This document shows positions 1 to 35,062 of a stretch of 35,062 bases of DNA, one piece after another. A model generated the notes under the pieces. It made no database searches. It was given only the letters and a program-made list of their open reading frames with translations, and was not told where the DNA came from. Origin of the DNA: Solirubrobacterales bacterium (GTDB lineage Bacteria; Actinomycetota; Thermoleophilia; Solirubrobacterales; Solirubrobacteraceae). The DNA lies in NCBI GenBank assembly GCA_027306855.1, contig DAHUYZ010000020.1, forward strand, positions 1 through 35,062, read 5' to 3'. Positions within the stretch are counted from its first letter, which is position 1; each line of letters starts with the position of its first letter. The position numbers and the translations under genes are program-made.

Positions 1-309
1 GCGGGGAGATTGCACACACAGGTGCGCTCCACATGGGATCAGCCGACCTGGCGCGGAACTCCCTCGGAGTCTTGCCGGCCCTACGTGTTCCAGTCGGGGC
101 TGCGCGCGTGGCAAGCGAGGATGCGGGACGGGCCGCCCGCGTAGGGGACGGCTACGGCAAGGATGGCGAGGAGACCTCCGATCGCCCGCGGGGAGCCACC
201 CCACGCATCCTTTGGTTGCGCCGCGCCTTACCAAGGGATATGGCCAAAAACTTTGATTAGGCGCGAGCTGAGCCGGCGTTCCGTGCGAAGGAGCAAACGA
301 GAGTGATGC
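1..309. other. left-edge stretch without a recognisable gene
   Basis: I find no open frame here that resembles a known protein on either strand. A 75-codon plus-strand frame (33-260) has arginine-rich, low-information composition and looks like chance in GC-rich DNA. A short hydrophobic stretch can be read on the minus strand near 140-200, but it has no start signal and runs into a stop. This may be the non-coding 3' flank of a gene outside the window. Confidence 0.4.
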
Positions 310-323
310 TAGAATCGTGATGC
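310..323 (+). promoter_or_regulatory. leaderless-type -10 box of vapB
   Basis: TAGAAT lies at 310-315, followed by eight bases and the ATG at 324. No Shine-Dalgarno sequence fits between them, so transcription would begin at or next to the start codon. No good -35 box is visible 16-18 bases upstream. The same geometry recurs at other genes in this window. Confidence 0.5.
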
Positions 324-569
324 ATGACTCTGGCGACTGCGGACATCAGGCGCACGACGGTCGCGGCCAGGCGCTCGTCGCTGGCGACGCTCGAAAGCGA
401 GGCGCACAGGCGAGGGGTGTCGCTGTCGGCCATGATGGCCGAGGCGATCGACGAGAAGGCGCGGGCGCTCAACGCCGCACGCCGCCCAAGGCTGGGCATC
501 GCACGGTCGAGCGACGGGCGCTCTGCGGCCGAATCGACATCCGAGCCGGTCGCCCGTCCACCGTCGTGA
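324..569 (+). CDS. vapB: VapB-type antitoxin (ribbon-helix-helix-like)
   Basis: Small 81-residue protein immediately upstream of a PIN-domain toxin, the standard layout of a type II toxin-antitoxin pair. Residues about 8-48 have the strand-helix-helix pattern of RHH/CopG-like antitoxins (a basic TTV-like strand, a helix containing LATLESEAHRRG, then a helix with SAMMAEAIDEKARAL). The disordered C-terminus with an EPVARPP motif resembles the toxin-wrapping tail of VapB proteins. The family role is to neutralise the partner ribonuclease and repress the shared promoter. The ATG at 324 sits eight bases after a TAGAAT -10 box and is therefore preferred. The toxin gene begins 17 bases downstream. 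Recognition is by pattern and context, so the exact antitoxin family is uncertain. Confidence 0.75.
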   Translation: MTLATADIRRTTVAARRSSLATLESEAHRRGVSLSAMMAEAIDEKARALNAARRPRLGIARSSDGRSAAESTSEPVARPPS

Positions 570-586
570 TCGCCGCAGGCTGAGAC

Positions 587-1000
587 ATGGCGCTGGTGCT
601 CGACACAGGGCCGCTGCTTGCCGCACTGGACCAAGCCGATCCCGACCATGAGCCGTGCAAGCTGTTGATAGGAGAGACAACCGAGGATCTCGTCGTGCCG
701 GCGTTGGTGCTCGCCGAGCTCGACTACTGGTGTCATGAGCGCCTCGGCGCCGCGACGTGGCTGACGTTCCTCGAGGACCTGCTCGCGGGCGCATATCGGC
801 TCGAGAGCCCGACGATCAACGACTTGGAACGCTGCGAGGAGCTGCAGAGACAGTACGACGACCAATCGATCGGGGTCGTCGACACGAGCATCCTCGCCCT
901 GGTGGAGCGCCTATGCGAGGACAAGCTCGCGACGCTCGACCACCGCCACTTCACGGTGATGCGACCGAAGCACCTCGACAGCCTTACGCTGCTGCCGTAA
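587..1000 (+). CDS. vapC: VapC-type PIN-domain ribonuclease toxin
   Basis: 137-residue PIN-domain protein of full family length. The four acidic residues of the metal site are present: D6 in LDTGPL, E44 in LAELDYW, D99 in VVDTSILAL and D118 in ATLDHRHF. VapC toxins cleave RNA, often tRNA or rRNA, and are held inactive by the adjacent VapB. The gene lies 17 bases after the antitoxin and would share its mRNA. Nothing looks broken, so this is probably a working module, in contrast to the truncated pair near 25.1 kb. Its natural target cannot be read from sequence. Confidence 0.9.
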   Translation: MALVLDTGPLLAALDQADPDHEPCKLLIGETTEDLVVPALVLAELDYWCHERLGAATWLTFLEDLLAGAYRLESPTINDLERCEELQRQYDDQSIGVVDTSILALVERLCEDKLATLDHRHFTVMRPKHLDSLTLLP

Positions 1001-1041
1001 GAGTCGTCGCAAGCTCGGGCTTCCGCACGGCGAGCGGTTGT

Positions 1042-1076
1042 CCCCTTTGCCGCTGCCCGTCGTACAGGGAAAGGGG
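1042..1076 (+). terminator. possible hairpin after vapC
   Basis: CCCCTTT at 1042-1048 is the exact reverse complement of AAAGGGG at 1070-1076, giving a 7-bp stem with a 21-base loop about 40 bases after the vapC stop. There is no T-tract, so this is at best an atypical terminator. Confidence 0.25.
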
Positions 1077-1222
1077 GTTGTGTCGTGACGGACCATAGAA
1101 ACATTTAGTCGGGTATCGCGACTAGTTCGAGTTGGCCGAATGTTCGATGGCAATCGGTTGTGGCGATCGGTTATCTCTCTGACCCCCGAGACCACAACGC
1201 AAAACGACGATCGGCCACCCTC

Positions 1223-3202
1223 ATGACAATCGCCACATCACGAGCAGCTCTGTCAGGTCCACGACGTCCCCCACTGCGCCGCCCGGGAAGACGGCCCGGC
1301 CGCGCCCGGCCAGGTCTTCGAGCGCTCACGCTGCTCGCGTGCGCGTTGTCGACTGTCTGTCTGGCGTCTCTGGCGAGCCTCGCCAGCGCCGCCGACTATC
1401 ACGCGTTCCTCTGCGCGATCCCGCCCGGCGACACCGGCGAAGGGTCGCCCGCACCAACCGACGACATGTCGTATTCAACGAGCGGGACATTCGTACAGGC
1501 AGGCGCCGGCGGTTGCGGCAGCGGCGGGGCGATGCGCGCCCAGATGATCGGCACGACCACCCACCCGTACGGCGACGGGGCAACTGCGACCTTCACCGCG
1601 CCAAATGGCCTAACGGTGGCGGGGTTCAAAGTGTGGCGCTACGAGGAAGACGGCCCGACGCAACCGTACGGAGCTCCCGCGTCGAACCTGCTCTATACCG
1701 GCATCGCCTCTGTAGAGGGGATGTGCGCTCAGTCGCTCGGCTGCTCCAGCAGAGGAACCAGCTCGCCGTGGTACGCCGCCGTCAACGAAGTATCTGTCAA
1801 TGGCCTGAGCGGCGTGGGCTTGATCCAGTGGTCCGCCGGCTGCGGCGGCGGACCGGGAGGAACTTGCCCTGCGTCGGGTACCAGCTACTCCTCGCTGTAC
1901 GAGGTCTTCTCGCTCGACGTGCTCATGAACGACCCGACCGGCCCATCGGTCAGCGAAATGACGGGCGCGATCCTTGCGGGCGGCACATTCAGCGGCGCGC
2001 AGTCGATCTCATTCAAAGCGTCTGACCCGGGCTCAGGCGTATACAGCGAGTGGCTAGTAGTTGACGGGAAGGTCGTCAGCGGCCCGACGATCATCGACAC
2101 GAACAGCGGCGCCTGCAAAGACATGGGTGCCACCAAGGACGGACTGCGCTCCTTCGATCATCCTCAACCATGCCTGCCGACCGCCTCCGGCCTTCTGACG
2201 CTCGAAACGGCGAGCTTGAAGGACGGCTCGCACACCGTAAGCCTGTATGTCGACGACGCCGCGGGCAACCAGACGATCGCGAAGACGTGGTCGTTTGTCA
2301 GCGACAACGCGCCGACGGTCATATCGTCACCGGCGATCTCCGGCAGCGCGACCGTCGGATCGACTCTCACCGGCACTGGGGGGAGCTTCAGCGCGCCACC
2401 GGGCGCGGGCTCGCTCGGAGCGACGAGCACGGCGTGGTTGCGTTGCAGCGACGCCGCCGCGACGCACTGCTCGACGATCGCGACGGCGACGGGCTCTACG
2501 TACGAACCGAGCAGCGCCGACGTCGGCTACTACATCGTCTACCAGAACACCGCGAGCGACAACGACGGCTCGACGAGCAGCGACTCTCAACCGACTATCG
2601 CCGTCAGCGAACCACTGGCGAAACCCACCGGCTCGGGCGGCGGGTCCGGCTCGGGCGGGTCCGGCTCGAGCACCGGGTCAACCAGTTCGGGATCGTCTTC
2701 TTCGAGCACGATGGCCGGTACGGCCGGGTCGGGCGGCGCTGGCGGGACGGGGGGAGCCGCCGGAGCAGGGGGAGCGGGCGGCGGCGCGAGCACGATCACG
2801 TTGAACCTCTCGAGCCCGCTGCTGGCGGGCAGCACGAGCCCGTGGCAGCTCACGCTCGTGATCGCTCCGCGAACGGTTCGCAGGGGCACGACGATCACGC
2901 TGAGCGGGCTCGTCTGGACCAGTCCGCGACCCCAGACCGGAAAGCTCGTGTACCTGCGCGCCCGCGGCGTCCGCGTCGCCTGGCGAAGAAAGGGCCACAC
3001 GCGGCGCAGGGTGCGCGTCTACTCGAAATGGTTCACGTTCCTCGCGCTACGCACAGGGCCCGACGGACGCTTCAAAGGCCACTACCGCTTCAGGCTGGGC
3101 GGCCACCACCTCTACCAGTTCATGGCGGTCGCACCCCAGGAGGGCGGCTTCCTCGACACGACCGGCACGTCTAAGGTCGTCATGGTCACTGAGAGACGGT
3201 GA
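1223..3202 (+). CDS. large secreted Ig-like protein with Gly/Ser linker
   Basis: Predicted secreted protein of 659 residues from the ATG at 1223. A GTG at 1160 would add 21 residues of poor signal-peptide character. The N-terminus is strongly basic for about 35 residues, followed by a hydrophobic core and a plausible signal-peptidase site in LASA-ADYH. The mature part opens with a cysteine-containing beta-rich region, continues with Ig-like segments (a PTGPSVSEMTGAILAGGTFSG-type region, then GSATVGSTLTGTGGSFSA with paired cysteines), and then a Gly/Ser/Ala-rich flexible linker at roughly 480-540. The C-terminal domain of about 120 residues carries a basic stretch (RRKGHTRRRVR) and resembles the carbohydrate- or surface-associated tails of other actinobacterial exported proteins. 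No catalytic motif or sortase signal is visible. It stands alone between vapBC and a pseudogene cluster. Function unknown; perhaps a cell-surface structural protein. Confidence 0.8.
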   Translation: MTIATSRAALSGPRRPPLRRPGRRPGRARPGLRALTLLACALSTVCLASLASLASAADYHAFLCAIPPGDTGEGSPAPTDDMSYSTSGTFVQAGAGGCGSGGAMRAQMIGTTTHPYGDGATATFTAPNGLTVAGFKVWRYEEDGPTQPYGAPASNLLYTGIASVEGMCAQSLGCSSRGTSSPWYAAVNEVSVNGLSGVGLIQWSAGCGGGPGGTCPASGTSYSSLYEVFSLDVLMNDPTGPSVSEMTGAILAGGTFSGAQSISFKASDPGSGVYSEWLVVDGKVVSGPTIIDTNSGACKDMGATKDGLRSFDHPQPCLPTASGLLTLETASLKDGSHTVSLYVDDAAGNQTIAKTWSFVSDNAPTVISSPAISGSATVGSTLTGTGGSFSAPPGAGSLGATSTAWLRCSDAAATHCSTIATATGSTYEPSSADVGYYIVYQNTASDNDGSTSSDSQPTIAVSEPLAKPTGSGGGSGSGGSGSSTGSTSSGSSSSSTMAGTAGSGGAGGTGGAAGAGGAGGGASTITLNLSSPLLAGSTSPWQLTLVIAPRTVRRGTTITLSGLVWTSPRPQTGKLVYLRARGVRVAWRRKGHTRRRVRVYSKWFTFLALRTGPDGRFKGHYRFRLGGHHLYQFMAVAPQEGGFLDTTGTSKVVMVTERR

Positions 3203-3234
3203 CAGCGCCAGGGTTGACCTTACGCCGGCCGACG

Positions 3235-3573
3235 TCAATCCGGCTCAGTGGCTCCCTCGTTCAGCAACGTCCGGTACTCGTCGTAGACGTAGAGGCGTCC
3301 TCGTCGCCGGCCCGTCACCTCCCGGAGGATGCCGGCTTGTTCGAGTCGCCTTACGCCGCTGCTGACGGGGGTTCGCTGAGCGGTCGAAGTGGCTGACTTC
3401 GCCACGTCGACGACTCCTTCGAGGAAGAACTCGAGCCAAGGATCCCAGGCGCCGTCGGTACGGATGGCCTGCAGGCGCTCATAGTAGACGTACCGATTTC
3501 GCTTGAGGTAGAGGCTCAGATAGAGCAGCGGGCGCGTCCTTACTTCTGCACCAACGGTACGGTAAAGCCTACA
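3235..3573 (-). pseudogene. Fic-family protein, C-terminal remnant
   Basis: This minus-strand frame runs from a stop at 3576-3574 to a stop at 3237-3235 with no start codon. It reads PLLYLSLYLKRNRYVYYERL, then QAIRTDGAWDPWLEFFLEGV, then a segment ending LEQAGILREVTGRRRGRLYVYDEYRTLL. These are the hallmark end of Fic/DOC proteins that carry a C-terminal winged helix, where LYLS-FKRHR-EYY and W--WL-FFL-GV are conserved. The Fic core with its HPFxxGNGR active site is absent. About 50 residues normally between the FFLEGV helix and the winged helix are also missing, so an internal in-frame deletion has occurred as well. Its 5' end abuts the truncated DUF4143 gene on the other strand at about 3575-3583, which probably marks a recombination point. 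Confidence 0.75.
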
Positions 3574-3583
3574 CTAACGGTAG

Positions 3584-4609
3584 CGGGTCAGGCGCGCGGT
3601 CGATGCCGATCCCTCGCCGGGCCGCTTCCTGCTGACGACATCTTCCTCGCCGGTCGCGCGCGGCACGCATTCGCGCGCGGGACGCATCGTCAGTCTGCGC
3701 ATGCGCCCGCTGTCGCTCGCAGAGCGACTGGCCGAGCCGCCGAGCGTGAGCCTCGGCGACCTGCTCGGCGGCGAGCGTCCGCCGGTGAGCGGTCGCACCG
3801 GCCTGACGCTCGAGGATTACACCGACGAGATCCTGCGTTCCGGCTTTCCCGGACTGCGAGGGCTTGGCGAGCGGTTGCTCCGCGCTCAGCTTGACGCATA
3901 TATACGACGAGTGGTCGATCGCGACTTCCCCGAGCTCGGGCACGTCGTTCGCAACCCCGTCCTCTTGCGGCGCTGGATCGCCGCGTACGCGGCCGCCACT
4001 GCTACGACGACGTCGTTCGAGAAGATCCGAGCGGCCGCCACCGCAGGCGAGCAGGACAAGCCCGCCAAGACCACGACGCAGGCGTATCGCGACGTTCTCG
4101 AGCGGCTGTTCATTCTCGACGAGCTCCCGGGGTGGCTGCCCGCACGCAATCACATCAGCCAGCTTGCATTGCCTCCCAAGCACCATCTCGTGGACCCTGC
4201 TTTGGCCGCCAACCTGCTCGGAGCGACGCGCGAGCGACTGTTGAAGGGACAGGCGCCGGGCCCGAGCATCCCCAGAGACGGCACGCTGCTCGGAGCGCTG
4301 TTCGAGTCGCTGCTCACGCTGTCCGTGCGGGTCTACGCGCAGGCGATCGAGGCCTCGGTCTGGCACCTGCGCACCAAGGGCGGACGGCACGAGGTCGATC
4401 TGATCCTCGAGCGCTCCGACGGAAAGGTCGTGGCGATCGAGGCAAAGCTCGGCGGCGCGCCGCGAGAGCGCGACGTCAAGCATCTGACGTGGCTCGCCGA
4501 GCGTCTCGGCGAGGACCTGCTCGACGCAATCGTCGTGACGACCGGGCGCGAGGCCTACCGGCGCGCAGACGGCATCGCCGTCGTGCCCGCAGCGCTGCTC
4601 GGACCTTGA
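3584..4609 (+). pseudogene. DUF4143 AAA-type ATPase, N-terminally truncated
   Basis: The readable frame starts right after a TAG at 3581 and lacks a proper start. It begins AVDADPSPGRFLLT and continues GRIVSLRMRPLSLAER, which is the middle of the AAA ATPase/DUF4143 family (VDADPRPGRFLLTGS- and GRI--LRMRPLSLAE-like motifs). The first 80-100 residues, which should carry the Walker A and Walker B motifs, are gone. The DUF4143 half is complete, including the PD-(D/E)XK-like signature HEVDLILE and VVAIEAKLGG and the usual end AYRRADGIAVVPAALLG. An ATG at 3701 could start a 302-residue product without an ATPase. Intact relatives are about 400 residues long; their role is poorly defined. The break lies within about 40 bases of the Fic relic on the other strand. 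Confidence 0.75.
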
Positions 4610-4639
4610 CGCATCCATCTAGGGACACAGTGACGGCTC

Positions 4640-4870
4640 CAAGAAAGCTCGCGGCGGGAGCGAGCGGACGAAGTGCAGCCGGACCGTCGGCGGGTAGAGC
4701 GAGCGGATGTATCGGCAGAAACTCCAGGAAGTGGGCACGGTCCTTGCGCTTCTTGATGTGCCCGTAGAGCCGGTCAGCACCGACGTCGTAGGCGCTGATC
4801 AGGTGCCTGACGCCGTGCGGGCGCTTGTAGGTCGCGCGTATCCGCTTCGAGTTCCCTGGTCAGGCGTGGC
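4640..4870 (-). mobile_element. IS630-family transposase fragment, degenerate
   Basis: On the minus strand from 4847 the frame reads KRIRATYKRPHGVRHL, then ISAYDVGADRLYGHIKKRKD, then RAHFLEFL. It continues in another frame from about 4720 as CRYIRSLYPPTVRLHFV. This matches the core of IS630-type DDE transposases (RATY-RPHGVRHL, then YDV--DRLYGHIKKRK, then FLEF-RYLRSLYP). The reading frame shifts at about 4716-4720, a stop lies just upstream near 4860, and the block around the second and third catalytic acidic residues is absent. No terminal inverted repeats were found. It is a dead scrap between two other broken genes, and good evidence that insertion sequences shaped this stretch. Confidence 0.75.
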
Positions 4871-4891
4871 CTCGCCGCAGATGGTTCCGGT

Positions 4892-5223
4892 GTGCGCATC
4901 AGCCAGAACCCACAGGTCGCCCTCGGTCGAGCGGTCCGCCTGCGCCGAGAAGAGCTCGGCATGACCCAAGAGACGCTCGCCGACCTCGCAGATGTCGATC
5001 CAACCTCCATCCGCGGCCTCGAGCGCGGGATAGCCAACCCCACCCGGGACTACGCAGATCGCGTCGCCGGGCACTCGGCCTCGCGCTCTACGAGCTTGCG
5101 CGCAGCGCCGACCAGCTGGAGACCAAGAACCGGCGGCCTACCAATCGACTGTTCCGGCGAGATCCGATACGGCTCGACGCCGCTGGCCCCAATGATTTAG
5201 GCAACTCCGATTCGAACCGATAG
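4892..5223 (+). pseudogene. XRE-type HTH regulator with a frameshift
   Basis: From a GTG at 4892 the frame reads a classic XRE/Cro helix-turn-helix: ALGRAVRLRREELGMTQETL followed by ADLADVDPTSIRGLERG and NPTRDYADRV. At about 5068-5071 the natural continuation moves to another frame, which reads ALGLALYELARSADQLETKN and ends at the TAG at 5221-5223. ALGL--YELARSADQLE is the normal end of these small regulators, so one base seems to be missing in the GCCGGGCAC region. Unshifted, the protein would be 102 residues with an aberrant tail from about residue 60. Either this is a pseudogene or there is a sequencing error. It abuts the IS630 fragment, and its true start may have been lost. Confidence 0.65.
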
Positions 5224-5231
5224 GCGAGGAC

Positions 5232-6458
5232 TCATTCCGAGGCGGTCGACGTTTGAGCTCCGGCGAGCTCCGCGTCGCCGAACGCGGTTGTCAGGCTCAG
5301 CGCGGCTCGTCGCTGCATCGTATCCTGCACCAGCGCATCGCTGTCGACGCGCGTGCGCGGAACGCGCCCGACAAACCTTTCGGCGGTCTGACACACGACC
5401 AGATCGGCGCCTGCTCGCTCCAGGTAGTCGGGATCCCATCCGAACGGGATCCATACAAAGTGGACCTCCCGGAATATCTGTGCGAGGAACCAAGAAAGAC
5501 CCTGGTAGCTTTCATCGCCAAACCCATACGAGTCGCCGAACAAGACAACCGTCCGAGGGTCGGAGGCGTCATCGCGCCGGAATATGCGACGGACACCGAT
5601 ATGGCCGCCAACGCTCGACACTTCCGGCCAGTTGTCAAACACGATCTTCGACGCCGATGCCGTCGCGAGTTGCCGATTGATCTCCACGATCGGCGGCGTG
5701 AAGTGTCTGCCGAGATCGCCGCTCATCACGTATGGGACATCCTTCTTCGGTATCTCATCCAGCAGCGTCGGCGAACAACCCAGAGCCTCGACGGTCAGCT
5801 TCGCGACGAGTCGATTGCCGCATGTCGTCAGATGGCTGTCTGTGCGCAGGTAGGTCTCGCCATGTGAACGGGCATCGCGCAGCGCGTCGCATGGATATGT
5901 GAGCGGCAGCTCACCTTCGCGCAATAGACGTAAGATCGGCCTCAGCTTCCCGGACGAAGCGTGATTGTGAGGGAACAGATCGTAGTAAACCGCGAGCTTA
6001 TCCGGCATCACCAGCCAACAAGTCGCACAACCCAACCTGTGAGCGTCTGATTGCCGCTCCGCCATCAGCGTCCGCCACTGCCCAAGCCAGTCCTCGGCCA
6101 TCGGCAGCTCTCCTCGATACGTGGCGAGATTGTCGTTGCTGCCGCCGCAGAGAAACAGGTGACCTTCGGCGCCAACCATCGCGACCCCATCGGGTGATAC
6201 GGTGCCGACCGGCTGGGTAAACTCAGCATTCGCCGCTGACCAGCAGTTGAGATAAGAAGGACCCACCTCCGCGTTGTCGCGGGCAGCGCGCTTGTTGCGT
6301 CGAGCCGCGTACTCCTTCGAAGCCAGCACACCATCGAGGAAGGCGCTCACCGTGCCGACCTGCATCCACATGTCGATCTCCTGCGAAGACGGTCGGCGAT
6401 CGAGGAGCTCGCTATACAACGCCTCTATGTGATCGGCTCGCAGGTCGCGCTCGGGCAT
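5232..6458 (-). CDS. AlgX/AlgJ-like SGNH acyltransferase with DUF4214-like N-terminus
   Basis: 408 residues. Residues about 90-360 resemble the AlgX/AlgJ SGNH-hydrolase-like domain that O-acetylates exopolysaccharides. The GAEGHLFLCGG motif (96-106) matches the AlgX-type G--GWLF start, TDSHL (206-210) supplies the Asp-His pair (D207, H209), and VVLFGDSYGF (304-313) supplies the nucleophile S310. Residues about 7-52 (IEALYSELLDRRPSSQEIDM, then SAFLDGVLASKEY) resemble one DUF4214 repeat, a module often found on surface or glycan proteins. No signal peptide or membrane helix is visible, although AlgX and AlgJ act outside the cytoplasm, so location is uncertain. Start: the ATG at 6458 lies eight bases after a TATATT box. 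It is divergent from a GT4 gene, and the likely role is decorating the locus glycan with acetyl groups. Confidence 0.75.
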   Translation of the reverse strand: MPERDLRADHIEALYSELLDRRPSSQEIDMWMQVGTVSAFLDGVLASKEYAARRNKRAARDNAEVGPSYLNCWSAANAEFTQPVGTVSPDGVAMVGAEGHLFLCGGSNDNLATYRGELPMAEDWLGQWRTLMAERQSDAHRLGCATCWLVMPDKLAVYYDLFPHNHASSGKLRPILRLLREGELPLTYPCDALRDARSHGETYLRTDSHLTTCGNRLVAKLTVEALGCSPTLLDEIPKKDVPYVMSGDLGRHFTPPIVEINRQLATASASKIVFDNWPEVSSVGGHIGVRRIFRRDDASDPRTVVLFGDSYGFGDESYQGLSWFLAQIFREVHFVWIPFGWDPDYLERAGADLVVCQTAERFVGRVPRTRVDSDALVQDTMQRRAALSLTTAFGDAELAGAQTSTASE

Positions 6459-6472
6459 CGCACGTCAATATA
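6459..6472 (-). promoter_or_regulatory. leaderless-type -10 box of the AlgX-like gene
   Basis: Read on the minus strand, TATATT (6472-6467) is followed by eight bases and the ATG at 6458. No Shine-Dalgarno sequence is possible in that space. The nearest -35-like string, GCGACA, has only 15 bases of spacing, so the -35 is weak. Confidence 0.5.
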
Positions 6473-6511
6473 CTGGCCCAGACTACATGTCGCGAGACAC
6501 GCGATGTCTGA

Positions 6512-7744
6512 ATGGTAATGGACGATCTGATCGTACAGATGCACTATGGCGTCATGCACCCGATGTTTCGGGAGCAGCTTTACGCCGCACCATCAGGGTA
6601 TTCCTACAGATCATGCCATCCATACCTGCAGGTCAACGACGAGGGGCCTAAGCGCATAGCCCAGAATGCTCGGCACTTTGCCCACGGTAGACGAGCTGCT
6701 GAACGGCTTGCGGTCCGTACGCTTTCACGAGTCGGCTACGTACATCGGGTCCAAGCCCGCACCATGCGCGGCGCAACCCTGATCCACTCGTGCGAGCGAT
6801 TGCTGTTGAAATCGCCGTTGCCATACGTACTCGACTTCGAGCATGCATTGCTGTTCGTCCTCTATCAACGTTTAGCGCTGGACCGCCCATGGGCTCGCAC
6901 TTGGCTTATGCGCGCGCTCAAGGATGAGCGTCTTCGCGTCCTTCTCCCATGGACAAACTTTGCCCAGCAAAGCCTTCTTACGATTCTCGGGCAGTCAAAC
7001 ATAGAATGGCTGCGCCCGAAGATCGAAGTCGTCTACCCAGCGATCCGGCCCGCCGTTGCGCATGCCCGCAAACGATCCCAAGGGCCGTTTAGGTGCTTGT
7101 TCGTCGGTACGGCGTTCTACGAGAAGGGCGCAGTCGAGACGATTCGCGCTATCCACCGAGTGGCGGCGGCGCACGCAGTCCGCCTCGATCTCGTAAGCTA
7201 CGCTCCTCCACGGTGGGCAACCCGCCTGGCCGACGATAAACTCGTTACGTACCATAAATCCGGTGAAGCTGACATTCGGGCTCTCTACAATCAGGCTGAC
7301 GCGCTGGTCTTCCCGTCTCATATGGACACGTTCGGCTTTGTGATCCTCGAGGCCATGGCTCACGGCATACCTGTCATCGCACCGGCGCATCCACCGTTCG
7401 ACGAGATCGTCGCTGATGGCGCGTCAGGATTGCTGTTTGCGGCGGAGAACCAGCTCTTTGACAAAGACACCACATGCCGATTCGCGAAGACGCTTCCTCC
7501 GCCTCGTCGCTTCCAGCGAGAACTGAGCGCCCCGTCGGACCATTATGTCGACGGTATTGCGACAGCTATCGCACGGCTCGCGGAAGACCAAGATCTGTAT
7601 CGCCACTTGGCGGAAGGCGCATATCAGAGCGTGTGCAACGGTACCTTCTCTATAGATGCACGCCGGCGGGCCTTAGCCGATGTGTACGCTGCCGCTCTCA
7701 ACGAGGCAGATACCACTCCACATATTGACCGCACGCTCGCTTGA
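6512..7744 (+). CDS. glycosyltransferase family 4-type
   Basis: 410-residue GT-B enzyme expected to transfer a sugar from a nucleotide donor in the cytoplasm. The C-terminal half is typical of GT4: FVGTAFYEKGA (197-207) opens the donor domain, and FPSHMDTFGFVILEAMAHGI (267-286) followed by PVIAP is the signature. The first glutamate of the usual EX7E pair is replaced by D272, with E280 kept, a substitution seen in some members. The N-terminal half has conserved GT4-like GATLIHS and LDFEHA segments. Codon use includes many lower-GC codons (ATA, TTA, CGT), unlike genes after 14 kb. Start choice between ATG 6512 and ATG 6518 is unclear, since no ribosome site is evident. Its last 47 bases overlap the 3' end of the opposing membrane-protein gene. 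Acceptor unknown. Confidence 0.85.
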   Translation: MVMDDLIVQMHYGVMHPMFREQLYAAPSGYSYRSCHPYLQVNDEGPKRIAQNARHFAHGRRAAERLAVRTLSRVGYVHRVQARTMRGATLIHSCERLLLKSPLPYVLDFEHALLFVLYQRLALDRPWARTWLMRALKDERLRVLLPWTNFAQQSLLTILGQSNIEWLRPKIEVVYPAIRPAVAHARKRSQGPFRCLFVGTAFYEKGAVETIRAIHRVAAAHAVRLDLVSYAPPRWATRLADDKLVTYHKSGEADIRALYNQADALVFPSHMDTFGFVILEAMAHGIPVIAPAHPPFDEIVADGASGLLFAAENQLFDKDTTCRFAKTLPPPRRFQRELSAPSDHYVDGIATAIARLAEDQDLYRHLAEGAYQSVCNGTFSIDARRRALADVYAAALNEADTTPHIDRTLA

Positions 7745-10022
7745 GCGGAACCGTGTGGACCGGCTTCTCGTTGGTCGCCCAGAGTCCGTCAACGTAAGTT
7801 GGTATGCCCATGGTCAACGCCGTGTTTTGAACGTGAAAGCTGACCGGAACGTCTTCTCGGCGTGTCACCGTGATTTCCCCGATCGGCCAGACGTCCCCCG
7901 CACGATCGAGGTTTGCGGGAAGGGTGACGTGCCGGCCCCTGATATCGACTTCGATGGGATGGGGGCTCGTGTAGGGCGCCGACAGCGACCAGCGACCGGG
8001 ACTCAGACGGATCCGCACGCGGGTCGTGGAGTCGGGAGGCTGGGGAGGCACCGCTACCACGATGTTCGGGCTGCCGACGGCAGCTACCCCGTTTAGGTGA
8101 GCCAATCGGCGCCCTGATGCTGTCTTGCATTCCAAAAAGGCGCCCGGACCAGGCCCGTCGACGACGGTGCGCATTTCAGGTGTGGGTCCTTCTCGCCGAT
8201 AGACCTCGTAGTAGCTAGTTGTCCGTATGAGCCTCATGTTTGGAGGAGGAGCGGTTCCAGCGATGTTGCGCGGCGCGACGACATACTTGTAGCGATTGAG
8301 AACTTCCGCGGGGATGTCGCTGAATTCCAACGGCTCTCCTGGGGTCCAGTGGGCCTGTGGCCGGAACGGCATCAGCGGGTAACCGAGAAACGGTTGATCG
8401 ACGGGGGTGCCGGCAAGCTCCCATTGGATGAAGTCGTCCCACCCGAGGAAGAGCGTCTTTGCCTTGCCAAGCGATGGCCGCAACGATCTGAGGTCGCTCG
8501 CATGGACAGTCGGTCCGACGTAGGCGATGCGCAATGCTTCGACGCTCGTGCCCAGCGCTGCCCATCCCAGTAGTCCCGCGACTCCAAGGCGCAGCGCACC
8601 GGTAAGCGACAGCCACGATTCGCTGCGGTCGAGCTCGACCAGCCAACGCGTTGCAACGAGCATCACGAGCGGAGCCAGGATCACCAACGCCTTCGCGGTC
8701 ACGTATGGAGACTGCTTGTGGTCGGAGTAGATCCAGATCGCAGTCGCCACACCGGTGGCTATCGGCACAGTCCATGAGTCTTTACGGAGCCACCAGATCC
8801 CGCCGGCGATCGTGAGGATCAGCCCGAATGCGACGAACATTCCGACATGGAAGAGGTCTTGTGCTGGGAACCGGTAGTCGGCGATGTCCCACATCCCGAA
8901 GACCTTCCAAAAGGAGAGCGGCTCGGCAAGGTTCCCGAGATTATTGATCGGCACGCCCGTCCCACCGCCGACGCCTACATTGGCCGTATAGAACCTAGCC
9001 ATGCGGCCCAGTTGAGGCGCCGCCAGCACAGCCAATGCGCTGCAGCCGATCAGCGCGGGTATGGCACTGGCGCGTAAGGGGTCCAGCATGGCCTTGGTGG
9101 ACGGCAAGCGCAGCCCGGAGCGCGCCCCCAGCAACACCAGCCAGAGTGCAAGGGTGCCGAGGAACCAAGGGAGACCGGTGACCGAGTAGACCGACAGCGA
9201 GCCACCGACAATCAGCCCAAGCGGCACCCAGCGCAATCGTCCGCTGGACTCTGCGGGCACGTGACGTGCCTTTCCCGGCATCAGGAGTCCCAGCGCAATC
9301 GCGAAGCCGAGCACAAACAACGCTTGCATGATCTCCTTGAATGAGCCCTGCCCGTAGTAGGCAACGACCATGAACGTGCACGAGGTCATTGTCGCCACGA
9401 ATGTCTTTGCGGGCCAGCTCGCCCGCCGCATAGCAGCGACGGTGGTCCAGGCAATCAGCAGCGGGACCGCCATCGTCTCCCCCGCGAACGCATAGTCAAC
9501 CCGTACGCCGAGGATCTGGGCCAGCACCGCGCAGAGGCCGTGCGGCCCAACCGGATAGCTTGCGTCCAGGCTCGTCACGCTCGCCACAGACGTCGACCTG
9601 ATGGCTTCCGCCCACAACAGGTGCGTGGCCATGTCGTTGTCGAACGAGACTCCCAGCGTGCCAGCACGGTTGCTTGCAAGGAACGGAATGAGAACCATGA
9701 ACAAAGCGGGCCCCGCGACCATGAGATCAGTCGCGCGAGGTCGTTGCGCAGGGTTGCGAATCATCACGGCGATCCCGACAACGCAAAGGACGAGCAATAC
9801 AACGGCTACGGTGCTCGCGCGCCCCGGCGCGTGTATCGCGGGAGCACAGATCAGGAGCAGCAAAGCCAAGCCCACGGGGGCGGAGAGGAATGTCCAGGTC
9901 CGCGCTCCGCACAGCCAGCAGGCTCCTTGACCCAGGATCAGCGCGCCGGCGCACGTGAGCGCGGCAGCAGCTACCACGCCGATCATCCCCAATAGAATAT
10001 GGGCTCCCCCGACATGTCGCAT
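7698..10022 (-). CDS. large GT-C-like integral membrane glycosyltransferase
   Basis: 774 residues from the ATG at 10022 (a GTG at 10037 adds five). The first about 500 residues hold roughly 11-13 hydrophobic helices. The loop after the early helices contains SFDNDMATHLLWAEAIRS and LDASYPVGPHGL, the acidic and YPxG loop pattern of actinobacterial GT-C-like (DUF6541-like) membrane proteins. After the last helices comes an extracytoplasmic part of about 270 residues, beta-rich at the end (VRIRLSPGRWSLSAPY, VDIRGRHVTLPANLDRAG) and closing with a CGQYVEW motif. GT-C enzymes use polyprenyl-phosphate sugars on the outer face, and a polyprenyl-phosphate sugar synthase-like gene is divergently placed 68 bases from this start. 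A second protein of the same build lies at 28.7-31.1 kb. Family membership is judged by architecture, so the exact reaction is inferred. Confidence 0.75.
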   Translation of the reverse strand: MRHVGGAHILLGMIGVVAAAALTCAGALILGQGACWLCGARTWTFLSAPVGLALLLLICAPAIHAPGRASTVAVVLLVLCVVGIAVMIRNPAQRPRATDLMVAGPALFMVLIPFLASNRAGTLGVSFDNDMATHLLWAEAIRSTSVASVTSLDASYPVGPHGLCAVLAQILGVRVDYAFAGETMAVPLLIAWTTVAAMRRASWPAKTFVATMTSCTFMVVAYYGQGSFKEIMQALFVLGFAIALGLLMPGKARHVPAESSGRLRWVPLGLIVGGSLSVYSVTGLPWFLGTLALWLVLLGARSGLRLPSTKAMLDPLRASAIPALIGCSALAVLAAPQLGRMARFYTANVGVGGGTGVPINNLGNLAEPLSFWKVFGMWDIADYRFPAQDLFHVGMFVAFGLILTIAGGIWWLRKDSWTVPIATGVATAIWIYSDHKQSPYVTAKALVILAPLVMLVATRWLVELDRSESWLSLTGALRLGVAGLLGWAALGTSVEALRIAYVGPTVHASDLRSLRPSLGKAKTLFLGWDDFIQWELAGTPVDQPFLGYPLMPFRPQAHWTPGEPLEFSDIPAEVLNRYKYVVAPRNIAGTAPPPNMRLIRTTSYYEVYRREGPTPEMRTVVDGPGPGAFLECKTASGRRLAHLNGVAAVGSPNIVVAVPPQPPDSTTRVRIRLSPGRWSLSAPYTSPHPIEVDIRGRHVTLPANLDRAGDVWPIGEITVTRREDVPVSFHVQNTALTMGIPTYVDGLWATNEKPVHTVPLKRACGQYVEWYLPR

Positions 10023-10090
10023 CTTCGAATCGCCCACCCACAGCTTTCGTCGGGTCGTTCACCGGAGATACCGCCAGCATCGTCAGGCCC

Positions 10091-10813
10091 ATGACCGACC
10101 CGCAGATCCTCATCGTCAGCCCGGCCAACACCGCGGCCGGACGAGTGGGCCGGGTCGTCCGGGATGTAACGCGTGCTTTGCCGATGGCCGACGTGCTCGT
10201 GGTGGACGACGGCTCAGCCGATCGAACGGCGGCCGAGGCATCGGAAGCCGGGGCCATCACGCTGTCCTTACCGGTCAATTCGGGCTATGGCGCCACGCTG
10301 CAGACCGGCTATAAGTACGGGGTTCGCCACCACTACGACGTCATCGGCCAGATCGATGGGGACGGCCAACATCAGGGCGAGTATCTGCCGGTCATGCTAG
10401 AGGCATTACGCCAAGCCGATGCCGATCTCGTCGTCGGATCGCGTTTTCTTGATAGGGACGGCCACTACCGCCCATCGCTGGCCCGTCAAGTCGGCATCGG
10501 ACTGTTCGCCCGAGTCGCATCGGTCGTGACGCGACAACACATCTCGGATCCGACGTCAGGGTTTCAGCTGATGCGCATCGGCGTCGCGCGCTTCTTCTGC
10601 TCCGAGGTCTACCCTACCGACTACCCCGATGCCGACATCTTGATCCTTCTTCATCGTGCAGGCTTCAAAGTACTCGAGGTTCCAGTAAAGATGCGTCCGT
10701 CGTCTGGAAAGTCGATGCATTCCGGTCATCGCAGTCTCTACTACGTTTACAAGATGACCCTGTCGATCTTGGTAACCCTGTTGCGACCCCGTTCCCAACA
10801 TCGCGCATCATGA
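10091..10813 (+). CDS. GT2 polyprenyl-phosphate sugar synthase-like
   Basis: 240-residue GT2 enzyme of the dolichyl/polyprenyl-phosphate mannose or glucose synthase type. VLVVDDGSADRT (35-46) binds the nucleotide, QIDGDGQH (87-94) is the metal-binding DXD region, and SDPTSGFQLMR (152-162) is the conserved acceptor-side motif. Unlike larger relatives it has no added membrane domain, only a hydrophobic C-terminal segment (SILVTLL). The stop overlaps the DUF2304 start in an ATGA (10810-10813), so the two are translationally coupled, an association common in this family. It probably charges the lipid carrier with a sugar for the GT-C-like protein divergent from it. Sugar identity cannot be told from sequence. 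Confidence 0.88.
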   Translation: MTDPQILIVSPANTAAGRVGRVVRDVTRALPMADVLVVDDGSADRTAAEASEAGAITLSLPVNSGYGATLQTGYKYGVRHHYDVIGQIDGDGQHQGEYLPVMLEALRQADADLVVGSRFLDRDGHYRPSLARQVGIGLFARVASVVTRQHISDPTSGFQLMRIGVARFFCSEVYPTDYPDADILILLHRAGFKVLEVPVKMRPSSGKSMHSGHRSLYYVYKMTLSILVTLLRPRSQHRAS

Positions 10814-11211
10814 TCAGTACGCATCTGCGCATCGTCGCGATCGTCGGCAGCCTGGGGCTCTTACTGTTCGTCATCGAGCTGGTGCGCCGTCGCCGTCTGA
10901 AGGAGGAGTACTCAGTACTCTGGATGGCCACCGCCGTCGTTCTCCTCCTGCTCGCCGCTTGGGGTGGACTACTACGCAGTCTGACACACGCGATCGGCGC
11001 GGTCGCGCAGAGCAGTACGCTGTACTTCTTTGGGCTGCTATTTGTGATCTTTTTGTTGCTCCATTTCTCGGTAAGAGTCAGCCTTCTCGAGCGCCGCCTC
11101 ACGGCGCTGGTACAGGAGATTGCTCTCCTCACGGAGAAACGCGCCGGGCCTGCTCAGCATGAGGAGGAACTTGCAGAGGAGGCCCCCGAGGACGACGCGG
11201 TAAACGCGTGA
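10810..11211 (+). CDS. DUF2304 membrane protein
   Basis: 133 residues with three hydrophobic helices (about 8-22, 38-55 and 70-88) and a charged acidic tail (EEELAEEAPEDD). The pattern of ELVRRRRLKEEYSVLW after helix 1, a second helix and a short coiled-coil tail (LLERRLTALVQEIALL) is characteristic of DUF2304 proteins. These typically sit next to polyprenyl-phosphate GT2 synthases, as here. No catalytic residue is known for the family; a role as membrane anchor or partner of the soluble GT2 upstream is an inference. Start and stop both form 4-bp overlaps with the neighbours (ATGA upstream, GTGA downstream), so it is a middle gene of a tightly coupled operon. Confidence 0.85.
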   Translation: MISTHLRIVAIVGSLGLLLFVIELVRRRRLKEEYSVLWMATAVVLLLLAAWGGLLRSLTHAIGAVAQSSTLYFFGLLFVIFLLLHFSVRVSLLERRLTALVQEIALLTEKRAGPAQHEEELAEEAPEDDAVNA

Positions 11212-12044
11212 GTCAAGTCGCGGTCATAATCCCTTGCCACAATGATGGCTTGCTGGTCGAGGAGGCAGTAGTTTCTGTCCGGGAACAGGAGAACACCGAG
11301 GTCGAGCTGGTCATCATCGATGACGCATCCACGGACTCAACAACGATCACGCGACTCGCCGCCCTGGAGCGTAGCGGGGTACGGGTGCTCCGGCTGGAGC
11401 GTAATCTGGGGCCTGGCCCAGCTCGATCGATAGGACTGCGTCATACCTCGGCTCCCTTCGTCTATCCGCTGGATGCCGACGACGTCCTCGTTCCGGGAGC
11501 ATTGACGGCCATGATCGGGACGTTGAACCGTCACCCAACCGCAGGCTTTACTTGGGGAGATTACGCCGTGTTCGGCAGCATGCGCGGCCGATACAAATCG
11601 CCGAGCCGGCCCCTGCCGTGGACACTCACCTACGTAAACCCCTATCCCGTCTGCTCGATGTTCCACCGCGACGTCTTGGTACGCGCCGGAGGGTGGCAAC
11701 TCGCGCAGGGATACGAGGACTGGGATCTATGGATGACGCTCGTAGAGATGGGCGTCGTCGGGATCCCGACCGACCGCGTCGTATACCGGCGCCGCATCCA
11801 TGGAGGGCACCGGCGTCTAACTGTGGACCGCAGACGCCACAAGGCACTCTACGCGACACTCCAAGAACGGCACTCTGAGCTCTTTGCTCAACGCAACGAC
11901 TTACGCCACGAGGAGATGCCAGCAGCCTGGAAGCGTTTAGCTTACCCTGTTCTTTTCGGGTCGCGATCGATTGTACCGCTGCCTGTCGAGAGGCTCATGT
12001 TGCATGCGATGTTACGGCTCGGTGGCGGACTACCAACATGGTAG
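11208..12044 (+). CDS. GT2 glycosyltransferase
   Basis: 278-residue family 2 glycosyltransferase. VIIPCHNDGLLVEEA (6-20) and LVIIDDASTDST (34-45) form the nucleotide-binding start, YPLDADDVL (86-94) carries the metal-binding motif, and YEDWDLWMTLVEMG near residue 170 supplies the catalytic-base region. It starts with GTG at 11208 overlapping the DUF2304 stop as GTGA, and its end overlaps the flippase start by seven bases, so the four genes from 10091 to 13555 are one coupled operon. It has no clear membrane helix and probably adds one sugar to the lipid-linked intermediate on the cytoplasmic face. Donor and linkage unknown. Confidence 0.88.
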   Translation: MSQVAVIIPCHNDGLLVEEAVVSVREQENTEVELVIIDDASTDSTTITRLAALERSGVRVLRLERNLGPGPARSIGLRHTSAPFVYPLDADDVLVPGALTAMIGTLNRHPTAGFTWGDYAVFGSMRGRYKSPSRPLPWTLTYVNPYPVCSMFHRDVLVRAGGWQLAQGYEDWDLWMTLVEMGVVGIPTDRVVYRRRIHGGHRRLTVDRRRHKALYATLQERHSELFAQRNDLRHEEMPAAWKRLAYPVLFGSRSIVPLPVERLMLHAMLRLGGGLPTW

Positions 12045-13555
12045 CTGGCAACAACGCTCCGCCGAGGACACATACAAGCATCGGCGAGAATATCCTCGTC
12101 AGTACGATCAACGTTGTCGCTGTCGTCGGCGCCTCATTGGTCGCTGTCCCTTTGATCATCGACCACATCGGCCTCGCGGGCTATGGACTTTGGACGCTCG
12201 GCCAGTCGTTTGTTATCTACGTGAGCACGGTCGAGCTCGGAGTTGGACCTGCGATATCCAGGTTTGTGAGCGTCCGTCATCGAGAGCACCACGAGGTTTT
12301 ACCAATACTCTGGCTCGCGCTCGGCCTCTATGCGCTCGCCGGACTGGCTCTCATAGTCGTCGCGCATTTCGTGTCAGAACCTCTGGTCGCCCTGTTCAAA
12401 GTCCCGCTTCGGTTTCATTCCGACGCGATCCGCATGACGCAGATATTGGGCTTTGTGGCGTTCGCCGCACTGATGGCCGCCGCGCTCGGACAGGTACTCA
12501 TCGGCCTGGAGCGTTACCGACCGATCACGGTCACGAACGCAACCGGCTCCGGCGTCTTCCTAGGCGCGCTGCTTATCCTGCTTCCGGGGCAAGCGCAACT
12601 GACAGATGTAGCGGACGCTGCGCTGGCGCAGTGGACGGTAGTTGCCGTCACACGTGGCGCTGTCCTGCTGCCGCTGGTGCGCTCCGAACGTCCGCGACTG
12701 CCCGGCTGCGGCACGGTTCGCGAACTGGCCGACTTCTCCGCCCGTCTGCAGGTTGCTGTCATGGCCACGCTGTTCAACACACAGACAGACCGGATCGTCG
12801 TCGGCCTTGTCTCCACAGCCAGGATTCTCGGACAGGTCGGCATTGCGACGCAAGTGGCCGAAGCCAGCCGTTTCCTTGCAAACTCGGCTTTGGCTCCGCT
12901 GATGACCCGCATGGCGGTCACCTACGGCGCCAGCGGCCGCGACGAGCTTGACGCCCTATATGGGCAGTTGCTCAGGCGCTGGCAGCTGCTGATCGTCGGC
13001 TCGCTCGCCATTCTGACGGCTGTGATGCAGCCGATGATCACCGCGTGGCTCGGACCAGGCCACGGCCAGGCCGCCTACTTCGCCGTGCTCCTGACGATCG
13101 CATACGGCTGCAACCTCCTCATGGGTCCGGCCATCGCCTACCTCCGAGCCATCGGCAGACCCGGCTACGAGGGCGTCTACGGCGTCGCGACGGTGGTCGC
13201 CAACGTCCTTTTGACGATCGGCCTGGGGGTGGCGTTTGGGGCCGACGGCGTCATCATCGCAACGCTCATCGCCTACTTGGTGAGCACAATCTGGTTCTCT
13301 CGCCGAGTCGCGGCGCAACTCCCCAGGGTTCCCGAAACGCATCGGACACAGTGGACACGTTCACTAATGGTTCTGATCGTCGCCGCAGCGATCGCGCTCG
13401 GCATTGGACGAATCAGTGTCCTCGCGCTACCGACCGGGCTCGCTGTCGTGGGTGTGGGCCTTGGCGTAACGGTCGCCTTCCTAGTCTACCTGGCGTCAGT
13501 GGTGGGACTAACGCCTATGGTGGGCACAGTGAGACGACTACTACCTACGCGCTGA
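12038..13555 (+). CDS. Wzx-type polysaccharide flippase
   Basis: 505 residues with about 12-14 hydrophobic helices spread evenly, the length and layout of MOP/PST-family flippases that carry undecaprenyl-linked glycan units across the membrane. The N-terminal segment (ENILVSTINVVAVVGASLVA, then PLIIDHIGLAGYGLWTLGQS) matches the family pattern of a first helix followed by a GxxxYGLW-like loop. Mid-protein TDRIVVGL and C-terminal paired helices also fit. The start overlaps the upstream GT2 by seven bases. A flippase in the same locus as an ABC-type O-antigen exporter (22.9-25.0 kb) suggests two export routes or two glycans. The next gene is convergent, 74 bases away, with no clear terminator between. 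Confidence 0.85.
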   Translation: MVAGNNAPPRTHTSIGENILVSTINVVAVVGASLVAVPLIIDHIGLAGYGLWTLGQSFVIYVSTVELGVGPAISRFVSVRHREHHEVLPILWLALGLYALAGLALIVVAHFVSEPLVALFKVPLRFHSDAIRMTQILGFVAFAALMAAALGQVLIGLERYRPITVTNATGSGVFLGALLILLPGQAQLTDVADAALAQWTVVAVTRGAVLLPLVRSERPRLPGCGTVRELADFSARLQVAVMATLFNTQTDRIVVGLVSTARILGQVGIATQVAEASRFLANSALAPLMTRMAVTYGASGRDELDALYGQLLRRWQLLIVGSLAILTAVMQPMITAWLGPGHGQAAYFAVLLTIAYGCNLLMGPAIAYLRAIGRPGYEGVYGVATVVANVLLTIGLGVAFGADGVIIATLIAYLVSTIWFSRRVAAQLPRVPETHRTQWTRSLMVLIVAAAIALGIGRISVLALPTGLAVVGVGLGVTVAFLVYLASVVGLTPMVGTVRRLLPTR

Positions 13556-13629
13556 TCTAAACCAGCTCGCCTGGCCCCTGGAGATGGATCCGCTTAGTTG
13601 GCTACGGTAGTTGCATCACATTTTGCTGA

Positions 13630-14592
13630 CTACATCTTTGTAGCTGTCGAGCGATACCATTCGATCGTGCTGCAAAGCCCGTCTTTGAGGTCTGTTTGAG
13701 CTTCAAAGCCAATCAGCTCCCGCGCTCGCGAAACGTCGAGGCAGCGCGTCGGCTGGCCATCGGGCTTTGAGGTGTCCCACACTATGCTTCCTGTATAGTC
13801 GGTCAACCGCGCGATGAGTTCAGCCAGATCACGGATACGAGTTTCGATGCCCGTCCCGATGTTCACCGGTACTGACGCGTCGAGATGCTGCGCCGCGAGT
13901 AACAGAGCACGGGCGGCGTCATCGACATACAGGAACTCACGAGACGGGCTGCCGCTTCCCCACATGACCACCTCGGGTGCCCTACTCTTTTGCGCTTCAT
14001 CGAACTTGCGGATCATGGCGGGGATGACGTGGGAGTCCTCGAGCGAAAAGTGGTCGCCGGGGCCATACAGGTTCACAACCACCGGAACACAAGAGTTGAA
14101 GTCGTACTGACTCCGGTAGGTCTCGGACAGCACCAGCATCATCTTCTTTGCCAGGCCGTATGGAGCGTTGGTCTCCTCCGGGTACCCGTCCCAGATATCC
14201 CCCTCGGAGAACGGCGTAGGCGTAAACTTTGGATAGGCACAGACGGTACAGGCCGAAACTAGCTTGCTGACCCCGGCAAGACGGGACTGCTCAAAGACAT
14301 TGGCCGCCATCATCATGTTGTCGTAGACCAGCGGCGCAGGGTTGCGACGATTGAAACCTATGCCTCCCACGTTGGCAGCGAGATGGATAACTATCTCCGC
14401 ACCATCGACCGCGGCACGTGCGGCGACCGGGTCACGAAGATCGTGTTCGGCAGATCGCACAATTTTTACATCGGCTCCGAGCGTTTTCAGGTCACGCACG
14501 AGCGCGGTTCCGACAAATCCGGCTCCTCCTGTGACAACCACCGGCAGGTCGCGCCAGAACGGTGCATTCGGCTGTCCATTTAGATCCCGCAT
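13630..14592 (-). CDS. GDP-L-fucose synthase-like NAD-dependent epimerase/reductase
   Basis: 320-residue extended short-chain dehydrogenase/reductase. TGGAGFVG (21-28) is the Rossmann dinucleotide loop, SACTVCAYP (113-121) carries the catalytic Ser/Thr-Cys region, and Y145-GLA-K149 is the YxxxK pair. HLAANVGGIGFN, VNLYGPGDHF and GSGSPSREFLYVDDAA are typical of GDP-L-fucose synthase (WcaG/Fcl), which turns GDP-4-keto-6-deoxymannose into GDP-L-fucose by epimerisation and reduction. Related 4-keto reductases share much of this pattern, so the exact sugar is not certain. No GDP-mannose 4,6-dehydratase gene lies in the window, so the substrate must come from elsewhere. The start lies one base beyond the stop of the 1232-residue fusion upstream, so the two are co-transcribed and probably coupled. 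Confidence 0.85.
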   Translation of the reverse strand: MRDLNGQPNAPFWRDLPVVVTGGAGFVGTALVRDLKTLGADVKIVRSAEHDLRDPVAARAAVDGAEIVIHLAANVGGIGFNRRNPAPLVYDNMMMAANVFEQSRLAGVSKLVSACTVCAYPKFTPTPFSEGDIWDGYPEETNAPYGLAKKMMLVLSETYRSQYDFNSCVPVVVNLYGPGDHFSLEDSHVIPAMIRKFDEAQKSRAPEVVMWGSGSPSREFLYVDDAARALLLAAQHLDASVPVNIGTGIETRIRDLAELIARLTDYTGSIVWDTSKPDGQPTRCLDVSRARELIGFEAQTDLKDGLCSTIEWYRSTATKM

Positions 14593-14593
14593 T

Positions 14594-17500
14594 TCAATCC
14601 TTCCCCTCTCCTGAACGAGGTGCCGGCTGCCCTGAGTCGTTTGAGCACTCTATGGACGCTGGCTCGCCGGTGTCCAGGTCTATGTAGCATCGGCGTTGCG
14701 GGTCGGCAGGATGATGGTAGGCACGCTGGAAGTAGTTGGGATATCCGCCGACAGTGACCTCATCGGCACTTGGAAAGCGCCCCTCGGCCAGATCGCCACG
14801 CACAAAGAAGGCATTGACCGCGCACAGGTCAGTGTGCACGAGCTGGTAGCCCTTGCGTCGACCGAGCTCGCGCAGCGCCCCGAGAGACGCGCCGTAGTAA
14901 TCGGTCCCGTCCCAGCCGGAGGTCAGGTCCCGTGGCTGCACGAGCTTGCGGGCAGGGTCGAGCGCGCTGTTGTACTCGATGACCACGACCCGTGGCCGGT
15001 AGTGCTCGACGGACTCCCATATCCAGTAGTCGGCGCCATCGACGTCGATCGACAGCACACTCGGCTCCGGTGGTACATGGGCATCGGCGAACAGCGTCTC
15101 GACATTGGCCGGCGTGACGATCGCCTTCGTGGTCTGTACGCGATCGTTGGCGCGGTACTTGAGCGCAAGGCGCCCGAAGTGGCTGGCGTCGGACTCCATG
15201 AACAGACCACTCCAGCCGACCACGTCGGCCAGGTACACGCAGTTGCCCTCGCGACCGGACTCGGTGCCGAACTCGATGAAGTAGCACTCACCGGCCCCAA
15301 TCCGAGTCAGGATCTCCGCCAGCACACCGTCCTCGCCGTTCTGGCTGAACACCCGCAGCTCGAACGGCGTGAGGGGACCGGTGCGTTCATTCTCAGCTTG
15401 ACCCTCGCCCAGCACATCGTAGCGCTCGCTCATCTGGGCCAACGCCAGATAGAACGCACGGTCGGATTCCAGACCACCGCCCATCTCCATGCGATCGACG
15501 CGACCGCCCAGCGCTGTGAGCGTTCGCATGACGTCGCCGACCACCTCGCTCTGGGCACCCACGACCGCCGGTAGCACCTTCAACTGCTCCTGTGAGCGCA
15601 AACGCGCCAGGATCTGGGCGTTAGATCGCAACAGGCGCTCATGCAGTGCCGAGGTCTCCACCTCGACGGCATGCAGCGATCCAAGCAGTTCGTCATCGAT
15701 CGCCTGCTGGTGGGCGCTGAGAGGGCGCATCAGTCGAAGCGCGCTCTTACGCGCAGCACGACGAACGACGTTCCGACCGGCCGGCAGGCTTGCGCCTGGT
15801 CCTTGCGTGACACGCGCAGTCAGATCACCGCTGACGACCCGCGCTCCATCGGATGCCGACACCTCGCGCAACTTCGTATCTGAGCGCAGATGATCGAGCC
15901 TTTGGCTCATCGCTTCGCCGGCTGCGGTCGGTGAATGCGTCGTGCGAATCGCTTCGGCCGCACGGCCCCCAAGCGCCGCCGCCGCGACGCGATCGTCGTA
16001 GACAAGACGCATAAGCTCGGCCGCATGCTCGACGCTGGGCTCAGCCCACTCCCCATCAGGCGGGTATGGAGGCGCGCCCGCACCAATCGGCACGAGACCG
16101 TAGTCGACCAGCAAGCTGTTCTCGGCGGTCATGAAATCGAGGTTGCCGGAGTAGCCGGTTGCAATCACGGGCTTACCCAGATACATAGCCTCGGCCATCG
16201 TGAGGCCAAACCCCTCCGAGCGATGCAGCGACACGTAGCAGTCGCATGTGGCGGTGAGAGCATTCTTGTCGTTGGGAGTCATGTAGTTGTCGACGACGCG
16301 GATATCGCTGCGCGCTTTGACTGCGGCGAGGAGGCGCTCGTGGTTTGCCGCGTCATGTTCGGCATTCATGCACTTGATAACCAGATTAGGGCCGCTGCCG
16401 GAATCGAATGCGCGGGAGAACGCCTCCACAACTGCGATCGGGTTCTTGCGCTCGAACACACTGAGATAGTCGAACGTAAACAGGAAGCAAAACCCGTCGG
16501 GAATGCCCAACTCGGCCCGCGAGCGCGGAACGATCGTGGGAACCTCAACCGGGATGCGAGTCGTCGTTACCGGGACACTCGCTACCGGTGAGAGCGCATC
16601 CGCGACATGGGCTGTCGGCGCCCACACCTCGTCCACCAGCGCGAACGAGCTCAGCCACTTGCTTGGAAAGCTCGTCACCTCCCAGAACCACAGGCCGATC
16701 GAGTAGCGGTCCGCGAAAAAGCTCTCCCCCGCCCTGCGGGCGAACTCAGGCAGCATGTCGGCGTTTACGCAGATAACGTTTATTTGGTACTCGGCTTCAT
16801 CGGGCTCGAACTGAACGAAGTCATGTTCCTGGCGGCTCAGTGGCCGCATTGCGCTGTGCACCGGCAGCAACGAGACGCCAGCCGCGTCGAGCGCCGCTAT
16901 CACCTGCCGCGCCACCTCCCCGACTCCATGCTCGGATTGAAAGTAACCAACGACATTCACACCCACACTCCGTGGGCCCACGCCATCTGCGGCTGTGTCC
17001 GCCACGACCGAGCCACGCGCATCAGCCTCCTCACCTTCCCCGTCGACCTCCGAGGAGCGAGCCGATTCGACCTGAGCCGCGACCAGATCGTGCGTTGCGG
17101 TGTCGATTGCCGGAAGCAGCGCCAGCATCGGCGTCTCGATCGTGCCCGATCGCTTCGCCCAATCCAAGAACGCCTGGTGGTCGGCGCCCGCGACGTCCGG
17201 AAAGCCTCTTTGAACATCTTCCCTGGTGCCATAGACATCGGCCAGCAGCCGGCTCACTCCGGCCGGCGCCCCTGGGGCGGGCGCGGCCAGCCAGCGCACG
17301 AACGACTCGCACCCCTCGTCGCTGAACGGCGATCCCACGACCTCGCCGTGTTCGCTGGCGACACCGTGCAGCTTGCGCAACTGCCGGGTGAACTCGACGC
17401 CGATGGGAAGATGCGCGTATGTGTAGGGCCATGCCTTCGCCTTGGTGTATCCGGCGGCAACGACCTCTGCCGCGTACTCATTGCAGATCCGCTGCAGAGC

Positions 17501-18292
17501 AGGACGGCCGCTCATCGAAAGCCTCGACTGATGACGGCTCAGCACTTCAGGCGCTTCCGGGTCAAAGCCACTGAAGTGAAAGAACGCAAGCTCGTGGCCA
17601 TCGGCGGTGTAGCCACCGTCAGCGTATCCCAGCTCGCGCGTGTGCAGGTTCCAATAGGCGACGTTGTACTGCGGATCGCGCACCACCGCATGATCGGACA
17701 CGAGACCCGGAGCGAGATCGAACCAGCGCTGGTCAACAAAGTAGCCGTTGGAGGGATCGACCCTGCAGTCGTGCAGCAGCCGGTGCTCCCACCACCCCAA
17801 CAACTTCTCCGTCTCATCGTCCCACCTCAGAGACACGTATCCCAAGTTGTATACCCCCGCCAGCAGGATGTCGATCTGGTTTGGGCGCTCGCCGTCATCT
17901 GGCAACGGCTCGGTGTTGTGCGGAGTGAGAACGACGCGGTGCGCCAGCGCAAGCGCGTCGAGCTGGTTGAGTGAGCCGTAGATGCGAATGTCAGGATCGA
18001 GATAGGTAATCGTGTCTCTGTCCCCGCTCAACAGGTGACGAAGCAGCCATGGCTTCACGGCGGTTGACAGCTCGAGCACGTCGTAGCGGAGCGCCATCTC
18101 CTCGAACTCATCACATCCGATCTGGGCAGGAGTCAGGATCTCAAAGGGCTCGGAGTTAGGCTCGATATAGCCGTCAAAGTCATCGATCACGAGCGCGAAG
18201 CAACGCCCGCCTGGATGCTGCTCGATGAATGAGCTCGCCAGCACTCGTGCCTGCGCGACGTAGTTCTTCGCGATGATCGTGCAGATATCCAC
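14594..18292 (-). CDS. three-part fusion: GT-A transferase, GT4, FkbM-like methyltransferase
   Basis: 1232 residues. Residues 1-300 form a GT-A-type glycosyltransferase resembling GT8, with the metal motif YLDPDI (97-102) and a conserved start MDICTIIAKNYVAQARVLA. Residues about 440-805 are a GT4 domain: GYFQSEHGVGEVAR (449-462) and RSEGFGLTMAEAM (691-703), where E693 and E701 are the EX7E pair. Residues about 860-935 are likely coiled coil. Residues about 975-1200 match FkbM-like methyltransferases: FSQNGEDGVLAEIL (982-995), YFIEFGTESGREGN (1004-1017) and LSIDVDGADYW (1080-1090). It probably adds two sugars and a methyl group to one chain, a cap or repeat-unit arrangement. It starts with GTG at 18292, eight bases after a GATAAT box. 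It is followed at once by the fucose synthase-like gene. Order of action is inferred. Confidence 0.88.
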   Translation of the reverse strand: MDICTIIAKNYVAQARVLASSFIEQHPGGRCFALVIDDFDGYIEPNSEPFEILTPAQIGCDEFEEMALRYDVLELSTAVKPWLLRHLLSGDRDTITYLDPDIRIYGSLNQLDALALAHRVVLTPHNTEPLPDDGERPNQIDILLAGVYNLGYVSLRWDDETEKLLGWWEHRLLHDCRVDPSNGYFVDQRWFDLAPGLVSDHAVVRDPQYNVAYWNLHTRELGYADGGYTADGHELAFFHFSGFDPEAPEVLSRHQSRLSMSGRPALQRICNEYAAEVVAAGYTKAKAWPYTYAHLPIGVEFTRQLRKLHGVASEHGEVVGSPFSDEGCESFVRWLAAPAPGAPAGVSRLLADVYGTREDVQRGFPDVAGADHQAFLDWAKRSGTIETPMLALLPAIDTATHDLVAAQVESARSSEVDGEGEEADARGSVVADTAADGVGPRSVGVNVVGYFQSEHGVGEVARQVIAALDAAGVSLLPVHSAMRPLSRQEHDFVQFEPDEAEYQINVICVNADMLPEFARRAGESFFADRYSIGLWFWEVTSFPSKWLSSFALVDEVWAPTAHVADALSPVASVPVTTTRIPVEVPTIVPRSRAELGIPDGFCFLFTFDYLSVFERKNPIAVVEAFSRAFDSGSGPNLVIKCMNAEHDAANHERLLAAVKARSDIRVVDNYMTPNDKNALTATCDCYVSLHRSEGFGLTMAEAMYLGKPVIATGYSGNLDFMTAENSLLVDYGLVPIGAGAPPYPPDGEWAEPSVEHAAELMRLVYDDRVAAAALGGRAAEAIRTTHSPTAAGEAMSQRLDHLRSDTKLREVSASDGARVVSGDLTARVTQGPGASLPAGRNVVRRAARKSALRLMRPLSAHQQAIDDELLGSLHAVEVETSALHERLLRSNAQILARLRSQEQLKVLPAVVGAQSEVVGDVMRTLTALGGRVDRMEMGGGLESDRAFYLALAQMSERYDVLGEGQAENERTGPLTPFELRVFSQNGEDGVLAEILTRIGAGECYFIEFGTESGREGNCVYLADVVGWSGLFMESDASHFGRLALKYRANDRVQTTKAIVTPANVETLFADAHVPPEPSVLSIDVDGADYWIWESVEHYRPRVVVIEYNSALDPARKLVQPRDLTSGWDGTDYYGASLGALRELGRRKGYQLVHTDLCAVNAFFVRGDLAEGRFPSADEVTVGGYPNYFQRAYHHPADPQRRCYIDLDTGEPASIECSNDSGQPAPRSGEGKD

Positions 18293-18306
18293 GGCGGCAA
18301 ATTATC
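18293..18306 (-). promoter_or_regulatory. leaderless-type -10 box of the 1232-residue fusion
   Basis: On the minus strand GATAAT (18306-18301) lies eight bases before the GTG start at 18292. There is no room for a ribosome-binding site. No -35 box is recognisable. It suggests the fusion gene and the fucose synthase-like gene have their own promoter, separate from the 790-residue fusion gene upstream. Confidence 0.4.
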
Positions 18307-18331
18307 AGGGCAACAGGGCGCGAGCCAGGGC

Positions 18332-20695
18332 TCATGCCCCGCTGCGCAGACCCTTGCGATCGGAACGGTCGTCCCCGTTGAGGCGCCGCGATGCGCCCGC
18401 ACGCCCGAGCAGGCTTAGGGGGGCAAGGATCAGAGCACGCGAGAGACGACGCGATGCGATCCGCATGAGGCCGCGCTGCTGTGTCGTCGTTAGCAATCCC
18501 CCCTCATCGATCAGCGGCAACCCGTGCGCAACGCGCGCTCTGAGGGAGTGGTAGGCGTCCTGGTACTCCTGGGCAATGGACTTGAGGTGCGCGATGTCGG
18601 CATCGAGACTGGCGATGAAGATCTCACGGTCGAGCTCCTGCCAGGCTCTGGGGGCAGCCTCCGACGACGGCTCGGCGACGGCCCGCCGGTACACCTCGCT
18701 CAGCTGCTGGGCAACCTCACGCCAGCTGGGCAGCTCAAGCCCGCGGAGTCGGGCAAGATGCTCCTCGCGAGCCGGGCGATCGGCAAGCAGTGGCAGCACG
18801 GCGGCAGCGCTTGTCTTGGGGTCCCAGGGCCGCAGGGTCGCGGCCCTCCCGGCCAGCTCCGCCAGAGACGCCTGCGCGGCGAAAAGGCACGGCAGACCGG
18901 CTCTGGCGGCCTCCAGAGGCAGCAGGCCAAACCCCTCGTAGAGGGTCGGATAGAGAAGCGCGCGGGCATGCCGGTACAGCCAACGCTTGCCCGGCTCGTC
19001 CACCGGCCCGACGTCGATGACGCGATCGCGAAGCGCCGGATCGCGCTCCAGCAGCTCAGACTCCGCCTCACGCGAGGAGCCAACCGGGACATGGCTGCCG
19101 GCGAGCACAAGGCATCCCTGCCACCCAAGCTCACCCAGAGCGCCGATCAGCTCGATCGCAAACGGACGGTTCTTGTGCGCGTAATCGGCGCCCATGCAGA
19201 GTAGGAAGGGGCGATCGCCGGGCACGCCGCCCGGCTGTATCTCCCTGCCCTCGGGCTCGACGGCCTCTGCCCCGACGCCCACAACGTGCGTGCGCTCAGC
19301 TGGCAGCAGGTCCTCGGCCAGCGCGTCACGGCGAGCGTGCTCGGAGAAGAACACGACCTGGTCGGCGACGGCCAGCGCAAGTCGCGTCGTACGCCGATAG
19401 GCGCGCCACCGCTCGATGTCTTGGTGGTAGGAGTAGTTGTGGTAGGCGATCAGATCCTGCTGCCCGATCACGACCCGCCTGCCCACCAGCCTCAACAGGG
19501 CCAGATCGTCCGCGGTGAACGCCTGTTGAGGGCGATGCACGACATCGCTGAGCGGCGGCTCTTTGAGAGCTTCGTCATAGCTGAGGAGCTCCAGATCGGG
19601 GAGATCGTCAAGCGCTTGCTTGGCGCGCACCGAGAGATCGTGCGGCACGAGCACCCTCAGCGCGACGTCGCCCTCGCGCGCCAGCGCCGCGATCAGTTCG
19701 AGCACATACGTCTGCGTGCCGCCGACGACCGAAGTCAGCGAGCGTCCGTCGATTGTCACAGACAGCGGTCGCAGCGCGGCCCGCGCAATGCCCAAAGCCC
19801 TGCTCAGCCGACCGCGCTCATCGCGCGCAAGCGTCCGTGCAATGCGCTCGACACCATCTCGTCCGTCCTCACCGTCCGACCCAAGCGAGCGCTCGCTCGA
19901 CACCGGCGCAAAGCCCGAATCGGGAGACCGCATCACGAGCACATCGTCGGCGGCAGCGTGAGCCATACCCACGCCGATCGCTCGCGCCGCCAGATCGGCA
20001 AGCGCATCGTCGAGCCCAAGCGACCCATCGAGCGGACCCAGCAGCTCGAGCGCGCCCCGGCGGATGTAGGCGCAGCCTGGACCAATCGTCGCTATCCGCG
20101 GCCACAGGCGCAGGCAGCGTGCCGAGACCCGCTCAGCTTCCCGGGCAAGCGTGGCGGTCCTCGCAAGGCGCTCGCCTGACATAGATGTGTGCGACTCGCC
20201 GGCGTCATCCAGCAGCTCGACGCCGCCGACGCCGAGCGACAGTGGTGTCGCGCTTGCGACGGTGCAGTCGCTGAGCGCCGCGGCTCGTAGGCCTGTCAAC
20301 CATCCCGAAGCCACCTCAACGCCGATCCTCACAAGCGCCAGATCAGCGGGGCAGCTCGCGTGGACGGCCGCGTTGAACGCCTCGGTCTCGCCGTCCTTCT
20401 CGACGAGCGTCAGCGTGTGGACCTGACGCGTCGTGTCGCCCGGTCCGAGTCCTCGACCTTTCACGGCCCGCGCGATGCCGGCCTCTGATCCGACGAGCAG
20501 CAGGGGCGTCGCAGGGTTGGTGTTCGCCGCCACGCTGCTCAGCGTCGTATCCAACGGGTCGATGAGCGATGGGAATCCATCCTCAGCATCGACGAGAACG
20601 CATACGACGACCGATCCGCGCTCGAGCTCGAGCTCGCCTGCTGCGAGGGCTCCGGTCCACATCAGACGCCCCAGAGTACCTGGCATCCGCGGCAT
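18332..20695 (-). CDS. two-part glycosyltransferase, GT2-like plus GT4
   Basis: 787 residues from the ATG at 20695. Alternatives are ATG 20686, ATG 20662, which follows a TACTCT box by ten bases, and an upstream TTG at 20746. The N-terminal about 260 residues look like a GT2/GT-A fold (DPLDTTLSSVAANTNPATPL, then a GSLGLDDALADLAARA region), but no clear DXD motif is visible and its activity is doubtful. The C-terminal half, about 310-675, is a good GT4: VTIDGRSL, GGTQTYVLELIAALAREGDV, FLLCMGADYAHKNR and YEGFGLLPLEAARAGLP with both EX7E glutamates. A short alpha-helical tail follows. The 39 bases to the next minus-strand gene (1232-residue fusion) suggest an operon. Divergent from the ABC pseudogene 35 bases away. 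Likely role: adding one or two sugars during glycan assembly. Confidence 0.82.
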   Translation of the reverse strand: MPRMPGTLGRLMWTGALAAGELELERGSVVVCVLVDAEDGFPSLIDPLDTTLSSVAANTNPATPLLLVGSEAGIARAVKGRGLGPGDTTRQVHTLTLVEKDGETEAFNAAVHASCPADLALVRIGVEVASGWLTGLRAAALSDCTVASATPLSLGVGGVELLDDAGESHTSMSGERLARTATLAREAERVSARCLRLWPRIATIGPGCAYIRRGALELLGPLDGSLGLDDALADLAARAIGVGMAHAAADDVLVMRSPDSGFAPVSSERSLGSDGEDGRDGVERIARTLARDERGRLSRALGIARAALRPLSVTIDGRSLTSVVGGTQTYVLELIAALAREGDVALRVLVPHDLSVRAKQALDDLPDLELLSYDEALKEPPLSDVVHRPQQAFTADDLALLRLVGRRVVIGQQDLIAYHNYSYHQDIERWRAYRRTTRLALAVADQVVFFSEHARRDALAEDLLPAERTHVVGVGAEAVEPEGREIQPGGVPGDRPFLLCMGADYAHKNRPFAIELIGALGELGWQGCLVLAGSHVPVGSSREAESELLERDPALRDRVIDVGPVDEPGKRWLYRHARALLYPTLYEGFGLLPLEAARAGLPCLFAAQASLAELAGRAATLRPWDPKTSAAAVLPLLADRPAREEHLARLRGLELPSWREVAQQLSEVYRRAVAEPSSEAAPRAWQELDREIFIASLDADIAHLKSIAQEYQDAYHSLRARVAHGLPLIDEGGLLTTTQQRGLMRIASRRLSRALILAPLSLLGRAGASRRLNGDDRSDRKGLRSGA

Positions 20696-20715
20696 CGGAC
20701 CGTCACGAGCCCATA

Positions 20716-20730
20716 TACCCTCTCGCGAAG
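20716..20730 (+). promoter_or_regulatory. -10 box retained by the ABC pseudogene
   Basis: TACCCT at 20716-20721 is followed by nine bases and the ATG at 20731. The intact ABC gene has the same TACCCT hexamer seven bases before its ATG at 22872, so the promoter context was conserved between the two copies. Confidence 0.4.
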
Positions 20731-20975
20731 ATGGCCTCCAAGCCAAGCACTTCGACGCAGACGCCCGCGCTGGTCGCTCAGGGCATCCACAAGACCTTCC
20801 GGGTGCCGGAGGAGCGCATGCATACGCTCAAGGAGCGCGCGCTGCACCCGTTTCGCCGCATCGGCCACCAGACGTTCCCGGCGCTGAAGGACATCTCTTT
20901 GAGGTCGGGCGCGCCAAGTTCTTCGGGATCGCCGGCCATACGGCTCGAGCAAGAGCCGTCTGGCGAGGCAAGCTT
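20731..20975 (+). pseudogene. ABC transporter ATPase (Wzt-like), decayed 5' copy
   Basis: From ATG 20731 the frame reads an alternative N-terminus, then HKTFRVPEER-HTLKERALHP and FPALKDIS. This is clearly the start of an O-antigen-type ABC ATPase and a paralogue of the intact gene at 22872. A base is missing after DISF, so the frame shifts: the sequence then reads EVGRAKFFGIAGH, the normal run-up to Walker A. The GRNGSGKST codons can still be aligned by eye but are broken by further small indels. Homology fades at about 20975, where the opposing Schlafen gene ends. A 31-bp block (20820-20850 and 22955-22985) is identical between the copies, while flanking DNA differs at roughly 15-20 percent. 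So this is an older duplicate, not a recent one. Nothing downstream of Walker A remains. Confidence 0.8.
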
Positions 20976-20977
20976 GG

Positions 20978-22744
20978 CTACGAGAGCAAGCCGTGCCGTC
21001 GAGCGGCGTCGTCGAAGCGGGGGCCCGGGACGTGGAAGACGCCCCGCCCGCGGGTCTGCGGGCTGCCTATCTCCAGCACCTGGGCCTCGCGCAGCTCCCG
21101 CAAAATACGGCTGCCCTGCACCTCGGTGACGTCGAGCATGTCGGCAACGTCGCGCGGCTTGACGCTCGGGTGAGCCTGAAGGTGGCGAACGATGAACTCC
21201 TCCGCCTGCTCCGACGATGTCGTGATGTACGGCAACACCTCCCTCAGCTGCTCACGTGCGGAATCGGAGAGTCGGAAGCGAGGCCTGGCGCGAGTGCTGC
21301 CGTGCGCAGAATTCAGCAGCCCGAGCACGTGCCCGCGACGCAACGCCTCGGCGGCCTCCTGCGGCAGCTTCTGAAGCAGGTATGTGAGCTCGTCGGGACC
21401 GACGTTGGCGGCCTGCATCAGCGCGTGCAGGATAAGCGCAAGGTCGACGTCGTCTTGGGCCTCCTCCGGTAGAGAGGCCATCAAAGCGACGACGGGGGCC
21501 GACGGCTCGCCCCCCGTGAGCACGCAGCGCACGCGGCCCCCGCGGTCCGCGAACGTCGGAGTCGAGTGCCCGGCGCTGACCATGTCCCGGAACATCCTGT
21601 CCACCCCCACTCCCTCCTGCTCGGCCAGTCGCAGGGAGCGGAAGACGCCTGTCAGGGTCGCGTTCCGCGGATGTGAGCGCTCGGAGATGATGTTGTCAAC
21701 CCGAATGCCCGGCGGAAAGCCCCCTGGCGAGGAGACCACCAGCTGCGAGCCTGTGAACTCCACGAGCACGGGGTCCGGGCTGCGATAGTCGCGGTGGATG
21801 AGCGCATTGACAAGCGCCTCGCGCACCGCGCGATCCGGGATGAGGCGTATGCGCGGGCGGACACCGCTGGGCAGCTGCAGCTGGCGTTCCTCGTTCACCG
21901 CGTCGATGCGGGTCTTGAGCTCCGCATATGCTGTAAGAAGCGGCGCTCTTGCCTCCAGCCGGTCCACGGACGAGGCACCGGGCGCCTTGCGGCGCTGGTA
22001 GTCGACGAGTACCCTCTCGCCGGTAACGAACAGGATCTTGCCCGCGTTCGTCAACCGATCGTCACGCCCGAGCACCCCGAGGGAGCGCAGGAGGTCCGGC
22101 GTGGGTCGCGCCGCAAGCGCCAGACGCGAGTCCTCACCTGTGCCTCGCAGGTATTCACGGGCGCGGTCCACCGCGCCCTCGGAGACATCGGCGAGGGCCC
22201 CATCGGAGAGTTCGGCTGACCAGTCATAACCAAAGCGATCCTCCTCGGCGTGACGCTGGTCGTCGGCTGTCATCTCGACACAGCGCGTCCCGAGCCGGTG
22301 CTTATACTTCTTGGCCGACCGGTGCAGGCTGTAGCCTCGCTGCACGAGGATGTACAGAAGTCGCACACCGTCCTCGGGCGCGACCTGTACCTCCACCCCC
22401 AGGTGCGGTTCGCTGTAGGCCCAGATCTTCTCCCGCAGCCACTCGGCGTCGATATCGGTGCCGATAAGCGCCGCGTGACCGGTGCCCTTGTCCATTACGC
22501 CGACCACGAGGATGCCTCCCTCCGTGTTCGCCAGGCAGCAGGCCTCCTCCGCGAGCGCCCGCGCGGCCGCGTCGTTTCGGGGCAAGCCGGGGCCGTAGAT
22601 TCCATCCTTGACACGCCGGCCGGCCTCCTCCTTGAAATCCAGCGTCAGGCTCTCGACACTCTCGACAGCGGCTCCCGCCTTGACTTCGGCGATGGCCCGT
22701 CGGGCGACGACCACAAAGGGGTGGCTCGAGAAACCTCGGTCCAT
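20978..22744 (-). CDS. Schlafen/AlbA_2-type regulator with HATPase_c_4 and winged helix
   Basis: 588 residues from the ATG at 22744; a GTG at 22762 is possible but lies inside the promoter palindrome. Residues about 30-150 are a Schlafen AlbA_2 domain (LTLDFKEEAGRRVKDGIYGP, then LANTEGGILVVGVMDKGTG). Residues about 290-400 match the GHKL-like HATPase_c_4 of the same proteins: AVREALVNALIHRDY, FTGSQLVVSSPGGFPPGI, RNATLTGVFRSLRLAEQEGVGVDRM. The last about 70 residues form a winged-helix segment (HPSVKPRDVADMLDVTEVQG, then SRILRELREAQVL). Such COG2865-type proteins are called putative DNA-binding regulators; their ligand is unknown. It lies between the ABC pseudogene and the intact ABC gene, transcribed against both. 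Its promoter sits in a 10-bp-arm palindrome, which suggests autoregulation and possible control of the exporter. Confidence 0.85.
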   Translation of the reverse strand: MDRGFSSHPFVVVARRAIAEVKAGAAVESVESLTLDFKEEAGRRVKDGIYGPGLPRNDAAARALAEEACCLANTEGGILVVGVMDKGTGHAALIGTDIDAEWLREKIWAYSEPHLGVEVQVAPEDGVRLLYILVQRGYSLHRSAKKYKHRLGTRCVEMTADDQRHAEEDRFGYDWSAELSDGALADVSEGAVDRAREYLRGTGEDSRLALAARPTPDLLRSLGVLGRDDRLTNAGKILFVTGERVLVDYQRRKAPGASSVDRLEARAPLLTAYAELKTRIDAVNEERQLQLPSGVRPRIRLIPDRAVREALVNALIHRDYRSPDPVLVEFTGSQLVVSSPGGFPPGIRVDNIISERSHPRNATLTGVFRSLRLAEQEGVGVDRMFRDMVSAGHSTPTFADRGGRVRCVLTGGEPSAPVVALMASLPEEAQDDVDLALILHALMQAANVGPDELTYLLQKLPQEAAEALRRGHVLGLLNSAHGSTRARPRFRLSDSAREQLREVLPYITTSSEQAEEFIVRHLQAHPSVKPRDVADMLDVTEVQGSRILRELREAQVLEIGSPQTRGRGVFHVPGPRFDDAARRHGLLS

Positions 22745-22791
22745 GGGCCAGAAATATAACACGCCGGGGCTGGCGCGCCAATGTTATATTT
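22745..22791 (-). promoter_or_regulatory. promoter and palindromic operator of the Schlafen-like gene
   Basis: On the minus strand TTGGCG (22781-22776), a 17-base spacer, TATATT (22758-22753) and eight bases precede the ATG at 22744, a near-ideal leaderless promoter. The -10 box lies in one arm of a perfect inverted repeat: AAATATAACA at 22752-22761 and its reverse complement TGTTATATTT at 22782-22791, 20 bases apart. A protein bound to both arms would cover the promoter. The right arm also carries a TATATT on the plus strand at 22785-22790, toward the ABC gene. Confidence 0.65.
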
Positions 22792-22858
22792 TGCGGCGGT
22801 CCGACGTGCTTTTTCGCCGTCCAGCCGCGGCGGCGACAGGACTGCCACCTCCCCCCGG

Positions 22859-22871
22859 TACCCTTCCCCGC
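22859..22871 (+). promoter_or_regulatory. leaderless-type -10 box of the ABC ATPase gene
   Basis: TACCCT at 22859-22864 is followed by seven bases and the ATG at 22872, with no space for a ribosome-binding site. The -35 region is poor; a GCGACA string lies 20 bases upstream. The pseudogene copy keeps the same hexamer. Confidence 0.5.
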
Positions 22872-24128
22872 ATGCCCCAACCGGCCAGCTCCTGCGCCCC
22901 GGCGATCGTCGCCGACTCCCTCACCAAGGCCTTCCGCGTCCCCGAGGAGCGTACGCATACGCTCAAGGAGCGCGCGCTGCACCCGCTGCGTCGCACACGC
23001 CACCACACGTTCCCGGCGCTGCGCGACATCTCCTTCGAGGTCGCTCGCGGCGAGTTCTTCGGCATCGTCGGACGCAACGGCTCGGGCAAGAGCACGCTCT
23101 TGAAGTGCCTGGCGGGTATCTACGGGGTCGATCATGGCCAGATCTGGATGGACGGCCGCCTCTCGACGTTCATCGAGCTCGGCGTCGGCTTCAATCCAGA
23201 CCTCGCCGCGCGAGACAACGTCGTGCTCAACGGGATCATGATGGGGCTCTCCCCACGCGAGGCGCGCGCACGCTACGACGCCGTGATCGACTTCGCCGAG
23301 CTGCGCGAGTTCGAGGAGCTGAAGCTCAAGAACTACTCCTCGGGAATGCACGTGCGACTCGCGTTCTCGGTCGCGATCCAGGTCGACGCCGACATCCTGC
23401 TCGTCGACGAGGTGCTGGCGGTCGGCGACGCCTCCTTCCAGCAGAAGTGCTTCGACGTGTTCTATCGCCTCCGCGACGAGGGACGGACGATCGTATTTGT
23501 GACGCACGACATGGGCTCGGTCAACCGCTTCTGTCACCGGGCGCTGCTCTTGGAGAAAGGCGAACAGGCCTATCTCGGCGATCCCTACGAGGTGGCCGAT
23601 CGCTACTTGGAGATCAACTTCGGACGCGAGCCGCAACAGGCGGGGCCTATCATCGACGAACACCGCGGCGGCGATGGCCAGGCACGCGTTCTCGAAGCGT
23701 GGGCGCAGGACGAAAACGGGCGACGCGTGGGCTCGCTGCAGCAGGGCCGGCGTATGACAGTGGTCGCGCTTGTCGAGTTCAAAGCGGATGTCGAAGATCC
23801 GGCCGCGAGCGTGCAGCTGCTCAACGACGATCACATGGTGGTAGCCGTCGCCACAAGCGCCGCAGCACACGAACGCAGCGGCCATTTCCACACAGGCGAG
23901 CGCGCTCTGTTCTCGTTCTCGTTCGACAACGTTCTGGCGCCACGACGCTACAGCACGCTGTTCACGCTCGCGCATCGCGGCACCGGCCTCGACCTCATGG
24001 ATCGCATCGACGACGCATTCTCGTTCGTCGTCACCGGCCCCCGTGCACTCGGGGGCATCGTCGATCTCCCGGTCGATGTCAGCGTCGAACGCGTTTCAGC
24101 TCAGGCGGCACAGGAGGTTGCGCTTTGA
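22872..24128 (+). CDS. polysaccharide ABC exporter ATPase with Wzt-like C-terminal domain
   Basis: 418 residues from ATG 22872, which follows a TACCCT box; earlier in-frame starts run into the Schlafen promoter and are unlikely. The ATPase domain is complete: Walker A GRNGSGKST (67-75), signature NYSSGMHVRLA (154-164), Walker B DILLVDEVLAVGD (174-186) and H-loop H212. The E-L-G-VGFNPD---RDN--LNG stretch (102-121) is typical of the TagH/Wzt/RfbE group. Residues about 260-410 form a beta-rich domain like the Wzt carbohydrate-binding domain, which recognises the finished chain end. Together with the permease overlapping its stop it would pump lipid-linked glycan across the membrane. The C-terminal domain suggests that a terminal modification, possibly the methyl group added by the 1232-residue fusion, is the export signal (inference). 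Confidence 0.93.
   Translation: MPQPASSCAPAIVADSLTKAFRVPEERTHTLKERALHPLRRTRHHTFPALRDISFEVARGEFFGIVGRNGSGKSTLLKCLAGIYGVDHGQIWMDGRLSTFIELGVGFNPDLAARDNVVLNGIMMGLSPREARARYDAVIDFAELREFEELKLKNYSSGMHVRLAFSVAIQVDADILLVDEVLAVGDASFQQKCFDVFYRLRDEGRTIVFVTHDMGSVNRFCHRALLLEKGEQAYLGDPYEVADRYLEINFGREPQQAGPIIDEHRGGDGQARVLEAWAQDENGRRVGSLQQGRRMTVVALVEFKADVEDPAASVQLLNDDHMVVAVATSAAAHERSGHFHTGERALFSFSFDNVLAPRRYSTLFTLAHRGTGLDLMDRIDDAFSFVVTGPRALGGIVDLPVDVSVERVSAQAAQEVAL
24112..24117 (+). promoter_or_regulatory. strong ribosome-binding site fixing a TTG start
   Basis: AGGAGG at 24112-24117 lies seven bases before the TTG at 24125. This settles the start of the permease, because no ATG is found at a fitting distance. 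It lies inside the end of the ABC ATPase gene, so the two are translationally coupled. Confidence 0.75.
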
Positions 24129-25027
24129 GCTATCAAGTCGCCGAGCTCGAGACGTCCGCCTATGGATCCTCGCTTGGCCATCCGATCCGTGGACCGCGCG
24201 CGCTGAGCGACGACTGGTCGCGCTTCTGGCACCTCACCTACAACATCGCGCGCAACGAATTCAAGCTGAAGTTCTTCGGCTCGATATTGGGCTATTTGTG
24301 GCAGGTGATGAGGCCATTACTGCTGTTTGGCGTGCTGTATGTGTTCTTTGTGGTCATCGGCCATGTCGGCAAGGGCGGCAAGCCGGGAGAAACCGCCTAC
24401 GGCGTCCAGCTGCTCGGCTCGATCGTGCTCTTTACGTTCTTCAGCGAAGCCACCACCGGGGCGGTACGCAGCGTCGTGGACCGCGAGAACCTCGTGCGCA
24501 AGATTCAGTTCCCTCGACTGGTCATACCCATGTCGGTATGCCTCCTCAGCTTCTTCAACCTGGTCATGAACCTGATCGTCGTGCTGATCTTTGCCCTGAT
24601 CTCGGGTATACAGCCGATGCTCAGCTGGATCGAGCTGCCCCTGATCCTCACGCTGCTGATTGTGCTCTCTACGGGCGTCGCGATGCTCCTATCGGCCATG
24701 TTCGTCAGCTTCCGCGACATACAGCCGATATGGGATGTCCTTACGCAGGTCCTCTTCTACTCGTCTCCGGTGATCATCCCTGTGGAAACGGTGCGCGACA
24801 AGCTGCTGCACGAGCCGCTGCTCTGGCACATCTACCTGCTGAACCCGCTCGTCACGATCTTCCAGCAGTTCCGCCACGCAATGGTCACCCACGCCGCGCT
24901 GTCAGCCGGGCAGACCCTTGGAAGCTGGGCCGATCTGCTGGCGCCGCTCGGCATCGTCGCCGCAATCTTTCTGCTCGGCTTCTGGGTCTTCAACCGCTCG
25001 GCGCCCCACGTCGCCGAGAATCTTTGA
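24125..25027 (+). CDS. polysaccharide ABC exporter permease (ABC-2 type, Wzm/TagG-like)
   Basis: 300 residues with six hydrophobic helices, typical of ABC-2 permeases for O-antigen or teichoic acid. The soluble start (LSDDWSRFWHLTYNIARNEF) is followed by KLKFFGSILGYLWQVMRPLL, the conserved amphipathic and first-helix pattern. Mid-protein ENLVRKIQFPRLVIPMSV and the YSSPVIIPVETV and LNPLVTIFQQFRHAM segments are also family marks. It starts at TTG 24125 in a TTGA overlap with the ATPase stop and has an AGGAGG seven bases upstream. Together the two make one complete exporter. No further gene follows on this strand until the antitoxin at 25115, so the operon probably ends here. Confidence 0.93.
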   Translation: MSYQVAELETSAYGSSLGHPIRGPRALSDDWSRFWHLTYNIARNEFKLKFFGSILGYLWQVMRPLLLFGVLYVFFVVIGHVGKGGKPGETAYGVQLLGSIVLFTFFSEATTGAVRSVVDRENLVRKIQFPRLVIPMSVCLLSFFNLVMNLIVVLIFALISGIQPMLSWIELPLILTLLIVLSTGVAMLLSAMFVSFRDIQPIWDVLTQVLFYSSPVIIPVETVRDKLLHEPLLWHIYLLNPLVTIFQQFRHAMVTHAALSAGQTLGSWADLLAPLGIVAAIFLLGFWVFNRSAPHVAENL

Positions 25028-25068
25028 GCGCCTGCTCCGGGTACTCGATTGCCCGTCGAGTGCTCAGC

Positions 25069-25114
25069 AATAGAGGCACGATGATGCCTAATCTATTGAC
25101 GCTACGATGCCTCG
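25069..25114 (+). promoter_or_regulatory. promoter and possible operator of the second antitoxin
   Basis: AATAGAGGCA (25069-25078) and TGCC-TAA-TCTATT (25085-25097) form an inverted repeat broken by a three-base insertion, next to a TACGAT -10 box (25103-25108) six bases before the ATG at 25115. This is the usual place for the operator of an autoregulated toxin-antitoxin operon. No -35 is clear. Confidence 0.35.
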
Positions 25115-25375
25115 ATGCGAACAACCGTGACGCTCGACCCGGATGTCGCTGCGAGGCTCCACCAGGTGGCGCGCGAGCGTAAGAACTCCTTCAAGGCGGC
25201 CCTCAACGACGCGGTCCGCGCTGGACTGGCCGCCGGCGCGCCGCCGACCAAGAGCTTCCGCGTACGTTCACGGCCGCTGAGGATACGCCCCGACGTCGAC
25301 GTAGACAAGGCGCTCAGCCTCGCGGCCGAGATCGAAGACGCGGAGATCATGCGCAAGCTCGAGCCGCGCAAGTGA
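25115..25375 (+). CDS. vapB: CopG/RHH-type antitoxin (VapB-like)
   Basis: 86 residues. MRTTVTLDPDVAARLHQVAR and the following KNSFKAALNDAVRAGL form a textbook ribbon-helix-helix fold. The C-terminal part (SFRVRSRPLRIRPDVDVDKA and LSLAAEIEDAEIMRKL) is the toxin-binding tail of one VapB group. The family role is to repress its own operon and neutralise a PIN RNase. Its partner gene overlaps the stop in a GTGA but is truncated to 39 residues, so the antitoxin is now an orphan. It may still act as a repressor. Confidence 0.85.
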   Translation: MRTTVTLDPDVAARLHQVARERKNSFKAALNDAVRAGLAAGAPPTKSFRVRSRPLRIRPDVDVDKALSLAAEIEDAEIMRKLEPRK

Positions 25376-25491
25376 AGCTGCCCGACGTCAACCTGTTCCT
25401 ATACGCGTACGACTCCCGATCCCCGCGACACGCCGCCCCGCGCGACTGGCTGGAGCAAACGCGGTCGGGCGCTGAGACGGGCCGGCCATAA
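25372..25491 (+). pseudogene. VapC-type PIN toxin, truncated
   Basis: From GTG 25372, overlapping the antitoxin stop, the frame reads KLPDVNLFLYAYDSRSPRHA and APRDWLEQTRSGAET, then GRP and a TAA at 25489-25491. This is the start of a PIN toxin with its first acidic residue (D5, in PDVN). Normal length is about 130-140 residues; only 39 remain and the other three acidic residues are lost. The break falls at about 25478, where a GC-rich non-homologous sequence begins. It cannot be an active nuclease. Confidence 0.8.
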
Positions 25492-25519
25492 GTCGGGACG
25501 GCGGGGGTCAAATCCTCCA

Positions 25520-25655
25520 TATGCCATACTTGCGGCGATGCTAGCCATGCCGCAAGTCTGCCATAAAGGTCGGACAAAGCCCCATGGCTTCAGCCCGACA
25601 CGGACAGTTATGTCATACTTGCGCTGAAATCAGCAATGCCGCAAGTTTGTCATAA
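25520..25655. repeat. two copies of a 47-bp imperfect palindrome
   Basis: Copy 1 at 25520-25566 and copy 2 at 25609-25655 are both 47 bp long and agree at 37 positions. Each is an inverted repeat of a 17-bp arm, TATGNCANACTTGCGNC, around a 12-base centre, so four arms occur in alternating direction. The same two internal arm positions are unpaired in both copies (C/C and T/C in copy 1, T/T and T/T in copy 2). Copy spacing is 89 bp. They fill the gap between the truncated vapC and the end of the GT2/GT4 fusion gene. They could be tandem operators left from a lost gene, or a small repeat family. A minus-strand frame starting with ATGGAGGATTTG near 25518 begins right next to copy 1. Confidence 0.75.
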
Positions 25656-25665
25656 CGATCAAGCG

Positions 25666-27726
25666 CTACCCCGGTAGAGGCTCAACCTTTCGCGGCCGCG
25701 CCACTCCCTCCAGGAACGCCTCCAGCGCGTCGATCCGCCGCTCCCAGGCGTACTCGGCGGCCGTCTCGATCCCAGACCTGCCCAGACGCTCACGCAGATC
25801 GCCGTCGGACAGCAGGCGCGCGATCGCCTCGCTGACGGCGTTGCGATCGGGCTCGGGCATCAGGCAGTTCTCGCCGTCCTTGCAGAAGTCGCGATTGCCG
25901 TGGGCGTCGGTGCAGACGACCGCGCCGCCCGTCGCCATCGACTCCAGCGCCGGCAAACAGAAGCCCTCGTGCGTCGAGGTCTGCACGAACACGGCCGCTT
26001 CGCTGAACAGCTCCCCCACCTGCTCGTCGCTCGGGGACTCCACGTAGCGCATGCCCTCGTCGGTCGCAAGCTCAGGCTCGATCCCGAACATGCACAGCTC
26101 CGGCCGCGGCTCCGGCAGCGATCGCCACGCCTCGATCGTGAGCGCCAGGTTCTTCAGCGGATTGGTGCGCCCGATCGCGAGCACCATGTCCTTGCGGCGA
26201 GCCACATCGCCGCGCGGTCTAAATGTTTCGAGGTCGATACCCGGCGCAATCAGCTCCGCGTCCAGGCCCAGCTCGCGCAACCGGTCCTTGTTCCAGCCGG
26301 AGATCGTCATGTAGCGGAACTCCGGCCGATACGAGTCGATCACGGCGTGCCTGACCGACTCGTCGTCGGGGTAGTAGCTCGTCTCGATGTCCTGCACGAA
26401 GTAGACCGATATGCCCTTGACGACGCTCGAGCGCCAGACCGGCATCGCCGTGTTCCACCAGGTCGCAACCTTGATCGCGTCGAGACCGGACAGCTCCTGC
26501 ATCAGTTCGTCGTAGAACTCGAAGCTGCGCACCGGCACGCGCAGCTCGAACCAGTCGGGCCGCTCCCCCAGCGTGTACAGAGCGACCTCGTGCCCCCGCT
26601 CGGCCAGGCGGTTGAGGTGCTCGAAGATGTCGCGGTGCCCGCCGCCGACGCCCGTGTCCTCGGTCACGTAGACGACCCTCAGCTTGCCGTCCTCGGTGCG
26701 GACGTCCCGCGCGTCGAAGAACTCGCCCCAGCGCTCCCAGAACAGGCGCTGCGAGGTCCGCTCGCGCTCGCCGACCTCGGTCCCCCTCGTCACCGACTCG
26801 TGGTGGTAGAGGCTTGCGCCCGGGAAGTACACGACCCTCATCCCCGCCTGCCAGGCGCGCAGGCACCAGTCGACGTCCTCATAAGCCATCGGATAGCGCT
26901 CGTCCATCACGCCGATCCGCTCGATCGCCTCGCGTGTCACGTACATGCAGGCGCCCGTCACGGCCAGCACCGGGCCGGGCAAGGCGGCGGGGCCCCAGTC
27001 GGCCGGCTTGAAGCGGTAGCGGTGATCGAACCACTCGAGCGCCCCAAGGTTGCGCTGGGTGCCCGCGAACTGGATGCGCCCGTCCGGATACAGCAGCCGC
27101 GCACCCACGATCGCGACGTCGTCCTGGAGGCTCGCCGCGTACTGCAGGCACGCAAGCCACCCCGTCAGCGCCTCCATGTCCGAGTTGAGCACGACCACGT
27201 CCAGCTCAGGGTCCGCCGCGCTCAGCCCGCGGTTCACGTTCGCGGCGAAGCCTTCGTTCTCCTCACCCGCGACGACCTCGACGCCCTCGATCGCATGCAG
27301 CGCCGCCACGTGCTCGGGACCGCTTGCGTCATCGGCGACGATGATCCTCGCCATCCCCTCCGGGACGGTCTTCCTGATGCTCGCCACCAGCTCCTGCACC
27401 CGCTCGGCGTCTCTGAAGCTCGCGATCACGATGCTCACCGGCCGGCCATGCACGCGATACCACGCCACAGCGCGCCTGAAGGCGTCGTGCTCGGGACGCG
27501 AACGCAGATTCAGACGATGCTTGAGCGGCGTAAAGCGCAGCGGGAAGGTGATCGCGCGATACAGCAGCACGCGCCAGCCGAGGTAGTGGTAGGTGAGGTG
27601 GATGCGCCGCCTCAGGTTGGCGAACGGGCCCCGGAGCTCCCCGTCGAGCGCCTTGGAGGCACGCGACTCACGATGGCTTGCCGGTCTCGAAGGACGATTC
27701 TGCTCAGGGCCTTGCTCAGCGGTCAC
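25666..27726 (-). CDS. two-part glycosyltransferase, GT2 plus GT4
   Basis: 686 residues. Residues about 95-330 are a GT2 domain of the rhamnosyltransferase-like kind: VSIVIASFRDAERV (97-110), ADDASG (131-136), NSDME (181-185) and the base-bearing YEDVDWCLRAWQAGMRV (282-298). Residues about 347-680 are a GT4 domain: GVGGGHRDIFEHLNRLAERG (359-378), AIGRTNPLKN (517-526) and STHEGFCLPALESMATGGAV (584-603) with E587 and E595. Between them a charged linker is short. The first about 70 residues include an amphipathic or weakly hydrophobic stretch (YLGWRVLLYRAITFPLRF) that may touch the membrane. It starts with GTG at 27726 overlapping the stop of the upstream GT2 as GTGA. Likely adds two successive sugars. 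It is the last gene of the minus-strand operon. Confidence 0.9.
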   Translation of the reverse strand: MTAEQGPEQNRPSRPASHRESRASKALDGELRGPFANLRRRIHLTYHYLGWRVLLYRAITFPLRFTPLKHRLNLRSRPEHDAFRRAVAWYRVHGRPVSIVIASFRDAERVQELVASIRKTVPEGMARIIVADDASGPEHVAALHAIEGVEVVAGEENEGFAANVNRGLSAADPELDVVVLNSDMEALTGWLACLQYAASLQDDVAIVGARLLYPDGRIQFAGTQRNLGALEWFDHRYRFKPADWGPAALPGPVLAVTGACMYVTREAIERIGVMDERYPMAYEDVDWCLRAWQAGMRVVYFPGASLYHHESVTRGTEVGERERTSQRLFWERWGEFFDARDVRTEDGKLRVVYVTEDTGVGGGHRDIFEHLNRLAERGHEVALYTLGERPDWFELRVPVRSFEFYDELMQELSGLDAIKVATWWNTAMPVWRSSVVKGISVYFVQDIETSYYPDDESVRHAVIDSYRPEFRYMTISGWNKDRLRELGLDAELIAPGIDLETFRPRGDVARRKDMVLAIGRTNPLKNLALTIEAWRSLPEPRPELCMFGIEPELATDEGMRYVESPSDEQVGELFSEAAVFVQTSTHEGFCLPALESMATGGAVVCTDAHGNRDFCKDGENCLMPEPDRNAVSEAIARLLSDGDLRERLGRSGIETAAEYAWERRIDALEAFLEGVARPRKVEPLPG

Positions 27727-28733
27727 GTGCGCGCTTCTTCCTCGTTGCTTTGAAGATGTCCATCGAGATCCAGCGGCTGAAAGCTACCCCGTCCCTCCAT
27801 CGAGAGCCAGCGGCGCGCCCACTCGGGCAACGCGTTTGCGCGCGAGCCCAGCACCGCACCGGCCAGGCGCAGGACATGGTGACGACTCAACGCGAGCAAC
27901 GTCGCTCGACGCTCGGCCGCAGGTGTGCCCGAGGCGACCAGCTCCCTGCGGGCTGCGCCCAGCTCGCCGCGCAGCCCGTTTACGACCCTCATCGGCGACA
28001 ACGGCTCGCGCCAGCCGTACACCTCACGCAGCCCGCGCCACTCATCGAAACAGCGTCGCAATTGCTGGATCGGCGTGTACTCATGCGAGTGCAGCACCGC
28101 CGCGGCCGGCACGAACGCCTTGCCGTAGCCGGCGCGCAGCATGTCGATCGCGAGCACCCGGTCCTCGGCGTATGAGACCTCGCGAAAAGGCACGCGCTCC
28201 CACGCCGGGCGGTAGACGCAGGCGTTGGCGTCGGTGAAGAAGCCGCGCCTGCCCATCAGCTCGATCGCCGCACACGCCCTCTCAGCGTCGGAAAGACACT
28301 CAACGCGTGGCTGTCCATCCGGTGCGAGCGACGCAAACCAGCGCTCCAGCTCGATTCGCACGGCGGCCGACGCCCCTGGGCGGGGCTTGTATGGGCCGTA
28401 GACGATGCCCACTTCGTCGGCCAGCTCGAAGCCGCCGAGCAAACGCTCGAGCCACCGTTCGTCCGCCGGCTCGGCGTCCTGGGTGAGCAGAGCCACCCGC
28501 TCACCCTCGGCCTCTTGCATAAGCAGGTTGCGCGTAGCGCCGTGCCCGAACCGCTCGGGAGCTATCTCGACCACGCGCGCGCCATACGAGCGCGCCATGT
28601 CGATGGAGCCGTCGTTCGACCCCGAGTCGCACACGAGCAGCTCGTGCGCCACAGTCTGGCGTGTGAGGGCGACAAGCGTTCCCTCCAGCAGCGATCCACC
28701 GCCGCGAACGGGAATCGCCACAGTGACGCTCAC
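27723..28733 (-). CDS. GT2 glycosyltransferase
   Basis: 336 residues from GTG 28733; longer readings extend into the upstream membrane gene and are unlikely. VTVAIPVRGGG (3-13) and LLVCDSGSNDGS (32-43) form the nucleotide site, LLTQDAEPADERW (82-94) carries the metal motif, and SYAEDRVLAIDMLRAGYG (187-204) the base region. A HSHEYT motif follows. It shares the FGHGATRN, T/SQDA--VDERWLERL and HSH-YT pattern with the GT2 at 34.0-34.95 kb, so the two are paralogues. Start and stop both overlap neighbouring genes by 4 bp (GTGA), so it is tightly coupled in the operon. Rhamnosyl- or similar transferase is a reasonable guess; donor unknown. Confidence 0.9.
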   Translation of the reverse strand: MSVTVAIPVRGGGSLLEGTLVALTRQTVAHELLVCDSGSNDGSIDMARSYGARVVEIAPERFGHGATRNLLMQEAEGERVALLTQDAEPADERWLERLLGGFELADEVGIVYGPYKPRPGASAAVRIELERWFASLAPDGQPRVECLSDAERACAAIELMGRRGFFTDANACVYRPAWERVPFREVSYAEDRVLAIDMLRAGYGKAFVPAAAVLHSHEYTPIQQLRRCFDEWRGLREVYGWREPLSPMRVVNGLRGELGAARRELVASGTPAAERRATLLALSRHHVLRLAGAVLGSRANALPEWARRWLSMEGRGSFQPLDLDGHLQSNEEEART

Positions 28734-31129
28734 GGACGCACGACCTCCACCCAGTCGGCGCTCGTCCCGCACAGGCTGCGCCAGTGCGACAACGCCACTG
28801 CGCGCACCGTCTCCGGCATCTGTCTCTGCAGCGCCACCGCGCCGAGCGTGCCAATACCCCAATCGCCGGGTCCGAAGTGGCGATGACCGCCCACCTTGAG
28901 CACATTCACCGTGTAGGCGCCCGGCAACAACCAAAGCGAGGTCGCCTGCAGCCACTGCCCGGGTGTATTGGACCCAGACACCGAGCCGACCCTGCGGCCG
29001 TCGACTTCCACGTATACCGCGCGCGGGAAGTCGCCTTGCACCCACAGCGCGTATGAGCCAGAGCGTGACACCCTCAGCACGCCTTCGTCGTTACCTGGCG
29101 TGCTCGTTTCGACCGCGCCCGCCTGGTTGGGGTCGGCGCCCCAACCAGCGGCCCGCTTGCTCTCAGAAGTCGCTTCGAACCAGCTCTCTTCCGGCGCTGT
29201 CGCCACCATCAGCTTCGATCCGCGGGGGGCCTTGGCAACGATCGGCGCAAGTTCTGGGCACGAGATGGCGCGTGACGGGGAGTAGACCTGCTGCAGCGGA
29301 AGGTGGTCGAGCACGACAGGGTGAGCTTCCCGCTGCCAGCCCTCGTAGTAGGCGTTCTCGTATACGAGCCGGTAGTTGGCCGGCGGCCTGCTCGCCGACG
29401 GAGAGCGGCGCGTGACGATGATCGGGAATCGCTCGACGAACCAGAGCTCCTCTTCGTCGAGGTCGAAGGCGTGACCATAGAAGTAGAAGCCGGGCGATGA
29501 GCGCAGCGCAACCTGTTCATGCGTCACCGCCTCGAACGGAGCGTTGATGCGCGCGGCGGCGGCGAAGTACTTGGCGTACTCCTCGAACTCATTCCACAGC
29601 ACGAGGCCCTTACCGGCGAAGTGGTCCCCCGTCTCGCGGATCGCTTCGATCTGTGCGGTTGGCGCAACGCGATCGTGTCCGTACGCAAACGCGTCGGAAG
29701 CGAGGATCGCAACGATCAGCAGGCTCGCGGCGGCCCGCCCGACGGGCGCGGCGATACGCCCGCGCAGGCAGAGCATGCCGGCAAGCGCCACCAGCACCAC
29801 CGCCGGGCTGCACATCGCCAGCAGCTTGCCCTGCGCATACGGGCTCACACGGGGGAACATGATCAGCATGACGAGCCCCGCCATGCCGATCAGCATCATT
29901 AGCCCAGCGTCCCGCCGCCACAGCACCCAGACGAAGGTCGGCACGAGCGCCAGCAGCAGAACCGCAGTCGCGATCGCCGTCAGCAGACCAGTGAGATGAC
30001 CGGAAACGGGGAACCGGTATTCGCCTGACAGCCACACCCCGCTGATCTGGCTGAGCGGCAGGCGTCTCACCAGCTGACCGAACTGCGTTGCTCCCACGCC
30101 CGTCGACCCCTCGCCGACGCGCGCGACTTCGAGGAACCTCGAGAACGTCATCAGCGACGGGATCGCCAGCACGCAAGCCATACAGCCACCGACGAGGGCG
30201 GGTCCCACCCAGCGCAGGCTGGAGCGCAGGCGATTGCGAAGCAGCACGGCGAGCGCGAAGAAGAGCCCGAGCGCACCGAGGAACGGGATCGCCACCGCGT
30301 TGTACGTCGCCAGCGCCGCCGCCGCGGCGATGGCCAGCATGGCTGCAGCTCTGTAACGGCGATCCATGCCGACCGCCTCGCGCCCCAGCGCCACTGCTGC
30401 TGCGATCGTCGCCAGCAGCCCGATCTCCTTGATGCCGCCTTGGAATGCGTACTGGTACGTGAGGTTCGCCGCAAACGCCGCAAACCCAACCAGGGCCGCA
30501 CGCGGCGCATTGAGCAGACCTCGCGCGACAGTCGACAGCGCAATAGCGCCCATAGCCGCCAAGCTTGCGATGAAGCCCTGATAGAGCACCGCGACGTCGG
30601 TTCGCAGCAGGCCGCTGAAGGTGCCGAGCAGGGTCTGCGTACCGAGCGGATAGCCGCTTTGCAGGTAATTGATGAGGAACGCGTCTTCGCTAGTGTCGGC
30701 GATCTTGGGGACGAGCAGACCGGCGCTCTTGGCGTGCCTGGCCAACAGCATCTCGAATGCGGTGTCGTTGACGAAGTCATAGCCCGACCACGTCCAGTGG
30801 CCGTATGCGATCACCGGCAGCATGTAGAGCACGTACACCCCAACACCGGCAACGCCGGCCCAGCCTGGATTGAGGCGAGCGCGAAGGCCGCCTCTGGCAA
30901 AGATGAGCCCTGCGAGCGTCGCGACGGCGAGCAGCGCTATCGCGAGCCAGTCGCCGACACCGGCCGCATAGCCCGGATATACGATTACGAACGCCGCGCA
31001 CAGGCCCAACGGAAGAACGAGCGCGTTGCTCAGACGCACTCGCAGAAGGCGCTCGCAGGCGAGGCCACAGCCGAGGCAGGCCGCCCACATAGCGACGGGC
31101 ATGCCGATCACGCCGATTAGGTAACGCAC
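28730..31129 (-). CDS. second GT-C-like integral membrane glycosyltransferase
   Basis: 799 residues from GTG 31129. About 11-13 hydrophobic helices fill the first 510 residues, then an extracytoplasmic part with a beta-sandwich-like end (VLRVSRSGSYALWVQGDFP, AVYVEVDGRRVGSVSG, LPGAYTVNVLKVGG) and a final CGTSADWVEVVRP. The early loop has DFVNDTAFEMLLARHA and a later SGYPLGTQTL, parallel to FDNDMATHLLWAEAI and SYPVGPHGL in the 774-residue protein at 7.7-10.0 kb. The two are therefore paralogues. This build fits GT-C-like (DUF6541-like) enzymes that take sugar from a polyprenyl-phosphate donor, and a matching synthase gene lies 18 bases upstream. Substrate unknown. Confidence 0.75.
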   Translation of the reverse strand: MRYLIGVIGMPVAMWAACLGCGLACERLLRVRLSNALVLPLGLCAAFVIVYPGYAAGVGDWLAIALLAVATLAGLIFARGGLRARLNPGWAGVAGVGVYVLYMLPVIAYGHWTWSGYDFVNDTAFEMLLARHAKSAGLLVPKIADTSEDAFLINYLQSGYPLGTQTLLGTFSGLLRTDVAVLYQGFIASLAAMGAIALSTVARGLLNAPRAALVGFAAFAANLTYQYAFQGGIKEIGLLATIAAAVALGREAVGMDRRYRAAAMLAIAAAAALATYNAVAIPFLGALGLFFALAVLLRNRLRSSLRWVGPALVGGCMACVLAIPSLMTFSRFLEVARVGEGSTGVGATQFGQLVRRLPLSQISGVWLSGEYRFPVSGHLTGLLTAIATAVLLLALVPTFVWVLWRRDAGLMMLIGMAGLVMLIMFPRVSPYAQGKLLAMCSPAVVLVALAGMLCLRGRIAAPVGRAAASLLIVAILASDAFAYGHDRVAPTAQIEAIRETGDHFAGKGLVLWNEFEEYAKYFAAAARINAPFEAVTHEQVALRSSPGFYFYGHAFDLDEEELWFVERFPIIVTRRSPSASRPPANYRLVYENAYYEGWQREAHPVVLDHLPLQQVYSPSRAISCPELAPIVAKAPRGSKLMVATAPEESWFEATSESKRAAGWGADPNQAGAVETSTPGNDEGVLRVSRSGSYALWVQGDFPRAVYVEVDGRRVGSVSGSNTPGQWLQATSLWLLPGAYTVNVLKVGGHRHFGPGDWGIGTLGAVALQRQMPETVRAVALSHWRSLCGTSADWVEVVRP

Positions 31130-31147
31130 GCTGTGAGGCTCACGCGG

Positions 31148-32350
31148 CTAGGAGTTGCGCCGCAGTCCGAGAATGCTCAGCAGAAACGACGAGAAGAAGA
31201 TCTGTATGCCCACGATCATCAGCGTCGCGGCCACCACCGCCATGAATTCCTTGCCCAGCGAGCCGAAGCCGTGCGAGATCCAGGTCCCAACGATCACGCC
31301 GCCGAGCGCGATGCCGGCCAGCATGAACGCTCCGCCGAGCAGCAGCCCGTGCTCGAGCCGTAGGCGGGCTCGCAGCCAGTCGAACCAGGGGTCGCGCTCC
31401 TTCATGAAGTAGGTCCCATACGCGTGCGCGCACAGACCAAGCGCGAGGACCTGGGTCCCCACGACCATCAACAGAGCGCCGCCGATCAGCGCATGGATGC
31501 CCCACGAGCGTCCGAACAGGCTGAGCCCGCTGCCGACGAGCAGGACGATCACCGTCCCGAGACCGGCGAGCAGAGCGCCGGGGGCGATGAATAGATAGGT
31601 CGGGCTGTGTATGAGCAGGAAGCGCAGGTGCCGCCAGCCGTCGCGGAAGCTCGACAGCTTCGACTCGCCCCCACGCGGGTGGTATTCGATCGGGAACTCG
31701 GCGATCCGCAGTTTCTCCTTGGACGCCCTGATCACCATCTCCGAGGCGAACTCCATGCCGGTCGTGCGCAGGTCCAGACGCTCCAAGACATCGCGGCGCA
31801 GGGCCCGCATCCCGCAGTGCGCGTCCTTGATCCCCGTACGGAAGAACAGGTTCAGCAGGCCCGTCAGGACCGGGTTGCCGATGTAGCGATGGTGCCACGG
31901 CATCGCGCCCGGCTTGATGTTGTCCATGCGGTCGCCCATTACGAGCTCCGCGCCCCCATCGAGCTCGGCCACGAAGCGGGGGATCTCGTTGAAGTCGTAC
32001 GTCAGGTCGGCGTCGGCCATCACGATGTACTTGCCGCGGGCCGCCGCGAAGCCGGCGAGATAGGCGCTTCCGTAGCCACGCTTCGGCTCCTCGATCACAC
32101 GCGCCCCCGCCGCCCGCGCAAGCTCGGCGCTGCGGTCTTCGGAGTCGTTGTCGACGACCAACACCTCGCCCTGCAGGCCGCCTACCGCCAGCGCCTGCGC
32201 GGCATCACGCACGCACTGCTCGATGTTCTCTTCCTCGTTGAGGCACGGGATCACGACCGAGACGAGTGTCGCCTGCCCCTCGGGGGCTGCGTCATCGACG
32301 GTGGGCTTGCTCTGCTGTGCGGTGCTCATGGCGCTATCGGGCCGGCTCAC
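31148..32350 (-). CDS. GT2 polyprenyl-phosphate sugar synthase with membrane tail
   Basis: 400 residues from GTG 32350, which has a GGGAG six bases upstream; ATG 32329 is an alternative. SVVIPCLNEEENI (31-43) and VLVVDNDSEDRS (63-74) open the GT-A fold, YIVMADADLTYDF (108-120) is the metal site, and GIKDAHCGMRAL (173-184) and HPRGGESKLSSFRDGWRHL (224-242) are marks of dolichyl/polyprenyl-phosphate glucose synthase-like enzymes. Four hydrophobic helices follow residue 250, so this is a membrane-attached form, unlike the soluble one at 10.1 kb with its DUF2304 partner. It likely makes the lipid-phosphate sugar used by the GT-C-like protein 18 bases downstream. Confidence 0.88.
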   Translation of the reverse strand: MSRPDSAMSTAQQSKPTVDDAAPEGQATLVSVVIPCLNEEENIEQCVRDAAQALAVGGLQGEVLVVDNDSEDRSAELARAAGARVIEEPKRGYGSAYLAGFAAARGKYIVMADADLTYDFNEIPRFVAELDGGAELVMGDRMDNIKPGAMPWHHRYIGNPVLTGLLNLFFRTGIKDAHCGMRALRRDVLERLDLRTTGMEFASEMVIRASKEKLRIAEFPIEYHPRGGESKLSSFRDGWRHLRFLLIHSPTYLFIAPGALLAGLGTVIVLLVGSGLSLFGRSWGIHALIGGALLMVVGTQVLALGLCAHAYGTYFMKERDPWFDWLRARLRLEHGLLLGGAFMLAGIALGGVIVGTWISHGFGSLGKEFMAVVAATLMIVGIQIFFSSFLLSILGLRRNS

Positions 32351-32503
32351 GATCGACTCCCGCCCGCGTTGCTGAAACGCGCCAGGGCTGGAAAAGTGGC
32401 GCATAGACCGGGTCGCATACGCAAAGGCTGGCGGAATCCTAGCCGACGGGCTGGTCGCTCCCGCGCCGGTAGCGAGCACCCCGGCGACGGCAGGCCGCAC
32501 AAC

Positions 32504-32530
32504 GACCGGACGGCTGACGGCCCGCCGGTC
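32504..32530 (-). terminator. possible hairpin after the glycosidase gene
   Basis: GACCGG at 32504-32509 and CCGGTC at 32525-32530 form a 6-bp stem directly downstream of the glycosidase stop at 32537. There is no T-tract. It might attenuate transcription within the operon; support is weak. Confidence 0.25.
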
Positions 32531-32536
32531 AGGCGC

Positions 32537-33967
32537 TCAGTGGTGGCGGTGCGAGCGTCGTCGCCCGTGGCGGGCGCCGCGGTGGAAGATCACGATCGAG
32601 ATCTTGCTCGTGTTGTTCTTCGTGTCGACTGCGGTGACGGTCAGCACGTGGCGACCAGGAGATATCTTCAACGCTCCGAACCAGTGCATGTGCCCGGAAA
32701 CCGTCGTCTTGGCGGGGCTGCTCGTGAAGTTACGGATGATGTGGCTGTCGTCGAAGAGCGAAATCTGGTGCACGCCGAACGGATCGGTCGCGCTGACCGT
32801 GATCGGCAGCCAACCGCTGTAGCGCGCGTCGGGCGTGGGCGTGCCGATCTTGATGGTCGGGCCGTTGAAATCGCCACAGGGTTCGGTCAATCGATCGCCG
32901 TCGTGGCCGTATTCCGAAAGCGCCGCGAATGCGGGCCTAGGCGCGAGGCCAGAGTCGAGCAGGCCGTAGTCATCGCTCGGTTCGTTGAACGGCGCGACAT
33001 CTTGCATGCTGAACCAGATCCCCACCTGCACGTACGGGTCTTGGGCCAGGCAGTGATAGGCCTGCAATAGGAACGTCGCCTGCTGCTGCTCGCTCACCCC
33101 GCCAGGCATCTTGCCCGCCCAAGCGCCCCCATTGCAGACGCCGGGATAGGTGCTCCAGCCGAGCTCGGTCATCCAGATCGGGTGGTCGTCGCCATGGGCG
33201 AGCATCACTTCATGAACAGTCCTGTAGCCGAGGAACGCCCAGCGGTTGATGTACCCGGGGTAGGGACCTCTGGGATCGTTGCGAATGTATTCGTAAGGCG
33301 AGAGTTTGTTGCAGAGGATGTCCGTGTGAACGCCTACCGCATCGAAGAACCCCTTCGCGCCGTGCTGATAGAGCTGCGCGAGGAATTCGTAGTCGTTGCC
33401 TGTCAGCCCTCCCAGCACGACCGTGGCGTGTGGATCGGCGGCCTTGACGGCCTTATAGGCACGCCGCAGGAGCGCCGCATAAGCGGCAGGGCTCGGCCCG
33501 GTGGCCCACCACTGCTGCGCGTCCTCCTCGTTCCAGATCTCCCACGCGGTGACTCGTCCCGCGAGACGCCGCGCCATCGCGCCGATGAAGGCCGCGTAGT
33601 CGGCGGGATTGCGCGGCGGTGTCGTCGGATTGGACGACTTGGACTCCCACTCGGGCGTATCGACGACGTCCAAGACGGTCGTGGTACCTGGGGGCAAGCT
33701 CGCCAATCCTTCTTCGAGCGAATGGATCGCCGGCTGGTTCAAGAGCCCGCGGGCGGGCTCGAACATGTTCCAAGGGATGAACGCCCGCACCGAGCCAACC
33801 CCGAGCTGGGCGACCTCTGCCGCGACACGCGGACTCAGGCCTTCGGGCCCGCTCACCACCACACCCGAGATCGCCGCTTGCGCAGAGCCGGGCACGACAA
33901 GCGCCCACAACGCTAGGACGCCTGCGGCCTTTGCAAAGATGCGACGCGTTCTCATGGGGATGCTCAT
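32537..33967 (-). CDS. secreted clan GH-A glycoside hydrolase
   Basis: 476 residues from ATG 33967, which has GGAG six bases upstream. A signal peptide spans about residues 1-32 (basic MRTRR, hydrophobic core, AQA-A site). The body is a TIM barrel of clan GH-A: VTAWEIWNEED (139-149) supplies the acid/base E147 and HPIWMTELGWST (262-273) the nucleophile E268, and GLTGNDYEFL and VGVHTD fit GH39/GH5-like layouts. Residues about 370-462 form an Ig-like domain (LPITVSATDPFGVHQISLFD), and the protein ends in a basic tail rich in Arg and His. It should act outside the cell, on its own glycan or that of a neighbour. In a synthesis operon such enzymes often trim, release or remodel the chain. Exact family is not certain. 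Confidence 0.85.
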   Translation of the reverse strand: MSIPMRTRRIFAKAAGVLALWALVVPGSAQAAISGVVVSGPEGLSPRVAAEVAQLGVGSVRAFIPWNMFEPARGLLNQPAIHSLEEGLASLPPGTTTVLDVVDTPEWESKSSNPTTPPRNPADYAAFIGAMARRLAGRVTAWEIWNEEDAQQWWATGPSPAAYAALLRRAYKAVKAADPHATVVLGGLTGNDYEFLAQLYQHGAKGFFDAVGVHTDILCNKLSPYEYIRNDPRGPYPGYINRWAFLGYRTVHEVMLAHGDDHPIWMTELGWSTYPGVCNGGAWAGKMPGGVSEQQQATFLLQAYHCLAQDPYVQVGIWFSMQDVAPFNEPSDDYGLLDSGLAPRPAFAALSEYGHDGDRLTEPCGDFNGPTIKIGTPTPDARYSGWLPITVSATDPFGVHQISLFDDSHIIRNFTSSPAKTTVSGHMHWFGALKISPGRHVLTVTAVDTKNNTSKISIVIFHRGARHGRRRSHRHH

Positions 33968-34033
33968 CGGCAGCTCCGCCAAGTCCTGAAGTCCGAAGCA
34001 CCAATCGTTGACAACCGTTTCATCCCGATGGGC

Positions 34034-34951
34034 TCAGCCCCCCCAGAACGACGGCAGAGCGCTCAGCCTGCGCTTGACTGGCAGCGGCAGCCGCTTGTGG
34101 TTGGCGCCGAGCACGAGCCCGACCATCTTGGCGGACTCGTAGATCGCGACGTACGGGATCCAGCGTCGCCGGCCGGTCCTCCACAGCCAGCGCAGCTCGC
34201 CGGTGGCGTAGCGCAAGGCGGCGGAGCGCAACACGCCGGCCGACTCGCGCTCGCCGGCCAGATAGGCCCGGTCGGCCGAGGCGCCGGAGTCGAAGAAGCG
34301 GCGGAAGGCGGCCGCGATCGTGTAGTTGTGCGAGTGGCGCACGGCCGCGTCGGGCTCGTATGCGATCTGCATGCCGGCGAGCAGCACGCGCCGCGAGAAG
34401 TCCTGGTCCTCGCTCATGACGATGTCCTCGACGAACGGAAACCGCTCCCATATGGCACGGCTCATCGCCGAGTTCACGTTCGAGAACAGCGTCGTCTGCA
34501 TGTTCAGCGACCCAACGTCGGCTGCCTGCTGGCGGCGCCGGGTCGGTCCGTAGAGGAAGTCCAGGAAGTAGACCTCGGGCGGCCGCGCGCCGGCGTGCGG
34601 CAGTTGACGTCCATATACGCCGGCGACGTTCGGCTCCTCGTGCAGCGGCTTGACCAGGCGCTCGAGCCAGCGCTCATCGACCGGATAGGCGTCCTGGCTG
34701 ATGAACACGAGCACGTCGCCTTTCGCGATGCTCGCGCCGAGGTTGCGCGAAGCCCCATGGCTGAACCGATGCGCGGGGATCTCGCGCACAACGGCGCCGC
34801 GCGAGCGAGCGAGCGCCACGCTCCCATCGCTCGACCCCGAGTCCACGACGACCACCTCCACGTCCTCGTCGATCCGCTGGCGGGCGATGCCATCCAGGCA
34901 GCGCGCCAGGTCGCCGCCGCCGTCCTTGACGGGAATCACGATCGAGATCAC
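34034..34951 (-). CDS. GT2 glycosyltransferase (rhamnosyltransferase-like)
   Basis: 305 residues. MISIVIPVKDGGGDLA and VEVVVVDSGSSDGS (31-44) open the GT2 fold, FISQDAYPVDERW (83-95) carries the metal-binding motif, and VMSEDQDFSRRVLLAG (178-193) the base region, followed by HSHNYT. It is a paralogue of the GT2 at 27.7-28.7 kb. It starts with GTG at 34951, seven bases after a TATCTT box, and heads the minus-strand run of six genes down to 25666; the glycosidase begins 66 bases after its stop. GT2s of this shape often transfer rhamnose or a related 6-deoxysugar; donor not provable here. Confidence 0.9.
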   Translation of the reverse strand: MISIVIPVKDGGGDLARCLDGIARQRIDEDVEVVVVDSGSSDGSVALARSRGAVVREIPAHRFSHGASRNLGASIAKGDVLVFISQDAYPVDERWLERLVKPLHEEPNVAGVYGRQLPHAGARPPEVYFLDFLYGPTRRRQQAADVGSLNMQTTLFSNVNSAMSRAIWERFPFVEDIVMSEDQDFSRRVLLAGMQIAYEPDAAVRHSHNYTIAAAFRRFFDSGASADRAYLAGERESAGVLRSAALRYATGELRWLWRTGRRRWIPYVAIYESAKMVGLVLGANHKRLPLPVKRRLSALPSFWGG

Positions 34952-34964
34952 AAGCGGGAAGATA
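34952..34964 (-). promoter_or_regulatory. leaderless-type -10 box of the minus-strand glycan operon
   Basis: On the minus strand TATCTT (34964-34959) lies seven bases before the GTG start at 34951, with no ribosome site. It is the best promoter candidate for the operon from 34951 down to 25666. Confidence 0.5.
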
Positions 34965-34974
34965 TGGCGTGAGC

Positions 34975-35062
34975 ATGACCGAGCGAGCCGAGAACGTCAC
35001 GATGTCGATCGTGGTGGTCGCCTACCGCCCCCACGAGGCGCTGAATGAATGTCTGTCCTCAT
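34975..35062 (+). CDS. GT2-like glycosyltransferase, partial at window edge
   Basis: Only the first 29 codons are present. From ATG 34975 (a GTG six bases earlier is in frame) it reads a polar start and then MSIVVVAYRPHEAL, the beta-strand start of a GT2 domain, and NECLSS. It is divergent from the GT2 at 34951 with 23 bases between. The gene runs out of the window, so length and partner domains are unknown. Confidence 0.6.
   Translation, partial: MTERAENVTMSIVVVAYRPHEALNECLSS

What the first reader, a model, noticed from the sequence alone, without database searches (positions are those of the whole stretch)
5232..6458. AlgX-like acetyltransferase with a DUF4214-like start and no export signal
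The catalytic set D207, H209 and S310 of the AlgX/AlgJ type is present, but the protein lacks a signal peptide or membrane helix although relatives act outside the cytoplasm. A DUF4214-like repeat leads it. It may acetylate the lipid-linked glycan inside the cell, or use a non-classical route.
Basis: partly seen in the sequence, partly recalled or inferred. Interest (0 to 1): 0.5.

Follow-up and report, generated by a model that had tools for sequence, protein, structure and literature searches.

The report
Cytosolic cousin of alginate-acetylating enzyme AlgX
This gene encodes an enzyme built like the ones that add acetyl groups to bacterial slime outside the cell, but it and its nearest relatives appear to stay inside the cell, without the usual membrane partner, and probably decorate sugars before they are exported.

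Summary
Window 5232-6458, minus strand, encodes a 408-aa protein with an AlgX/AlgJ-type permuted SGNH domain (Pfam ALGX 3e-7; AlphaFold pLDDT 89.5; AlgJ, PatB1 and a DHHW protein at Z about 18-19). D207, H209 and S310 are invariant in 63 of 63 aligned sequences. A stop codon three codons before the ATG excludes an upstream signal peptide. The DUF4214-like start is real in fold (phycobilisome-linker type) but below Pfam's threshold. The missing export signal is a clade trait: none of the 63 aligned sequences has a membrane helix by hydropathy, and relatives are fused to GT61, methyltransferase, TPR, sulfotransferase-like and GT2-like regions. In the same bacterial class all 5 membrane-anchored ALGX proteins sit beside an MBOAT acyl shuttle; 0 of 10 of this type do. 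This genome has no detectable MBOAT or AT3. The oxyanion tyrosine of AlgJ/AlgX is Phe in 63 of 63. Eight close relatives sit within one gene of a GT4 fusion protein like the window's 14594-18292. Best reading: a cytosolic O-acyl(acetyl)transferase that takes its acyl group from a soluble donor and modifies a glycan before flippase or ABC (Wzt_C-type) export. Activity, donor and acceptor are untested.

The parts
5232..6458 (-). AlgX/AlgJ-like SGNH domain protein, 408 aa (P0001), no signal peptide or TM segment
6273..6446 (-). DUF4214 / phycobilisome-linker-like helical domain, about residues 5-62
   Evidence: Pfam DUF4214 sub-threshold; AlphaFold model pLDDT 89.2, top VIA rows phycobilisome linkers, Z up to 4.4, rmsd 2.2, 53 aligned
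5997..6005 (-). PxK motif P152-D-K154 (first AlgJ signature motif)
   Evidence: P and K invariant in 63/63; motif defined in PMC4148444
5832..5846 (-). RTDSH motif 205-209 holding catalytic D207 and H209 (second AlgJ signature motif, with Leu instead of Trp after His)
   Evidence: T, D and H invariant in 63/63
5529..5537 (-). GDS motif 308-310 holding the nucleophile S310
   Evidence: S invariant in 63/63
5373..5381 (-). ERF motif 360-362; F362 stands where AlgJ has the oxyanion tyrosine Y348
   Evidence: 63/63 ERF; profile alignment to AlgJ 4o8v; Y348 from PMC4148444
14594..18292 (-). 1232-aa GT4-family fusion protein with weak FkbM-like C-terminus; relatives lie within one gene of the SGNH gene in 8 of 8 close loci
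7698..10037 (-). 779-aa hydrophobic (multi-TM by inspection) protein without a family match; relatives in 6 of 8 close loci
6512..7744 (+). GT4 glycosyltransferase, divergent neighbour
22608..24128 (+). Wzt-type ABC ATPase with Wzt_C glycan-recognition domain (true start probably further in)
24101..25027 (+). ABC-2 permease of Wzm type
12038..13555 (+). flippase-like (MATE/Polysacc_synt) membrane protein
   Evidence: below the curated cut-offs

Best explanation
P0001 is a soluble cytosolic O-acyltransferase, probably an O-acetyltransferase, of a cytosolic branch of the AlgX/AlgJ SGNH fold. S310, activated by H209 and D207, takes an acyl group from a soluble donor, most likely acetyl-CoA, instead of from a membrane MBOAT. 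It passes the group to a hydroxyl of a glycan still on the cytoplasmic side, made by the neighbouring glycosyltransferases, before export by the flippase or the Wzm/Wzt-type ABC transporter. The N-terminal linker-like domain probably docks it to a partner, the GT4 fusion protein being the best candidate. Shown by computation: fold, conserved triad, absence of signal or TM, absence of a detectable acyl shuttle in the genome, soluble-domain fusions, conserved GT partner. Inferred: donor, acceptor, direction of the reaction, docking role.
For: Fold and triad. Cytosolic clade: no A3 row reaches a 19-residue KD mean of 1.6 (0 of 63); of 66 scan loci 64 gave a usable frame and only L026 exceeds it (1.88), in the N-terminus of its GT2-like region. 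Fusions: GT61 (L081), methyltransferase (L008), TPR (L012), sulfotransferase-like (L080, below cut-off), GT2-like by inspection (L026). MBOAT contrast in the own class: 5 of 5 TM-anchored ALGX genes lie within 0.75 kb of an MBOAT match, 0 of 10 loci of this type do, Fisher p = 3.3e-4. tblastn with five MBOAT fragments hit none of 76 stretches over 5 kb, window included, and all 6 TM-type loci. Own genome (92% complete): no MBOAT, no AT3, while the controls rang. Partner GT within one gene in 8 of 8 close loci. Precedents: WssI, a close AlgJ homologue, uses acetyl-CoA in vitro (PMC10302187, passages); CsaC uses acetyl-CoA on a capsule (PMC7501274, passages); TviD is an O-acetyltransferase whose C-terminal TPR region recruits the polymerase of the cytoplasmically made, ABC-exported Vi antigen (PMC9597891, passages).
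Against: No activity, acceptor or localisation was measured, and signal absence rests on hydropathy. In the window the GT partner lies 8 kb away. Many Methylobacterium relatives sit in conserved neighbourhoods without obvious glycan genes, so the glycan link is not universal. The Trp after the catalytic His, whose W196F change ablates acetylation in P. aeruginosa AlgJ (PMC4148444), is Leu here (7 of 63 rows have Leu). F362 cannot donate the proposed oxyanion hydrogen bond, so the chemistry may differ. An esterase role cannot be excluded. The genome is a 259-contig draft, 92% complete. The 62 relatives in A3 were found through one of two short motifs (EVHFVW, GWD), so that set is selected.
Confidence: 0.6

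Rival explanations
1. A cytosolic carbohydrate esterase: the same triad removes an acyl group from a glycan or nucleotide sugar, as a trimming or repair step.
For: AlgJ and AlgX themselves act as acetylesterases in vitro (PMC9487903 and PMC4148444, passages); the canonical SGNH reaction is hydrolysis; the lost oxyanion Tyr and the Trp-to-Leu change depart from the transferase set.
Against: The closest solved relatives by fold include acyltransferases (AlgX, PatB1); both AlgJ signature motifs are mostly kept; no other candidate acylating enzyme was recognised among the window genes scanned.
Confidence: 0.2
2. A cytosolic acyltransferase or binding protein for something other than acetyl on an exported glycan: another acyl-CoA or acyl-ACP donor, or a small metabolite as acceptor.
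For: Methylobacterium stand-alone relatives lie in conserved neighbourhoods without evident glycan genes; the invariant N108 segment and ERF motif distinguish the clade from AlgJ.
Against: The Actinomycetota branch is tied to GT genes, and several branches are fused to glycan-enzyme domains.
Confidence: 0.14
3. An ordinary extracytoplasmic AlgX-type enzyme that leaves the cell by a non-classical route and gets its acyl group from a partner elsewhere in the genome.
For: Characterised AlgX, AlgJ and PatB proteins act outside the cytoplasm.
Against: No signal or TM in the clade, soluble-domain fusions, no MBOAT or AT3 detectable in the genome.
Confidence: 0.05

Closest known systems
AlgJ/AlgX alginate O-acetyltransferases (Pfam PF16822 ALGX)
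   Same: Permuted SGNH fold; DxH then GDS order; PxK and TDxH signature motifs; Foldseek E 3.6e-12 to AlgJ, VIA Z 18.1 over 235 residues
   Different: No signal peptide or TM; no MBOAT partner; block III Tyr replaced by Phe; Leu for Trp after the catalytic His; extra N-terminal linker-like domain; invariant Asn108 segment that the profile aligns to a gap in AlgJ
PatB1 / DHHW family
   Same: Same fold, VIA Z 18.9 over 254 residues; 32 of 63 members match Pfam DHHW at E up to 0.01
   Different: Sequence motif is TDxH, not TDHHW; PatB1 O-acetylates secondary cell wall polysaccharide outside the cell (PMC9487903 and PMC12148441, passages)
TviD, O-acetyltransferase of Vi antigen
   Same: Acts with a GT4 polymerase in an ABC-exported, cytoplasmically assembled glycan; has a TPR region that recruits the GT (PMC9597891, passage); relative L012 here is ALGX plus C-terminal TPR
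   Different: TviD's sequence was not compared here; that it is modelled as SGNH is recalled only; P0001 has a linker-like domain instead of TPR
CsaC, capsule O-acetyltransferase of Neisseria meningitidis A
   Same: Ser-His-Asp enzyme that acetylates a capsule directly from acetyl-CoA (PMC7501274, passages)
   Different: Alpha/beta-hydrolase fold, not SGNH
WssI of the acetylated cellulose system
   Same: AlgJ-like SGNH that accepts acetyl-CoA in vitro (PMC10302187, passages)
   Different: Membrane-anchored and periplasmic; block III residue Asp

Membership tests
Pfam ALGX (PF16822) | Profile score above the curated cut-off | tested here: met
   30.8 bits against 26.5 for P0001; 63 of 63 A3 members match at E up to 0.01, though some close relatives score below the cut-off
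AlgX/AlgJ-type permuted SGNH fold | Block order H then S, with the AlgJ/AlgX fold | tested here: met
   D207/H209 before S310; model matches AlgJ, AlgX, PatB1; atomic triad geometry was not measured
AlgJ/AlgX | Signature motifs PhiPhiPhiPxK and (R/K)TDTHW | tested here: inconclusive
   PxK and RTDSH present, but Leu replaces the Trp (motifs)
AlgJ/AlgX | Block III tyrosine (Y348/Y328) as oxyanion donor | tested here: not met
   Phe in 63 of 63 rows (alignment; residue numbers)
AlgJ/AlgX and other MBOAT-SGNH systems | Signal peptide or TM anchor, extracytoplasmic site | tested here: not met
   TM-type ALGX of the same class serve as positive control
MBOAT-SGNH systems | MBOAT partner | tested here: not met
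   None detected in the genome or in 76 stretches over 5 kb; 5 of 5 TM-type controls adjacent
SGNH-AT3 (OatA type) | AT3 membrane domain or partner | tested here: not met
   No AT3 domain in P0001; no AT3 detected in the own genome
DUF4214 (PF13946) | Profile score above the curated cut-off | tested here: not met
   20.0 bits against 23.2 for the domain alone
Phycobilisome-linker-like fold | Shared fold | tested here: inconclusive
O-acetyltransferase | Catalytic acetyl transfer to a sugar | not testable with these tools
   Needs an enzyme assay
TviD family | Sequence homology to TviD | not tested
   TviD sequence not fetched

The most novel reading that the evidence does not exclude
A cytosolic, shuttle-independent branch of the AlgX fold that acylates glycans directly from acyl-CoA, with altered oxyanion chemistry (Tyr to Phe, plus an invariant Asn108 segment), and that docks through a phycobilisome-linker-like domain onto a GT4 fusion polymerase so that the acyl mark helps select chains for the Wzt_C-gated ABC exporter.
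Probability: 0.25. Interest if true: 0.68.

Novelty: new variant of a known kind. Interest (0 to 1): 0.5.

Why it matters
Current models of AlgX-type and other SGNH glycan acyltransferases hinge on a membrane shuttle (MBOAT or AT3) that moves the acyl group outward. A widespread branch with the same triad, no membrane anchor and no shuttle would show that the same fold also works inside the cell, and would give soluble, easily assayed enzymes for studying and using glycan acylation. It would also warn annotators that an ALGX match does not imply an extracytoplasmic enzyme.

Tried and rejected
Upstream start or frameshifted signal peptide: rejected, stop three codons before the ATG, and close relatives start with the same linker-like domain. 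Chance match: rejected by fold and invariant triad. Phage or viral origin: no match in phages or viral contigs. Close relatives in plasmids: only under 30% identity, 13 records. L009 was dropped as a chance hit (a LytR-like protein by my reading). L092 was left out of the MBOAT contrast because its catalytic residues are lost and the frame starts at a contig end. L115 is a TM-type protein with a truncated frame; it was kept in the tree but not in the 5-against-10 table (the table is own class only). Rows dropped from A3: L024 (same locus as L013), L038, L058, L082 (frame trouble), leaving 62 of 66 plus P0001. Long N-terminal extensions in several Methylobacterium frames looked like readings past the true start and were not counted as fusions (by inspection). 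The tree splits 5 TM-type rows from the other 36 (98/97), but L115 falls on the other side and several long rows are unplaced, so one origin of the cytosolic type is not proven. Coordinates of the models were not available, so triad distances were not measured. Rfam found nothing in the window. Literature: AlgX, SGNH, cytoplasmic, O-acetyltransferase, capsule; AlgX, AlgJ, PatB, SGNH, cytoplasm; capsule polymerase with SGNH; AlgX with ABC transporter-dependent; SGNH with ABC transporter-dependent; DUF4214; TviD. No title or abstract in those listings described a cytosolic AlgX branch; the library holds only open-licence papers. Passages, not whole papers, were read: PMC4148444, PMC9487903, PMC7501274, PMC12148441, PMC10302187, PMC9597891, PMC3448643.

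Full report
What is there. The gene at 5232-6458 lies on the minus strand and encodes 408 residues. The frame reads stop-R-A-M before the ATG, so no signal peptide can be gained upstream. Pfam ALGX matches residues 130-241 at 3e-7, above its cut-off; DUF4214 matches residues 8-33 below its cut-off. NCBIfam has no match.

Relatives. In 201 genomes around the window's own, 9 have a match including the own genome; one of the nine (L009) looks like chance. A scan of genome contigs gave 66 loci, at 26-56% identity, mostly Methylobacterium plus a close Actinomycetota group. Plasmids gave 13 records at under 30% identity, four of them E. coli, one of these (L010) inside a capsule-like cluster with an ABC transporter. 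Phages and viral contigs gave none.

Fold and active site. AlphaFold on 63 sequences gave pLDDT 89.5 and pTM 0.80. Foldseek's 11 PDB chains at E up to 0.001 are AlgJ, AlgX, PatB1 and a DHHW protein; the second aligner gives Z 18.9 to PatB1, 18.1 to AlgJ and 14.3 to AlgX, with the next unrelated row at 4.9. A profile of the 63 finds AlgJ (1.6e-14), PatB1 and AlgX by sequence. D207, H209, S310, K154, P152, T206 and N108 are invariant in 63 of 63. The two AlgJ signature motifs and their mutants are from passages of PMC4148444: PxK is kept and TDxH is kept, but the following Trp is Leu here. The same paper assigns AlgJ Y348 and AlgX Y328 as the oxyanion donor replacing Asn. The profile alignment puts our invariant F362 (E-R-F) on that E-R-Y (the offset of 70 between chain index and AlgJ numbering was worked out from D190; this second stretch of the alignment scores near zero on its own). 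TM-type ALGX proteins of the own class have D, E or N there.

No export signal as a clade trait. In 63 aligned rows, trimmed to the domain in most cases, the highest 19-residue hydropathy mean ranges from 0.82 to 1.53. Of 66 scan loci 64 gave a usable frame, read from the furthest upstream start, and only one exceeded 1.6, in the N-terminus of the GT2-like region of L026. TM-type ALGX proteins of the own class, used as positive control, reach 2.2-2.6 ahead of the domain. Of 30 further ALGX loci from 27 genomes, many of them the same loci as before, 28 carry E-R-F and none of these has an N-terminal TM segment; one (L107) reaches 1.64 inside the domain; the other two are a TPR-fused protein (L097) and a TM-type protein (L115).

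Fusions. Pfam finds ALGX with GT61 (L081), with methyltransferase (L008), with TPR (L012), and with a sub-threshold sulfotransferase (L080); the region ahead of L026 looks GT2-like to me but has no Pfam match. The GT, methyltransferase and sulfotransferase-like parts use cytosolic donors, which argues for a cytosolic site; TPR says little about location.

No acyl shuttle. In the own class the 5 TM-anchored ALGX genes (G035, G066, G084, G102, G140) lie 0.66-0.75 kb from an MBOAT match; of 10 loci of the present type in 9 genomes none does, and 7 of those 9 genomes have no MBOAT detected (Fisher p 3.3e-4). In 28 genomes of the wider set 11 have no MBOAT; in 13 where contigs can be compared MBOAT and ALGX lie on different contigs; the one neighbouring pair (G407) belongs to the TM-type L115; in 3 the contig could not be compared. 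A tblastn of five MBOAT fragments hit none of 76 stretches over 5 kb, window included, and all 6 TM-type loci. The own genome, 92% complete, has no MBOAT and no AT3 detected, while controls rang. It has a single ALGX protein.

Neighbourhood. In 8 of 8 close loci (7 genomes; L013, L014, L015, L020, L021, L022, L023, L025) a relative of the 1232-aa GT protein of the window (14594-18292) lies next to the SGNH gene or one gene away. Four of these GT proteins were scanned: three end in a methyltransferase domain (L013, L014, L021), one shows only GT4 (L020); the window's own has a weak FkbM match. Relatives of the 779-aa protein 7698-10037 occur in 6 of 8. The window also has a Wzt_C-type ABC ATPase and a Wzm-like permease, a flippase-like protein and several glycosyltransferases. 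ABC ATPase relatives occur in 3 of the 8 loci; Wzt_C was confirmed in one of them. Against a universal glycan link, many Methylobacterium stand-alone members lie in conserved neighbourhoods that do not look like glycan clusters, such as next to a YebC-like gene or near a thioredoxin-like gene (names by inspection).

N-terminal domain. Eight copies align at 32-47% identity to the first, 4 of 8 match DUF4214 and 5 of 8 PBS_linker_poly at E up to 1. The model has four helices, pLDDT 89.2; 17 of 20 listed structure matches are phycobilisome linkers, best Z 4.4, rmsd 2.2, 53 residues, while Foldseek has none at E up to 0.001. I take it as a docking module; that is inference.

How it most likely works. 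The triad and motifs fit a Ser-linked acyl intermediate. With no membrane shuttle and no anchor, the likely donor is cytosolic acetyl-CoA. WssI, a close AlgJ homologue, accepts acetyl-CoA in vitro (PMC10302187, passages), and CsaC shows the logic for a capsule with another fold (PMC7501274, passages). TviD, with a TPR region recruiting a GT4 polymerase in an ABC-exported glycan made in the cytoplasm (PMC9597891 and PMC3448643, passages), is the nearest functional parallel. What is shown is place (by computation), fold and association; the reaction is inferred.

Novelty. The fold, triad and idea of cytosolic capsule acetylation are known; a shuttle-free, anchor-free ALGX branch with an altered block III residue was not seen in the titles and abstracts listed by the searches named under Tried and rejected. 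I call it a new variant of a known kind.

Noticed in passing
L042, L043, L063 and similar Methylobacterium loci, about 10001-10900: Stand-alone members of the same clade (about 310 aa) keep fixed neighbourhoods that do not look like glycan clusters (thioredoxin-like gene, YebC-like gene nearby); their role is unexplained.
   Followed up: partly
L092 (genome G065), match at 45-446: An ALGX relative that has lost the catalytic His and Ser (PRDESWN, GDACIL): a possible non-catalytic member.
   Followed up: no
L010, 11749-12939: E. coli plasmid pYLMB20b carries an ABC-transporter capsule-like cluster with an AlgX-like protein annotated as hypothetical.
   Followed up: partly
7698-10037 and 28730-31129: Two hydrophobic proteins of about 780-800 aa with no Pfam (for the first, for the second) or NCBIfam match; they share BLAST relatives in the close loci, so they are probably paralogues.
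   Followed up: partly
20978-22762: An AlbA_2/RecG-C-terminal-like gene sits inside the glycan cluster, antisense to and overlapping the listed start of the Wzt ORF.
   Followed up: no
L023, 9881-10375: Tandem DUF4214/linker-like copies ahead of the SGNH domain.
   Followed up: partly

What the first reader, a model, noticed from the sequence alone, without database searches (positions are those of the whole stretch)
14594..18292. Three-enzyme fusion in one polypeptide: GT-A transferase, GT4 and FkbM-like methyltransferase
The 1232-residue product holds two separate glycosyltransferase folds and a methyltransferase joined by a likely coiled coil, with all key motifs visible (DPD 99-101, E693/E701, FSQNGEDG 982-989). 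In ABC-exported O-antigens (for example WbdD-type systems), a terminal methyl group and a coiled-coil ruler set chain length. Here transferases, coiled coil and methyltransferase are in one chain, and the same locus has a Wzt-like ATPase with a carbohydrate-binding domain. This could be a self-contained chain extension and capping enzyme (inference).
Basis: partly seen in the sequence, partly recalled or inferred. Interest (0 to 1): 0.75.

Follow-up and report, generated by a model that had tools for sequence, protein, structure and literature searches.

The report
Sugar-chain builder fused to methyl cap
One large bacterial protein joins two sugar-transferring enzymes, a helical spacer and a methyl-transferring enzyme beside an ABC sugar-chain exporter, which suggests that it both builds and caps an exported surface glycan; such all-in-one enzymes are known elsewhere, but this one has the parts in reverse order and its methyl-capping part is swapped between relatives.

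Summary
The 1232-aa gene lies on the minus strand (18292 to 14594). It encodes a GT8-like GT-A domain (YLDPD 97-101), a GT4 domain (E693/E701), an amphipathic RxxLRxMRP motif with a broken coiled coil, and a distant FkbM-type class I methyltransferase (FSQNGEDG 982-989). An ortholog in another genus (58% identity) has the same architecture and neighbours: Fcl downstream, Wzt/Wzm divergent upstream. The fusion is therefore real. In the class, 20 of 25 well-covered loci with the GT8-GT4 fusion lie beside Wzt/Wzm. The C-terminal methyltransferase is exchangeable: FkbM-like here, Methyltransf_11- or Methyltransf_23-type elsewhere, or on a separate protein. The GT4-to-methyltransferase spacing stays at 106-166 aa. 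Best reading: a polymerase-terminator for an ABC-exported glycan, working like WbdD/WbbB/WsaE. Prior art is close: WsaE, Klebsiella O12 WbbB and O7 ORF6 already combine transferases and terminator in one chain. What is new is the reversed order (GT-GT-coil-MT), the unannotated GT8-like module, the swappable caps and the actinobacterial host. No activity is shown; capping, the ruler role and the acceptor are inferred. "Self-contained" is too strong, because other transferases share the cluster.

The parts
14594..18292 (-). Fusion gene, 1232 aa: GT8-like - linker - GT4 - amphipathic motif - coiled coil - FkbM-like methyltransferase
   Evidence: ORF and translation; full-length ortholog at 58% identity in G029 = L043/L063
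17423..18292 (-). GT8-like (GT-A) glycosyltransferase domain, aa 1-290; YLDPD 97-101, NLG 149-151, DQ 187-188, HFSG 239-242
   Evidence: hhalign to GT8 probability 94.6%, E=7e-8 with all four GT8 landmarks aligned; controls E>=0.13
17093..17422 (-). Conserved helical linker, aa 291-400
   Evidence: LNK profile hit shared by nearly all fused homologues
15803..16972 (-). GT4 (GT-B) glycosyltransferase domain, aa 441-830; E693 and E701
   Evidence: Pfam Glycos_transf_1 E=2.6e-11; invariant E693/E701
15668..15769 (-). Amphipathic RxxLRxMRP motif with first residues of the coil, aa 842-875
   Evidence: motif profile in 24 ORFs, nearly all with GT4 and/or methyltransferase; hydrophobic moment 0.56, among the top windows of the protein
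15479..15712 (-). Helical spacer / short coiled coil, aa 861-938, broken near P905
   Evidence: AlphaFold helices 861-899 and 907-938; best heptad windows of the region at 909-938
14597..15475 (-). FkbM-like class I SAM methyltransferase domain, aa 940-1232; FSQNGEDG 982-989
   Evidence: hhalign to FkbM E=6.6e-6; model pLDDT mostly above 90 in the core; PDB fold matches are SAM methyltransferases
13630..14592 (-). Fcl-like nucleotide-sugar reductase/epimerase, next gene of the operon
   Evidence: NCBIfam GDP-L-fucose synthase E=3.9e-80, below its cut-off; adjacent also in L043, 77% identity
18332..20746 (-). 804-aa glycosyltransferase upstream in the same direction (GT4 domain at about 340-690)
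   Evidence: Pfam Glyco_trans_1_4 E=1.6e-10
22872..24128 (+). Wzt: ABC ATPase with Wzt_C carbohydrate-binding domain
   Evidence: Pfam ABC_tran E=6e-20 and Wzt_C E=5.9e-16; start codon placed by eye
24125..25027 (+). Wzm: ABC-2 polysaccharide permease (start uncertain, overlaps the wzt stop)
   Evidence: Pfam ABC2_membrane E=1.9e-16; NCBIfam galactan/KpsM permeases below cut-off
25666..27726 (-). GT2-GT4 glycosyltransferase of the same cluster
   Evidence: Pfam; 66% identical copy beside the ortholog in L043
27723..29045 (-). GT2 glycosyltransferase of the same cluster (true start probably inside this ORF)
   Evidence: Pfam; 53% identical copy beside the ortholog in L043

Best explanation
A one-chain polymerase-terminator for an ABC-exported surface glycan. 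The GT8-like and GT4 modules add sugars to a lipid-linked chain at the inner membrane face. The cationic amphipathic motif (aa 842-858) holds that end of the protein at the membrane. The helical spacer (aa 861-938) holds the FkbM-like methyltransferase away from it. When the non-reducing end of a chain is long enough to reach the methyltransferase, it is O-methylated and growth stops; the Wzt C-terminal domain then recognises the capped end and Wzm/Wzt exports it. Shown by computation: the module identities and order, a class I methyltransferase fold, the conserved operon, and the linkage to Wzt/Wzm. Inferred: the sugars, methylation of the chain end, the membrane contact, the ruler role and recognition by Wzt.
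For: Same architecture and neighbourhood in a second genus. GT8-GT4 fusions beside Wzt+Wzm in 20 of 25 well-covered loci. Class I methyltransferases of three types follow the GT4 domain at a nearly constant 106-166 aa (mostly 147-166). Where the methyltransferase is a separate gene near GT8-GT4 and Wzt, it carries its own basic stretch and coil in front (L061, L144, L167, L179; the motif profile itself recognises L167 and L179), as expected for a WbdD-like terminator unit. The basic motif lies exactly between polymerase and coil; in the known systems an amphipathic helix and polymerase site sit at that end of the coil with the terminator at the distal end. Wzt has a Wzt_C domain. Methyltransferase fold and family. 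Fcl sits in the operon and Gmd in the genome, so a GDP-6-deoxyhexose donor is available.
Against: No activity data. The coil is short and interrupted. The methyltransferase family is mostly not linked to ABC exporters (4 of 80 loci). Some relatives have no methyltransferase in the chain (L050, L051), and 5 of 25 well-covered loci have no Wzt/Wzm within the stretch. Wzt_C similarity tracks methyltransferase type only weakly. The exact architecture is in only 2 of 232 genomes of the order.
Confidence: 0.55

Rival explanations
1. The methyltransferase decorates internal sugars of the growing chain or adaptor (stoichiometric O-methylation), and the fusion only keeps it close to its substrate. It neither stops growth nor sets length.
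For: The FkbM-like family is mostly stand-alone and away from ABC exporters; in Brevibacillus it sits among GDP-mannose/fucose genes and transferases without Wzt/Wzm; the coil is short and broken.
Against: Constant spacer whichever methyltransferase type follows, and separate units of motif + coil + methyltransferase near Wzt fit a terminator better than a random decorator.
Confidence: 0.22
2. The protein makes an adaptor or short oligosaccharide rather than the repeat; the long chain is made by the other transferases of the cluster, and methylation marks the adaptor.
For: Several other transferases share the cluster (25666-27726, 27723-29045, 18332-20746).
Against: Two transferase modules coupled to a putative terminator is the polymerase arrangement in WsaE, WbbB and O7 ORF6; an adaptor enzyme does not need a terminal methyltransferase.
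Confidence: 0.13
3. The product leaves by the Wzx-like flippase encoded at 12038-13555, and the adjacency to Wzt/Wzm is incidental.
For: A Wzx-like protein lies in the same contig; five well-covered GT8-GT4 loci lack Wzt/Wzm.
Against: Wzt/Wzm is the partner kept in the ortholog locus and in 20 of 25 loci; the flippase matches are weak (below their cut-offs).
Confidence: 0.07

Closest known systems
WsaE of Geobacillus stearothermophilus (S-layer glycan; PMC2943079)
   Same: Trifunctional: methyltransferase plus two glycosyltransferase domains in one chain, wzm/wzt genes alongside, 2-O-methyl cap ends the chain
   Different: Methyltransferase is N-terminal there, C-terminal here; [quoted passage not shown] transferase modules here are GT8-like and GT4. 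Direct sequence comparison was not run.
Klebsiella pneumoniae O7 ORF6 (PMC11231755)
   Same: N-terminal methyltransferase, coiled coil and two transferase modules in one polypeptide, with Wzm/Wzt; proposed ruler
   Different: Order reversed; ORF6 also has a kinase and a carbohydrate-binding module and makes methyl-phosphate; its transferases are GT2; no kinase was found here
Klebsiella pneumoniae O12 WbbB (PMC11231755)
   Same: Polymerase modules, coiled coil and terminator in a single chain, ABC export
   Different: Terminator is a Kdo transferase at the N-terminus, not a methyltransferase
E. coli O8/O9a WbdD (PMC3482155, PMC11231755)
   Same: Terminating methyltransferase at one end of a coiled coil, amphipathic helix and polymerase site at the other, Wzt with carbohydrate-binding domain
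   Different: Polymerase WbdA is a separate protein; O9a WbdD also has a kinase; order reversed. The separate motif + coil + methyltransferase proteins in L167 and L179 are the closest parallel in layout
Pfam Methyltransf_21 (FkbM) and Glyco_transf_8 families
   Same: Methyltransferase and N-terminal domain are detectable distant relatives by profile comparison
   Different: This protein scores below the Pfam cut-off or has no hit

Membership tests
ABC-exported, terminator-capped glycan systems with coiled-coil ruler (WbdD/WbbB/O7 ORF6 kind) | Wzm/Wzt exporter in the same locus, Wzt with C-terminal carbohydrate-binding domain | tested here: met
   PF14524 E=5.9e-16, ABC2_membrane E=1.9e-16; Wzt+Wzm in 20 of 25 well-covered loci of the GT8-GT4 fusion
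ABC-exported, terminator-capped glycan systems with coiled-coil ruler (WbdD/WbbB/O7 ORF6 kind) | Terminator enzyme domain at the distal end of a coiled coil, polymerase and membrane contact at the other end | tested here: inconclusive
   Order GT-GT, amphipathic motif, helices, methyltransferase found; coil short and broken; membrane contact not tested
ABC-exported, terminator-capped glycan systems with coiled-coil ruler (WbdD/WbbB/O7 ORF6 kind) | Terminal modification stops growth, sets length and is required for export | not testable with these tools
   Needs glycan analysis and mutants; Wzt_C similarity versus cap type was weak
Glycosyltransferase family GT8 (GT-A fold) | GT8 profile similarity with DxD, NxG, DQ and HxxG landmarks | tested here: met
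   hhalign E=7e-8 with landmarks aligned; no Pfam hit for the window protein itself, 1 of 8 relatives hits Glyco_transf_8 at E=8.5e-4; structure model failed (pLDDT 44.5)
Glycosyltransferase family GT4 | Glycos_transf_1 domain with E-x7-E | tested here: met
   E=2.6e-11 over cut-off; E693, E701 invariant
FkbM methyltransferase family (PF05050) | Pfam score above the curated cut-off | tested here: not met
   17 bits against 22.7; a sister or distant relative by profile comparison, E=6.6e-6
Class I SAM-dependent methyltransferase fold | Rossmann-like SAM-binding fold | tested here: met
   Confident model; the 50 best PDB matches listed are almost all SAM methyltransferases or fibrillarins, E from 1.5e-5. 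SAM binding itself not tested
WsaE | N-terminal methyltransferase followed by two transferase domains | tested here: not met
   Methyltransferase is C-terminal here; works-like claim unaffected
WbdD O9a | Kinase domain between methyltransferase and coil | tested here: not met
   No kinase domain found by Pfam and no room in the spacer; O8 WbdD also lacks it (PMC3482155)

The most novel reading that the evidence does not exclude
Actinobacteria of the Thermoleophilia kind use a modular, one-chain polymerase-terminator in which the capping enzyme is an exchangeable cassette: methyltransferases of at least three types sit at the end of one conserved motif-coil spacer behind an unrecognised GT8-like/GT4 polymerase, giving differently capped, length-controlled ABC-exported glycans in bacteria where this strategy has not been described.
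Probability: 0.35. Interest if true: 0.65.

Novelty: new variant of a known kind. Interest (0 to 1): 0.5.

Why it matters
If right, the methyl-capped, length-controlled ABC export strategy known from Gram-negative O antigens and Firmicute S-layer glycans also exists in poorly studied actinobacteria. There it comes in a natural series: the same polymerase and spacer with different caps, with none, or with the cap unit on a separate protein. That series makes two open questions directly testable: whether spacer length sets chain length irrespective of the cap, and whether Wzt C-terminal domains read the cap. It also adds an unannotated GT8-like subfamily and an FkbM-related methyltransferase family that standard annotation misses.

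Tried and rejected
AlphaFold of the GT8-like domain (3-sequence alignment) failed, pLDDT 44.5; not used. Sequence-profile searches of the PDB with either flanking domain gave nothing significant; 3tzt, a GT8, was the only hit for the N-terminal domain at E=0.53. Family search for PF01501 in 41 near relatives found none, because Pfam GT8 does not see this subfamily; a phylum-wide search then supplied GT8 sequences for the profile comparison. A first FkbM comparison was spoiled by wrong reading frames and was repeated. Assembly artefact rejected: an ortholog in another genus has the same architecture. The idea that the methyltransferase family marks ABC export was rejected: only 4 of 80 loci. 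Co-variation of Wzt_C with methyltransferase type was tested and is inconclusive: the closest Wzt_C to the window's is from the locus with a stand-alone FkbM-like methyltransferase (L054, 51%), but two other FkbM-type loci are among the most distant. A plasmid origin was not supported: plasmid hits cover at most 63% of the protein and are below 60% identity.
Full report
Observation. The ORF is real, on the minus strand, 18292 to 14594, GTG start, 1232 aa. The window is one whole 35,062-base contig of a 2.23-Mb fragmented assembly (259 contigs), probably a metagenome-assembled genome. The named motifs are at the named residues. Pfam detects only the GT4 domain.

Domain 1. Residues 1-290 have no Pfam hit, but a profile of about 50 relatives aligns to GT8 glycosyltransferases over residues 6-252 with probability 94.6% and E=7e-8, placing YLDPD on YLDAD, YNLG on FNSG, DQ on DQ and HFSG on HYTG. 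Controls against GT4, FkbM, Wzm and a methyltransferase profile give E>=0.13. The four landmarks are kept in most relatives; some carry degenerate versions (FIKQE, HLPST in place of YLDPD), which suggests inactive copies. The structure model of this domain failed, so the GT-A fold rests on profile similarity.

Domain 2. Residues 441-830 are GT4 with the E-x7-E pair E693/E701 invariant. Between domains 1 and 2 lies a conserved linker.

Spacer. After GT4 comes a basic, amphipathic motif, RKSALRLMRPLSAHQ, which a small profile finds in 24 ORFs of the studied loci, nearly all of which also carry GT4 and/or a methyltransferase. Its hydrophobic moment is among the top few windows of the protein. AlphaFold then gives helices 861-899 and 907-938 with a break near P905, at moderate confidence. 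So the coiled coil is short and broken rather than one long rod.

Domain 3. Residues 940-1232 form a confident domain (pLDDT mostly above 90 in the core) whose PDB matches are class I SAM methyltransferases. By profile it is a distant relative of FkbM methyltransferases (E=6.6e-6), below the Pfam cut-off on its own. The SQNGEDG family is widespread: 564 confirmed stretches in the species-level genome collection, across many phyla, mostly proteins of roughly 240-350 aa; only 4 of the best 80 lie beside Wzt+Wzm. In Brevibacillus it lies near GDP-mannose dehydratase, Fcl and glycosyltransferases. In Pelotomaculum propionicicum the methyltransferase and a GT8-GT4 protein are separate genes 0.8 kb apart, the unfused version of this protein.

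Surroundings. The gene is followed after one base by an Fcl-like gene and preceded by an 804-aa transferase on the same strand; Wzt (with Wzt_C) and Wzm are divergent at 22872-25027, with GT2 and GT2-GT4 genes beyond. A Gmd above its cut-off is elsewhere in the genome, so GDP-6-deoxyhexose donors are plausible.

Relatives. Of 232 genomes in the order, 15 carry the methyltransferase at E<=1e-10 and two have the exact fusion. In the class, 32 GT8-GT4 fused ORFs were examined. After GT4 they carry the FkbM-like domain (2), a Methyltransf_11-like domain (3), a Methyltransf_23-like domain (8), another GT8-like domain (1), or no domain detected with these profiles (the rest, some of them cut by contig ends or frameshifts). 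The GT4-to-methyltransferase distance is 106-166 aa, mostly 147-166. Of the 25 with at least 18 kb of sequence, 20 have Wzt and Wzm (Pfam on examples). In L061, L144, L167 and L179 a separate Methyltransf_23 protein lies near the GT8-GT4 gene and carries a similar basic stretch and coil in front of it; the motif profile recognises this in L167 and L179. The unit 'motif + coil + methyltransferase' therefore seems to move as a whole and can be fused or free.

Mechanism. In known systems the terminator sits at the distal end of a coiled coil, the polymerase and an amphipathic helix at the other end, and Wzt reads the cap (PMC11231755; PMC3482155). The geometry here is the same with the N-to-C order reversed. 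I therefore commit to a one-chain polymerase-terminator, confidence 0.55. Shown: modules, order, fold of the methyltransferase, operon, linkage. Inferred: sugars, capping, membrane contact, ruler, recognition by Wzt. The main rival is internal methylation (0.22).

Known or new. WsaE (methyltransferase plus two transferases, PMC2943079), O12 WbbB and O7 ORF6 already unite chain building and ending in one polypeptide. This is a new variant: reversed order, different transferase families, an FkbM-related cap enzyme, cap modules that are exchanged behind a nearly constant spacer, and an actinobacterial host. The literature searches found no description of this architecture in the open-access library; subscription papers were not searchable.

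Limits. Many of the sampled relatives are fragmented assemblies, gene calls are mechanical, counts depend on contig ends, and the class search scored few candidates per genome. Start codons of Wzm, the 804-aa transferase and some GT2 genes are uncertain.

Noticed in passing
20978-22762 (-): Schlafen/AlbA_2-type protein (SLFN_AlbA_2, HATPase_c_4, DUF5635) sits between the transferase operon and wzt; it is absent from the same place in the ortholog locus L043.
   Followed up: partly
12038-13555 (+), 11208-12044 (+), 10091-10813 (+): A Wzx-like flippase with two GT2 genes on the other strand: a second possible export route in the same contig.
   Followed up: no
7698-10037 (-) and 28730-31129 (-): Two large membrane-protein-like ORFs (779 and 799 aa) without Pfam hits, with homologues in many of the related loci; possibly GT-C-type transferases or polymerases.
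   Followed up: no
L044:6088-13050: GT8-like domain found four times in tandem genes/fusions in G036, one copy in the place of the methyltransferase.
   Followed up: no
class loci, GT8-like domain (e.g. L057, L060, L061): Several relatives have lost the DxD (for example ALGAE, HLPST, FIKQE), which suggests inactive GT8-like domains kept as structural parts.
   Followed up: partly
5232-6458 (-) and 32537-33982 (-): AlgX/SGNH-like acetyltransferase-type protein and a glycoside-hydrolase-like protein with a Big_7 domain flank the glycan cluster.
   Followed up: no
about 25116-25300 (+): Start of a small ORF that looks like a ribbon-helix-helix antitoxin (MRTTVTLDPDVAARL...), just after wzm; read by eye only.
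   Followed up: no
L086:258-4749 (Pelotomaculum propionicicum): Unfused version: SQNGEDG methyltransferase, two other methyltransferase-like genes and a GT8-GT4 protein as neighbouring separate genes.
   Followed up: partly
L235 (Azospirillum sp. B510 plasmid pAB510f): GT8-GT4-like protein beside dTDP-rhamnose genes, a 5-kb transferase gene and a class I methyltransferase, with a type I secretion system and no Wzt annotated.
   Followed up: partly
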